Assembly: GCA_025917655.1 (NCBI GenBank)
Contig: CP084617.1
Span: forward strand, 1,364,001 to 1,428,000
Length of the DNA: 64,000 nucleotides
Source of the DNA: Chlorella sorokiniana
Lineage: Eukaryota; Chlorophyta; Trebouxiophyceae; Chlorellales; Chlorellaceae
Direction: 5' to 3'
In this document: in pieces, positions 1 to 64,000 of the stretch
How positions within the stretch are numbered: the first letter of the stretch is position 1
How the letters are laid out: each line of letters begins with the position of its first letter
Position numbers and translations under genes: made by a program
Notes under the pieces: model-generated
Seen by the model: only the letters and a program-made list of their open reading frames with translations
Databases searched by the model: none
Told to the model about the DNA's origin: nothing

Positions 1-1183
1 CGCAGCAGGGCGAGCAGCCGCGCATGAGGCCACGCGAGGAGCAGGTGGGTGGGGAGCAGGGCTGCCACACCCTCTCCAGCGAGGAGCATCGCCCGCCAGC
101 TGCACCGCAAACGTGCCACCGGTTGCCGTCTAGCAGTACCTATACCGCCTCTTCTGCCCCCTTGCAAACCACACCATCCCGTTCCCGTTTCCTTCCCCCT
201 CTCCAGCAGGGCCCCATCCCCGTCGCCTTTGGCTCCGTCATGCTGGCCAGCGAGGGCAGCGCCGCCGCCACCGGGGTTCCGCGGGACGACATGCGCCTCA
301 TCTCCCACAACCTGGATGCCCTGCTCACCAGCCGCACCCCCGCCGCCCCGCCGACCCTGGATGCCGCGGCAGCCGCTTCGGCTGCGGTGGGCGGGGGTGC
401 TGCGCCTCATCGTCAAGAGGGCTTGGCGGGGCTGGCGCGCCTCTACCGCTCCCAATCGCTGGAGCTGGCGGAGGGAGAGGGCCTCCGGCCGCAGTCGCCG
501 CTGAAGCGGCGCGGCGAGTGGGCCTTGTCGCAAGCCTGCCCCCAGCCGGCGCGGCAGGCGCAGGAGCGGCGTCATTGGCTGGCGCCCGAGCCGGCGGCGA
601 GGCCTGCCTGGGCAAGTTACGGCGCAGCAGCAGCTCCCCGCTGCTGCAGATCCTGGGCGAGGCCTTTGAGCAGCAGCAGCACCAGCAGCAGCAGCTGCTG
701 CACCATGATAGCCAGCAAGAACCAAGGAAGGTGCTGCATCCGAACGCTGTGCAAGGCAGAGGAACGGCCGCCCAGCTGCCCAGCGATGGCAACAGCGCGC
801 AGCCAGAGGGTGGGGGCAGAAGCACTGCCGGCCTGCGTCGCCTCACCTCCAGCCACAGCGAGGTCACAGCAGGAGGCTGCTCCCCGGCCCGCGGCGGCGG
901 CGCCAGCGGCGGCGGCGCCCAGCTGGCGGGTGTGGCTCATGACGATCTGGACTGGCTGCTCAGGCAGCCCTCCTCTGCCCAGGACGCCCGGGACTTCGAT
1001 ATGTTGTTTGGGGCCGGTGCCCTGTGCGGTGACGGCTCCAGCTCGCTTCTCATGCCAGGCTCCGCAGGCGACGGCGGCCATGGCGGCGCTCGCCACGGCT
1101 TGCTGCTGTCGCCGCCTGCGGCCCTCTTCACCTCCCCGCGCACCCGCACTGGTATTTTCTCCCCAACCTACTGCCTGCCTTGA
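1..1183 (+). CDS. 3' end of an unrecognised low-complexity protein gene (partial)
   Basis: I do not recognise the family. The visible part has an exon ending at base 44 (reading QQGEQPRMRPREEQ) with a GTGGGT donor, an intron to about 206, and a last exon to the TGA at 1181-1183. The protein is rich in Ala, Ser, Gly and Gln, with a glutamine/histidine tract near 670-705 and short acidic-hydrophobic patches such as DDMRLISHNLDALL and DDLDWLLRQPS that could be interaction motifs of a regulatory protein. Reading has to move by one frame near a C run at about 539-544, probably a base-count error. The 5' part lies outside the window. A TGTAA word 54 bases past the stop supports this 3' end. A transcription co-regulator is possible but unproven. 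Confidence 0.55.
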
Positions 1184-1553
1184 GTCAACACTGGCTTGTT
1201 GTGCTGGTGCGAACGTATGAGAGCCTCGTTGCTGCATGTAAAGTAACTTCAAGGGTGGTGGGGGCGACCATGCCGGGCGGGTGTGCTGACCTGGCTTGGG
1301 CGCCAGAGCGCCCAAGAAAGGCGCAACACGCAAACATCGCATTGCTAGTATGCTGATGCATTGAACTTTGAGGGCCAAGGCCTCAGCCCCTCACCTCCCT
1401 TCGCATGCCGTGGCAGATTAACGTCCGCGACAGCTAAGAGGCTTTCCACATTAATTACCAGCAATCAGAAAGATACCGGAAAGTAATTTATATCTTAGAC
1501 AGACTGCCACATAGCTGCAGACCACCCTCATCACCTTGGGCTCGCGCGGCACA
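1184..1553. other. Intergenic: 3' UTR of first gene and upstream region of NAA25
   Basis: About 370 bases with no credible coding sequence. The first part is the 3' UTR with its TGTAA; the AT-richer part around 1440-1500 probably holds the NAA25 promoter and 5' UTR. No clear TATA box was seen. Confidence 0.5.
1237..1241 (+). terminator. TGTAA polyadenylation signal of the first gene
   Basis: TGTAA, the usual chlorophyte poly-A word, lies 54 bases after the stop at 1183. Confidence 0.55.
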
Positions 1554-4500
1554 ATGGCGCTGCACGGCGAAGAGAATTACGAGCGCAAGCTGCGCCCTCT
1601 TTACGATGCGCTGGACGCCCGTAGCTGGAAGGCAAGGGCCGCGAGTCGTCGCCACTGGCGCCGCCGTGCTGCCGCTGCCCGTCGGCGCAGCACCCCTCAC
1701 TCCCCGGCCCTGTGCTCCCTCCCTCGCTGCAGCAAGCGGTCAAGCTGGCTGATGCGGCGCTGAAGAAGTACAAAGGAGACCAGCTGGCAAGGGCCCTGAA
1801 GGGCTATGCGCTGCACCGCAGCGGCAAGCCGCAAGAGGCTCTGCAGGTGGGTGCTGCGGGTGTGCTGCCGCCGCTGAGGAGCGCTTGCCTGCGGCGGCCC
1901 CTGTTCGCCTTGCGGCTGTTTGACGTGAGCTGCGAGTCGCTCTGCGATGGGTTTGGGCAGCCCCCGGCCTGCCTTGCCTTCTGCCAGAGCAACCCAGAGG
2001 GGCTGGGCCATCAAGCTCCCTGCTGCATCCCGCCTGCTGCCACCCCCTGGCCCCTGCCCACACCTTCTCCCGGTCCGCGCAGCTGATGGCCGACATTGTG
2101 GCTGAGGGGCCGGAGGCCGAGCGGGTGGTCATGACCATGGCTTACACGTACAAGGCGGCGGGCAGGGCGGGCGACGTGACGCAGGCGTGTGGCGCGGCTG
2201 CCGCCTGCGCTTGCATGGCGTGCTGGGAGCGGGACAGGCCGCGGTGCTCCTCAGAGGCCGCAGCTTGCACTGGAGCTTGCTGCTTCATTGCGTGCTGTAC
2301 GCATGGGCCGGGCCTGTGAGCCGGGGGTGCGGCTGCGCCGCCGAGCCGTTGGTGCCCCTCTCCAAGGCCCGCGCCGCCCGTTTCGCCGCCGCCGCTGCCG
2401 CAGGCGTACGTCGCCGCCGCGGAGCGCCACCCACGCGACGCCGACATCCTGCTGGGGCTGTACAAGTCATACGTCAGGTGCGGTACAGAAGCAGCGTGGG
2501 CTGATCTCCAATGGTGGTTGCTCGCAGCCGGGCAAGCCCGGTGACGGGGCATGCGCTTGTCTGCTTCCTCCTCGCTGCTTCTGTACATCCAGGCCTCGCT
2601 CTAGCTCTGGCTGCCACCCCTCGATTGGCTGTCTGTGGCGTTCCTCCCCTGCAGGGAGTTCAGCTTTGTGCGGCAGCAGCAGGTGGCGGCCAAGCTGTCC
2701 AAGCTGCTGCCTGGCGGCCCCCACAGCCGCTGCTCCTGGTGGATGGTCTGCTCCCTGGCGCTGCAGGTGGGTGGGTGGGTGGGTGGATGCGTGTGTGGTT
2801 GTGTGCAGGTGGATGTGTGTGGGTGATGAGGAGGGGAGGAGGGGGTGCATGCGCGTGTGTGTGTGTGCAGGCGGATGCGTGTGGGTGATGAGGAGGGGAG
2901 GAGGGGGTGCATGCGCGTGTGGTTGTGTGTAGGTGGATGCGTGTGGGTGATGAGGAGGGGAGGAGGGGGGTGCATGCGCGTGTGGTTGTGTGTAGGTGGA
3001 TGCGTGTGGGTGAGGAAGAGGGGGGGGGGGTGCATGCGCGCGCGTGTGTGTGTGTAGGCGGATGTGTGGGTGTGGATGTTAGTGGCTAAGTATGAAGGGG
3101 GGAGAGGAGGGAGGGGGCGCGTGTTGAGGCATGAGGGTACTGCTGGAAAGCGCAGGCTGTTGATGCCGGCTGCAACGCTCAGCCTGCCTCTGCCCGACGC
3201 GTGCAGGGGCGCGCCGCGCTGATGGGGCAGGACGAGCAGGGCATGCCGCTGCCTGCCGGCGGTGTCGTCGGCGGCGGCGGCCTGGCGGCGGACAGGCTGC
3301 TTGCGCTCGCGGAGACGATGGCGGCGCGGGCGGCGGCGGCGGCGCTGGCAGCACCTGCACCGAACGCAGCGCAGGGCGGCAACTCGTCTTCCCCGGGAGC
3401 GGGGCGCTGAGCTACGAAGCGCTGCTGCTGTGGCTGGACATCTTGCAAGGCCAGGGGCGGGCGGCAGAGGCGGCGGAAAGGGTGGGGGGCCCCGCCGGCG
3501 CCGCCGTTCCGATGGACGCAGACCGGCTGCAGCTGCGGGCGGCGGCGCTAGTGCGGTCGGGGCAGCTGGGGGCTGCGGCCGAGCTGTACCGCTCCGCTGT
3601 GGCGTCCGCCCCGACGACTGGCGGTCCTGGCAGCTGTACCTGGACTGCATGATGCCAGAAAGCTGCCAGGAAGCTGATGTTGGCATGAACGGTACCGGAG
3701 TTTTCCCTATCGGCGTGGTGGGCGGCCTGGCAGACGCGTGGGATGTGCGGCAGGCGGCACAGCGTGCACAGCAGGAGAGCGGCACCGACGCGGCAGCGGC
3801 CCTGGCGGCCGCCGAGGAAGCTGCGGAGCAGCTGCATGCCGCGCTGGCGGCCGACGAGCGCTGGCGGCGGCCGCTGGAGGCCGGCGCGCTGCGGGGCCCC
3901 ACCTCTGGCGCTGCGAGCTGCTGCTGCGGCGGCAGCGCCCGCGGCGGCTCCGCCGGACGCCGCCCAGCAGCGCGCCATGTCAGCGGCTGTGGCCGAGGCT
4001 TTCTCCCGCCTGGCGGCCAACTCCAGCTGCGTGCCGGATCTGCGCCCCTACCTGGCCACCCTGGAGGGCGCCTCGGCTGAGCAGCTGGCGGCGGCGGCAC
4101 ACGCCGCAGCCGCCGAGCTGAACGCCGCCGACGGCGGCGACAGCCGCGGCAGCAACGGCGCTTGCTCTGCGGCAGACGAGGCCGGCAGTGCAGCTGCCAG
4201 CGGCGCTGCTGCCAGCAACGGCAGCGGCAGTGTTGAGGAGGGAGCGGCGGCAGCGGCAGCGACAGCGCCGCCAGCGGTGGTGGCGGCGTGCGTGGCGAGG
4301 TGCGGCGGCTGCAGCGCCTGGTGGCTGCCCATCAGCTGGAGCTGGAGCTGGGCCTGCCGCGCTTTGCTGACGCGGCGGCGGCGGCGGCGCACGCAGCCGC
4401 GCTGCTGGGCCTCTACCGCACCCACCTGCACCTGTCGGGTGGGCCGCTGCTTGCCGCTGCAACCTCACAAGTTCCTTGATGCTCCGTGGCTGCTGCTGCC

Positions 4501-7106
4501 TCCTTTTCGTGGCGTGTGGCCGGTTGCTGTCACGCAACTGCTGCCTGCTTCCCTAAACAGGGCTGCTGGCTCATCCTTCCGCCAGGTCCCTTCCTGCCGC
4601 TGTGCCGGGTTTCTGACTGCCCTCCTGCCGCCACCCTGGCCCAAACACTTGCTGCCTGCAGCCGGGCTGGATGAGAAGGAGAGGGGCACGGCGAGGAGCT
4701 GGTGGCAGGGGCGGTGCAGGCGCTGGTGGCGGCGGCGGCCCTGGAGATGGGCGGTGCTGCAGCGGCGGCAGCCGCCGGGGCAGGATTGTCGGCCACGGAA
4801 CCCGCTGCAGAGGCTGCTGCAGGGGCCGACGCACAGACCGATGCAGCGGCGCCGCAGCCGCCGCCGCCGGCCGCCGTCGGGCGCTTGCTGCAGGCGGCGC
4901 TGGTGCTGGAGGCGGCGCAGCGGCGGCGCAAGGTGTCGGCGCCGCTGCGCCCGCCGCCGCCGCCCTGTACAGCCTGCTGGGAGCCCCCGGCTGGGTGAGC
5001 AGCTGGGGTTGGGGAGGGGGTCCCGCTTGTCACTTGCTGCATAGTTTCGGCGGAAAGCTTGCAGTGCTCAATCGCTTGCTTGCCGCCGGGCCTCCTTTTT
5101 GCGCCCCAGCCACTCTGCATGCAAATGCTCAACCATCAGCTCATGGCTAGCCAAGTGTCCCTCCCCCGGTAGACTGCTCTGCCCTGCCGGTCTTAAGACA
5201 CGTGGATCACCCACCTCGCCGGCCCTCACCCCTCCTCCCCCCCCCCCCGTCCTTTCCACCTTGCCTCGCAGTTGCTGCCCAGTGCGCCGCCCTGGACATC
5301 AAGTCCATCCAACACGACTCCCTGACTGCCCACTGGCTGCTGCCCCTGCTCACCGGCGGCGACGCGGACGCCGACCTGCGGCGGTGAGGCAGGAAGGGGC
5401 GGCTGCGGGGCGGGACAGCCGCGGCGGCAGCTGCTGCGGCTGAGGACTGGGCGTTTGCAGGGTGGTGCTGTGTGGGCGGATGTGCTTGCCGAGCGCAGCA
5501 GGGCAGGCTGCCTGTGAGGGGCCCGCTCTGGCGCCTGGGGAACGACAGCACCTGCCGCCCCTTTGCCCTGTACCCCTCTGCCAGCCCCCATCCCCACCCA
5601 TTCGCACACCCTGCTGCCCCCCCGCAGCTGGGTGGAGGGCTGCGCGCTGCTGCACGCGCAGCAGGCGGGGGATGTTGGGGAGGCGCTGGGCACCGCTCTG
5701 GAGCACGGAACCTACTCCAAGGTGGGTGGGTGATGGGGTGGGTGGGGGGTGCTTGCGTGCGCTGGGTGGGGGTGTTGAGGTTGGGGAGTGATGGGGGTGC
5801 TTGCATGCGCTCGTTGTGCGTGTCAAAGGTGGTGATGGTGGACAGGGGCATCCTTGGCATTACTTGATGCGTTCCCCTCTGAAAGGTCCTGCTGAGCCCT
5901 GCCCCCTCGAACGGACAAACAATCATTCGCTGCACCATTTTTGCTTTATACCCCTTCCCCCCCCGCCCACCCCTCCCCCTCCAGGTGGCCGAGTTTGTCG
6001 ACTTCAAGGAGCGGCTGCAGCACTCGCACGCCCGCGCCCTGGCCGCCGTTGCCCGCATGCACATGGGCAGCGGCAGGGCCGCCGCCGCCGCCGCCGCGGC
6101 CAGCCCAGAGGCTGCGCGCTTGCTGGGCGGCGTGTTGGCGGGGCCGGCGGGCCGCGCTGGCGCACGCGACGCGGCTGCTGGCGGCAAGCGGCGCTGGGGG
6201 GAGGATGATGCTGTGGCGGCGACAGCGGTGGGCCCGCGCCTGCGCTTTAACGAAGACCTCAGCACCCGCCCCAGCTGGTTCCCGCCGGGCCCAGCCAGCG
6301 GCGGCGCCGCGGTGGCGGACTGGTGGCGGGGCGCCGCCGCCGGCTGCCAGCACCCCGGCTACGCGCGCTGCTGGTGGGCGGCGCCGCATGCGGCCGAGTC
6401 GGCGGCGGCAGAGGCGGCGGCGTGGCGGCGGCGGTGCCGGGCCGAGCTGCGTGCCAGGCTGGCCTGGGCGCAGGTGGCGGGTGCCAGCCTGGAGAACGTC
6501 GCTGACGCTGCCACGCTGGCAGAGCAGCTGCAGCCCCTGCTCGCGGCACAGCAGCCGCAAGCGGCCGCCGGGAGCAGCAGCGGGCTGCAGGCGGCCGCCG
6601 CCAGCGCCATGCTGGCAGCAGTGCAGGCACTGGGCGACGAAGACGCTGCCAAAGGCGCAGCGGCGCTGCAGCGGCTGGGGCGGGCCTGCGCGCAGGCTGG
6701 CCAGCAGGCGGCTGCTGACCTGGCGGCGGTGCGGCACCTGCCGCTGCTGCCCGGCGGCGCGCTGTTCACGGCGGCGGCGGCGGCGGCCGACTGCCGCAGC
6801 ATCGCCGCAGTGTGCACCAAGCTGAAGCCGCTTGCGGCCGGGCAACCGGCCCTGGCAGCTGCCGTTGGCGAGGCCGCCGCGGCCGCAGAGTCGGCAGCCT
6901 CCATCGTGGCGGCGATGGCGGCGGAAGTTGTGGAGGCGCCTCTTGAGCAGCGCGTTGAGGAGGCCATGCAGCTGGTGGGAAACTGCAACGGCGGCGAGGA
7001 GGGAGGGCTGTGGGGCTTTGAGCCCGCCTTGGACCCTCGGGCCGCGCTGTCCGCGCTGGTCGAGGCTCAGCGGGCCCTGCTGAGCAGCATGCAGGCGGCA
7101 AAGTAG
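1554..7106 (+). CDS. NAA25: NAA25, auxiliary subunit of the NatB N-terminal acetyltransferase
   Basis: NAA25 (Mdm20 in yeast) is the TPR-like scaffold that anchors catalytic NAA20 at the ribosome; NatB acetylates nascent chains starting Met-Asp, Met-Glu, Met-Asn or Met-Gln. Successive exons carry segments alignable to the animal protein: ADAALKKYKGDQLARALKGY (near 1750-1810), LMADIVAEGPEAERVVMTMA (2083 on), RHPRDADILLGLYKSYVR (near 2425), APDDWRSWQLYLDCMMPES (near 3610), VRRLQRLVAAHQLELELGLP (near 4295), ALDIKSIQHDSLTAHWLLPL (near 5290) and AEFVDFKERLQHSHARAL at the start of the last exon (5985-7106). The ATG at 1554 gives MALHGEENYERKLRPLYDAL, the right N-terminal type. At least ten introns are present. 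The protein is unusually Ala-rich, with homopolymer insertions between conserved helices. Near 3606-3612 the frame slips by one base in a CCCC run within a conserved block, probably a sequencing error. Confidence 0.9.
2767..3075 (+). repeat. Intronic minisatellite, 62-63 bp unit, about four copies
   Basis: Inside a NAA25 intron. The word GGGTGATGAGGAGGGGAGG recurs at 2821, 2883 and 2945, and a diverged form at 3008, so the step is 62, 62 and 63 bases. The unit is G/T-rich, with GTGTGTG stretches and TGCATGCGCG. It starts right after the donor GTGGGTGGGTGGGTGGG at 2767. Confidence 0.85.
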
Positions 7107-7753
7107 TGCCAAGTCTGCCTGCGTGTGCCGCTGCTGTTACCGTGGCCTGTCAAGAGCACCAGATTGCCAGGACCTCAAACGGAATGCCAAACTAGGTGTA
7201 CGGCATGTGTAACAGGCATCGATGAAGTTTGACGGCGCACTGCTGCAGTACAGCGCGTCTGGATTCCCCTGTGGCAACCCGCGGCCCGCTGGCTGCTCCG
7301 CGTTGCAGGCACTCCCTCCTGTCCCGCACATGGAGGACGGCCACCCACCCCCAACCCCTCTTGCGCAAGCCAGTGCAAGGGTTCGGCGCCAGGCGAGCGT
7401 GCGGCGGGACCGCTGCGGCGGCGGCGCCGGATCTCCGGCAGGGCTAGTGCGGAATTGCACATGGGATACCGCTTCAAGCTGGTTCCAAACCTCATTCCCA
7501 GCAAATGACGGGGTGTGCACGCGCAGATGTCAGATCAGCATCCTGGGCATCAGCTACTGAGGGGCACTTGTCGCGCTGTGCGCTGCGGCGGGGCTGCATT
7601 CAGTGCGACAAGAAGCCGATCTCTTGGCGACGGGCATCGGGCGCCGCTGCCTCATCCTCGGTTTGTGAGCACCTTGTAGCCGCAAAATCGGTCGGTGTCC
7701 GGTGCCGGTGCATAGTCGGACAGGTTGCTCCCGATTGCAAAAGTCAGGGCGCG
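7107..7753. other. Intergenic: NAA25 3' UTR and chitinase promoter region
   Basis: About 650 bases between the NAA25 stop and the chitinase start. It holds the TGTAA signal at 7208 and then mixed sequence with no reading frame resembling a known protein. Confidence 0.5.
7208..7212 (+). terminator. TGTAA polyadenylation signal of NAA25
   Basis: TGTAA about 100 bases downstream of the NAA25 stop codon (7104-7106). Confidence 0.65.
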
Positions 7754-9830
7754 ATGCGTGCACTGGCGCACGTTTACCTGCTGATGGCGCTCTTAGCGGG
7801 CGCAGAGACCGTCCAGGTCGCGCTGGCGGAGCGTGCACCAGTGGGAGCAGCAGCGGCGGCGCAGGTGGGCAGCCGCCGGTTCAGCTGCCTTGCCTGCCGA
7901 CTGGCCACCCTGCCACACGGGCATGGCCACCGCTGAAGGGTCTGGGCCCTCGTCTGCAGGCAGCTGAGGCCGCTTACGAGAGGGCAAGGGCGGCGCGAGC
8001 GGGGAGGCGCTTCGGCCGTTGGCGCCGGTGCCAGCGGGCCCGCCCGGCCTGCCCTGGCGGCGCTCCCTGCGCCGCCGCCGCCGCCCGCCGACTCTGGCGC
8101 GCCGCCGCGCCGCGCCCCCACCCATCTTCGGGGGCTACTACGCCACCTGGGCGGACCCCTGGTGCTCTCGACCTGAGGCATGCTCCCTGCCCCGCCTGCC
8201 CTCCTATGTGACCCATGTCTACCTGTCGTTCATCAAGCCCAGTGAGCCTGGCAGCGCCGCCGCAGGCACCATAGCTGGCTCCCCTGCTGCCCGGCCCCGC
8301 CTCGCCCTGCAAGCCGCGCTGGCCTGCACCCCCGCCTGCCCGACTGCCTGCGGCTGGCTAGCGGGCGCCACGCCAACCGTGGCGCCTGCCGCCGCCGCTC
8401 TGCAGACGCGCAGTACAGCGGGAGCATGGTCCACGCCGAGGCCTTTGGCCCCAAGACCGGCGTGCAGTTTGCCAGCGATCCGGCGGTGGTGCGTCAGGCC
8501 ATCCGGCTGCTCAAGCGGCGCAACCCACGCACCAAGGTGGGTAGGTGGGTGGGCGGCTGGGCGTGGACATGGGTGTGGGCGGGGGAAAGCACCTGCCTGC
8601 GCGGGGCAAGCACGCAGTGCGTATTCGTGGTGGCGGCATCTTTGGCATGAGCCTTTCAATGGTGCCCGCTGCGGGCTGTGTGTTGAACTCGGCCCTCTGC
8701 CACGGCAGCATCCCCCTGGCTGCTGGCCCAGGGCTGGCGGTGTTTGCTTCGTCCTGCAACACACACACAGGCGGCCCATACACTTTGCCCGTTCGCGTGC
8801 AGGTGCTGCTGTCGGTTGGGGCGCCACCTACCGCAACTGGGCCCGCCTGCGCATCGCCTCCCTGCGCCGCTTTGTCTTGGCGTTCAACCTGGACGGGGTG
8901 GACATCGACTGGGAGGTGAGCCTCCTGTACAGTCGGGCTTGCCTGCCTTCCTGAGGCTGCTTGTGCTCGTGCTTGCTTCTCCCGGTTGCCGGCTGGGTCA
9001 GACGGCGGCGATCTCTGGCGGCGCTGTCCGCCGCCCTTCACCTCTCTGGCACCGTCTGTCAAGCATGCGCCTCCAACCCGTTTCCCCCCTCCTCTGCTTG
9101 CAGCCCAGCAGCCCGGGGTGCACCTGGAATGCCACCGCCGTGCGCTGCGCCTCCGACTCCCAATTCGTCTCCATTGTGAACAGCCTGCGCGCCGCCTTCC
9201 CCCGCCCCCGTTACACCGTGACGGCGGCGCTGTGGAGCACAGGGGCCTACGGGCAGGGGCGCTGGCTCACCGCAAAGCCGCAGGGAGCCTACACCGGCAG
9301 CGCGGTCAACATGCTGCGGCGGGTGGGCAGCAAGCTGGATGCCGTCAACATCATGGCCTACGGTGAGCAAGCCTTGTGCTTTGCTGAGTGAAAGAAATTG
9401 GTGCGTGAGGGTGACAGAGCTGGCCATGCAGCTTTCCTCTGATTTGTAGCTCCTTTTGTCATCAATCCACCATCGCTAATTCGTCGGCACCTTGGCCCCT
9501 GCCCCTGGTCTGCCCCCGCCCCTTGCAGATGCCGGCCCCACCTTCGACCCCGAGCAGGCGTACGATGCGTACCGCTCCCTGTTCAGCGGTCGCATCCTGC
9601 TGGGGCTGCAGCCGCCGCCAGAGGCCTGGGGCGGCCACCGCGTGAGCCGCGCCGAGGCTCGCGACCTGGCGCTCTACGTGAAGCGGCGGCCGGGCCGCGG
9701 CGGCGCGGGCGCCATGCTCTGGCACCTGGGCAAGGACAGCGAGGCTCCCACGGCGCAGGCGCTGTCCACCCTCGTCTGCCGCACGCTGACGCTGGCCAAC
9801 TGCTCCCAGCCGCTGCCGCCGCACTACTGA
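7754..9830 (+). CDS. Secreted glycoside hydrolase family 18 (chitinase-like) enzyme
   Basis: GH18 enzymes cleave beta-1,4-N-acetylglucosamine polymers by substrate-assisted catalysis. The ATG at 7754 opens MRALAHVYLLMALLAGAETV, a plausible secretory signal peptide. Downstream exons give IFGGYYATWADPWC and SYVTHVYLSFIKPS (first beta strands of the TIM barrel, near 8125-8240), MVHAEAFGPKTGVQFASD (near 8430), VLLSVGG (near 8803) and the catalytic motif DGVDIDWE at 8892-8915, an intact DxxDxDxE whose final Glu is the acid/base. Later exons carry DAVNIMAYDAG, the Met-Tyr strand that positions the substrate, and a C-terminal barrel portion ending at the TGA at 9828-9830. VLLSVG and GATYRN are one base out of frame across a GGGG run near 8818, probably a base-count error. 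Likely roles are remodelling of a glucosamine-containing wall or attack on fungal chitin; the substrate is inferred. Confidence 0.85.
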
Positions 9831-10101
9831 CCTCCCTGCTGCCGCCCAGTCCTGTTCCGGCCTCCTCTGCAAACTGCAATCCCTTCTTACCACACTGAAT
9901 GCTTCAAACTTTTGTGTTGCCGCACTTTCACAAATAAATGCCATCTTGCATTCACAAAACTTAAACAACGCCACACAACCCCAGGTGTGCTGCAGTGAAG
10001 TGGTGCCGGGCGCCCGCCGATGTGGCGGTGGCACCCAGGGCTGCGCGCTCATGAGCCCGTGCAAAACCTTCACACTATCGAAAACCACTCTTTTCCACGA
10101 C

Positions 10102-12086
10102 ATGACGGTGGTAAAAGAAGAGCCTCTGGTGAAGGAGGAACCCTCGTTCGAGCAGCCGATGATCTCTTCACTTGCGAAGCGATACGCCGGCCCCTATCCT
10201 GGATGGGGCGCTCCGACAGAAGCGGCATGTAGAGTGAGTGGAGGCTCTGCCAAAGTCGCCTGCGTGGCCCTGCCGTTCCGGCCGCCCCCGCCTTTACTGG
10301 GTGAACACTTCAGCAGGCCCTCCGGACCTGTATGACGTCAACCCGCATAAACTCGTCTAGGACAACCAACCAGTCTGTTTTGCTTGCCCGTTCCGCCCCC
10401 AGCTGGTGACGGAGCGGCTGGCAGCTCTGCACGGCCTGCCCTCGGCGCGTCGCCGCCTGGGCCCCCAGGTCGGCTGCGAGGAGCGGCGCTCGGTGCTGGA
10501 CTCGCTCGTGCGCACGCTGCTCAGCCAGAACACCACCGACGCCACCTCCTCCCGCGCATTCGCCACCCTGAAGCAGCGCTTCCCCAGCTGGGACTCGGTG
10601 CGAGATGCGCCGCTGATGGACGTCGCCGATGCGATCCGGGTGCGCTGCTGCGGCGGCAAGCCTTGATTGATCCAGGCGACGCTGCTGTGGCAGCAGAGCC
10701 CCAGCCGCATGCCTCTGTCGGGGTGGCCTGCCTTGACCATGCCTGCCCGGCTCGACACCCAGCCTGCCCCACAGGTGCCCCCTTCCCTGCCCCATGGCGG
10801 TGCACACCTGCCCCCATGCCCTCACCCTCAGCTCTGTGCTCACCACCAGCGCTCGCCATGCCCGGGCGCAGGTGGGCGGGCTGGCAGAGATCAAGGCGGG
10901 CGCATCCAGGCCATCCTAGCCACCCTGGCGGCGGAGCGCGGCGCATGCAGCCTGGAGCACCTGCGGGGATGGCCCCTGAGGCCGCGCGGGAGGAGCTGTC
11001 GCGGTTCAAGGGCGTGGGCAAGAAGACGGTGGCATGCACGCTGCTCTTTGCGCTGGAGGTGGGCCAGAGCAGAGGGCGGTGGCGGTGGTGGGGGGGGTGG
11101 GCGGGGGACACTCTGGTATGTAGCAGCAGGCGGGGTGGTGATGGTGTGTGGCTGGTGATGAAGCTGGGGAGAGTTGTCTGCAGCTGGGTGTGGGTGGCTG
11201 CAGTCGGCGAGCCTTCTCACTGTCGGCGGCCAGCAGTTCTGGCGGCGCGGGCCCTTGCTGGCAGCCGCGCCTGCCCGCTGTCTGGTCTCATGCTTCGCCC
11301 TTACTCTCCTGTTCTCCCGCAGATGCCAGACTTTGCTGTGGATACGCACGTGTGGGAAATCAGGCAAGAATGGGGGCTGGGCTCGCCCTGCGCGGCGTGA
11401 AGCGAAGCAGCAACACTAGTAATCATCTGCTGGTTTAACGAGGAAGTAACAATGGCTTTGTCCTGCGTTGTCTGCCCCAGCAGCTGGCCGCCAACCCACC
11501 CGCTTTGCCCCCATTCTGCAGCAAGGCGCTGGCATGGGTGCCGTCCAACGCCAGCCGCGACCAAGCCTACGACCACCTGAACCAACTGGTGCCAGGTGAG
11601 CGGCAGCGGCGCTGAACGCGCAGGCCCGGCAACTTGGCTCAGGCCCGACTGTTGCATGGGCAACCGAGCTTGCTTCTAGGAGCGTAGCCGGCTCCTTGCC
11701 TTGTGGGTCCCTACCCTCATCGAGGGCCCTCTCCCCCCCCCCCCACACACACGCATCCCCCAGACGCCCTCAAGTACGACCTCCACGTGCTGCTGGTCAA
11801 CCACGGCAAGAAGTGCCCCGCCTGCGCCAAGGCAGGCAGCGCCAAGCACCGCTCCGCGGCAACCAGCGGCGTGGACTGCCCCCTGGCGGACCTCAAGCCC
11901 CCGCCTGGCAAGCTACGCGCGGCAGCAGCGGCGGGGGCCAAGCCGCGTGCGAAGAAGGGTGGCGGCGGCGTGGCGGCCAAGGCGGCGGCAGCGGACGAGG
12001 CGGATGCGGCAGCACCGGCGGGCAAGGCCGGCGGCAGCAGCAAGCGGCGCAGAGTGCAGCAAGTCAAGGAGGAGCCTGCGTCCTGA
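10102..12086 (+). CDS. HhH-GPD DNA glycosylase (plant At3g47830-like endonuclease III relative)
   Basis: Base-excision repair glycosylases of this superfamily flip out damaged or modified bases. Visible are VLDSLVRTLLSQNTTDATSS (substrate-binding helix, near 10494), ELSRFKGVGKKTVACTLLFA (helix-hairpin-helix with catalytic-type Lys, near 10992), then DFAVDTHVWEI (near 11330) with the conserved catalytic Asp of the GPD loop, WVPSNASRDQAYDHLNQLVP, and LLVNHGKKCPACAK with a later VDCPLADL. That C-terminal order matches the small plant DNA glycosylases. The tail (near 11920-12080) is Ala/Lys-rich and ends KRRRVQQVKEEPAS, with a nuclear-localisation-like KRRR. The N-terminus starting at the ATG at 10102 repeats VKEEP, as the C-terminus does; an upstream in-frame ATG near 10051 is an alternative start. 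Stop TGA at 12084-12086. Only three Cys of the usual four-Cys iron-sulphur loop are evident. Confidence 0.85.
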
Positions 12087-12162
12087 GTGCGCCTGGCAGC
12101 CTGTATTTCTCATTTGGTTGTTGGGTGACAAATTCAATGTCCCGCTGTACCGTCGTGCTGGT

Positions 12163-12167
12163 TGTAA
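12163..12167 (+). terminator. TGTAA polyadenylation signal of the glycosylase gene
   Basis: TGTAA 77 bases after the stop at 12086, ahead of the next gene's ATG at 12298. Confidence 0.55.
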
Positions 12168-12297
12168 GCGGCTTCTGCAGCCTTGGACCGACCCTTGGAC
12201 TTCCCTCTACCCTCGAGAGCTGCACTCTGCCACGCAGCCTGCCACAGCCGCCAACCAGCAGACCCGCATCTGGCTTGCTGCCACCACCACTGAGAGC

Positions 12298-13339
12298 ATG
12301 GCGTCCAGGGAAGGGGAGGCGGGCAGGCCGCCGGTGGCGCTGGTCACAGGCGCCACCGGCATCACCGGCAGGCACTGCGTGGAGGCGCTGCTGCGGCGGA
12401 ACGAGTGGCGGGTGGTGACCCTGTCGCGCCGCCCGCTGGACCTCCAGCTGGGTGGAGAGGGAGAGCGGGTGCAGCAGGCGCGCCTCGCTGGGCTGGAGGG
12501 TGGGGCACACGGCATCAGCGCCTGCCACTGCCAGCACCAGCAGGGCCAGCCGCCCTGCAAGCCCTCCTGCCCGGGCTGCGTTTAAAGGAAACCCTGGTCT
12601 ATTGCCTCTCATCTGAGCTGCTGCCATGCCTGCCTTGTCTCACGCTCTGTGCTCTTGTGCCGCAGGTCCAGGCCGACTTGATGGACAAGGGCAAGGTGGG
12701 GGCGGCGCTGGCGGACGCAGGCGCAGAGTCGGTCACCAACATCTTCCACTGCGCCTACCTCATGAAGGGAGACCCTGGGGAGGAGTGCGAGGTGGGTGTT
12801 TGGGGGGTGGGGGAGGAAGCTGCGCAGGCTGCTGCGGGGGACGCAGACAGGGCACGCGGCGCGTGCGTGCCAGCGCAGGCTGGGGCGGGGCAGGGCCGGC
12901 AAGCCGCTTTGCCAGCACTGATCAAGCCCACGTGAGCAGCTTCCTGACCTCGTCGCGACGGCGCCTGGTCCCCCCCCTTTCTCTCCCTACGTCAAAACAC
13001 CCACACACGCACATATACGCACCTAGGAAGCAGGTCAACCGCGCCATGCTGGTCAACGTGGTGGAGGGGCGGAGGCGGCGGGGCGTGCCTGGCCCACGTG
13101 TACTGCATGGAGGGCGGCAAGTGGTATGGCCAGGTGGGTGGGTGGGTGGCTGGGTGGGGGGGGCTGGCGCGCGGTCTTTTTGTGCCTGTCCCTCTTCCCT
13201 TCACTTGCCAAGCATTATGGTTGTCGTGTGGCCCTCGCCCGCAAAAACTAGTCATCCCCAATCCCACCCAATCAAACTCGAGTCACCAACCCTTCTCAGA
13301 TGTGCAGCACTCGCCCCACGCGCAAGCATGGGCCCCCCC

Positions 13340-13377
<38 letters not shown>

Positions 13378-15201
13378 ACCACCACCACGCAGCACCTGCG
13401 CACCGAGCTCAAGACGCCCCACCGCGAGGACGACCCGCCCGTCATGCCCCCGATGTTCTACTTTGACCTGCAGGCGGGTGCCGGCAGCCTCTCCGGGGTT
13501 GAGAGGCTGCTTCTAACCAGTGTTGTGTTTGCGCTCTGTCAGGGCGTTCACCCGACCAGCTGAGCCTGTGCATGCGGCACCCATGCACCTCCCCTTGTTC
13601 TGCCGCCTTTGCTTCTCGTTTGGCGTTTGGCGTGCCAGCCCAGCCCGCTCCCCTTGCCTGGCAGCACCACATACGGAATCCAGCGCCACATGCCCCCCAC
13701 CTCTCCTGCAGCGCTACCTGGAGGAGCGTGTGGCCGGGGAGCCGATTTCACCTGGTCCGCGCTGCGCCCCAACCCGGTCTGCGGCTTCAGGTGGGCTGGC
13801 TCGCACATCGAGACAGGCGGAGCGCTTCGCCCGCCAAGCGCACCATGCTCGCTGGACCAGCGCCCCGCTGTCGTCGCTTCCAGCCTGCGTGCCACACATG
13901 CACAGGCAGGGCCAGGCCGCCCCACACCGCCATCCACATACCATGCCCTCCCGCCCCCTGCTCCACCCACGCCCAGCACCGGCTCCTTCATGAACCTGTC
14001 CACCTCCCTGGCCGTCTACGCTTCCATCAGCAAAGAACTGGGCCTGCCCCTCAGGTGGGCGCATGCTGTGCAGAGCCGCACAGGCGCTGCCCGCCGCCAG
14101 GCTGCGCAACGACCTGACTGCCCAGCAGGCGTGCCACACCAAGCGCAGCCGACCGGCTTGACGGCGGCTGCGGGGCCCGTCTTGGACGCCAGCTCAACCT
14201 GCCACCCGCCCGCCCCCTCCACACACACGCAGGTTCCCGGGCACCGCCGCCGCCTGGGAGTCCCTGTTGGATGTTTGCGACGCGGGGCTGCTGGCGGAGG
14301 GCATGCTGCACTGCGCCACCACCCCGCGTGCGCCAACGCCGCCTTCAACATCTCAAACGGGGACTGCTTCCGCTGGAAGGATGTGAGGGGGTGGTGGGTG
14401 GGGCTGCTGGGCGTGAGGGCCTGCCCAATGTGGCAGGATGTCGCAAGGCCCTTCTTGCGTGCACAAGGCTTCACCCTGCATGGTATGCCAGGCAGGACGG
14501 AGCGGGAAAAGCATGTAGGAGTGCAGGGCAGCACGCGGTTCTTGCGCCAACACCTGCCGTGCACTGCGTGCTCCCGCGCAGATGTGGCCACACATCGCCG
14601 AGTGGTTTGGCATGGAGACGGCGTCGCCGGTGACCGTGCCCCTGGCCCAGGCACGCACGCAGCGGCGCAGCCTGCCTACCAGCAAGCGACTGCCCGGTGC
14701 CTGCCTGCACCCTGCCGCCCATGCCCCAGCTGTGCCTCCAGCTGCGCCATGCTGCTGTGCATGCCGACCCTGCTGTGCAGATAATGGCTGACAAGGGGCC
14801 GGTGTGGGAGCGGCTGGTGAAGCGGCACGGCCTGCAGGTCTGTTGGGAAGCGGCGCGGTCTGCAGCCCGGTGCATGCTTCACCGCTGCACGCTGATTGGA
14901 GGGAGGGGCCTGTGCTGCCAGCTGCTGCTCAATGGTTTGACTCGCTCCCCTTCCGATCACCCGTGCTTGCCCCTCTTGCAAGAAGCTTGGGCCCCCTTCC
15001 CGCCCCTCCCCCTTGCAGGACACCCCCTACGAACAGCTGGCCACCTGGCAGTTTGCCGACTTTGTGCTGACCTACCCCTCCTCCTGGTTCTGCAACGTCA
15101 ACCGCCTGCGCCGCACCGGCTTTGCCGCCATGCACCTGGACAGCGACGCGATGTTTGCAGCGCTGTTCCAACGCATGCGCGACCAAAAGGTCATCCCTTG
15201 A
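12298..15201 (+). CDS. PRISE-type short-chain reductase (progesterone 5-beta-reductase / iridoid synthase family)
   Basis: PRISE enzymes are atypical NAD(P)H-dependent SDRs that reduce activated enones (steroid, iridoid or small 2-enone substrates). The ATG at 12298 gives MASREGEAGRPPVALVTGAT followed by GITGRHCVEALL: the Rossmann GATGITG (GxxGxxG) lies at about residues 18-24. Further exons give VQADLMDKGKVGAALADAG, ESVTNIFHCAYLMKGD, a strand ending HVYCMEGGKWYG (near 13098-13130), PPVMPPMFYFDLQ (position of the NFYY catalytic-Tyr motif), FTWSALRPNPVCGF (near 13750), SFMNLSTSLAVYASISKELG and the C-terminal lid ending RDQKVIP at the stop 15199-15201. About eight introns, one with a CA repeat. 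Frame changes near 13065 and within the 13710-13790 exon look like base-count errors. The local MFYF instead of NFYY makes the substrate uncertain. Confidence 0.85.
13342..13376 (+). repeat. (CA)n microsatellite in an intron of the PRISE gene
   Basis: About 17 uninterrupted CA dinucleotides after a C run, just upstream of the exon that begins near 13390. Confidence 0.95.
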
Positions 15202-15810
15202 GGGCTGCACGGCTGACAGCTCGACACCGCAGCACATGCGTAAGCAACTGTACAGAGCGTCCCGTGACGCACGGCTGCCCATCCGGGAGCGGGCTGGCCG
15301 GGCCCGGGTGGCAGCGCAGCACTTTTGCCACAGTTGCAGTACCGTCATGCAGCTCTGTTGTTGCGGAAGCGGTATGTGATGTTACATAGTAGCGAGCGAC
15401 CTGCGAGTTGAAATGAAAGGCCTGGGTGGATGGGGGCCTGGTCAGGAGGTGGCGTTGCGCGTGGGTGGGCGATGACTGGAGTGGGTTCAAAACCGATGAA
15501 TCAGCAAAACCGAGCATCAGCGGCTGGGGGGGAGAGAAAATCGATGGCCGGCGGGGCAGCAAAGGGGCTGCCGAGATGAAATGTGGGTTTGCCGGGAGCG
15601 AGAGGCGCCTGCAATCAGGCTGGCACAAGGGCGCTTGGAGCAGCGCGCGGCAAGGTCAGAAGGGAATGCAGGTGGGGTGCAGGCAAGGGTCAAATATATG
15701 TGTAATGTAATGCACGGGCCGGGGACCAGACTGGGTGGTGAAAAATTTGGCGAGAGATTCGTGTGTGAATCGGGGGAGGCGATGCACGCGCCACAGGCGC
15801 ACCCAGCACC
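15202..15810. other. Shared 3' region of two convergent genes, with TGTAATGTAA
   Basis: The PRISE gene ends at 15201 on plus and the CBM20 gene ends at 15811 on minus. The 609 bases between contain a doubled plus-strand poly-A word TGTAATGTAA at 15701-15710 and a minus-strand TGTAA (TTACA at 15382-15386). No coding potential was recognised. The 3' UTRs may overlap. Confidence 0.45.
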
Positions 15811-17082
15811 TCAGGCAGCCTGCCACTGCGGCTGCTGCTCGCCGGCGCCCGCCTCCCTGGCGGCGGGGCCCGTGGCCGACTCCATCAGGCGGCTGGCCTT
15901 CTCCAGGGCCTCGCGCGCTCATCCTGGCCCCGCGGCGGAGGCGGCAATGGCGCTGGCGGCGGTGGGCGAGACGGGGCGGCCGTGGCGGCGACGGCGGCGT
16001 CCGCCGCGGGGGCCTCCGCCAGCGCGGCTTCGGCAGGCGCCTCCTTGGGCGGCGCGGGCGCCAGGCGGGACAGCTCCGCGGAGGAGGCCATAGCGGCCTC
16101 GGTGTCGTATGGGTTACCGTAGCGGCAGGTCACGCGCAGGCCGGTGCCCGACTTGACGGCGACGGCGGCGGCGCCAGCGGGCACCTCCAGCTCGCGGTCG
16201 GGGCCCTCCTCAAAGAAGGCTGCGCCGTCCTGGCGCACCACGGCCAGCTTGAAGTTGTGCAGGCCGGGCGGCAGCCGCACCTCCACAGCCCACGAGTCGC
16301 CAGACTGCCAGGCGAGGCGAGGCGCGGCGCCCGCGTCCCACCCGCCCATCTCCTGGCACCCGCCCACCACCGCCAGCTGCTCTCCGAAGATCAGGTGGCA
16401 GTCCGGGACCACGACCACCACGCGCAGCAGCGGGGGGGCCGCTGGGCAGCGGGAGGCCGGCGCGGGCGGCGGCACCGCGGGGCTCGAGGCTGGGAAGAGC
16501 AGCGAGCGAGTGGGCGGGGGCGGTACGAGGGCCGCCGCAGGGTGTCCTGCAGTGCGGCAGGTGCAGAGTGGTCATTTAGGATGGAGGAACTCACGTGCTG
16601 TGTCAGGGCTGCAGGGCATGAGTGCGCGCCAGGCTGGCAGATGCGCCCGGCCGCCTGGAGCAGCCGCCGCCGCCACTGGGGCGCGACCCACCTGCTGGCC
16701 AGTGTAGGTGGCCTGCACGGTCCGCTGGACCGGAAACACGCGAACACGTCCGCCAGAGGACGCTGTGGGCGGGTGAGGGAGGCAATGCGCGTCAGAGGCC
16801 GGGTGGGTAGAGAGTTCGGGGCAACCTGCCCTGCGCCTGGGGCCTGCCCGCCCGTGTCAGGCACCAAATCTACATCGCACCTGCCGAAAGGAGCGACTTG
16901 TCCCGGCGGATCTCCGCCGGGGCGCCAAAGCGGGCCGCCGCAGCCATGGCCATGGTGTTGGAGTATTCGGAAGCAGGCGCACAGGAAGCGCCCCCGAGGC
17001 GCGAGGTGTTAATACTGAACGTCTGATGCCCAAATTTGCCGCAATGGCCGGCGAATGTGCAGATTGTGGCGCGCTGCAACAT
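15811..17082 (-). CDS. CBM20 starch-binding-domain protein, probably plastid-targeted
   Basis: CBM20 is a beta-sandwich that binds starch granules or malto-oligosaccharides; in algae and plants it occurs in starch-metabolism enzymes and scaffolds. The domain reads FGEQLAVVGGCQEMGGWDAG, then a strand with SGDSWAVEVRLPPGLHNFKL and a tail with AAFFEEGPDRELEVPAG (about 16410 down to 16170). The GG-W-D turn and the Trp of WAVEV are the usual sugar-stacking positions. The ATG (complement 17080-17082) opens MLQRATICTFAGHCGKFGHQ, Ser/Arg/Ala-rich and acid-poor, typical of a transit peptide. An intermediate exon reads VRVFPVQRTVQATYTGQ (near 16740). The C-terminus most likely ends QQPQWQAA at 15811, reached only by changing frame within C-rich sequence near 15925-15990; without that the reading would end at 15885. 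No catalytic domain is visible, so it may be a scaffold rather than an enzyme. Confidence 0.75.
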
Positions 17083-18001
17083 GGCGCTCACGCCTCGCTG
17101 GCAGGGCGGGTGGTGAGGTGGTCGCGGCGCAGAGGGTATGGGGCTGTCCATGGGTGCTGCACTTCCTGACGCTGTTCTGCCAACTAGTTCCCCCACTCTT
17201 GGGAGGATAATGACCAGGATAACAACCAGGACAGGTCGTTTATTGGCAGACCACCTGCTGAAACTTAGACTGCCTCTCCCTAAGAGCAAGCGACTCACCT
17301 TCCCTCTGCCTTCGCTGGACAGGCAAGACAATTGCGCACGGCACTGCCACCCCAGCTGATAAGTACAACTAGAAGAGGGTCCAAGACCACAAGGCAGAAG
17401 CTAGGCAGGCTTTCAAGTCAATGGCGGCGATCTACTCTTGCGGCGCTGGAAAAGAGGGCTGTTGTTCGCATGCGCCCAGTTTACGCCCCCCGGCTCGGCA
17501 GCGCTAAGCCCAACAGAGCACACTTGAGTTCTGTGTTGCCACAATGTGAACCGTACCCATAGAACCGGCACACGAGCCTGCTGGGTGTACGTCACGCGAC
17601 GCTGAAACTCGAGCAGCACAGGACAGGACAGCGAGTGCTGTGACTTGCTCAAGTTTGTAAATGAAAACTTCACCAACCAATTAGTCGCTGCCTGCGGGAA
17701 TGCGAGCCGCACTTCGCCCTTCAAGAATTTTGCGGTCGTATCCTTGGTGGCAGGGCTGCAGGAACCAGGGAGCTGTTGGAAAAGCTTATGGATTTGGGTG
17801 CACAGCCACCCGACACTCCTGCCGCCGTTGCCGCCAGCGCCGCTGCCGCCGCAGGCCCGACACCTCAGAGCCAGAGCCGTGCCGCCGCAGAGGTGTGACG
17901 CTTGCCTGCTCCGTCTGCAAGATTGTGTTGCTGATGCTGTTCTGGCACGGCCACCTTGGATCTTGATTGGATTTAAGTCATGAGAAGTGCCCTGCAGGAT
18001 C
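17083..18001. other. Divergent intergenic region between CBM20 and mTERF-like genes
   Basis: About 920 bases upstream of both genes, which point away from each other, so it should contain both promoters. It is less GC-rich than the flanking exons. A long antisense open frame (17413-18201) crosses it but resembles no known protein and runs over the next gene's start. No RNA gene was recognised. Confidence 0.45.
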
Positions 18002-18701
18002 ATGGCTACCATGCATACATTGACAGCCACAGGCCGCACGAGGCGCCGCTTCACCGCCCCCGTGTTGGCAGCCACCAGGCCCACCCCGCGTGCACGAGCG
18101 GCGGCATCATCGCCCCCGGGGCCTGCAGCTGAGGAGCTGGCGGCGTTGATCGAGAGGCACAGGGTTGCGGACCCACGAGCCTTCACGCTTGCCTTGCACA
18201 AACTGCCGGTGCAACGTCAGCACGCCCTGCTGCTGCACGCCGCTGGGGTTGCTGGTCATCTGCAGGTGAGGCGGGCGCTGAACGCTGGGCTGAGGGTGGT
18301 GCGTGTGCAAGGCAGCCACTGCTTCCACCGTACAGCACCCTGCATGCCATGCTGCTGCTGCCGCCATAGCACTGCGGCACGAGTACCCGTCAATGTGTTG
18401 CCATGCTTTCCTGGGCTTTCACCCCAAACGTACTCACACAGCAACATGTCTGCCTGCAGGGTCTGGGCCTGGGGCCGGAGGCAGTGGGCCGCCTGCTGCA
18501 GCGCTGCCCCGCCCTATTTGCCTTCCCCCTGAGGAGCGAGCGGCGGTGCTGTTTGGCGAGCTGACAGGCGGCAGATTGGCTCGCAGCGCTGCTCAGGCAG
18601 CTGCCCTGCTTGAGGCGTGCCCTGCGCTGGCCAACACGCGCCATGTGCTTCCTGAGCTGGCCAAGCTGGTGGCAGAGCACCATAGCGGCGCTGACATGTG
18701 A
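18002..18701 (+). CDS. Short mTERF-like organelle-targeted protein
   Basis: mTERF proteins are helical-repeat nucleic-acid binders that act in plastid or mitochondrial gene expression. The ATG at 18002 opens MATMHTLTATGRTRRRFTAP, a basic, acid-poor presequence. Exon 1 continues AADELAALIERHR-like helices (literally PAAEELAALIERHRVADPRA) and HKLPVQRQHALLLHAAGVAG to a donor near 18267. Exon 2, from about 18461, has LGLGPEAVGRLLQRCPALFA, the L-x-x-x-P-x-L spacing of an mTERF motif, then VLFGELTGGRLARSAAQAAA and LLEACPALANTRHVLPELAK, ending at the TGA at 18699-18701. At roughly 165 residues it is much shorter than usual mTERFs, with only two to three helical repeats. Frame changes by one base near 18530 in a GAGCGAGCGG tract. 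It could be a truncated paralogue. Confidence 0.55.
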
Positions 18702-19424
18702 GGGACGCGGAAACAGCAGGTGGGTACCATCCATCGGTGGCCGTCGAAGCGCCCGCCCCCCCCCCCCCCCCCCACCCTCCCTCCCCTCCCCTTCCCTCCA
18801 AGTAAAGGCAATGATAAATGCTATTGCATGCACTGTATGCCCAGGAAGTTCCTTTACGCTGGATCAGTGCTCTCATGTGTGCCACACAGCCCTCAAAACT
18901 TCGCTTGCCCTGCTTCTCACCACTGCAAACAGCATGTGCATTACGTTTCACTGTAGTTATATGTCAACTTTACTGTCACGGTTTTCCCAATGATACAACA
19001 TGAGAGGCAAATGCTGCTGTTCGCGCCGTTGCTGTGCAGCGTGCGCTTCGCGATGCCGCCAGCCAACCTTCCCCCTGCAACGATGCTGTGATCCTGCAAT
19101 GCGCCGGATTACATCGCTCTTGTCGATGTTCGTGTCTGATTACGAGGTAGCGTGGGTCGCATGGACGGCAGGCTCGCTCAACACTGGGCACTGTCTGGGC
19201 CCCGCAGCAGCAGACTGCAAGCCCGCCCTGTCCAAAATGCACGACTTCAGGTAGTGACGAGACAGACGATAAGCCGGCGAGGCTTGCAGGTGACTCACTG
19301 CCTCCAAGTTTTTCTGAGCTCGCGCCGTTCGCTGCCGTGCCTGCTGCCCACAATTTCGGCGTGATCGACATCTTAACGCCAAGGGTGACCTCGCGCTGGA
19401 GCTGCCGCCACTGTCCTGCCACAG
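18702..19424. other. Intergenic region upstream of the ABC1 kinase gene
   Basis: About 700 bases with a long C tract at 18755-18773. The first exon of the kinase gene, with its start codon and transit peptide, probably lies here; an ATG at 19099 followed by a short open stretch to a possible GT donor near 19147 is one candidate, but I cannot prove it. Confidence 0.4.
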
Positions 19425-22400
19425 GCTGGCGGCTCAAGCCGGGCGGCAGCGGCCTCGCCCGCAGCAGCAGCGACAGGGGAGCGCGAGCCGCAGCAGCTGG
19501 GCGCTCCGGTGTCAGACCACCAGAAGCAAGCCGAGTTCGCGGCGGCGGCGGCCGCCGCTGAGGCGGAGGCGGCCGCAGAGGCGGCGGCACGTCGCCGCCG
19601 GCTGTCGCTGCCGCCCGAGGCGACGGCGCGCGACGGCGGCAGCAGCAGCTGCTGCCCACTGTTGTGTATGATCCCGCAGCCGCAGAGGCCTACTTCAGGA
19701 AGCACCCGCTGCTGCTGGCCCGGCGCGTGGCCACCGTGGGCGGCTACATGCTGCGCTTTGCCGTTGCCCTGCTGACCGCCAGGGTGGATGCGGCGGTGAT
19801 GGGGGTGCGGCACGAGCCGGGGTGAGCCCAACCCGGCGCAGCCTTGCCCAAACGATCGCAGCTTGCCTTTGCATGCAGGCCCTGCAGCTGTGGGGAAGTT
19901 GATCCTGGGTTCACGCATGCCGTGCGTCGTACCCGCACACCTGCCGCTGCAGGAAGCGCCGCCTGAGCTGGTGCTGCAGCAGCTGGCGGTGAAGCTGGGG
20001 CCCACCTTTGTGAAGCTGGCGCAGACGCTGAGGTGGGGGGGCCCCCAGGGCGCGGCTGAAATAGGGGTCGGGACTGAGGGAGGACGTGCCTCCGGCCCCC
20101 AGGGAGGGGAGCAGCTGGCTGGCGGCCACCCCACAAGGACCCAAGCCGCCACACCTCGCCGCCTCCCTTGCATATGTGCTGCTTGCAATCTTGCCCCTCA
20201 CACGGGCCTCTGTGTTCACGCGTGCCGTCCTCTCCGTGGCCCTGGGGTCCCGCCTCCACGCATGCCCCCTCCCTGCTGCAGCATGCGCGCCGACCTCATC
20301 GGCGAGGGCTACGCCGCCGCGCTGTCGGAGCTGCAGGACAACGTGCCGCCCTTTGACAGCCGGCTGGCCATGAGCATCGTCGAGGCGGAGCTGGGGGCGC
20401 CCCGAGGCCATCTTCTCCTTCATCACCGACCAGCCAATCGCCTCGGCCTCGCTGGGGCAGGTGGGTGGCGGGTGGCGGGGGTGGTGTTGTGCTCTGGTTG
20501 ATGGAAGGTGTCTGCATGCGTTCCTTTGGGTGATGTGAGGAGGGCACAGTCCCTGATTGCCTGGAAACGCCCGTCAGCCCCCGCACACACCATGCAGCAT
20601 GAACCAGATACCCACCGATCACGATTTGTCCTTAATTGCCCCCCCCTTCAGGTGTACCGCGCTCGGCTGCTGGCAGACGGCCAGGAGGTGGCGGTGAAGG
20701 TGCAGCGGCCGGGGGTGGAGCGCACCATCGCGCTGGACGTCTACATGCTGCGACAGACCATCGCCATCGTGCAGCGCGCTGCGGGCATTCGCAGGGACCT
20801 GCGGTGGGTGGGCGGCGGAAGGGAGGGGGTGCCTGTTGGGGGAGGCAGGGCATGGTCCAGGCGAGGGTCTGCCCAGCAGCAGCAACGGCAGCGGGTGCGC
20901 CGTACAAGATCCATCCCTGTGCAGCAAGAAGGGGTCCTGGGCTTGCCACACCACCCTGCCCGCCACCCACCTGCATCCCTGCCTGCCCCTCTACCTGCGC
21001 AAAGCCCACCACCGCACCCACACCCCCCCCATTTCCCCCTGCAGCGTGCTGGCCGATGAGGTGGGCCGCTCGCTGTACGAGGAGCTGGACTTCCGGGTGG
21101 AGGCAGCCAACGCGGCGGAGTTCCGGCGGGCGCACGCCCACCTGCCCTTCATTGCAGGTGGGCCGAGGGCGGCGGCTGCATGCTCCCGGCTGGCTGGCAC
21201 GGCGGCAGCCTGCCAGGCCTTGAGGGGCGGCGTTCTGCGCCCTGCTGGTGTCTGGCTGCCTGCGTCTGGCTGCGTCGCCGTTCCCACAGGACCTTGCCGC
21301 TTGCTTGGCCCCTGTACCGCTGCAGTACCGGGCACCATGTGGAGATACACCACCCGCCGCGTGCTGGTGTCTGAGTGGGTGGACGGCCGCTCGCCCACCC
21401 AGCTGCTGGCCGCCGCGCAGGCCGCCACCGCGCCGCCCGGCGACCCTGCCGCAAAGGAGGCGCGGCGGGCGGCGCGGCGCCGCATCCTCAGCCTCGTGCG
21501 CATGGGGGTGCAGTGCTCGCTGGCGCAGGTGGGCGGAGAATGGCCCACGGTGGCTCTCGTTTGGGAGGTGGAGGCTCGCCGTCAGCCGCTTCCACACGCT
21601 GCTGTGCTGCCTTGCCAGCCTGTTTGTCCTGGTTTGTTTCACGCACCCCCCCCGCCTTGGCTCCCCCTTAATGCGTGCAGCTGCTGGTGACGGGCGTGAT
21701 GCACGGCGACCCGCACAGCGGCAACCTGCTGCTGCGCAAGGCCGACGGCCGCCTCTGCTACCTCGACTTTGGGCTGGTGGTGCGCGTCACGCCCCAGCAC
21801 CGCCAGGCCATGATGGTGCGCCGCAGCAGCCGCGGTGGCTGAATGTATGTGGGGGAGGGGCTGCAAGCGCGGGCCCGCTTGACAAAGGGGGGAAAAGTGG
21901 GGGAGGGGAGGGGCTCGCCAGCGCCCAACTGTGTCATGCCCGCCCGGTGGCTAGCTCTCTCCCTGCGGTGTGGGGTCTGCTCCGGCCCCTCTGGCACCCC
22001 ATGCACCCAGCCCGCTCCGCCAGCCCACCCTTCATTCGCTCGCCGCCCTCACCCCCCGCCGCCTGTGGCCCGCAGTCGGCGCTGGTGCACCTGGGCCTGG
22101 GGGAGTGGGAGCGGCTGGTGGGGGACATGGACGCGCTGGACCTGCTGCGGCCGGGAACAGACAGGTGGGTGTGGTGTGCGTGGGTGGATGTGGGTGTGTG
22201 GGGGGGGGCCCTGTGCTTCGGCCGCCAACAGGCAGGGGGCGGCTGTGCGAGGCGTTGTGTGGTGGTGGGAGGGGCAGGGGGACCTGCTGGTGGCAGGCCT
22301 GGAGCTGCAACAGCTGGCAGTGCTCATGCCTCCCGTTCATGCCTGTTTCAAAGTCCGGCCCACCTGCCCGTCCCTTTTTGCCCCGCAAGCAGGCAGCAGC

Positions 22401-24207
22401 TGGCTGTGGACCTGCGCCGCGAGTTCACCGCCGTCATGGCGGAGGCGGAGGCCAGTGAGAGCGGCGGCGGCGGCGGCGGCGGCGGCGCGCTGGGCAGCAT
22501 GGAGGACGGCGGAGCTGGGGCAGGCAGCGGCGACGAGGCGCGTGGGCTGCAGAGCGTGCTGCCGCTGCTCAGCCTCACCACCACCGCGCTCAGCTTCACC
22601 ACCCTCACGCGCGTCCTCTTCCGCATCGCCTTCCGCTACCGGTGCGCCGCCTGCCGCTTTTTCAAGCGGATTGTGGGCGGCGCGTGCCAGTGCAACTTGG
22701 GTGGCCGTGGCTCCATCGGTTGTCTGCCTAATTGACCCGGACTTGCCTGCAAAACCACACACTCTGACGTTCTGTTGCCCCCCTCCGGACCCCACCATTC
22801 CGTACCTTCCTCCCAGCTTCCTGCTGCCCGCCTACTTCCCCCTGGTCCTGCGCGCCGTGGCCTCCCTGGAGGGCGTGGCTCTGTCGGTGGACCCCAAGTT
22901 CAAGCTCATCTCCGCTGGTGGGTGTGGGAAGTGGGGAGCGACTGCTGCTTGGTCACTTTCTGGCATGCCCGGCGCAGCTGGTTCAACGAGCCGTCATGCG
23001 TGGCAGCCCACCTCCCTGTGCCTTGACCTCTTCCTGTGACTCCTGTGCTGCGCCAGCCTGCCAGCCGTGCGTGCCCCCAGCCTGCCTCCCTCACCGCCGC
23101 CTCCCTGCAGGCATGCCTGTGGTTCTGAACCAGCTGCTGTCCGACCGGCGCCCCGCGGCCCAGGCGCTGCTGCGTGAGCTGCTGCTCAACGCGGACGGCA
23201 CGCTGCGCAGCGACGCCACCACGCAGCAGATCCTGCAGGTCTGGCTGGCGGCGGCGGACCAGGCGGCGGCGGTGGCTGCGGGGACGCTGTGGGCGCCGAC
23301 GCCGCCGACGCTGGCCGCGCGTCGCTGGCTGCCTCCCTGGCCATGGCCGGCCCCGTCAAAGATTCGGCGGCGGCGGAGGAGCTGTCCCGGGCGGCGGATG
23401 CTGGGCTGGACCTGGCTGCCCTGCTGCTGGACGGGCGCAACGCGCCGCTGCGCCGCATCGCCATGGACGCCAACCCCGCACGCACCATCTCGGGCATGCC
23501 GCGCGACATGCGCCGCCAACTCAAGGACGTGAGTCGTATGGGCTCGTATTGTGTTTAGGTTGAGCAGAATGGGGCGCTGGAGGGGTGGTGTGTGCGTGCA
23601 TGCATCAGAGACGGAGGACGCATTGGAGGGAAGGGCGTGTGCGACGCCTCGAGCACAGCCGTCTCGTGGCATGCGCTCAGCAAGCTGTCGCGACAACCTC
23701 TGCGGCACACATGCTCAGCCAACTCACTACATTTCCCCCTCCACACACACGCAGCTCCTTGTGGAGGCCCTGGGCAGCGGCAGCGCCGCCTCCCGCCTGC
23801 TGGACGGCGGCGCGACGGCGCGGGCGCAGCGCAAGCGCCTCCTCCTCCTCTTCAGGTGTGTGTGTGTGGAGGGGTGGGTGCCATCACATAGGCCATCACA
23901 TAGTTCTGGATGGACGGCGCAACATGCAGCATGCCTGGGTGCTGTCCGTGGGGCATTGATCACCGGGGCCCCTCATGCGCCTTTCCACAGGAGCTCGCTG
24001 GGCAAGGTGGCGCGCAGCCCGCCGGGGGCCATCCTGCAGCTGCTGCTCTTCACCGCGTCAGTGGCTGCTGCCGTGCTGCGCATCCGGGCGGCGCAGCTGC
24101 TGCAGAGCGCGGCCCACACCCTGTCGGGCCTGTGGCGGCGCGTCAGCGGCACCAGCAGCGGCGGTGGCGCCCGTTCCACGGCTGTTGCCGCGTCGTCAGC
24201 TGTATAA
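19425..24207 (+). CDS. ABC1/UbiB-family atypical kinase (ABC1K/ADCK), probably plastid plastoglobule type
   Basis: ABC1 kinases regulate prenylquinone (ubiquinone, plastoquinone, tocopherol) metabolism in mitochondria and plastids. In order: VVYDPAAAEAYFRKHP and a hydrophobic helix VGGYMLRFAVALLTARVDAA (near 19735); KLGPTFVKLAQTLSMRADLI over a splice junction (19991-20300), the place of the family KxGQ motif; QDNVPPFDSRLAMSIVEAEL; ASASLGQVYRARL, the Ala-rich nucleotide loop; EVAVKVQRPGVERTIALDVY with the VAVK lysine; SLYEELDFRVEAANAAEF with the helix-C Glu; RRVLVSEWVDG; VMHGDPHSGNLLL (catalytic loop, near 21690); and YLDFGLVV (DFG, near 21760). The C-terminus carries a hydrophobic stretch LQLLLFTASVAAAVL (near 24040) and ends at the TAA at 24205-24207. 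About a dozen introns. The start is not resolved; base 19425 is the first acceptor I can defend. Expected plastid location is inferred. Confidence 0.85.
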
Positions 24208-24738
24208 AAGTATGCGGTTGCGGTTTCGTTGTTCATAAACCCAGGACTTCCTTCATTTCATCGTATTTCGTTGTTTGCTTGATTCCTCTTGTGCAATACA
24301 AAAGGATACCCTGGATTTAAAAATCCATGGAGAGGTGCGAGGGTTGGGGCCACACACACCTTCTCATTATGCCGTGATTGCTGCTGCAGAAGTCCGCTAT
24401 GCGTGCTCGATAGGCCAGCAGGCAGGGTGGCAGGTGCAAGGCATTCCTGGTGCAATGGCAATGCGGTTTAACTGTGCAACACTGAAGGCCATTCGCCAAG
24501 CCAACCTTGATACCCAACCCTTGATTGCTTGACTACAGCTGCTTGCTACAAGGCCGCTGCAGCAGCAGCGAACACCCGTGGAACACAAGCAAGGAGCAGG
24601 AAGCAGAAGGGGAGTGGCGGTCAAGCTGGGAAGTGAAGGGAATGAAAGCAGGGAGCAACTACAACAGCTGGAAATAACAAGGACGTTGCAGGGCGCCAGG
24701 CTGTCCTGATACGCTTGAAAATGAGCCCTGCCAGCCTT
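24208..24738. other. Shared 3' region of convergent ABC1 kinase and PTH2 genes
   Basis: 530 bases between two gene ends. AT-richer than the exons; I saw no coding sequence, RNA gene or clear TGTAA for either gene. Confidence 0.4.
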
Positions 24739-25656
24739 TCACCCTGCCAGGTCCCGCAGGTGCCCCGTGATGTGATCCAACGACTCTGCCGGCGCCGGCC
24801 CCACCGCCATCACGGTGCGCTGCTTGTTCACGCGGTCCGCCCCCGCAAACGTGTGCGTGGGTATGAGCAGCGCGCGCGCCGCCGCCTGCTGCAGCAGCAT
24901 GTCTTGCTGCGAGTCCACGCCCAGCACCTGAGCGGGAGAGGGGGCGGTGGGAAGGTGGCGCTGGTTGGCAAGGCAGGCCCGCAGTGAACCGCGGCATGTG
25001 CAGCCTGGCCGTCGTCAGGCTTCGCCGCATGCCGGCTGATATGCGAGGCGGTCTTGGGTGTGGCGTGGTCCGCAACACCTCGGCCTGCCCTGTCTGCCTG
25101 CTGCTCAAGTCCTCTCCCTTTGTCACACCTTGATGCGGTGGCCGCCCTCCTCCCACAGGCGCAGGTTGGGGTCCCGCCGCTTGAATTGCTTCTTGAACGC
25201 GCCGAGCACGGCCCGCGCCGCCTGCTCCGCCACCTGCGGCCGGCTCAGCGACAGGTCGGTGCGCACCAGCAGCACCATCTTGAGGCCGGAGCCGAGCGCG
25301 CTGTCCTGCCGCGACAGGCTGCGTGGCGTGGCAGCTGCGAGGGTGGGCGGGGCAAGGCGACATGCACGTGGTGAGAACATTGAAACAGGCTTGCAGGCAT
25401 GCAGCCTGCAGCGAGGTACCCTGCTGTGGCAGTGAACAGGGAGGCAATGCGATCGCACCAGGCGTGCTCTCGGCGCTGTCGCTGCCGCCGAGGCGGGCGC
25501 CATAGAAGAGTTTGGGGGCGAGCGCCGGCCTCCCTTGCTGTCATTTAGCTGCTTCTTTGCCAAGGCGTAACCGAGGGCTAGCCCAGCCAGAGCGCTGGAG
25601 CCTGCCGCCAGCAGGAGGACACCCCCGCTGTAGCCATTTTGCCCTTGTTCGCTCAT
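24739..25656 (-). CDS. PTRH2: Peptidyl-tRNA hydrolase 2 (PTH2/Bit1 type) with membrane anchor
   Basis: PTH2 hydrolyses peptidyl-tRNA released from stalled ribosomes, freeing tRNA for reuse. The ATG (complement 25654-25656) gives MSEQGQNGYSGGVLLLAAGS then SALAGLALGYALAKKQ, a single N-terminal hydrophobic helix as in the membrane-anchored eukaryotic proteins. The catalytic domain follows: LKMVLLVRTDLSLSRPQVAE (the K-V-R-D cluster at its start, near 25280), RAVLGAFKKQFKRRDPNLRL, WEEGGHRIKV ending exon 2 near 25127, then LGVDSQQDMLLQQAAARALL, DRVNKQRTVMAVGPAPAESL and ITGHLRDLAG with its stop at 24739. The last block matches the family's GPGP and TGHL signature. Three exons. It is divergently arranged with VPS8, 320 bases away, suggesting a shared promoter region. 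Confidence 0.9.
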
Positions 25657-25976
25657 TGTGCTGCAGCAAGCAAGGCAATGCAGACTGGTTCGGGTGGTCG
25701 CACGTACAAGCAGCGGCGAGCGCGATGGAGGAGTTTCAAGTGCGACTCGGATAGGTATACAGCCCCGAGTGCGATAATTGCAATATTTCCATGCAATGCA
25801 TGCATTGGCGAACCTTGCACGTGCAATGCGTGACACCAGCAACCTGCCACGAGCACTGCTGGAACCAGGTCAGTGGCGAAGGCGAACATTGCACCTTAGA
25901 TAATAAACATAAACAAGTCACTCAATAGAATGTTCGCCTGCAATGTAGCGATGTCCTGACCCCAGTAGAGAGCGCC
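25657..25976. promoter_or_regulatory. Bidirectional PTH2/VPS8 promoter region with TGCAAT words
   Basis: 320 bases between two divergent start codons. TGCAAT or its complement ATTGCA occurs at least six times between 25670 and 25950, including a 14-base perfect palindrome CAATGCATGCATTG at 25794-25807. The region is clearly more AT-rich than the genes. The promoter role is inferred from position. Confidence 0.5.
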
Positions 25977-28900
25977 ATGGCCTCGGCAGTAGACCGGTTG
26001 CTAGAGGAGCTGCTGAGCAGCGACGAAGATGAGGTGAGATGATGCTATTTGCAGCGGGGAAGACAGGCGCGGCCCCCTTCGATCACCCGCGATCACTTGC
26101 CCCTCCTCCGCCTCCCTTTGCCTCGCTGACTTACTTCGCTGCGGTTCCATTGCAGGCTACGGCTGAATACCAGAGGCACGCCGCAGGCCCACCTCCAACT
26201 ACTGTCACAGAGGTTGCCGACGCCCGCCGGCCAGTGGCGCCTGCATTGCAGACGGAGCCTGCGGAGCCCGCTGAAACCAGCGAGGTGGTTACACACGCAC
26301 AGGCGCAAGCGATCAGCGATGCAAACACGTCTTCTGGGCGTGTGGTACCAGCGCTCCCAGCAGCGGTGGAGGCCCAGCCACAGGGTGACGACGTCATCGG
26401 CGGCGGCACAAGCACCCAATCGCCCAACGCCGAGCCGCTGCCCGATCAGCCTGCGCCCGCGGCAGCAACGGCCCACTCACTTACAGGCGCAGAGCTGGAC
26501 CTTTTGGGGGATGGCCTGCTGCTGGGCACCGCGTGCGAGGCTGCTTCGCAAGCTGCCGCCACAGCCGAGGCAACACCACCAGCACAGGCAGCGGCAGACG
26601 AGGCATTTGCAGACCTGTTTGGCGGTTTGGTCTTCGCGCCGCCCGCTGGTGGGGCGACTGTGCAGCAATATGCGGCAGCGGTGTCCTCATCCGAAGCAGC
26701 AGGCTCTGGGATTGGCGCAGTCGCGGAAGGCGAGGCCGACCTGCTGGGCTTGGGCAGCGGCTTCCAGCAGGAGCCATCCCTGGCGGGGTCGGCGAATGCT
26801 GCGGGTGATCTGCTGGATGCTGGGGTCGGCCTTGCAGAGCTCTCAGCTGGCCCAAACGCAGCAGCAGGGGAGGACCGGCCGGCGCCGGCCCCGGCTGCAG
26901 CAGTTGCTGAGCCAGAGCCACCGCAGCAGCACGGGGGCCTGAGCGCCGAGCACGAGGAGCCATCGTCCGGCTTGTCAGACTTGGACGATTCTTGTAGCGA
27001 GGAACCGCCCGCGGCAACGGAACCAAGCGGTGGCTGGGTATCGGAAGGGGTTGGCGACGGCGCCGCCGGCCTGCCGAGTGCAGCAGTGGGCATGCAAGCC
27101 AGCGGCCCCTCGCACGATGCACACGCCCTCCCAGCAGCTGTGGAAGCGGAGCAGTCCGGGCTCGGCTGGGCGTCTGGCGGCTCTGGCGGCCTCTCAGATG
27201 TCTCCACAGAGACAGATGCGGGCTCCGACGCGGGTTCCCCAGATGCCACGGATGTTCCGGGGCGGTGGCGCGAGCTGCAAGTTGAGCAGGCGGCGCAGCC
27301 CGCTGCAGCTGCTCCCGCTGTGGAGCCGCAGGATGGGATGGTGGCGCCGGGGCTGCTGGGCGCCGACCATCCGCCGCTGGCAGCCCTGGCTGGCAGCGCC
27401 GCGGCGGAGGACACCTCGACTGCTGACCAGCAGCAGCCGCAGCAGGAGCTGCCGCCGAGCGTGCTGCTGCTGCAGGCCGCAGAGCGCCTGGAGGGGCGCC
27501 TGGCTGCGGGGGCCGCACACGGCGGCGAGGCCAGCGGCGACAGCAGTACCGCCGAGGAGGCGGCGTACCGCGACGACTTGCTGCTGGCCAGCCTCATCAG
27601 CCAGGTGTGCCCTTTGGTGGGGGGCTGGGTTGGGCGGCAGCTGTGCAGCCACGGCACCACCCGCCGTGTCAGGGCCTGCCATCCTCTTGTGCTCAGCACC
27701 ATGGAAGTTGCCTGCCATGTGGCCATTCTGCTGCCCCGCATGCCGTCCTCCGCTTCTGCAGCTGGAGCCCGAGGCAGCAGAGGCTGATGCGGCCGGGGGT
27801 GGGGGCAACACAGACGGCGCCGTGCTGGGGCGGCTGGCGGCGGCGCGCGCCTTCCTGTCCCCCAGCTTTGAGCAGGTCGGGCTGCGGGCGGGGCGGGGGG
27901 TCGTGGAGCTCGGGGTGGCGCCGCCCTGCCTGCCGCATGCTGAGACATGCATGCAGCAATGCCCCTCCTTTGCACCCCCTGCGCAGCTGTTTCGAGGGCC
28001 CCAGCCCGCGGGGCCCCCTGCGCCGTGGCCAAGTACCTGGGCCTGGCGGCGGTGGGCACCAGCAGCGGCGCCGTCTACGTGCTGCTGCCAGGGGCGGCGG
28101 CGACGCCCGGCGGCAAGCAGGCGCAGCAGCCGGCCAGGCGAGGCGGGAAGGGGGCTTGCCCGTCGCCCACGCAACAGATGCTGCCTCAGTTGCGCACAGG
28201 GCAGACTTGTGTGATCATCCTAGATTGATGTCTTTGCCGCCGTCCCTCACCCCTTCCATCGCAGGCTGGTAGAGGCTGTTGAGAAGCAGGCAGGGGTGCA
28301 GCGGGATGCCGTGACAGCGCTGGCCATGGGGCGTCACGGCGGCGGGGTCATGCTGCTGGCGGGGCACGCCAGCGGGCGGTGCGGCTGTGGGAGCTGAAGA
28401 CGCAGCTGGGGGTGAGGCTTCCTGCAAGCCTGCAGCCGCCGCAGCTTTGTGGTGAAATCCCATCAGCCAGTTTAGCGGGTGCGCCGCAGCCCTTCCAATG
28501 CGTTGCTTGGTGGGCTGCATAACTGCAAAGCCTGGTTTCGGCGTCCCTGCCTTCCGCTGCAGGCGGCGTACACTTTGCCCTGGCCAAGTCGCTGGGGGCA
28601 TGCACGCCACCGCCGTCACCGCCGCCGCGCTGCTGGATGGGTGAGCGCAGCTTGCCACGCATGGAAACGGCTGGCCGAACGCCGCGCTGTGCCTTCTTTG
28701 CCCGCGCTGCAGCGGCGTGCTACAACAGTGCACTCCCCTTGTCTCTCCTTGGCCGCCGACCGCAGGCAGGGCGGCACCACTTGGGCGCTGACCGCCGACG
28801 CTCACGGCCGGCTGATGGCGCACAACCTGAGCCGCCACCTGTCCGTGGCAGCCTCCGCCATCAGCAGCTTTGCGCGTGAGCGGCTCGCGCGGCGCTTGTC

Positions 28901-31900
28901 AGCGGCCTTGAGCTGCGATGCTCGCTTACCTCGGGGGAAGTGCCGTGCGCCGCTGGGCAACTGGCAGTGTTGGGTTGTCCGCGTATGTTTGTTCTGCGTC
29001 AGCAGCTTAGCTTGTGCCTCCTGCCGCGCGCAGGTGGGCTCACGGGCGGCGGCGGCAGCGGCCCCAGCCACCTCATCCCGCTGCAGCAGGGCACCGGCGG
29101 CACCAGCGGCACTGCCTTTGATCCCGGCGCCGTCTGCAGCCTGCTGCCGCTGCACAGCGGCGGCGCCGCCCGGTTGCAGCCCTGGCGGGCCCCCACAGCA
29201 GCACTTCAGCCCAGAGGCAGCAGCGCCGGTGTTCGTTGCGGTGAGGGCCTGGCAGCACTTTCGGCTGCCCTCCCTGGCGGCTGGCGGCCCGCGCTGGGGC
29301 TCTTTCCTCCTTGCTGCCTCTGCTGGTGGCCGCCACCCAGCGGCACCGCACCCCCTCCGCCCCTTTCGAGCGCAGGATGCCGGGCAGTTCCTGCTGCTGG
29401 TGTGCACGCGCGCGGTGCTGGCCTGCCTGCTGACGCCAGACGGCAGGCTTCAGGTGCGCATGGCTGCGCTCCCGCTGCAGCGCGGCCCGGTCCGTTGCCG
29501 CCGCCGCTGTCGCGCCTGGCTTGCCGCAGGCTTGCTCTGTGCAGGAGATTGGCACACACCCGAGCAGGCCCCCTCAGGCCCCCTGCAGGTGCTGCACGTG
29601 TTCCTGCCCCCACAACACCCCGGCAGAGTGCACACCCTACGCCGCCTGGCGGCTGGGCAGCCCGCTGCTGCCCGGCAGCGCCGCCGCGGCCGTGGGCGCG
29701 CCGCTGGGCGTCACCCTGGCCGTGGCCTGGCAGTACAGCGTGTCGGCGTACAGCGCGGTCCTGCTGCAGCGCCAACGCCAGCCATCGGCGGCGCCCGCCT
29801 CGCAGCAGCAGCAGCCGCTGGCGCAGCAGCCGCTGCCGCCGCCCGCGCTGCTGCGCTCCTGGACCGCGCCGGGGGCGGCAGCGGCAGCGCGGGCAGCGAC
29901 GCGGGGAGCGCAGCGGGGGCTGGCGCCATATGTGGCTGCCACTTCCTCGACTCTGGGCCGCTGGTGAGAGCTGACACCCCTGCACCCAACAACTGCTTGT
30001 ATGGAGGAGGGCTCGCCTGCCCTGCGGCGGGTTGTCAACGCCCGGTCTTGTGCGCGGTGGCCCGCCCTCTCCTCCTTATCGCAGGTGGTGCTGAGCAGCA
30101 GCGGGGAAACGGCCACGACAGCTCACGTTTACCGCCCGACTGGTACAGCGGTGGCGGCAGCAGCGCTGGCGGCGACGCGGTCGAGTCGCTGCTGCTGCAA
30201 GACTGGGTGGTGGGCAGCCAGGTGGGGCACCTTGCGTGGTGTGGCTCCATTTGGCCGCTGCCTCCTCTCAACCTTGTGTCGCAAAGGCTGACCTCTCTGC
30301 GCTGAAACGGCTGCTTTCCTCTCGCAGGCTCTGGCTGCCACCTCCAGCGCCGACAGCTTCCACCAGTCTGTCAGCGGCTTTGGCGACCAGCTGCTGCTGC
30401 TCAACTCGCAGGGTGCGGCTGGCTGCTGCAGCCACATGGCTTCCCTGCCGCCCGCCTGGCGTTTGGGAGTTGCGGATGCGTGGCTCGGCAAACCCATTCT
30501 TGTAAGCCATTTCACACCAGCAAGTTTGCCCGTCCCTACGGCACCCTTCCCCTGCAGGCGTGCGCGTGGTGCAGCTGCTGAGCTGGCAGCAGCGCCTGTC
30601 CTCCCTGGCCGGGCGCCAGCAGCAGCTGGCGGCTGCGCTCTGGCCGCGGTGCGCACGTGCCAGGCCGCCATGCAGGCGGCGGCGACGCGCGGCAGCAGGC
30701 CGCCTGGCCAGCCGACGGTCACGGCGCCTCCTGGCTGAGGTGCAGCGCCAGCTGCTCGCCATCCTGTGTGCTTACGTCGACCAGGGCCTGCTGCGCCTGC
30801 AGCAGCAGCAGCGGCAGCAGGAACAGGGGCAGGAGCGGGGCAGCGACGGCGCGGCGGCAAACGCGGCGGCAGGAGGGCCCCTTGAGGAGGCGGCCGCGGC
30901 GGCGCAGCGCCTGGCCGACGCCGCCATCCGCTGCTGCCTGCTCGTGCGGCGCCCGATGCGCTGTGGTCAGACGTCTACCCCCGCTTCGCGTCCGCCAGCC
31001 CCAGCAGCCCGCAGCAGCAGGGGAGCGAGCAGCGGAGGGCGAATGGGGTGCGGGTACGCCGGGCGAGGGCCAGGCCTGTGGGGCCCGGCCTCGCCCGCAG
31101 CCGCCTTCCTGCTGCGCCTGCCGCCCTTCATCCTGGGGGACCAGCTGCCCGGGGTGGCCCCCGAGGTGATGCAGGCGCTGGTGGGTGCGGCGGTGGGTGC
31201 GGGGCGCGGGGCGCAGCTGGAGGCGTGTGTGCTGCGCATGGACCTGCTCAGCCTGGACCTGAACCAGGTGGGGTTAATTGGGGCCTTCTCGATGGAAGGG
31301 GAAGGGCGAGCCAGGTGGCGAGGAAGCTGGGCTGAACCACCCTGGGGGCTGGGCTGAACCAGGGGGAGGCTGCTTGAAGGCGGTGCATGAGTGTATGTGG
31401 GGTGGGAGGGGGTGGGTGAGGGGGTGGGGGGCTCGCCGCAAGGAGGAAGAGGGAGGGTGGGGCAGAAGTTGTTCGGCGGGCAGCAGGCATATGAGGGGAT
31501 CAAGGGAAGGGTGTTGGGTCCCCCGGCCACCCACCGCACACACGCTCACCACCCATCACCCCCCAATCCCCCAACAGCTCATCCCGCTGTGCATCCGTCA
31601 CCGCCTGTTTGCGGCGCTGGCCCACATCTTCACTCGCGCGTTGCAAGACCATCAGACCCCGGCCATGCTGTTGCTGGTGGCGGCGGCCGCCGCTGCCGAA
31701 GCAGACGCGGAGGGTGCCGCCGCAGGAGCGGCCCCTGTGCCGTCGTCGCCGACCGAGGCGGAAGCGCTGCTGCAGCGGCGGGAGGGCCTGCGCCTGGGCC
31801 TCAGGCTGCTGGTCTTCTTGCGCTGCTGCCTGCTTGGGCGGGGCTACCCTCCAGGTGAGGCCCGCCTGGTTTGTGAATGCGACACGCTTTCACTGCTGCC

Positions 31901-34900
31901 CTCTTCTTTCGGAGCGGCAAGGCTTTGCTGCACAGCTTGCATCTCCGGCTCCAGGCACCGCTGCCTGCCTGCCCCCGCAGGCCTGGAGCGAGCATCCGCG
32001 GAGGAGCGGCAGCGCGGCAAGGCCCAGGCCCTCGCCCTGCTGCTGCACGGCTCCTGCGAGTCGGGTGCGCCCCCTGCTGTGCTGCTGCACGCGCGCAGCG
32101 GCCAACGGGAGGAGGTCCTCCCATCGGCAGCTGTGCACAGTGGTTGATTGGGAGCCGAGGCCCCCATTAGCTGCTGGGGCTTGCCACCCAACCCCGGTCC
32201 CTCTCTTCGTGCGTGCAGTGCTGGACTGCTGGCGGCTGTGGGGCGAGATGGCGCACAGCGAGGACGCGGCGGCGCTGCAGCGCCTGCCCGCCAGCCTGCA
32301 GGTGCGCGATGCAACACCTCCTTTGCTTCCCCTTTATAGCGGGGTTCACTGCTTGTCGTAATGAGCGCTGCCATCCCCTGCATCTTCAGTGACTGAGTAA
32401 CTGTGCGCCACGTTTGCTGCCGGCCCGCGCAGGATCCGTACCCTGTGCTGCGCTACCTGTGCCAGCTGGATGCGGCCGCCACGCTGGGCACGCTGCGGCA
32501 GGGCCTGGCCGGTTGGGACGCGCTGGAGACAGGTGGGGATTAAAAGCGGGAGGATGTCTGTGCTGTGTGTGGCGGTGTGTGTGTCTGTGTGGAGGGGTAG
32601 TGGGGCCTGCGCGTGCAAGCCTTGCCAGCCTGAGTGGCCTGCAGCCTGCTCAGGAGAGAAGGCCGGGCTTAAGGCAGTGCTGGCCCCTCTGCGCCGCCCC
32701 TGCTGCGCAGACCTGGCCGAGGTTGCGCCCGACATCGCCGGCCGCATCGCGCGCAGCGGCGGCATCAGGACCGTGACACAGGCGCGCTCGGCCAAGCGCC
32801 TGCTGCCGGCTGTGTATGCTGCTGCGCCTGGTCTGCCTTGCCAGCCCCCTTGCCCTTCGCCTGGTCTGCCTTGCCAGCCCCCTTGCCCTTTGCCTGAACT
32901 GCATTGCCAGGCCCCTTGCCCTTCGCTTGGTCGGCCTTGCCAGCCCCCTTGCCCTTACCACGCGGGTTTGTCGTGAACGTGGGACCCCAGGATGCCTGGC
33001 TGATCCCTCCACTGCGGCTGCTGTGGCGCAGGCTGTGGTGGACGCTGTGGCGGCGTTGCTGGAGGCTGGCGCCTTTGATGGCGGTACCGGCGGGGCCGGC
33101 GATGATGCAAGCAGCCGAGGCGAGTGCGCCGAGGCGGCGGCGCTGGCCTTCCTGGCGGCGCACCTGGCGGCCAACCGCGCCTCTGCGTCGGGGGACATGC
33201 TGCTGCGCGTGCTGCGCCACCTGAGCGCTCCCTCCAGCGACGCCAGCAGCGGCATGGGCGCCGCCGAGCGCGAGGCCGTCTTCACCGACGTCGTGTCGGC
33301 CGCCGGCGGCGGAATGAGCCCCGCGGACCGCCAGCAGGTGCGACCTAGGTCGATGTCTGTGGCAGCGAGGCGGCACAGCACAGCGCAGGCTTTGCTGTCC
33401 TGTTTCCAAACCTGGGTGGGTGGGTAGTGCAGCCCCAGACATGCCTGCTCGTGTCCACTATCCACACACAACGCCTGGCCCGTCCCCTCCCCACCCCGCC
33501 GTCCCCCCGCAGGCCTTGTTCCTGGCACGGCGGGCGGGGTACCGCCAGGCGGAGGCGCGGGTGCGGCACGTGGAGGGGGCCTATGAGGAGGCGCTGGCCT
33601 GCCTGGCCCGGGACACACGGTGCGCGCCTGTGCCCCCCCCGCCGCCCAGCTGCTGGCTGCCGGCACTTGTGCTCGGGTTTGACGCGTATGACAGTGTTGT
33701 CTCGGGAGATTGCTCCTTATGCAGAAGATTGCCTCCAAGCTCTGTGCCTCCACTCCTGCGTTGCTCCTTCCTACAGCACCTTCCCCCTCCTTCCATTCCT
33801 CCCTTTTTCACTTTCGCATGCCGCAGGCACCCAAGCGCCGTGTTCCGGTACGTGCGCGACGTGCTGGCAGAGCCCGGGCTGGCCCCGGCCAGCGCGACGA
33901 GTTTGCCGACGCCACCTTGCGCCAGGCGCCCCACCTGCTGTCGCTGGACCCCGCCGCCACCGCCCAGGTGCCCCAACTGCAATTGCGCATGTGGATTGCC
34001 CTGCTGCGCTGACACAACGACCCCGCAGACCTGCCCCGCTGCTTCTGGCTCCCCTGGGCCAATTCCAGACTCTCCCCCCCACCCCACCCCCACCCACCCA
34101 CCACCACCACCACCACCACCACCATCACCGCTGCGCAGCTGGTGCTCGACTGCTTTCCCGACCGCCAGGAGGCCCTGCTGCAGCAGCTGGGGCGCAGCCC
34201 GAGCAGCAGTTTGCCTACCTCAAGTGCCTGGTGGCCATGCACCAACGGCAGGCGGGCCAGGAGGAGGCCGCCCCCGCCGCAGCCGCAGCCGCAGCCGCAC
34301 CGCTGCGCGCCGGCGCCCGCTCGCCCGGGCTCAGCGCGCTGCTGGGGGACAGCGGCGTGGCCAACCTGTACCTGCGCCTGCTGTGCCAGTACGAGCCGCA
34401 CTCGGGTGGGTGCTTGTTGGAGTGTGTGTGGCACCACCGCCTTGGACTGGCAGCTGGTTGGGAGGGGATGACTCTTGCCACCATGACATGGCAGGCCAGC
34501 CGAGCGAGACGCGCGCATGGCTGCCTCCCGCCCCGGCATGCCTGAACCGCCGGGCCTTGCTTGCTGCCGCAGTCCTGCCGTACCTGCAAAGCCACGACGC
34601 GTATGGGGTGGACGAATGCCTGCAGCACTGCCTGCAGCACGGCATTCAGGTGGGGGAAGGGGGAGGGGGCCAGCTTGCATGCAACAGCTTTGTCAGCGCG
34701 CTGCAAGCTCTTGGCCAAGCCGCGTGAACATGGATTCACTTGCATAATATTCCCTTGCATAATAAGATTGCACGCCCAACTTGCACGTGTGATTGTTGCA
34801 GGATGGCGCCGCATTCCTGCTGGAGCGGCGCGGCGACGTGCACAGCGCGCTGCGCATCCAAATCCAGGGCCTGGACAGGGCCAACCGCCAACTGGTGCAA

Positions 34901-36291
34901 TCTGTGCGTGACGGGCGGCTGGACCTAGGCGCGGCGGCGGCGGCTGCCCTGGCTGCCCTGCAAAGTGGTCCCAGCTCCGGCTTGCACAGTCTTGGGGGCG
35001 GAAGCGCGGGGTAGCTTCAGCATTGATGCGCCACCGGCGGTCGGCTGCGGCGCCCTTGGCGGCGCAACGTCAGCCGCGGCAGCTGTTGCGGCGTTGCTGG
35101 AAGGCAAAGCTATGCTGCCTGCTGAAGTGAGAGCCGCCAACGATGCCCACTCCGGTGCCGTCGCCATGTGCCTCAGGCAAGTGCGCCCGGTAGCTGGTTG
35201 CATACCTACCCACCTGACGCTACCATGGCCCACCAAGCACTGGTGGTGCTGTTAGTTCCACGCAGGTTTTCGCAGGACCATCTAGCGCCGGGCGCCTCTA
35301 CTGCTGCGGCTATACGTGCATTATCGACTTCGGGAGCGAGCAACAGCTTGCAGCAGACCCTCTGCAGCAGTTGTGGTTCCAGGTGCTGCAGTGCTACGTG
35401 GTGCTGCTGCGGGAGCTGCGCCAAGAGGAGCAGCAGCTGCACGTGCGGCGTGACGTGCCGGCAGAGGAGTTTGCCAGCGATGACGGACGCTGGCAGTTGG
35501 AGCTGCTGCAAGAGCTGTTCGCAGGTTGGCTGTCTGCCTCGTTGAGCTGCGTTGGGTATGTGTGTTTGGTGCTGGTTGCGTAGTCCTACTCGCATGCCCT
35601 CTTTCCTTGTGGATGGGGCAGGGTTCATGGAGGAAGTGATCGGCAGCATGGCAGGGCAGGTTCCCCTCAGGTGAGTTTGATTGCTATCAAGGGGGCCGGC
35701 CACCACAACCATGCCTGTTCTAATGGGATCCTTCTACCTTGCGCAGGAGCATCGCCGATGAAATAATGCGTCAATACGGCGGTGACCAGTGGGGCAATTT
35801 CAAGGTGCAAAACACATGAAACAGAAACATCACAACGTTTATTGCAAAGCCACATTCTCTCCTATTGCAATGCTCATGTGCAGGGAACTTTGTTGGGATT
35901 GCTTACGGCTTGTGGCGCCGAGCTGTCCATCTTGAAATGTGCTAATCGGGTGGTGGCAGCAGGTGCGCAGCTGTTGGCTCACCGGACAGCTTGTGGCAAC
36001 ATCTGCTACTTGGGTTATGGCACTTGCCTCCTTTTTGCAGACGGAGCTCACGTCCTAGGTCGTGGGTACAGAGATTGCATGCACCCCACCCCTGTGGGAG
36101 GCGCTCTTCAGGCGGCTTTCACGGCAAGGTCAGACCCTCGCAGCACCCTCACGCTTGTCAGCACCCAAGGAGCAAGCATCAGTGTGCGCATTCCCACAAG
36201 CGTGCAAGACTGGGTCCACAGAGGCGCCTTGCTTGGCACTGAGATGTTGGCAAAGGCTGCCGACGCGCCACATCGGCTACCTCAAGAGTAG
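25977..36291 (+). CDS. VPS8: VPS8, CORVET endosomal tethering complex subunit (C-terminus uncertain)
   Basis: VPS8 is the Rab5-binding subunit of CORVET, which tethers early endosomes. The ATG at 25977 gives MASAVDRLLEELLSSDEDE, donor at 26034, then a long acidic, Ala/Pro/Ser-rich disordered exon (26156-27602). The beta-propeller follows: KYLGLAAVGTSSGAVYVL (near 28028), LMAHNLSRHLSV (near 28815). The helical solenoid is closest to the animal protein: LPPFILGDQLPGVAPEVMQA (near 31120), LRMDLLSLDLNQ, LRLLVFLRCCLLGRGYP (near 31803), YPVLRYLCQLDAA (near 32440), RRAGYRQAEARVRHVEGAYE (near 33530), LPYLQSHDAYGVDECLQHCL (near 34575), LLERRGDVHSALRIQIQGL (near 34815) and MEEVIGSMAGQVPLRS (near 35627). 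The last clear homology is TLLGLLTACGAELSILKCAN (35885-35950). The RING domain that should follow is not recognisable before the TAG at 36291 and the repeats from 36411. More than twenty introns; one-base frame slip near 28375 in a GGGCGG tract. Confidence 0.88.
32823..32957 (+). repeat. 33-bp minisatellite, four copies, in a VPS8 intron
   Basis: The word CCTTGCCAG (one copy CATTGCCAG) recurs at 32836, 32869, 32902 and 32935, a strict 33-base step. The unit is open in a plus and a minus frame, but it lies between a donor near 32815 and an acceptor near 32992, so it is read as intronic. Confidence 0.85.
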
Positions 36292-36410
36292 GAGCATCTG
36301 CAAACAGCCGGTAACCCCTTGACGAACTATTGCCATGTCCATTTTTTGTGATGCAGACCTGCGATGTTAAGAAAATTGTCCACCTTCAGAGTGTTTCCGT
36401 GCACCCTAGT

Positions 36411-36617
36411 CACTAGTTGGGCAAGGCGGGCCTGAGGGCCTTGCACGCCATGTGGCGCAAGCTTACACAGATAGGGGGTCAGACTTATAGTCGTTGGAGG
36501 AGCAGGGGACTATGGCATGGTTCATTGAGTAGGAGCAGGTGGCAGTGGCCAGCTTTGTGCGCCATTGCTACTCTTTGTCATCGGCTGGTGACGACCCGGC
36601 TGGAGACGACACCAGTA
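36411..36617 (+). mobile_element. Truncated LINE fragment at the left edge of the satellite
   Basis: The plus strand reads KAGLRALHAMWRKLTQIG near 36422 and VAVASFVRHCYSLSS near 36540. The first matches GRRALHAMRRKLSHIG and the second VAVASFVHHFATV of the minus-strand LINE near 58650 and 57400, two pieces separated by over 1 kb there but about 100 bases here. It is thus an internally deleted scrap, not a gene, and the satellite starts immediately after it. Confidence 0.65.
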
Positions 36618-39600
36618 GCGGCGTTGCGCGAGAGCCATGGCGGTGCCGCTGCGAGTGGTTGGCCGAGTGATGTGTGCCTGGGGAGGAACCGGTCGGAGGC
36701 CATCCCAACCAACCTGCCCATGGCCGTGGGTGCGAAGTCACGCATGAACCACCGCAAGGGAGCATCGCGGCGTTGCGCGAGAGCCATGGCGGTGCCGCTG
36801 CGAGTTGTTGGCCGAGTGATGTGTGCCTGGGGAGGAGCCGATCGGATGCCATCGCAACCAACCTGCCCATGGCCGTGGGTGCGAAGCCACGCATGAACCA
36901 CCACAAGGGAGCATCGCGGCGTTGCGCGAGAGCCATGGCGGTGCTGCTGCGAGTGGTTGGCCTAGTGATGTGTGCCTGGGGAGGATCCGGTCGGAGGCCA
37001 TCCCAGCCAACCTGCCCATGGCCACAAGTTGCAAAGTCACGCATGAACCATCGCAAGGGAGCATCGCGGCGTTGCGCGAGAGCCATGGCGGTGCTGCTGC
37101 GAGTGGTTGGCCGAGTGATGTGTGCCCGGGAGGATCCGGGCGGATGCCATCCCAACCAACCTGCCCATGGCGGTGGGTGCGAAGCCACGCATGAACCACC
37201 ACAAGGGAGCATCGCGGCGTTGCGCGAGAGCCATGGCGGTGCTGCTGCGAGTGGTTGGCCTAGTGATGTGTGCCTGGGGAGGATCCGGTCGGAGGCCATC
37301 CCAGCCAACCTGCCCATGGCCACAAGTTGCAAAGTCACGCATGAACCATCGCAAGGGAGCATCGCGGCGTTGCGCGAGAGCCATGGCGGTGTCGCTGCGA
37401 GTTGTTGGCCGAGTGATGTGTGCCTTGGGAGGAGCCGATCGGATGCCATCGCAACCAACCTGCCCATGGCCGTGGGTGCGAAGTCACGCATGAACCACCA
37501 CAAGGGAGCATCGCGGCGTTGCGCGAGAGCCATGGCGGTGCCGCTGCGAGTGGTTGGCCGAGTGATGTGTGCCTGGGGAGGAGCCGATCGGATGCCATCG
37601 CAACCAACCTGCCCAAAGCCACAGGTTGCGAAGTCACGCATGAACCACCGCAAGGGAGCATCGCGGCGTTGAAGGAGAGCCATGGCGGTGCTGCTGCGAG
37701 TGGTTGGCCGAGTGATGTGTGCCTGGGGAGGAGCCGGTCGGATGCCATCCCAACCAACCTGCCCATGGCGGTGGGTGCGAAGTCACGCATGAACCACCGC
37801 AAGGGAGCATCGCGGCGTTGCGCGAGAGCCATGGCGGTGCTGCTGCGAGTGGTTGGCCTAGTGATGTGTGCCTGGGGAGGAACCGGTCTGAGGCCATCCC
37901 AGCCAACCTGCCCATGGCCACAAGTAGCAAAGTCACGCATGAACCACCACAAGGGAGCATCGCGGCGTTGCGCGAGAGCCATGGCGGTGCCGCTGCGAGT
38001 TGTTGGCCGAGTGATGTGTGCCTGGGGAGGAGCCGATCGGATGCCATCGCAACCAACCTGCCCATGGCCGTGGGTGCGAAGCCACGCATGAACCACCACA
38101 AGGGAGCATCGCGGCGTTGCGCGAGAGCCATGGCGGTGCTGCTGCGAGTGGTTGGCCTAGTGATGTGTGCCTGGGGAGGATCCGGTCGGAGGCCATCCCA
38201 GCCAACCTGCCCATGGCCACAAGTTGCAAAGTCACGCATGAACCATCGCAAGGGAGCATCGCGGCGTTGCGCGAGAGCCATGGCGGTGCTGCTGCGAGTG
38301 GTTGGCCGAGTGATGTGTGCCCGGGAGGATCCGGGCGGATGCCATCCCAACCAACCTGCCCATGGCGGTGGGTGCGAAGCCACGCATGAACCACCACAAG
38401 GGAGCATCGCGGCGTTGCGCGAGAGCCATGGCGGTGCTGCTGCGAGTGGTTGGCCTAGTGATGTGTGCCTGGGGAGGATCCGGTCGGAGGCCATCCCAGC
38501 CAACCTGCCCATGGCCACAAGTTGCAAAGTCACGCATGAACCATCGCAAGGGAGCATCGCGGCGTTGCGCGAGAGCCATGGCGGTGTCGCTGCGAGTTGT
38601 TGGCCGAGTGATGTGTGCCTTGGGAGGAGCCGATCGGATGCCATCGCAACCAACCTGCCCATGGCCGTGGGTGCGAAGTCACGCATGAACCACCACAAGG
38701 GAGCATCGCGGCGTTGCGCGAGAGCCATGGCGGTGCCGCTGCGAGTGGTTGGCCGAGTGATGTGTGCCTGGGGAGGAGCCGATCGGATGCCATCGCAACC
38801 AACCTGCCCAAAGCCACAGGTTGCGAAGTCACGCATGAACCACCGCAAGGGAGCATCGCGGCGTTGAAGGAGAGCCATGGCGGTGCTGCTGCGAGTGGTT
38901 GGCCGAGTGATGTGTGCCTGGGGAGGAGCCGGTCGGATGCCATCCCAACCAACCTGCCCATGGCGGTGGGTGCGAAGTCACGCATGAACCACCGCAAGGG
39001 AGCATCGCGGCGTTGCGCGAGAGCCATGGCGGTGCTGCTGCGAGTGGTTGGCCTAGTGATGTGTGCCTGGGGAGGAACCGGTCTGAGGCCATCCCAGCCA
39101 ACCTGCCCATGGCCACAAGTAGCAAAGTCACGCATGAACCATCGCAAGGGAGCATCGCGGCGTTGCGCGAGAGCCATGGCGGTGCCGCTGCGAGTGGTTG
39201 GCCTAGTGATGTGTGCCTGGGGAGGAACCGGTCGGAGGCCATCCCAGCCAACCTGCCCATGGCCACAAGTTGCAAAGTCACGCATGAACCATCGCAAGGG
39301 AGCATCGCGGCGTTGCGCGAGAGCCATGGCGGTGCCGCTGCGAGTTGTTGGCCGAGTGATGTGTGCCTTGGGAGGAGCCGATCGGATGCCATCGCAACCA
39401 ACCTGCCCATGGCGGTGGGTGCGAAGCCACGCATGAACCACCACAAGGGAGCATCGCGGCGTTGCGCGAGAGCCATGGCGGTGCTGCTGCGAGTGGTTGG
39501 CCTAGTGATGTGTGCCTGGGGAGGATCCGGTCGGAGGCCATCCCAGCCAACCTGCCCATGGCCACAAGTTGCAAAGTCACGCATGAACCATCGCAAGGGA

Positions 39601-42600
39601 GCATCGCGGCGTTGCGCGAGAGCCATGGCGGTGCTGCTGCGAGTTGTTGGCCGAGTGATGTGTGCCCGGGAGGATCCGGGCGGATGCCATCCCAACCAAC
39701 CTGCCCATGGCCGTGGGTGCGAAGCCACGCATGAACCACCACAAGGGAGCATCGCGGCGTTGCGCGAGAGCCATGGCGGTGCTGCTGCGAGTGGTTGGCC
39801 TAGTGATGTGTGCCTGGGGAGGATCCGGTCGGATGCCATCGCAACCAACCTGCCCAAAGCCACAGGTTGCGAAGTCACGCATGAACCACCGCAAGGGAGC
39901 ATCGCGGCGTTGAAGGAGAGCCATGGCGGTGCTGCTGCGAGTGGTTGGCCGAGTGATGTGTGCCCGGGAGGATCCGGGCGGATGCCATCCCAACCAACCT
40001 GCCCATGGCGGTGGGTGCGAAGCCACGCATGAACCACCACAAGGGAGCATCGCGGCGTTGCGCGAGAGCCATGGCGGTGCTGCTGCGAGTGGTTGGCCTA
40101 GTGATGTGTGCCTGGGGAGGATCCGGTCGGAGGCCATCCCAGCCAACCTGCCCATGGCCACAAGTTGCAAAGTCACGCATGAACCATCGCAAGGGAGCAT
40201 CGCGGCGTTGCGCGAGAGCCATGGCGGTGTCGCTGCGAGTTGTTGGCCGAGTGATGTGTGCCTTGGGAGGAGCCGATCGGATGCCATCGCAACCAACCTG
40301 CCCATGGCCGTGGGTGCGAAGTCACGCATGAACCACCACAAGGGAGCATCGCGGCGTTGCGCGAGAGCCATGGCGGTGCCGCTGCGAGTGGTTGGCCGAG
40401 TGATGTGTGCCTGGGGAGGAGCCGATCGGATGCCATCGCAACCAACCTGCCCAAAGCCACAGGTTGCGAAGTCACGCATGAACCACCGCAAGGGAGCATC
40501 GCGGCGTTGAAGGAGAGCCATGGCGGTGCTGCTGCGAGTGGTTGGCCGAGTGATGTGTGCCTGGGGAGGAGCCGGTCGGATGCCATCCCAACCAACCTGC
40601 CCATGGCGGTGGGTGCGAAGTCACGCATGAACCACCGCAAGGGAGCATCGCGGCGTTGCGCGAGAGCCATGGCGGTGCTGCTGCGAGTGGTTGGCCTAGT
40701 GATGTGTGCCTGGGGAGGAACCGGTCTGAGGCCATCCCAGCCAACCTGCCCATGGCCACAAGTAGCAAAGTCACGCATGAACCATCGCAAGGGAGCATCG
40801 CGGCGTTGCGCGAGAGCCATGGCGGTGCCGCTGCGAGTTGTTGGCCGAGTGATGTGTGCCTGGGGAGGAGCCGATCGGATGCCATCGCAACCAACCTGCC
40901 CATGGCGGTGGGTGCGAAGTCACGCATGAACCACCGCAAGGGAGCATCGCGGCGTTGCGCGAGAGCCATGGCGGTGCTGCTGCGAGTGGTTGGCCTAGTG
41001 ATGTGTGCCTGGGGAGGAACCGGTCTGAGGCCATCCCAGCCAACCTGCCCATGGCCACAAGTAGCAAAGTCACGCATGAACCACCACAAGGGAGCATCGC
41101 GGCGTTGCGCGAGAGCCATGGCGGTGCCGCTGCGAGTTGTTGGCCGAGTGATGTGTGCCTGGGGAGGAGCCGATCGGATGCCATCGCAACCAACCTGCCC
41201 ATGGCCGTGGGTGCGAAGCCACGCATGAACCACCACAAGGGAGCATCGCGGCGTTGCGCGAGAGCCATGGCGGTGCTGCTGCGAGTGGTTGGCCTAGTGA
41301 TGTGTGCCTGGGGAGGATCCGGTCGGAGGCCATCCCAGCCAACCTGCCCATGGCCACAAGTTGCAAAGTCACGCATGAACCATCGCAAGGGAGCATCGCG
41401 GCGTTGCGCGAGAGCCATGGCGGTGCTGCTGCGAGTGGTTGGCCGAGTGATGTGTGCCCGGGGAGGATCCGGGCGGATGCCATCCCAACCAACCTGCCCA
41501 TGGCGGTGGGTGCGAAGCCACGCATGAACCACCACAAGGGAGCATCGCGGCGTTGCGCGAGAGCCATGGCGGTGCTGCTGCGAGTGGTTGGCCGAGTGAT
41601 GTGTGCCCGGGAGGATCCGGGCGGATGCCATCCCAACCAACCTGCCCATGGCGGTGGGTGCGAAGCCACGCATGACCACCACAAGGGAGCATCGCGGCGT
41701 TGCGCGAGAGCCATGGCGGTGCTGCTGCGAGTGGTTGGCCTAGTGATGTGTGCCTGGGGAGGATCCGGTCGGAGGCCATCCCAGCCAACCTGCCCATGGC
41801 CACAAGTTGCAAAGTCACGCATGAACCATCGCAAGGGAGCATCGCGGCGTTGCGCGAGAGCCATGGCGGTGTCGCTGCGAGTTGTTGGCCGAGTGATGTG
41901 TGCCTTGGGAGGAGCCGATCGGATGCCATCGCAACCAACCTGCCCATGGCCGTGGGTGCGAAGTCACGCATGAACCACCACAAGGGAGCATCGCGGCGTT
42001 GCGCGAGAGCCATGGCGGTGCCGCTGCGAGTGGTTGGCCGAGTGATGTGTGCCTGGGGAGGAGCCGATCGGATGCCATCGCAACCAACCTGCCCAAAGCC
42101 ACAGGTTGCGAAGTCACGCATGAACCACCGCAAGGGAGCATCGCGGCGTTGAAGGAGAGCCATGGCGGTGCTGCTGCGAGTGGTTGGCCGAGTGATGTGT
42201 GCCTGGGGAGGAGCCGGTCGGATGCCATCCCAACCAACCTGCCCATGGCGGTGGGTGCGAAGTCACGCATGAACCACCGCAAGGGAGCATCGCGGCGTTG
42301 CGCGAGAGCCATGGCGGTGCTGCTGCGAGTGGTTGGCCTAGTGATGTGTGCCTGGGGAGGAACCGGTCTGAGGCCATCCCAGCCAACCTGCCCATGGCCA
42401 CAAGTAGCAAAGTCACGCATGAACCATCGCAAGGGAGCATCGCGGCGTTGCGCGAGAGCCATGGCGGTGCCGCTGCGAGTGGTTGGCCTAGTGATGTGTG
42501 CCTGGGGAGGAACCGGTCGGAGGCCATCCCAGCCAACCTGCCCATGGCCACAAGTTGCAAAGTCACGCATGAACCATCGCAAGGGAGCATCGCGGCGTTG

Positions 42601-44920
42601 CGCGAGAGCCATGGCGGTGCCGCTGCGAGTGGTTGGCCTAGTGATGTGTGCCTGGGGAGGAACCGGTCTGAGGCCATCCCAGCCAACCTGCCCATGGCCA
42701 CAAGTAGCAAAGTCACGCATGAACCATCGCAAGGGAGCATCGCGGCGTTGCGCGAGAGCCATGGCGGTGCCGCTGCGAGTGGTTGGCCTAGTGATGTGTG
42801 CCTGGGGAGGAACCGGTCGGAGGCCATCCCAGCCAACCTGCCCATGGCCACAAGTTGCAAAGTCACGCATGAACCATCGCAAGGGAGCATCGCGGCGTTG
42901 CGCGAGAGCCATGGCGGTGCTGCTGCGAGTGGTTGGCCTAGTGATGTGTGCCTGGGGAGGATCCGGTCGGAGGCCATCCCAGCCAACCTGCCCATGGCCA
43001 CAAGTTGCAAAGTCACGCATGAACCATCGCAAGGGAGCATCGCGGCGTTGCGCGAGAGCCATGGCGGTGCCGCTGCGAGTGGTTGGCCGAGTGATGTGTG
43101 CCTGGGGAGGAGCCGGGCGGATGCCATCCCAACCAACCTGCCCATGGCCGTGGGTGCGAAGCCACGCATGAACCACCACAAGGGAGCATCGCGGCGTTGC
43201 GCGAGAGCCATGGCGGTGCTGCTGCGAGTGGTTGGCCGAGTGATGTGTGCCTGGGGAGGAGCCGGTCAGATGCCATCCCAACCAACCTGCCCATGGCGGT
43301 GGGTGCGAAGTCACGCATGAACCACCACAAGGGAGCATCGCGGCGTTGCGCGAGAGCCATGGCGGTGCCGCTGCGAGTGGTTGGCCGAGTGATGTGTGCC
43401 TGGGGAGGAACCGGTCGGTTGCCATCCCAACCAACCTGCCCATGGCCGTGGGTGCGAAGCCACGCTTGAACCACCGCAAGGGAGCATCGCGGCGTTGCGC
43501 GAGAGCCATGGCGGTGCCGTTGCGAGTGGTTGGCCTAGTGATGTGTGCCTGGGGAGGAGCCGGTCGGAGGCCATCCCAGCCAACCTGCCCATGGCCACAA
43601 GTTGCAAAGCCACGCATGAACCATCGCAAGGGAGCATCGCGGCGTTGCGCGAGAGCCATGGCTGTGCTGCTGCGAGTGGTTGGCCGAGTGATGTGTGCCT
43701 GGGGAGGAACCGGTCGGTTGCCATCCCAACCAACCTGCCCATGGCCGTGGGTGCAAAGCCACGCTTGAACCATCGCAAGGGAGCATCGCGGCGTTGCGCG
43801 AGAGCCATGGCTGTGCTGCTGCGAGTGGTTGGCCGAGTGATGTGTGCCTGGGGAGGATCCGGTCGGAGGCCATCCCAACCAACCTGCCCATGGCCGTAGG
43901 TGCGAAGCCACGCATGAACCACCACAAGGGAGCATCGCGGCGTTGCGCGAGAGCCATGGCGGTGCTGCTGCGAGTGATTGGCCGAGTGATGTGTGCCTGG
44001 GGAGGAGCCGGTCAGATGCCATCCCAACCAACCTGCCCATGGCGGTGGGTGCGAAGCCTCGCATGAACCACCTCAAGGGAGCATCGCGGCGTTCCGCGAG
44101 AGCCATGGCGGTGCTGCTGCGAGTGATTGGCCGAGTGATGTGTGCCTGGGGAGGAGCCGGTCAGATGCCATCCCAACCAACCTGCCCATGGCGGTGGGTG
44201 CGAAGTCACGCATGAACCACCACAAGGGAGCATCGCGGCGTTGCGCGAGAGCCATGGCTGTGCTGCTGCGAGTGGTTGGCCGAGTGATGTGTGCCAGGGG
44301 AGGAGCCGGTCGGATGCCATCCCAACCAACCTGCCCATGGCGGTGGGCGCGAAGCCACGCATGAACCACCGCAAGGGAGCATCGCGGCGTTGCGCGAGAG
44401 CCATGGCGGTGCTGCTGCGAGTGGTTGGCCGAGTGATGTGTGCCTGGGGAGGATCCGGTCGGATGCCATCCCAACCAACCTGCCCATGGCCGTGGGTGCA
44501 AAGTCACGCATGAACCACCGCAAGGGAGCATCGCGGCGTTGCGCGAGAGCCATGGCTGTGCTGCTGCGAGTGGTTGGCCGAGTGATGTGTGCCAGGGGAG
44601 GAGCCGGTCGGATGCCATCCCAACCAACCTGCCCATGGCCGTGGGTGCGAAGCCTCGCATGAACCACCTCAAGGCATCGCGGCGTTGCGCGAGAGCCATG
44701 GCTGTGCTGCTGCGAGTGGTTGGCCGAGTGATGTGTGCCAGGGGAGGAGCCGGTCGGATGCCATCCCAACCAACCTGCCCATGGCGGTGGGCGCGAAGCC
44801 ACGCATGAACCATCGCAAGGGAGCATCGCGGCGTTGCGCGAGAGCCATGGCGGTGCTGCTGCGAGTGGTTGGCCGAGTGATGTGTGCCTGGGGAGGAACC
44901 GGTCGGATGCCATCCCAACC
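36618..44920. repeat. Satellite array: about 55 units of 149/150 bp with higher-order structure
   Basis: The word GAGCCATGG recurs at 36632, 36781, 36930 and so on to 44842. Two unit types exist: 149 bp (with GCCGTGGGTGCGAAG or GCGGTGGGTGCGAAG) and 150 bp (with GCCACAAGTTGCAAAG or GTAGCAAAG). Units are roughly 90-99 percent alike. A diagnostic variant with GTTGAAGG in place of GTTGCGCG sits near 37670, 38865, 39910, 40508 and 42150; the blocks before it share the same order of variants, giving higher-order repeats of about 1,195 bp (8 units) and 1,642 bp (11 units). Units right of about 43,100 are more diverged and lack that order, as expected at an array edge. The unit holds two CCATGG sites and few stop codons on either strand. 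No host protein family was recognised in it. Confidence 0.97.
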
Positions 44921-46193
44921 TGTTAAGATGTGACTGAGCCACTTGTCCAGCCTGCACACCCGCAGCACATCTCCCCAGCTGCCACGTGGCAGGCGCTGCT
45001 GACGTGGACACATTTTCGTCATGCATGAGCCCAACTTAGCTAATACGCCCAGACACCCTTCGATTATGCTTCCCCACTTTATTCTAAGTTGATCGACACA
45101 AACGCCATGCATTTCTGTGCACCTGAGCCCCGCCGTTATTCCTCTGGCCACCCTGGATACCACCACTTCGGACACCACTCCGCAAATGCCGGAATAATGC
45201 CAAAAGCAGCATTGTTCTGCTCCAGCATACTTAGCGCCATTCTGCGCCCTTTTCCATACTCTTGCGCACTTTGTAACTGCCTCCATCCAACAGGTTATGG
45301 GCCCCAGCTCCCTCCTCTGCCCTTGAGTCCGGCACACGCTCTTGCCGTCACCCCAGACGCCTTTTCTCGCTGCCAGCGCCCGAGCACCACACGCGAGCAC
45401 TTCCGCCTCGACCTCCGGAACGGCGCTTTCAGACCGAAGCCTCTCAGACCAAGCCCGCCTTTGCTTGCGGCATATTTCGCGCATAGCAGCGCCTTTTCGC
45501 TCGCACAGCGCCGCCTTTCGCTCGCACAGCCAGCGCCTTTTGCTGCATAGCTGCCAGCCTGCAGCCGGCAGCATAATTCTGCTTTCCGGCAGCCTAAATC
45601 TGCATTCGACAGCACCTGCTTGCAAAGAGACAGCTGCTTGAGCAGCTGTGTAGCAGCCGACAGCGAGTAAGCGAGTTGGGTCACTTGTGACCAGCTCGAT
45701 ACCCCGCCTCCCGCCAAGTTACTAAACTTCCACTTTGCCTCAACCCACTGCCGTAGCTCTACGCTGACACAACCACTTAAGATAAGTGCAAGCAGCGCCC
45801 TAGCGCCTCCGTGCGCCGTTGCTCCGCCCCTCTGGCCCCTCCGTTATTGGCGGTGCCCCAGCGCCTAAGTGCGCCGCTGCCTTTGCCCCCGGGCACTCTC
45901 CTTTTGGCAGTGCCCTAGCGCCGTCGAGCGCCGCTGCCATCCACATCTGTCCTGCCCCCCTTTCCCGTCTATTCCTCCACTTCTCCTACATTTACTCAAA
46001 GGTGGTGCACGGGCTGTGCTGTCCTCGTGTGGCACGCAGCTCCCCGTTCGGTGCCTGGCCTCGTGTGCCACGTACCGGCTACTTATTCTTAGGCACCGAC
46101 CTTCCCCACCTTTCCGCCAGCCATCTCCGGCGGCACAATCTGCGGCACACCTTGCCGCGGCACCTCCGAGCACGCACTAGCAGAGGCACAAGG
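44921..46193 (+). mobile_element. Ty1/copia relic: one LTR plus leader only
   Basis: Same family as the copia at 48368. The LTR runs 44921-45292 (TGTTAAGATG ... CCATCCAACA), followed by the primer site GGTTATGGGCCCCAGC at 45293 and the long leader up to AGGCACAAGG at 46193. No coding part remains; a LINE poly-A end follows directly. The left end abuts the last satellite unit. It is the oldest-looking of the three copies here by divergence. Confidence 0.85.
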
Positions 46194-46519
46194 TTTTTTT
46201 TTTTTTTTTTTTTTTGAGGGGTGCTCTTACACTTGAGACGTGGGGATCTCAAGAAGCGTAGGTAGGCCGAAGCCACGAAGCATCATGACCGATGAGGCAG
46301 CCAAACAGCAGCGCGAACGCGCATGTGTGACAAGATGGGGCATGCAGTCACGGGGGTGGTACGCATTTTTTTTTTTCTTTTTGTTTTGTGTGTGTATGTG
46401 TGTTCGGTATGTCGCTGTGAAAGCAGATGAAACGCGAGATCCCGGCAACCGCCAGACTGGGGCAGGCAGCGGCACAACGGGGCAAGGCAAAGAACTGAAA
46501 GACCCGAGGCGAGGATGGA
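46194..46519 (-). mobile_element. LINE 3' end with poly-A tail (copy A)
   Basis: On the minus strand the element ends in A22 (46194-46215). A TGTAA word (TTACA on plus, 46227-46231) lies 12 bases before the tail, the chlorophyte poly-A signal. The 3' UTR is nearly identical to copies B (54585) and C (55484). It is cut at 46519 by the short LTR element. Confidence 0.8.
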
Positions 46520-47833
46520 TGTTGAGATGAAGGCGCTCAAGTAGGGCTGGAGGTTACAAGAGGAGGCTGCCCATGAGAAAAGCTGAAAGAAAAGGATGGA
46601 ATGGTAGCGAATGGGGCGAGAGGCCTATTAAGTAGGCCGCCAGGTAGAAAGTCAAAGCATGCACAGCCTATTTGGTGAGCCCGTAGTGAGCCCCTACACA
46701 GGGATTAGGTAAGCCTCTGGTGAGCCCACACACTAGGATTAGGTGAGCAATGGAAGCTTCTGGAAGGAAGTCCGTAGAAGCTTCGAGAGGGTTCGAGAAG
46801 CTTCTAGAAGCGGACGCACGAAGTGTGTAGAAGCTTCCGGAATGTTCTGGAAGTTTCTGGAAGCTTGTAGAAGAACGCACGGGGAAGCTTCTAGAACGTT
46901 CCAAAGAGGTCGCTAGATGAAAGGCAGGCAAGTAGCGGACTGGACAAGCTTATTTAACAATCTCCCACGCAGCCGATGCTTCGCCCGCCGTATGGTGACT
47001 TGTCTTCATACTCGGCCCTCGGGGTAGTCGCGGGTAGGCCAGTGATTATGGATGTTGAGATGTCCATCCCGAGTCCCTTGCTTCCGGATCGCTCTTCATG
47101 CGTGGGCACGATGTCGCTTAAGGTTGTAGTGCCGTTGCCAGGCCCAGTTGCCTTTGAACTCGAACAGCTTGTCCTTAAGGTCCATGTTTTGAGACTCCAG
47201 CTCATCAATCCGTTTGCGAAGTTCAATGAGCTGCTTGTTGTCCCGTCGCTTCAGTATGTACTGCTTGAGCTTGGAGTTTTCTTGCTGTATATCTGCCATG
47301 TCTTTGTCGCTCGTTGTATAGCTCTCTTGTTTTTGCTGCCAGGCTGCGTATGAGGTGCTGCTCCCTTTGTTCGTCCAAAGCTGGTCGTTTGGCTGGTGGC
47401 TGAGCGGCGGGGGCGTGCAAAGTCAGCGCTGCGTTTATTAGCTCCAGCTGTCGTTTGCTGAAAAGCCATTCAGCTGGTATGAGTGCTGGGTTTGTAGCAG
47501 CCGGGTTGGTGCCGACTCTGGGCACAGTCTGTGGATTGCGCTCGCCATAGTAGCGTGGTGGGTCATGTTTGGGTAGCTTGGACTTGGGCTTCATGACACA
47601 GATCTGGGTTCTGGTCACTTTGAAGAATGGAGGAAATGGTGTACGAAGTGGCGAGGTGCCTCCTTTTATGTGTTGAGATGAAGGCGCTCAAGTAGGGCTG
47701 GAGGTTACAAGAGGAGGCTGCCCATGAGAAAAGCTGAAAGAAAAGGATGGAATGGTTGCGAATGGGGGCGAGAGGCCTAATAAGTAGGCCGCCAGGTAGA
47801 AAGTAGTAGCGGACTGGACAAGCTTATTTAACA
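46520..47833 (-). mobile_element. Short LTR element with heat-shock-element LTR and a coiled-coil reading frame
   Basis: Two terminal repeats share their ends (on plus TGTTGAGATGAAGGCGCTCA and CAAGCTTATTTAACA): 46520-46960 (441 bp) and 47671-47833 (163 bp). On the minus strand a purine-rich GTGGGAGAT lies just before TGTTAAATAAGC at 46960, the usual copia polypurine-tract context, so the 3' LTR is 46520-46960. The 710-bp interior has no gag, protease, integrase or reverse transcriptase. It encodes on minus a basic segment (MTRTQICVMKPKSKLPKHDP) and then a strong heptad coiled coil (LIELRKRIDELESQNMDLKD). It could be a non-autonomous derivative of a copia element. No matching 5-bp target repeat was found. 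Looks incomplete. Confidence 0.6.
46752..46903. promoter_or_regulatory. Heat-shock-element arrays in the 441-bp LTR
   Basis: The HSE consensus is alternating GAA and TTC every five bases. From 46830 to 46872 nine such units follow in register, eight of them perfect. A second run at 46884-46901 has four perfect units, and three-unit HSEs occur at 46753-46765 and 46797-46809. The pattern is the one bound by heat shock factor trimers. Confidence 0.75.
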
Positions 47834-48367
47834 TTATGGCCTGGCCTGGAGAACTTTCTAGAGATCCACGTCATCATTCGAAGTTTCCAGAATGTTCGCC
47901 TCAGAAGTTTCTAGATGGATGAGTTCGAGGTCCAGAACTTTCTGGAAGTTTCTCGAAGTATCTAGAAATATCGCGAAAGAAGCTTCGGAAGCTTCTAGCT
48001 GGTTCTTCAGGCGGTGCTTGGAGATGATGCCCATCGCTTGTCGGCAGAATTCCAGCTTGCTGAGCGGTAGTGGCTTCGTTAATGCGTCGGCAACCATCTT
48101 GTCGGTTGACACGTAGTCGAAATTCACGTCCTTGCGGGTGACGCGCTCACGTGCGAAGTGATGGATGACGTCTATGTGCTTGGATCTCATTGTGAACACT
48201 GGATTCTTGAGCAACTTGATTGCGCTCTGATTGTCGGCCTTGATGTGGACGGTGTGTATCTCCATGCCCAGATTGCTCAATAGAGTTCTTAGCCAAAGCG
48301 CCTCCTTGATTGCGTAGGCTGCCGCCATGTACTCGGCTTCAGTTGTCGAGGCTGCAACTGTTGGCTG
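47834..48367 (-). mobile_element. 3' part of a second, diverged Ty1/copia element (RNase H end)
   Basis: On the minus strand, from the right edge down to about 47990, it encodes the RNase H C-terminal part: VAASTTEAEYMAAAYAIKEA, SKHIDVIHHFARERVTRKDV and MVADALTKPLPLSKLEFCRQ. It resembles the plus-strand copia but differs at many residues and has lower GC, so it is another family. The following 150 bases hold more heat-shock-element runs (47880-47897 and 47935-47967). The plus-strand copia at 48368 interrupts it. Broken. Confidence 0.8.
47880..47967. promoter_or_regulatory. Second heat-shock-element cluster
   Basis: GAA/TTC units at five-base steps: four perfect at 47880-47897, and six of seven at 47935-47967. 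It lies between the RNase H end of the diverged copia and the 163-bp terminal repeat. Confidence 0.65.
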
Positions 48368-48721
48368 TGTTGAGATGTGGCTGAGCCACATGTCCAGCCT
48401 GCACACCCGCAAAGACATCTCCCCAGCTGCCACGTGGCAGACGCCGCCGACGTGGACACCCTTTCGTCATGCATGAGCTTGACCCGCCTAATATGCTCAG
48501 ACACCCTTCGATTATGCTTTCCCACTTTATTCTAAGTTGATTGACCCCCATGCCATGCATTTCTGTGCACCTGAGCCCCGCCGTCATGCCACTACCACAA
48601 ACACTACCCCGCATATGCCGGAATAATGCCAATAGTAGCATTGTGCTGCTCCAGCCTATTTAGCGCCATTCTGCGCCCTCTTTCATACTCTTGCGCCCTT
48701 TGTAACTACCTCCATCCAACA
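48368..48721 (+). repeat. 5' LTR of copia copy 1
   Basis: 354 bp, TG...CA, matching 53776-54130 and 60100-60452. Confidence 0.9.
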
Positions 48722-48737
48722 GGTTATGGGCCCCAGC
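48722..48737 (+). promoter_or_regulatory. Primer binding site matching the initiator tRNA-Met anticodon arm
   Basis: GGTTATGGGCCCCAGC directly after the LTR. Its complement corresponds to the anticodon stem-loop of eukaryotic initiator tRNA-Met (GCTGGGCCCATAACC), with one extra C, not to the tRNA 3' end. Drosophila copia is known to prime from a half-molecule of this tRNA. Confidence 0.7.
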
Positions 48738-49688
48738 TCCCTCCTCTGCCCTTGAGTCCGGCACACGCTCTTGCCGTCACCCCAGACGCCTTTTCTCGCT
48801 GCCAGCGCCCGAGCACCACACGCGAGCACTTCCGCCTCGACCTCCGGACCGGCGCCTACAGACCGAAGCCTCTCAGACTAAGCCCGCCTTTGCTTGCGGC
48901 ATATTTCGCGCATAGCAGCGCCTTTTCGCTCGCACAGCGCCGCCTTTCGCTCGCACAGCCAGCGCCTTTTGCTGCGTAGCTGCCAGCCTGCAGCCGGCAG
49001 CATAATTCTGCTTTCCGGCAGCCTAAATCTGCTTTCGACAGCACCTGCTTGCAAAGAGACAGCTGCTTGAGCAGCTGTGTAGCAGCCGACAGCCAGTAAG
49101 CGAGTTGGGTCACTTGTGACCAGCTCGATACCCCGCCTCCCGCCAAGTTACTAAACTTCCACTTTGCCTCAACCCACTGCCGTAGCTCTACGCTGACACA
49201 ACCACTTAAGATAAGTTCAAGCAGCGCCCTAGCGCCTCCGTGCGCCGTTGCTCCGCCCCTCTGGCCCCTCTGTTATTGGCAGTGCCCCAGCGCCTAAGTG
49301 CGCCGCTGCCTTGCCCCCCCTGGGCACTCTCCTTTTGGCAGTGCCCTAGCGCCGTCGAGCGCCGCTGCCATCCACATCTGTCCTGCCCCCCCCCCTTTCC
49401 CGTCTATTCCTCCACTTCTGTTACATTTACTCAAAGGTGGTGCCTGGGCTGTGCTGTCCACGTGTGGCACGCAGCTCCCCCGTTCGGTGCCTGGCCTCGT
49501 GTGCCACGTACCGGCTACTTATTCTTAGGCACCGACCTTCCCCACCTTTCCGCCAGCCATCTCCGGCGGCACAATCTGCGGCACCCTTTGCCGCGGCACC
49601 TCCGAGCACGCACTAGCAGAGGCACAAGGTGCCTGCTAGCGGCCGCCAGCCGTCAACAGTCAGCAGTTTGCACACAAGCGTGGACAAC

Positions 49689-52600
49689 ATGGCGACCGAC
49701 GGCATGTCCATTGAGCGGCTGGACTGGGACAACTACCCAGCGTGGGCAGCAAACATGAAGTTCTTCCTCACCACCAAGAAGTGCTGGCACACCGTCGTCA
49801 GCACCGAGGCCCCGACCACTCCCGAGGACATCAAGGCAGACGAGCTCGCCCTCTCCTACATCGGCCTCCTCGTGAAGCCCCACCACCAGCCAACCATCTT
49901 GCGCTGCACCACCGCCAACCAAGCCTGGACCACTCTGCAAGGCATCTTCGCCGCCAAGTCCTTCGCACGCAAGCTCCAACTGCGCCGTGAGCTCAACTCC
50001 CTGAAGATGGCCTCCACCGAGACTGTCACCGCCTTCACCAACCGTGCCAAGGCCCCGCAAGACCAGCTCAACGCCGCCGGCCACAAGGTCGAAGACATCG
50101 ACGTGGCGTGCCAAGTCCTGGCTGGCCTGCCCTCCACCTTCGACACCGTCGTCACCGTCATCGAGACCACCACCGCCTCCGCCGGCACATTCACCGTGGA
50201 TGACATCCTTCCCCACCTGCTGCAAGCTGAGCAACGCCGCGCCAAGCCCGACGTCATCCGCAGCTCCGACTCAGCCCTGATGGCCTCCTTCCATCCTCGC
50301 CGCGACGACCGGCACTCCAACAGCAATGGCGCTCCCGCAACATCAACGGCATCAACCGCAGCAACGGCCCTCGTGGCAGTGGCCCCCGCAGCAGCAACCC
50401 CCGCATGCGGCCGCCCAACTTCAACGGTCCACCGCCCAGCTTTGGCCCACCACGCACCTTCGGCATCCGCGTCGACGAGCGCTCCTCCCGCGATGCCCGC
50501 GCCTACGCCGAAGGCACCTGCCTCTACTGCCACAAGCCTGGCCACTACGCCCATGAGTGCAACAAGAAGCGCCGCGACATGGAAGCCCGCCGCTTCAACC
50601 AACGCCCGCCGCCTTCCAACCGCAGCGTCAACGCCCAGTACAGCGCCATCGCCTTCACCGCCGCCACCACCTCCAACACCATCAGCGACAACTGGATCGT
50701 GGACACTGGAGCGAGCCGGCACATCACACCACACCAGCAACTCCTCACCAACCTGCGCCCGGCGCCGCAGCCCATCCGCATCACTTTCGGCAACGGCAGC
50801 GTCGGAGAGGCCACCCTCATCAGCGACGCGTACCTGCAGCCCAACCCAGACAACCTGATCAAGCTCACCGATGTGCTCTACATGCCCGACGCCGCCGACA
50901 ACCTCCTGTCCGTCAACCGAGCCACCCAGAAAGGCATCAGCTTCTCCTTTGACCGCACCGGCTACCAGATCTCCATGGGCAACCACATGATTGCCTACGG
51001 CTACACCGACGCCACCAGCAACACCTACCACCTGGCCAGCCGCTGCCTCGAGCCAGGCTCCGCCGCCTACGCCCTCACCATCGCCTACGCGCACGCGCCG
51101 ACACACCCAACCTGTGGCACCGCCGCCTCGGCCACCTCGGCTACGACAACCTGGCCAAGCTCACCACCATGGCCACCGGCATCAGCATCGACCCCTCCGA
51201 CTTCAAAGCCACCAGCGCAGACACCTGCGACGCCTGCACCCTGGGCAAGCAACATCGCCAACCGTTCAACGCCTCCACCTCCTTCAACCACAAGCCTCTG
51301 GAGCTGCTGCACACCGACCTCTGCGGTCCCATGCCAGTCCCCTCCCACGGTGGCAGCCTGTACTTCATGACCATCCTGGATGACTACACTGGCTACTCAC
51401 ATCGCTCCCTTGCGCCGCAAGTCTGACGCCGCTGACTTCCCGAAGACCACCATCAACCTGCTGGAGCGTCAAACCGGCCACACCGTCAAGCGCATCCGCT
51501 CTGACAACGGCGGCGAGTTCATCAACAACGACCTGGACACCTTCTACAAGTCCAAGGGCATTCAGTCAGAGACCACCGTCGCCTACACGCCCCAGCAGAA
51601 CGGCAAGGCCGAGCGCCTCAACCGCACCCTGCTGGACAAGGCGCGCCCCATGCTGGCCGAGTACAACCTGCCCAAGTTCTTATGGGCAGAAGCCATCGCC
51701 ACCGCCAACTACTTGCGCAACCGCTCTCCAACATCTGCCCAAGACGTCACCCCCTACGAGATGCTCCACGGCACCAAGCCTGACCTCTCCCACCTGCGCA
51801 TCTTTGGCGCCCGTGCCTACGCCCACATTCCAACAGCGCTTCGCTCCAAGCTCGATGCAGTCAGCGAGCCCGGCCGCTTCATTGGCTACCCGACCAACAC
51901 CAAGGGCTACAAGATCCTACTGGACAACGGCTCCATCGTCATCAGCCGCGATGTCACCTTCAATGAGACCAGCTCTAACCTGCCCAAGACCAGTTTGCCC
52001 AAGCCCAACCTGCCAGAAACCATCTCCCTCATCGACAACGATGACACCGGCGACACCGAGTCCGTGGGAGCACCAGCCGAGCCTGAAGACCCACCTTCTC
52101 CTCCCATCGCCCTGCGGCGCACCGAGCGTGCCGCTGCGCGCCGCCCAGCCAGCCAGTGGCAGGATGACGCATACCGCATCATAGCTCGAGCCACCGCCAA
52201 CGTCGCCACCACGACCACTGAGCCTACCACCCTGGAGGAAGCCCTGCAATCTCCCAACGCCGACCTTTGGCGCTCCGCCATGGACGAGGAGATCGCTTCC
52301 TTGGCCGCCAACAACACCTGGACCCTGCAGCCTACACCTCCTGGCATCAAGCCCATTCCACTCAAGTGGGTCTACAAGGAGAAGCGCGACGCCAACGGCA
52401 ACATCGAGCGCTACAAGGCCCGCCTCGTCGTCAAAGGCTTCCACCAACGCGAAGGCATCGACTACGACCAAGTGTTTGCTCCTGTCTCCAAGTACTCCAC
52501 CCTGCGCACCGTGTTGGCCATTGCTGCCGACCTGGACCTGGAGATCCACCAGCTCGACATCAAGACCGCCTTCCTCAACGGCAAGCTGGACGAAGACGTC

Positions 52601-53746
52601 TACATTCAGCAACCTCCTGGCTACCACAACGGCAACCACGACCAAGCCTGCAAGCTGAACAAGGCCCTCTATGGACTCAAGCAAGCTTCTCGAGCCTGGC
52701 ATCGCACCCTGAAGACCGAGATCGAGTCCATGGGCTTCACCGAGTCAGCTGCTGACCCAGGCCTCTTCATCAAGCCTTCCTCTCCACCAGTCTACCTGCT
52801 CATCTACGTCGACGACATTCTGGTCATCACCGCCGACACATCCATGCTGACCTCCATCAAGGACCAGATCGCCACCGCCTTCGACACCCGCGACCTGGGC
52901 CCAGCCTCCTTCTTCCTAGGCATCGACATCATGCGAGACCGTGCCGCCAAGACCATCAAGCTGACCCAGACCCGTCACACCACCGACCTGCTGTCCAAGT
53001 TCAGCATGGACAAGTCCAAGCCTTTCGACACACCCTCAAGCATCGCCTTCAAGCTCACCGCCGACGGCGACCCGCTGGACATCTCAGAGCACCCCTACTC
53101 CACACTCATCGGCTCCCTCATGTACCTGGCATCCTGCACCAGACCCGACATCGCCCAAGCCGTGGGAGCGCTGGCCCGCTACATGTCCAAGCCCACCACC
53201 TCCCACTGGACCACAGCCAAGCATGTGCTGCGCTACCTCGCTGGCACCCCTGACTACGGCATCGTCTTCAGCCCATCCAACTCTACCCTCGACGCCTACT
53301 GCGACGCCAACCATGCTGGCGACATCGACACCCGCCGCTCCACCACCGGCTACGTCTTCACCTTCAAGAACGGCGCCATCACCTGGAGCTCACGCCTGCA
53401 ACCCACCGTCGCCGCATCTACTACAGAAGCTGAGTACATGGCAGCCGCCTCCGCCGTCAAGGAAGCAACGTGGCTGCGCAAGCTCTTCGCTGACCTGGAC
53501 CTGCACATCGCCCGCATCGACATCAAGTCAGACAGCCAATCAGCCATTCACATGCTGAAGAATCCAGTCATCTCCCTTCGCTCCAAGCACATCGACATCA
53601 TCCACCACTTTGCACGCGAGCGCGTCATCCGTGGCGAAGTCAACTTCAGCTACATCCCCACCGATGCCATGGTTGCTGACATCCTGACCAAGCCCGTGCC
53701 CACCAACAAGTTCAAGTACTGCCGCGCAGCTATGGGCATCGCCTGA
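49689..53746 (+). pseudogene. gag-pol region of copia copy 1
   Basis: Encodes a UBN2-type gag, zinc knuckle, aspartic protease, integrase, reverse transcriptase and RNase H in the copia order. Codons end strongly in C or G. Most of pol is open; treated as a fossil because of about two or three breaks. Confidence 0.85.
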
Positions 53747-53775
53747 GTGCAGCGGCTGTGCAGCCTGCGTGGGAG

Positions 53776-54130
53776 TGTTGAGATGTGGCTGAGCCACATG
53801 TCCAGCCTGCACACCCGCGGCACATCTCCCCAGCTGCCACGTGGCGCAGACGCCGCTGACGTGGACACCCTTTCGTCATGCATGAGCTTGACCCGCCTAA
53901 TATGCTCAGACACCCTTCGATTATGCTTTCCCACTTTATTCTAAGTTGATTGACCCCCATGCCATGCATTTCTGTGCACCTGAGCCCCGCCGTCATGCCA
54001 CTACCACAAACACTACCCCGCATATGCCGGAATAATGCCAATAGTAGCATTGTGCTGCTCCAGCCTATTTAGCGCCATTCTGCGCCCTCTTTCATACTCT
54101 TGCGCCCTTTGTAACTACCTCCATCCAACA
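53776..54130 (+). repeat. 3' LTR of copia copy 1
   Basis: 355 bp; preceded by a short purine-rich GCGTGGGAG. Differs from the 5' LTR at only about five positions. Confidence 0.9.
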
Positions 54131-54367
54131 CCAAAGCTCACCTAATCCTGGTGTAGGGGCTCACCAGAGGCTTACCTAATCCTGGTGTAGGGGCTCACTA
54201 GGGGCTCACCAAATAGTGCTGTGCATGCTTTGACTTTCTACCTGGCGGCCTACTTAATAGGCCTCTCGCCCCCATTCGCAACCATTCCATCCTTTTCTTT
54301 CAGCTTTTCTCATGGGCAGCCTCCTCCTGTAACCTCCAGCCCTACTTGAGCGCCTTCCATCTCTACA
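54131..54367 (+). mobile_element. LTR fragment of the heat-shock-element family, inverted
   Basis: Reverse complement of the first part of the LTR at 46520: it ends GAGCGCCTTCCATCTCTACA at 54367 and carries the same block with CTTACCTAATCCTGGTGTAG duplicated. The heat-shock-element part is absent. Broken. Confidence 0.75.
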
Positions 54368-54584
54368 GGTGCCATCCAGCCGGCGCATGTTGTGCGTGGC
54401 CCGCGCCCAGTCCCGCTTGATGGCAGCCAGCACCGCTGCTACCGTGGCACCGCACACGCTGGCCGGCGAGATGGGCTGGCCCGCAAGAGTTCGCCGGCCG
54501 CGCATCTGCCACACTGATCCCGTCAATTTCCCGCACAACAAGGCGTGAGAGGAGGGGGAAGACCCGGGGCAGCCCAGGAAGAAG
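54368..54584 (-). other. Short unassigned repeat-derived segment
   Basis: Minus-strand open reading with VAAVLAAIKRDWARATHNMR. I do not recognise it; it is wedged between an LTR fragment and a LINE tail and is probably part of another element. Confidence 0.35.
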
Positions 54585-55479
54585 TTTTTTTTTTTTTTTT
54601 TTTTTTGAGGGGGGTGCTCTTACACTTGAGACGTGGGGGATCTCAAGAAGCGTAGGTAGGCCGAAGCCACGAAGCATCATGACCGATGAGGCAGCCAAAC
54701 AGCAGCGCGAACGCGCATGTGACAGCAAGATGGGGCATGCAGTCACGGGGTGGTACGCGGATTTTTTTTCTTTTTGTTTTGTGTGTGTGTGTGTGTTCGG
54801 TATGTCGCTGTGAAGGCAGATGAAACGCGAGATCCCGGCAACCGCCAGACTGGGGCAGGCAGCGGCACAACAGGGCAAGGCAAAGAACTGAAAGACCCGA
54901 GGCGAGGATGGAGCAACCCACCAGGGAAGAGACGCAAAGGCAACCAGGCCAAGACAAAAAACAGGGGGGCGACTTGGGACAGGGAGAAGGGGGCGTCCAG
55001 GAGGGGGCAGGCTAAGAAAAGGAGGGGAGCCATGGAAAGGGAAGGTGCAAGCCACTCAGAAAGGGGCGAGGAAATCGAGTGTGGAAGCGTCTTTGGAGGG
55101 AGCCATGGGAACAGGGATAAGTCAACGCAGGAGCCGAGCGCGGGGGAACCGTCAGCCAATGGATGCAAAGAGCAAGGACGGGGCAAGCCGAGGGCTGGCG
55201 GGCACACGACTACCGACAGCAAGGGCATGTACGCGCTCCGCAGGTGTGCTGCCGGCCCGCTAGGACCGGCGGCGCGGGTGCCGCAAGGCAAGCCGGGCGG
55301 GGGCGGCGGACCCCGCCGGCACGTTGCCACACACGGTGGCGAACGCCCATCACCCGCCGCGCCACTACACACGCACCTGCCGCCATCGCCGCTGCCGCTG
55401 CCGGCCGCCCAACTGCCGCCGCCGCAAGAATGGAAGGAGCCCCAGCAGCCGCGCATGTAAAGATGAACAGAAGTCAGGC

Positions 55480-55483
<4 letters not shown>
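54585..55483 (-). mobile_element. LINE 3' end with poly-A tail (copy B)
   Basis: Minus-strand A22 tail (54585-54606), TGTAA word at 54620-54624 (TTACA on plus), then a 3' UTR almost identical to copy C for about 870 bases. Its 5' side stops exactly where copy C's tail begins (55484), so it is 5'-truncated, which is usual for LINEs. Confidence 0.8.
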
Positions 55484-55516
<33 letters not shown>

Positions 55517-56630
55517 GGTGCTCTTACACTTGAGACGTGGGGGATCTCAAGAAGCGTAGGTAGGCCGAAGCCACGAAGCATCATGACCGATGAGGCAGCC
55601 AAACAGCAGCGCGAACGCGCATGTGACAGCAAGATGGGGCATGCAATCACGGGGGTGGTACGCAGATTTTTTTCTTTTTGTTTTGTGTGTGTATGTGTGT
55701 TCGGTATGTCGCTGTGAAAGCAGATGAAACGCGAGATCCCGGCAACCGCCAGACTGGGGCAGGCAGCGGCACAACAGGGCAAGGCAAAGAACTGAAAGAC
55801 CCGAGGCGAGGACGGAGCAACCCACCACGGAAGAGACGCAAAGGCAACCAGGCCAAGACAAAAAAAAAGGGGGGGGCGACTTGGGACGGGGAGAAGGGGG
55901 CGTCCGGGGAGGGGGCAGGCTAAGAAAAGGAGGGGAGCCATGGAAAGGGAAGGTGCAAGCCACTCAGAAAGGGGCGAGGAAATCGAGTGTGGAAGCGTCT
56001 TTGGAGGGAGCCATGGGAACAGGGACAAGGCAACGCAGAGCCGAGCGCTGGGGAACCGTCAGCCAATGGATGCAAAGAGCAAGGACGGGGCAAGCCGAGG
56101 GCTGGCGGGCACACGACTACCGACAGCAAGGGCATGTACGCGCTCCGCAGGTGTGCTGCCGGCCCGCTAGGACCGGCGGCGCGGGTGCCGCAAGGCAAGC
56201 CGGGCGGGGGCGGCGGGACCCCGCCGGCACGTTGTCACACACGGTGGCGAACGCCCATCACCCGCCGCGCCACTACACACGCACTAGCCGCCATCGCGCC
56301 GCTGCCGCTGCCGGCCGCCCAACCGCCGCCGCCCGCAAGAATGGAAGGAGCCCCAGCAGCGCGCATGTAAAGATGAACAGAAGTCAGGCTGTTTCGCATG
56401 GCCCAAAAGGGAGTGGAAGCAGCACGGTCGAGTATAAAAATAACAAGAAGGCCGCCGAGGCCGTGGGAAAGCGCCCGCAAAGAAGAGGAGGGCCCCAGCC
56501 AGAAAAGGGCAGGGCGGAGAGTTAACCGACGCCCGCGCGTGGTGCAGCCCGTGCCATTGCTGCCCGTGGCACAACCCCTTGCCCCTTTGCCTTCCCATGA
56601 GAGCTCTGGCCACACTCAACCCTTGCCCGC
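55484..56630 (-). mobile_element. LINE 3' end with poly-A tail (copy C)
   Basis: Minus-strand A28 tail (55484-55511) and TGTAA word (TTACA at 55524-55528). Shares its 3' UTR with copy B to about 56395 and then extends further. It lies head to tail with copy B. The coding part of this lineage is probably the reverse transcriptase region further right (57088-59480). Confidence 0.75.
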
Positions 56631-56639
56631 AAACAAACC

Positions 56640-57087
56640 ACCCATCCATTCGCAACCGAATGAGGTCAGCACTGCGCGCCCCAGTCCTTTGATGGGCCCT
56701 TCACCGCAGCGAGGTGCGAGCTGCCGTCCCCCCGCCTGAAACGGCGAGCCGCCGTGACAGGCTTTGAGCAGGTTGACATCCCGAAGGGGGATGTGACGCA
56801 TTAATGCCTGCCGTCGCCTTGGCACGATGTCGGTCCTCTTTGTGAGTGCTATCACTCCCATATTCAAGGCCGGTGATCCGCTGGAGCCTGGCAACTACTG
56901 GGGCATGATGTTATGTTACACGTGTTTAACGTCGCCTTCGGGACAATCACTGTCCCTCGCAGACGGGGCATAGGGCCCATGCAACTCAGACGCAAAACGG
57001 GCCCATCCCTGTTGCAGCCGAAGCCAACAGACAGGAACGGGCTGGCCCTCGAAACCGGGAACTCATCAGGCCGGCAGCGCACGGGAG
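56640..57087 (+). mobile_element. Inverted LINE fragment
   Basis: The plus strand reads AITPIFKAGDPLEPGNYWG near 56845-56905, the conserved start of a LINE reverse transcriptase. The preceding 110 bases (56700-56810) repeat, in the same orientation, the sequence at 59460-59560. Opposite in strand to the LINE around it, so it is a separate insertion or inversion. Confidence 0.6.
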
Positions 57088-58287
57088 TCAAAGCCCGGGC
57101 CCGCGCACCCCCATCGCGACGAGGTGAAGATGCAAGATGCAGCAAGCACACGGGATGGCAAGCAAGCACGCAAGCAAAGCATGATGACAAGGATGCAAAG
57201 CAAGGCAAACTGTGAAAGAGTCAGAAAAGGCAAGGAAGAATCCAACGCAAGCCGGGCACGGGCTGGTAGGGGCCGCGAGAACGGCGACGTAGGCCCACTC
57301 AAGCCGGGGTCGCCTCGCGGTGGGGCTGGGGCTCAGAATCGCCGCTGTGGGTGTCGTCTCCAGCCAACGACAGACGGTAGCAAAGTGGTGCACAAAGCTA
57401 GCCACCGCCACCGGATCCCGCGCAAGGAACCGTGCCAAGGTTCCCCGCCCCGCCAACGGACCGCCGGGCGGACGCCGACCGACCCCAAAAAGGGACTCAC
57501 GTAATCGGCTCGCAAGCGGGCATACTTTGGGCAGTCAAACACCATGTGATGCTCGTCCTCCATAGCACCCAACGAGCGGTGGGGGCAAATCCGGGCTGGG
57601 CCTGTCCAACCCCTCACGCCGCCCAGTCTCCACCCGCAACCAATGACAGCCCGTGCGGAACCTGGCAAGGCTGGCCATGCGCACACGGCTGTCAACCTCG
57701 GTCAGGTACGATTGCGGGCGACGGCAAGACGTATCACGCGTGAGCCCCCCTCACACTAGCGCAGTAAAAACGCACTTTGGGCTGGGATGGTGCTCCCTGC
57801 GGGACGCCCTCGACGTAGGCCTCGTCGCCGAGGCCGCACGCCTCGCCAACATCGACCCGGGCGGGGCTCCCCACCATCAAGGGGACCCAACCCCAGGCTG
57901 CGAAGGTATCCTACAACCTGGGCCCCCACGGCTGGCGGGCCACCCCACCCGCCCCCACCGTGCGCCCGCAAAAGATCCAACTGCTCAAAGAGTGCCCATT
58001 TGGTGACGCGCGCATCCGGAAGGCCCACCACTGTTCCGAAACGGGTCACCGCCTTGCCCTGAGTGGCAAGGGGGTAAAACCCCGCCTCGGCCAACACCAC
58101 AAGAGCGGGAGTGCTTTGCGGTAGGCGCCCCATCGCGTGCCGCAAGAACGAGCGCAAGAGCCGCTCGGAAGCATTCTCCCCGCCCCCGCAAGAACTGCGC
58201 GCGCCCACACCTCGCGGCCGTACGACACCACAGCAACACCAAAGCCTGGAAAAGCCGCCTTTGCAACCCAAAGTCAGACGTGCCAAT
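57088..58287 (-). mobile_element. LINE reverse transcriptase C-terminal region and zinc finger
   Basis: Minus strand, continuing from the right of the TRIM: TSDFGLQRRLFQALVLLWC, LLRSFLRHAMGRLPQSTPAL, FGTVVGLPDARVTKWALFEQ, then the C-terminal Cys/His finger CPHRSLGAMEDEHHMVFDCP at 57528-57587 (CxxC...HH...C), typical of the end of LINE ORF2. Then VAVASFVHHFATVCRWLE near the end. Several frame changes; a dead copy. Confidence 0.75.
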
Positions 58288-58636
58288 TGTTGGAATACGA
58301 TCAACGTCCCTATATGGCACCACAAATGGGCACATACTAATTAACCTCCGGGTTGGCGCTTTTAACAGGTTATGGGCCCCAATGCGCTAGATGGGCGCTT
58401 GTCACATACACCCACAGATCGTGGGTTCGATTCCCATCACGGGACATCCAGATTTCCGGCCTGTAAAACGTTTCTCCACTCGGAAGCGGGGGAGCAGCCC
58501 CGCCTTCACGATCGTGGTTAGGTACGAAGCGAGCATACGGAACGTTGCTCGGGGAGTGTTGGAATACGATCAACGTCCCTATATGGCACCACTAATGGGA
58601 ACATACGAATTAACCTCCGGGTTGGCGCTTTTAACA
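58288..58636 (+). mobile_element. TRIM: 349-bp terminal-repeat retrotransposon in miniature
   Basis: Terminal direct repeats of 80 bp at 58288-58367 and 58557-58636 (TGTTGGAATACGATC ... GCTTTTAACA) differ at three positions. They are flanked by a perfect 5-bp target duplication CCAAT (58283-58287 and 58637-58641). A primer site GGTTATGGGCCCCA starts at 58368, directly after the first repeat, and a purine-rich GGGGAG precedes the second. The 189-bp interior encodes nothing. It is inserted in a LINE reverse transcriptase. Looks whole and fairly young; it must borrow proteins, plausibly from the copia family with the same primer site. Confidence 0.88.
58375..58445 (+). other. tRNA-like segment inside the TRIM
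   Basis: D-arm: GCGC (58384-58387) and GCGC (58395-58398) around the loop TAGATGG. T-arm: GTGGG and CCCAT (58421-58425, 58433-58437) around the loop TTCGATT. The B-box GGTTCGATTCC is perfect at 58424-58434; an A-box-like TGCGCTAGATGG starts at 58383. The spacing between arms is 22 bases, close to a tRNA. The anticodon stem pairs three of five and the acceptor stem is not formed, so it is not a working tRNA gene. Confidence 0.6.
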
Positions 58637-58641
58637 CCAAT

Positions 58642-59480
58642 GTGTGAGAGCTTGCGCCGCATGGCGTGCAAGGCCCGCCGGCCCGCCCCGCCCAACTCGC
58701 GCGCAGCAAAGGGCCCAAAAGCGTGTAGCTGATGTACCTCCACCCCAAGGTACCTAAAGGAGGGGGCGGTGGCCAGCCGCTCCCCCGGTACGTGAGGTGT
58801 GGTGTCGGGCCTTGTCGCCACGCGAGAAGAGGCGGGGAAGACCACCATCTTGGTCTTCTCAACATTAACGGTCAGGCCCCAACGCTCACAAGCACCGCTC
58901 CAACACCCCCAGCCGTGCTTGGAGCCCGCCCGCCGTAACGGACACGAGCGGCAAGTCGTCGCATACAACAACGGTGGGACCCCGTGACCACGCACGGCGG
59001 GCAGCTCAACCCCATCCGCACTCATCACCCTTTGCTCAAGGTCGTCTAGAAACAAGCCAAACAAAGTGGGGCTCAGCGGGCACCCTTGCTTGACGCCAAT
59101 GGAGGATTGGAACAAAGGAGTGAGGCCCTCTTGCGTGCGGACACACATGGGCACATCCCCGTACAATGCCTTCACCGCATCAAGCAACGCCGTGGGCATC
59201 CCACGGCGTGCAAGCTTGTCCCAGAGCAACCTCCTATCCACCAAATCGTACGCTTTCTTGAAATCCACAAAGCAAGTGAACAAGGGAGCACCCCGTGCCC
59301 GAGCGGATTCAATCAGCGTGCGCAACACGAAAATCTGGTCAGCGGTCCGGTGGTCCTTCCGGAACCCCGCTTGGCTGCAGCTCTCAGGCCTGCCCCCTCC
59401 GCCCAGTCCGTGACCCTCTTGTTCACCAAGACGGCATACAGCTTTGCCAGCAACGTGCCAACTGCAATGCGGTGCGAGCT
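58642..59480 (-). mobile_element. LINE reverse transcriptase core
   Basis: Minus strand: QAGFRKDHRTADQIFVLRTL (near 59373), motif A FVDFKKAYDLVDR (59271), motif B GVKQGCPLSPTLF (59097), the catalytic YADD near 58965 where one base is missing so it reads YATT, then GLTVNVEKTKMVVF and FRYLGVEV and ALHAMRRKLSHIG up to the TRIM. An upstream part with IAVGTLLAKLYAVLVNKRV lies near 59440. No endonuclease domain is visible. Inactive copy. Confidence 0.85.
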
Positions 59481-60099
59481 GCCGTCCCCGCCTCAAACGG
59501 CGAGCCGCCGTGACAGGCTTTGAGCAGGTTGACATCCTGAAGGGGGATGTGACGCATTGCTGCCGCTGCATCCACTGTGTCGTCCCTCAAAGGCCAAGCT
59601 GGTGGTGGGGCCGGCTGTGGCTGAAGCTGCTGCAACTGCTCTTCCTCAGCATGCTGCCGCTGCGCCACCCGTTCAAAGACTGGCAAGGCGCTGCCGCCGC
59701 CCGGGCGCTGACACGGCAGGAGATCCACCTCCCACTCTGCTGCCCGCCGGCGAGACATGACCCGCTCGTGAAGCCGCGTGTCGTAGGAGGAGGCCCAGCG
59801 TAGCTCCAACGCTTGCAAGCCCGTGGCGGCAGCAGACGGGCCTGGCTCATCTGCAGGCTGCCGCCACAGGGCTGGCCTGCAGCCCGCCGAAGGAAGGTAC
59901 CGCGGGCCGCAGCGCTGCCGGGCTGCCAGGTGGATGCGCCGCTGTGTGGCCGCCTTAACAGTGAACCCCAAGAGGTCCACGCTGCCAAAGCCCCACACGG
60001 TGGGGTCCACGAAGACGGCATCCCACGCGCCGAGCAGCATGGGGCGGCCGCCCCCACCACGCAGCAGGGCTGCCATACGGTGCCAGCCGGGAGGGCCGG
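59481..60099 (-). other. Unrecognised LINE-associated reading frame
   Basis: Minus-strand open stretch of about 200 codons with PMLLGAWDAVFVDPTVWGFG, LRWASSYDTRLHERVMSRRR and MRHIPLQDVNLLKACHGGSP. No family recognised. The last piece also occurs at 56700-56810. It directly precedes the LINE reverse transcriptase and is cut on its other side by the copia LTR at 60100, so it may be the upstream part of the LINE protein or captured host sequence. Confidence 0.4.
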
Positions 60100-63000
60100 T
60101 GTTGAGATGTGGCTGAGCCACATGTCCAGCCTGCACACCCGCAGCACATCTCCCCAGCTGCCACGTGGCAGGCGCTGCTGACGTGGACACCCTTTCGTCA
60201 TGCATGAGCCCAACTTAGCTAATATGCTCAGACACCCTTCGATTATGCTTTCCCACTTTATTCTAAGTTGATTGACCCCAATGCCATGCATTTCTGTGCA
60301 CCTGAGCCCCGCCGTCATGCCACTACCACAAACACTACCCCGCATATGCCGGAATAATGCCAATAGTAGCATTGTGCTGCTCCAGCCTATTTAGCGCCAT
60401 TCTGCGCCCTCTTTCATACTCTTGCGCTCTTTGTAACTACCTCCATCCAATAGGTTATGGGCCCCAGCTCCCTCCTCTGCCCTTGAGTCCGGCACACGCT
60501 CTTGCCGTCACCCCAGACGCCTTTTCTCGCTGCCAGCGCCCCGAGCACCACTCGCGAGCACTTCCGCCTCGACCTCCGGAACGGCGCCTTCGACCGAAGC
60601 CTCTCAGACTAAGCCCGCCTTTGCTTGCGGCACATTTCGCACATAGCAGCGCCTTTTCGCTCGCACAGCGCCGCCTTTCGCTCGCACAGCCAGCGCCTTT
60701 TGCTGCCTAGCTGCCAGCCAGCAGCCGACAGCTCAATTCTGCTTTCCGGCAGCCTAAATCTGCTTTCGACAGCCCCTGCTCGCAAAGAGACAGCTGCTTG
60801 AGCAGCTGTGTAGCAGCTGAGTAAGCGAGTTGGGTCACTTGTGACCAGCTCGATACCCCGCCTCCCGCCAAGTTACTAAACTTCCACTTTGCCTCAACCC
60901 ACTGCCGTAGCTCTACGCTGTCACAACCACTTAAGATAAGTGCAAGCAGCGCCCTAGCGCCTCCGTGCGCCGCTGCTCCGCCCCTCTGGCCCCTCCGTTA
61001 CTGGCAGTGCCCCAGCGCCTAAGTGCGCCGCTGCCTTTGCCCCCTGGGCACTCTCCTTTAGGCAGTGCCCAAGCGCGTTGAGCGCCGCTGCCTCCCACAC
61101 CTGTCCTGCCCCCCTTTCCCGTCTATTCCTCCCCTTCTCCTACATTTACTCAAAGGTGGTGCCTGGGCTGTGCTGTCCTCGTGTGGCACGCAGCTCCCCG
61201 TTCGGTGCCTGGCCTCGTGTGCCACGTACCGGCTACTTATTCTAAGGCACCGACCTTCCCCACCTTTCCGCCAGCCATCTCCGGCGGCACAATCTGCGGC
61301 ACCCCTTGCCGCAGCACCTCCGAGCACGCACTAGCAGAGGCACAAGGTGCCTGCTAGCGGCCGCCAGCCGTCAGCAGTCAGCAGTCTGCACACAAGCGTG
61401 GACATCATGGCGACCGATGGCATGTCTATTGAGCGGCTGGACTGGGACAACTACACAGTGTGGGCAGCCAACATGAAGTTCTTCCTCACCACCAAGAAGT
61501 GCTGGCACACCGTCGTCAGCACCGCGGCCCCAACCACTCCCGAGGACATCAAGGCAGACGAGCTCGCCCTCTCCTACATCGGCCTCCTCGTCAAGCCCCA
61601 CCACCAGCCAACCATACTGCGCTGCACCACCGCCAACCAAGCCTGGACCACTCTGCAAGGCATCTTCGCCGCCAAGTCCTTCGCACGCAAGCTCCAACTG
61701 CGCCGTGAGCTCAACTCCCTGAAGATGGCCTCCACCGAGACTGTCACCGCCTTCACCAACCGTGCCAAGGCCCTGCAAGACCAGCTCAACGCCGCCGGCC
61801 ACAAGGTCGAAGACATCGACGTGGCGTGCCAAGTCCTGGCTGGCCTGCCCTCCACCTTCGACACAGTCGTCACCGTCATCGAAACCACCACCGCCTCCGC
61901 CGGCACATTCACCGTGGATGACATCCTGCCCCACCTTCTGCAAGCCGAGCACCGCCGCGCCAAGCCCGACGTCATCCGCAGCTCCGACTCAGCCCTGATG
62001 GCCTCCTTCCATCCTCGCCGCGACGACCGGCACTCCAACAGCAATGGCGCTCCCCGCAACATCAACGGCATCAACCGCAACAACGGCCCTCGTGGCAGTG
62101 GCCCCCGCAGCAGCAACCCCCGCATGCGGCCGCCCAACTTCAACGGTCCACCGCCCAACTTTGGCCCACCACGCACCTTCGGCATCCGCGTCGACGAGCG
62201 CTCCTCCCGCGATGCCCGCGCCTACGCCGAAGGCACCTGCCTCTACTGCCACAAGCCTGGCCACTACGCCCACGAGTGCAACAAGAAGCGCCGCGACATG
62301 GAAGCCCGCCGCTTCAACCAACGCCCGCCGCCTTCCAACCGCAGCGTCAACGCCCAGTACAGCGCCATCGCCTTCACCGCCGCCACCACCTCCAACACCA
62401 TCAGCGACAACTGGATCGTGGACACTGGAGCAAGCCGGCACATCACACCACACCAGCAACTCCTCACCAACCTGCGCCCGGCGCCGCAGCCCATCCGCAT
62501 CACTTTCGGCAACGGCAGCGTCGGAGAGGCCACCCTCATCGGCGACGCGTACCTGCAGCCCAACCCCTGACAATCTGATCAAGCTCACCGATGTGCTCTA
62601 CATGCCCGACGCCGCCGACAACCTCCTGTCCGTCAACCGAGCTACCCAGAAGGGCATCAGCTTCTCCTTCGACCGCACCGGCTGCCAGATCTCCATGGGC
62701 AACCACATGATTGCCTACGGCTACACCGACGCCACCAGCAACACCTACCACCTGGCCAGCCGCTGCCTCGAGCCAGGCTCCGCCGCCTACGCCCTCACCA
62801 TCGCCTACGCTGCACGCGCCGACACACCCAACCTGTGGCACCGCCGCCTCGGCCACCTCGGCTACGACAACCTGGCCAAGCTCACCACCATGGCCACCGG
62901 CATCAGCATCGACCCCTCCGACTTCAAAGCCACCAGCGCAGACACCTGCGACGCCTGCACCCTGGGCAAGCAACATCGCCAACCGTTCAACGCCTCCACC

Positions 63001-64000
63001 TCCTTCACCCACAAGCCTCTGGAGCTGCTGCACACCGACCTCTGCGGTCCCATGCCAGTCCCCTCCCACGGTGGCAGCCTGTACTTCATGACCATCCTGG
63101 ATGACTACACTGGCTACTCTCACATCGCTCCCTTGCGCCGCAAGTCTGACGCCGCTGACTTCCTGAAGACCACCATCAACCTGCTGGAGTGTCAAACCGG
63201 CCACACCGTCAAGCGCATCCGCTCTGACAACGGCGGCGAGTTCATCAACAACGACCTGGACACCTTCTACAAGTCCAAGGGCATCCAGTCAGAGACCACC
63301 GTCGCCTACACGCCCCAGCAGAACGGCAAGGCCGAGCGCCTCAACCGCACCCTGCTGGACAAGGCGCGCCCCATGCTGGCCGAGTACAACCTGCCCAAGT
63401 TCTTATGGGCAGAAGCCATCGCCACCGCCAACTACTTGCGCAACCGCTCTCCAACATCTGCCCAAGACGTCACCCCCTACGAGATGCTCCACGGCACCAA
63501 GCCTGACCTCTCCCACCTGCGCATCTTTGGCGCCCGTGCCTACGCCCACATTCCAACAGCGCTTCGCTCCAAGCTCGATGCAGTCAGCGAGCCCGGCCGC
63601 TTCATTGGCTACCCGACCAACACCAAGGGCTACAAGATCCTACTGGACAACGGCTCCATCGTCATCAGCCGCGATGTCACCTTCAATGAGACCAGCTCCA
63701 ACCTGCCCAAGACCAGTCTGCCCAAGCCAAGCCTGCCCAAGACCAGCCTGCCCAAGCCCAACCTGCCAGAGACCATCTCCCTCCTCGACAACGATGACAC
63801 CGGCGACACCGAGTCCGTGGGAGCACCAGCCGAGCCTGAAGACCCACCTTCTCCTCCCATCGCCCTGCGGCGCACCGAGCGTGCCGCTGCGCGCCGCCCA
63901 GCCAGCCAGTGGCAGGACGACGCATACCGCATCACCTCTCGAGCCACCATCAACATCGCCACCGCAACAGCTGAGCCTACCACCCTGGAGGAAGCCCTGC
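60100..64000 (+). mobile_element. Ty1/copia LTR retrotransposon (copy 2), cut by the window end
   Basis: 5' LTR 60100-60452, primer site at 60453, leader, gag from ATG 61407 with zinc knuckle (CLYCHKPGHYAHEC) near 62238, protease near 62415, integrase 62850-63380, and the link towards reverse transcriptase at the window edge. Same family and order as copy 1, with protein sequence nearly identical. A proline-lysine-leucine linker near 63700 has an extra tandem repeat relative to copy 1. At least one or two breaks in the visible part; young. Confidence 0.9.

Follow-up and report, generated by a model that had tools for sequence, protein, structure and literature searches.

A copia retrotransposon family of Chlorella sorokiniana with heat shock element arrays in its LTR and a home at centromere-like loci

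Does a copia retrotransposon of a green alga carry a heat-shock promoter of its own? The question arises from a stretch of 64,000 nucleotides of Chlorella sorokiniana DNA (hereafter the window; C12:1364001–1428000 of a 38.8-Mb genome in 15 contigs), in which GAA and TTC alternate in the manner of heat shock elements (HSEs), the sites of heat shock factor (HSF). ONSEN is the textbook heat-activated plant retrotransposon. Like the element described here, ONSEN/ATCOPIA78 of Arabidopsis thaliana is described as a copia LTR retrotransposon with an HSE in its promoter, and this HSE binds host HSFs and permits heat-induced expression (PMC5056178). Judged from sequence, the algal element is probably an independent ONSEN-like copia, with HSF as its promoter switch, centromere-like loci as its residence and two promoters of the heat-shock type.

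The HSE array and the LTR that carries it

The element bearing the array and its intact neighbor comprise the following features of the window (loci compared elsewhere in the genome are numbered with the prefix L, contigs with C).

46520–46959, minus strand: LTR of the HSE-bearing copia family, 440 bp, TGTTAAATAAGC...CATCTCAACA, delimited by alignment boundaries
46753–46901, no strand assigned: HSE array in the LTR U3, from a unit scan
46624–46634, minus strand: TATA-like site TACTTAATAGG, about 120 bp downstream of the array, from alignment and sequence
46554–46558, minus strand: TGTAA, about 35 nt before the LTR end, retained in diverged copies
46960–46970, minus strand: purine-rich stretch CTGCGTGGGAGA directly before the LTR, a candidate polypurine tract
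48026–48367, minus strand: RNase H end of the HSE-copia pol, cut at 48367 by copia A
48367–54130, plus strand: copia A, a neighbor of a different copia family, with LTRs of 355 bp that are 98% identical

Runs of three (46753–46765), four (46792–46809), seven (46830–46862, the longest perfect run, with an extra GAA at 46870) and four units (46884–46901) make up the U3 array; with three or more nGAAn/nTTCn units alternating every 5 bp, each of them qualifies as an HSE. The first-pass annotation had described GAA/TTC alternation from 46830 to 46872 with eight of nine slots perfect, and the slots read exactly so (GAA at 46830, 46840, 46850 and 46860, TTC at 46835, 46845 and 46855, an empty slot at 46865, and GAA at 46870), seven of these units standing in an unbroken row. 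Its four-unit run at 46884–46901 is likewise exact; of the two three-unit HSEs it added, the one at 46753–46765 has three units and the one at 46792–46809 has four. With single empty slots allowed, the window copy has 23 in-register units and its nearest relatives have 24. The density had been called far beyond chance, and Markov shuffles, together with a reversed-pattern control (see below), agree: in 20,000 first-order Markov shuffles of a 301-bp block the longest run was of four units, reached twice, and 100 shuffles of the whole window gave seven three-unit runs in all and none longer. In IMG/VR, a six-unit HSE pattern matched 15 contigs.

The LTR had been placed at 46745–46905; its identity as an LTR stands, and its full extent is 46520–46959 on the minus strand. 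These boundaries derive from locus alignments, with a sharp edge at 46520 and the other near 46959. A genome search with 46660–46960 as query returned 34 matches, of which four (on C3, C4, C5 and C8) lie outside the locus comparisons; the alignment input was the surroundings of 29 loci (L006–L034, with L028, L031, L032 and L033 not spanning the array). The same termini recur in other copies, the first LTR bases differing in diverged ones, and a solo LTR of 163 bp, which has an internal deletion and a CATAA duplication, confirms them. Several copies continue into a primer-binding-site-like GGTTATGGGCCCC, and GGTTATGGGCCCC or GGTTACGGGCCCC follows many LTRs of the family; we take this motif to resemble the copia half-tRNA primer site (initiator tRNA-Met). 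In element sense, the array occupies LTR positions 59–208. The TATA-like site takes the form TATATAAG or CTTAATAGG, reading TATATAAG in diverged copies L025, L026, L029, L030 and L034. Near the LTR end, TGTAA presumably acts as the poly(A) signal, as it does in green algae. In L062, a copy on C4, GCGTGGGAGA precedes the 3' LTR.

Because a copia RNase H end lies just upstream in element sense, the array is assigned to the 3' LTR of a minus-strand copia, which copia A has cut off at 48367. The earlier assignment to copia therefore holds for the family, with the change that this minus-strand family is other than the window's intact copia. Membership of copia is evident from L062, where paired LTRs with TG...CA ends lie at sense 421–841 and 5896–6316 and a 364-aa frame matches Pfam RVT_2 (E=9.9e-16). 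RVT_2 frames on C4 are flanked by HSE-LTRs, and in one C4 copy a stop-free frame of 1,242 aa runs across the RVT_2 matches. The window's segment 47834–48367 is 99.4% identical to the C4 copies, and the RNase H end has 67.5% DNA identity to the matching region of copia A. Of the 120 best-listed relatives found for the RT/RNase H piece, those that carry a species name come from Chlorella vulgaris, Parachlorella kessleri and Micractinium conductrix.

An origin of the array within intact copia A was considered and rejected: the LTRs of that element lie at 48367–48721 and 53775–54130, and a scan of it for HSE runs of at least three units found none. Self-comparison of the window located another copia from 60099 and a truncated copia at 44921–46194, and the array falls outside the LTRs of all three other copias.

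Conservation of HSE units across copies

The alignment held 28 rows (the window, 25 loci and two second hits); units were counted in 24 rows, diversity was measured on ten hand-picked representatives and substitutions were tallied over 22 distinct copies. In-register units number from 12 to 24, with 23 or 24 in 15 of the 24 rows, so that a conservation check proposed at first pass, on units held in register between family copies, came out in favor of the array. Older copies have lost units, down to 12 in L034 and 16 in L023.

Constraint is concentrated on two positions of the unit. In the ten LTRs the mean pairwise difference was 0.044 at G and 0.047 at the first A, against 0.154 at the second A and 0.133 in the spacers; LTR positions 215–430, outside the array, gave 0.138. 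For G and first A vs. spacers, the permutation p was 0.0038 (10 representative LTRs). With CpG columns removed the values were 0.027 (G), 0.009 (first A), 0.125 (second A) and 0.103 (spacers). In other forms the test is weak: 4 of 44 non-CpG core columns varied vs. 15 of 55 in the spacers (p=0.038), for core vs. third base p was 0.072, and all unit columns differed from the spacers with p=0.10 (Fisher) or p=0.043 (rank test). The effect stems from C, G and T columns; for A columns, variation is higher in units (0.153) than in spacers (0.104). When the register was slid by one to four bases, the difference dropped or reversed. When 21 distinct copies were compared with L006, the key G/C was unchanged in 488 of their 497 unit cells; of 19 distinct base changes, 11 hit the tolerant third base. 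This retention of the key bases spans copies whose sequences have diverged by as much as about a quarter. Variation at the two key HSF bases is about threefold below that of the spacers and is free at the third base, the pattern to be expected of HSF sites; constraint is strongest on G (C), with the first A held equally in this small sample. Published accounts of HSF sites, as far as their available text goes, describe G as critical, give less weight to the other two positions and note that HSEs with gaps are common (PMC2871787, PMC7010933).

These patterns bear on whether the array is instead a minisatellite in decay, grown from a 10-bp palindromic motif (GAAGCTTCTA-like) by slippage or recombination and with no regulatory role. 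A higher period of 54 bp is indeed visible (four-unit runs at C2:3088312, 3088366 and 3088420), a GAAGCTTC core recurs, and the genome's perfect arrays are all confined to a single repeat family with its relatives. Against such an origin, spacer sequence changes both inside a copy and from one copy to another while G and the first A hold, the third unit base is as variable as the spacers, which slippage does not predict, and the array stands upstream of TATA-like sites at two separate places in the element. We consider a minisatellite origin quite unlikely.

A second HSE cluster before an accessory frame

The second of these places lies between pol and an accessory frame and involves three further features.

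47880–47957, no strand assigned: second HSE cluster, between the pol end and the accessory ORF
47671–47833, minus strand: solo mini-LTR of 163 bp (LTR positions 1–29 and 308–440), without the HSE array
47223–47594, minus strand: accessory ORF of the HSE-copia, ATG at 47594, frame-disrupted relative to C4 copies

This cluster, 1.1 kb from the array and absent from the first-pass annotation, has runs of four (47880–47897) and five units (47935–47957) in the window; three C4 copies each have three runs here, of 4, 5 and 4 units. In L062 sense coordinates, pol ends at 5139, the HSE runs (4, 5 and 4 units) start at 5154, 5193 and 5253, a CATAAAAGG TATA box follows at 5312, and an ATG at 5388 opens a 184-aa frame; L006, L008 and L009 have the same order and spacing. 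Altogether, the second HSE array precedes the accessory ORF in four copies, with an intact TATA box between them in three. Three C4 copies have CATAAAAGG intact and three have an open accessory frame of 184 aa; the window's frame is broken, and the mini-LTR, with CATAA direct repeats on both sides, splits the TATA box. As a 5-bp duplication around the solo mini-LTR, CATAA fits the short target-site duplication of a Ty1/copia element. The pol frame of L062 stops before the second cluster, whereas that of the window (ORF 48466..47858) runs on through it to 47858. Copies L012 and L014 are without the accessory part, since their RNase H lies only ~185 and ~115 bp, respectively, from the LTR.

We also considered whether the second cluster is another full LTR and rejected this, as only pieces of 37 bp (81%) and 21 bp (90%) align to the family LTR, both inside HSE stretches. 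About 95 bp align at 72% to the diverged LTRs of L025 and L026, and a common origin of the U3 array and the second cluster is possible.

Outside the genome record, the accessory protein has relatives of 227 aa (99%), 112 aa (identical) and 215 aa (64%), the first, at 99% identity over shared residues, being perhaps from the same or a sister strain. Pfam gave no match to the protein, and IMG/VR no confirmed relative. Structure prediction for the 227-aa relative yielded one long helix (residues 72–160, mostly pLDDT 80–95), the rest being of low confidence (mean 64.5, pTM 0.27).

The state of the window copy raises the alternative that the arrays are relics, heat-shock promoters of an ancestral element whose present copies are all silent or dead. 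That copy is cut by copia A, its accessory frame is broken and, of its TATA boxes, the LTR one is degenerate and the second-promoter one interrupted; by eye, the pol of L062 also seems to contain foreign poly-A/T pieces. Such a general demise is nonetheless highly improbable, given that the LTRs at C4:2267083, 2278305 and 2283780 have no base mismatches to each other and differ only by a 22-bp indel, that the 1,242-aa frame over RVT_2 is stop-free in one C4 copy and that the accessory frame is open in three. These C4 LTRs point to recent amplification, which tandem duplication could also explain.

On C2 (L022), a copia A LTR is inserted at the 3' edge of the HSE array. Together with the mini-LTR in the window's TATA box this makes two cases, and perhaps integration prefers open promoters.

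Genomic distribution, host genes and known systems

Perfect long HSEs of this genome are essentially a property of the HSE-LTR family. A five-unit pattern occurred at 77 places, all at loci of the family and its relatives (reversed control, 0); the same held for all 72 places of the four-unit pattern with GAA first (reversed control, 2) and all 55 with TTC first (reversed control, 1). The perfect four-unit HSEs, 127 in 38.8 Mb, thus all belong to the LTR family and its diverged relatives, the latter including copies on C3 (2.047 and 2.076 Mb), C6 and C10. The GAA-first count combines 50 places from the genome listing with 22 from fetched loci and the window (five each in L010 and the window, three each in L015 and L016, and two each in L008, L025 and L026); the TTC-first count combines 50 from the listing, four in the window and one in L025. 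Because the perfect long matches sit in transposons, strict motif scans for heat-shock genes in this genome would mostly return repeats.

The family and the other copia elements of the genome are also confined in position. All 89 RVT_2 matches fall within one span per contig on 11 of the 15 contigs, with none on C1, C11, C14 or C15, and these spans sum to ~363 kb of 38.8 Mb (added by hand). Of 34 HSE-LTR matches, 33 lie within ~25 kb of the RVT_2 spans and one, a 51-bp piece at C3:2960173, does not. One locus per chromosome, found here on 11 of 15 contigs, is the distribution of a centromere-specific retrotransposon, and the copia-rich loci look like centromeres. In C. sorokiniana NS4-2, copia-enriched loci are described as validated as centromeres by CENH3 ChIP-seq (PMC11005252).

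Within these loci, tandem HSE-copia copies with common LTRs recur at a 5.47-kb period at C4:2267083–2289550, an arrangement typical of recombination-driven arrays; one tandem interval is longer by approximately the length of copia A and holds a copia RT match. At C3:2.047–2.087 Mb, LTR copies L017–L020, L029 and L030 recur with an offset of ~28.6 kb, a large segmental duplication within one locus. In the window, a 142–150-bp satellite with nested 300-bp and longer higher-order repeats occupies ~36583–44920; its 115 matches are limited to C11, where they occupy one place, and to the copia loci of C4, C12 and C13, making it a candidate centromeric satellite of some chromosomes only.

Clustering at such loci might mean that the array binds another factor, such as a CENP-B-like or replication/recombination protein, for centromere function or targeting, the HSE match being incidental; the examined host chaperone loci, which are without perfect HSEs (see below), could be read likewise. 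For a targeting role this is difficult to reconcile with copia A, which resides at the same loci without an HSE run, so HSEs are not needed for residence there. In addition, the 5-bp alternation, the gapped units and the constraint on G and first A are traits of HSF sites, and both arrays precede promoter-like elements and are not spread along the locus. An incidental match of this kind is very unlikely.

A further possibility is that HSF loads onto many centromeres at once, so that heat switches on centromeric transcription and titrates HSF away from chaperone genes. Perfect four-unit arrays occur on seven contigs (C2, C3, C4, C6, C7, C10 and C12), not most, which lowers its odds, and we regard it as unlikely. 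If true, it would be an algal, retrotransposon-made counterpart of the nuclear stress bodies of human satellite III, and stress would be coupled to centromere chromatin and chromosome segregation. Human satellite III, in which heat shock induces HSF1-dependent transcription of repeats beside centromeres (PMC7889540), differs in being a satellite with non-coding RNA, not a retrotransposon promoter, and in lying beside the centromere, not in it.

For HSF as the switch of the element's own promoter, the reading we prefer, the host genome supplies a candidate partner: a single DNA-binding exon of HSF, with ...FKHNNFSSFVRQLNTY..., was found at C5:1574262. No perfect three-unit HSE was present at any of 30 host HSP70, HSP90, HSP20 and ClpB exon loci, several of which come from one gene and most of which are exon-centered, with promoters partly covered; this is the main caveat, and it holds our confidence at the level of probable. 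Among eight chaperone upstream stretches scored against shuffles, only that of a probable cytosolic HSP70 (C2:4.056 Mb) exceeded them, through an imperfect HSE that matches at 10 of 12 bases, a score attained by 2% of shuffles (for a longer upstream stretch, 11 of 15 bases, attained by 7%); the other tested stretches did not. With an imperfect HSE alone seen at these upstream stretches, a preference of the alga's HSF for perfect arrays cannot be taken for granted.

The ONSEN comparison made at first pass thus holds at the sequence level, on the strength of a copia LTR with conserved in-register HSEs, a TATA-like site downstream and a host HSF. On this reading, heat or other proteotoxic stress would trimerize the alga's HSF, several trimers would bind cooperatively along the array, and genomic RNA would then be transcribed from the LTR, along with an accessory mRNA in copies with an intact second promoter, so that the accessory protein may be co-induced. 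New copies would re-insert into centromere-like chromatin, with little harm to genes.

The green-algal element is presumably independent of ONSEN, from which it differs in having a second HSE array before an accessory ORF. We take its clustering at one locus per chromosome to be a further difference. Units number up to 24 here vs. the one HSE spoken of for ONSEN in the available text (PMC5056178). If this is an independent algal case, capture of an HSF switch by copia LTRs recurs, and the algal switch is the more extreme, with up to 24 units and a second promoter-like array at centromere-like loci. Two questions thereby become directly testable in a fast-growing unicell: does heat activate transcription at centromeres in organisms other than animals, and can an element link its spread to stress of the host yet insert only where it is safe?

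Dictyostelium centromeres are rich in DIRS-1. This element of Dictyostelium discoideum, whose inverted terminal repeats are reported to contain a heat-shock promoter (PMC2685390), resembles the algal family in its heat-shock terminal repeat and likely centromeric home and differs as a tyrosine-recombinase element, not a copia; common ancestry is not claimed. Copia-1_Chlorella_NS and Copia-2_Chlorella_SLA04 are copia elements likewise enriched in centromeres, those of Chlorella sp. SLA-04 being placed from dot plots (PMC11005252); in the available main text of that paper the word "heat" is absent and HSEs in Chlorella centromeric copias are unmentioned. The copia tRLC5 of Physcomitrium patens, at a single position per chromosome, differs in its reported expression in young sporophytes, and HSEs are unmentioned in the available text (PMC7466625). 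A literature search for HSE-bearing LTRs in algae found no paper, and one on Chlorella heat, retrotransposons and HSF surfaced, in the available text of its results, only diatom work.

Other repeats of the window include an array-free piece of the HSE-LTR.

54136–54367, plus strand: HSE-LTR fragment, LTR positions 213–441, without the array, from self-comparison and alignment

It is part of an arrangement at 53775–56392 (a copia A LTR, the HSE-LTR from position 213 and a shared repeat) that is also found on C2 near 3.093 Mb (L022, L027 and L028) and suggests exchange between centromere-like loci of different chromosomes. Rfam gave nothing at gathering score over 44000–64000. On the minus strand, 58579–59586 holds an ORF (FVDFKKAYDLVDRRLL...KQGCPLSPTLF) that by eye resembles a LINE reverse transcriptase fragment. 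A ~900-bp tandem pair (54585–56392, 96.8%) contains long A/T tracts, and a piece of it (46194–46519) adjoins the HSE-LTR.
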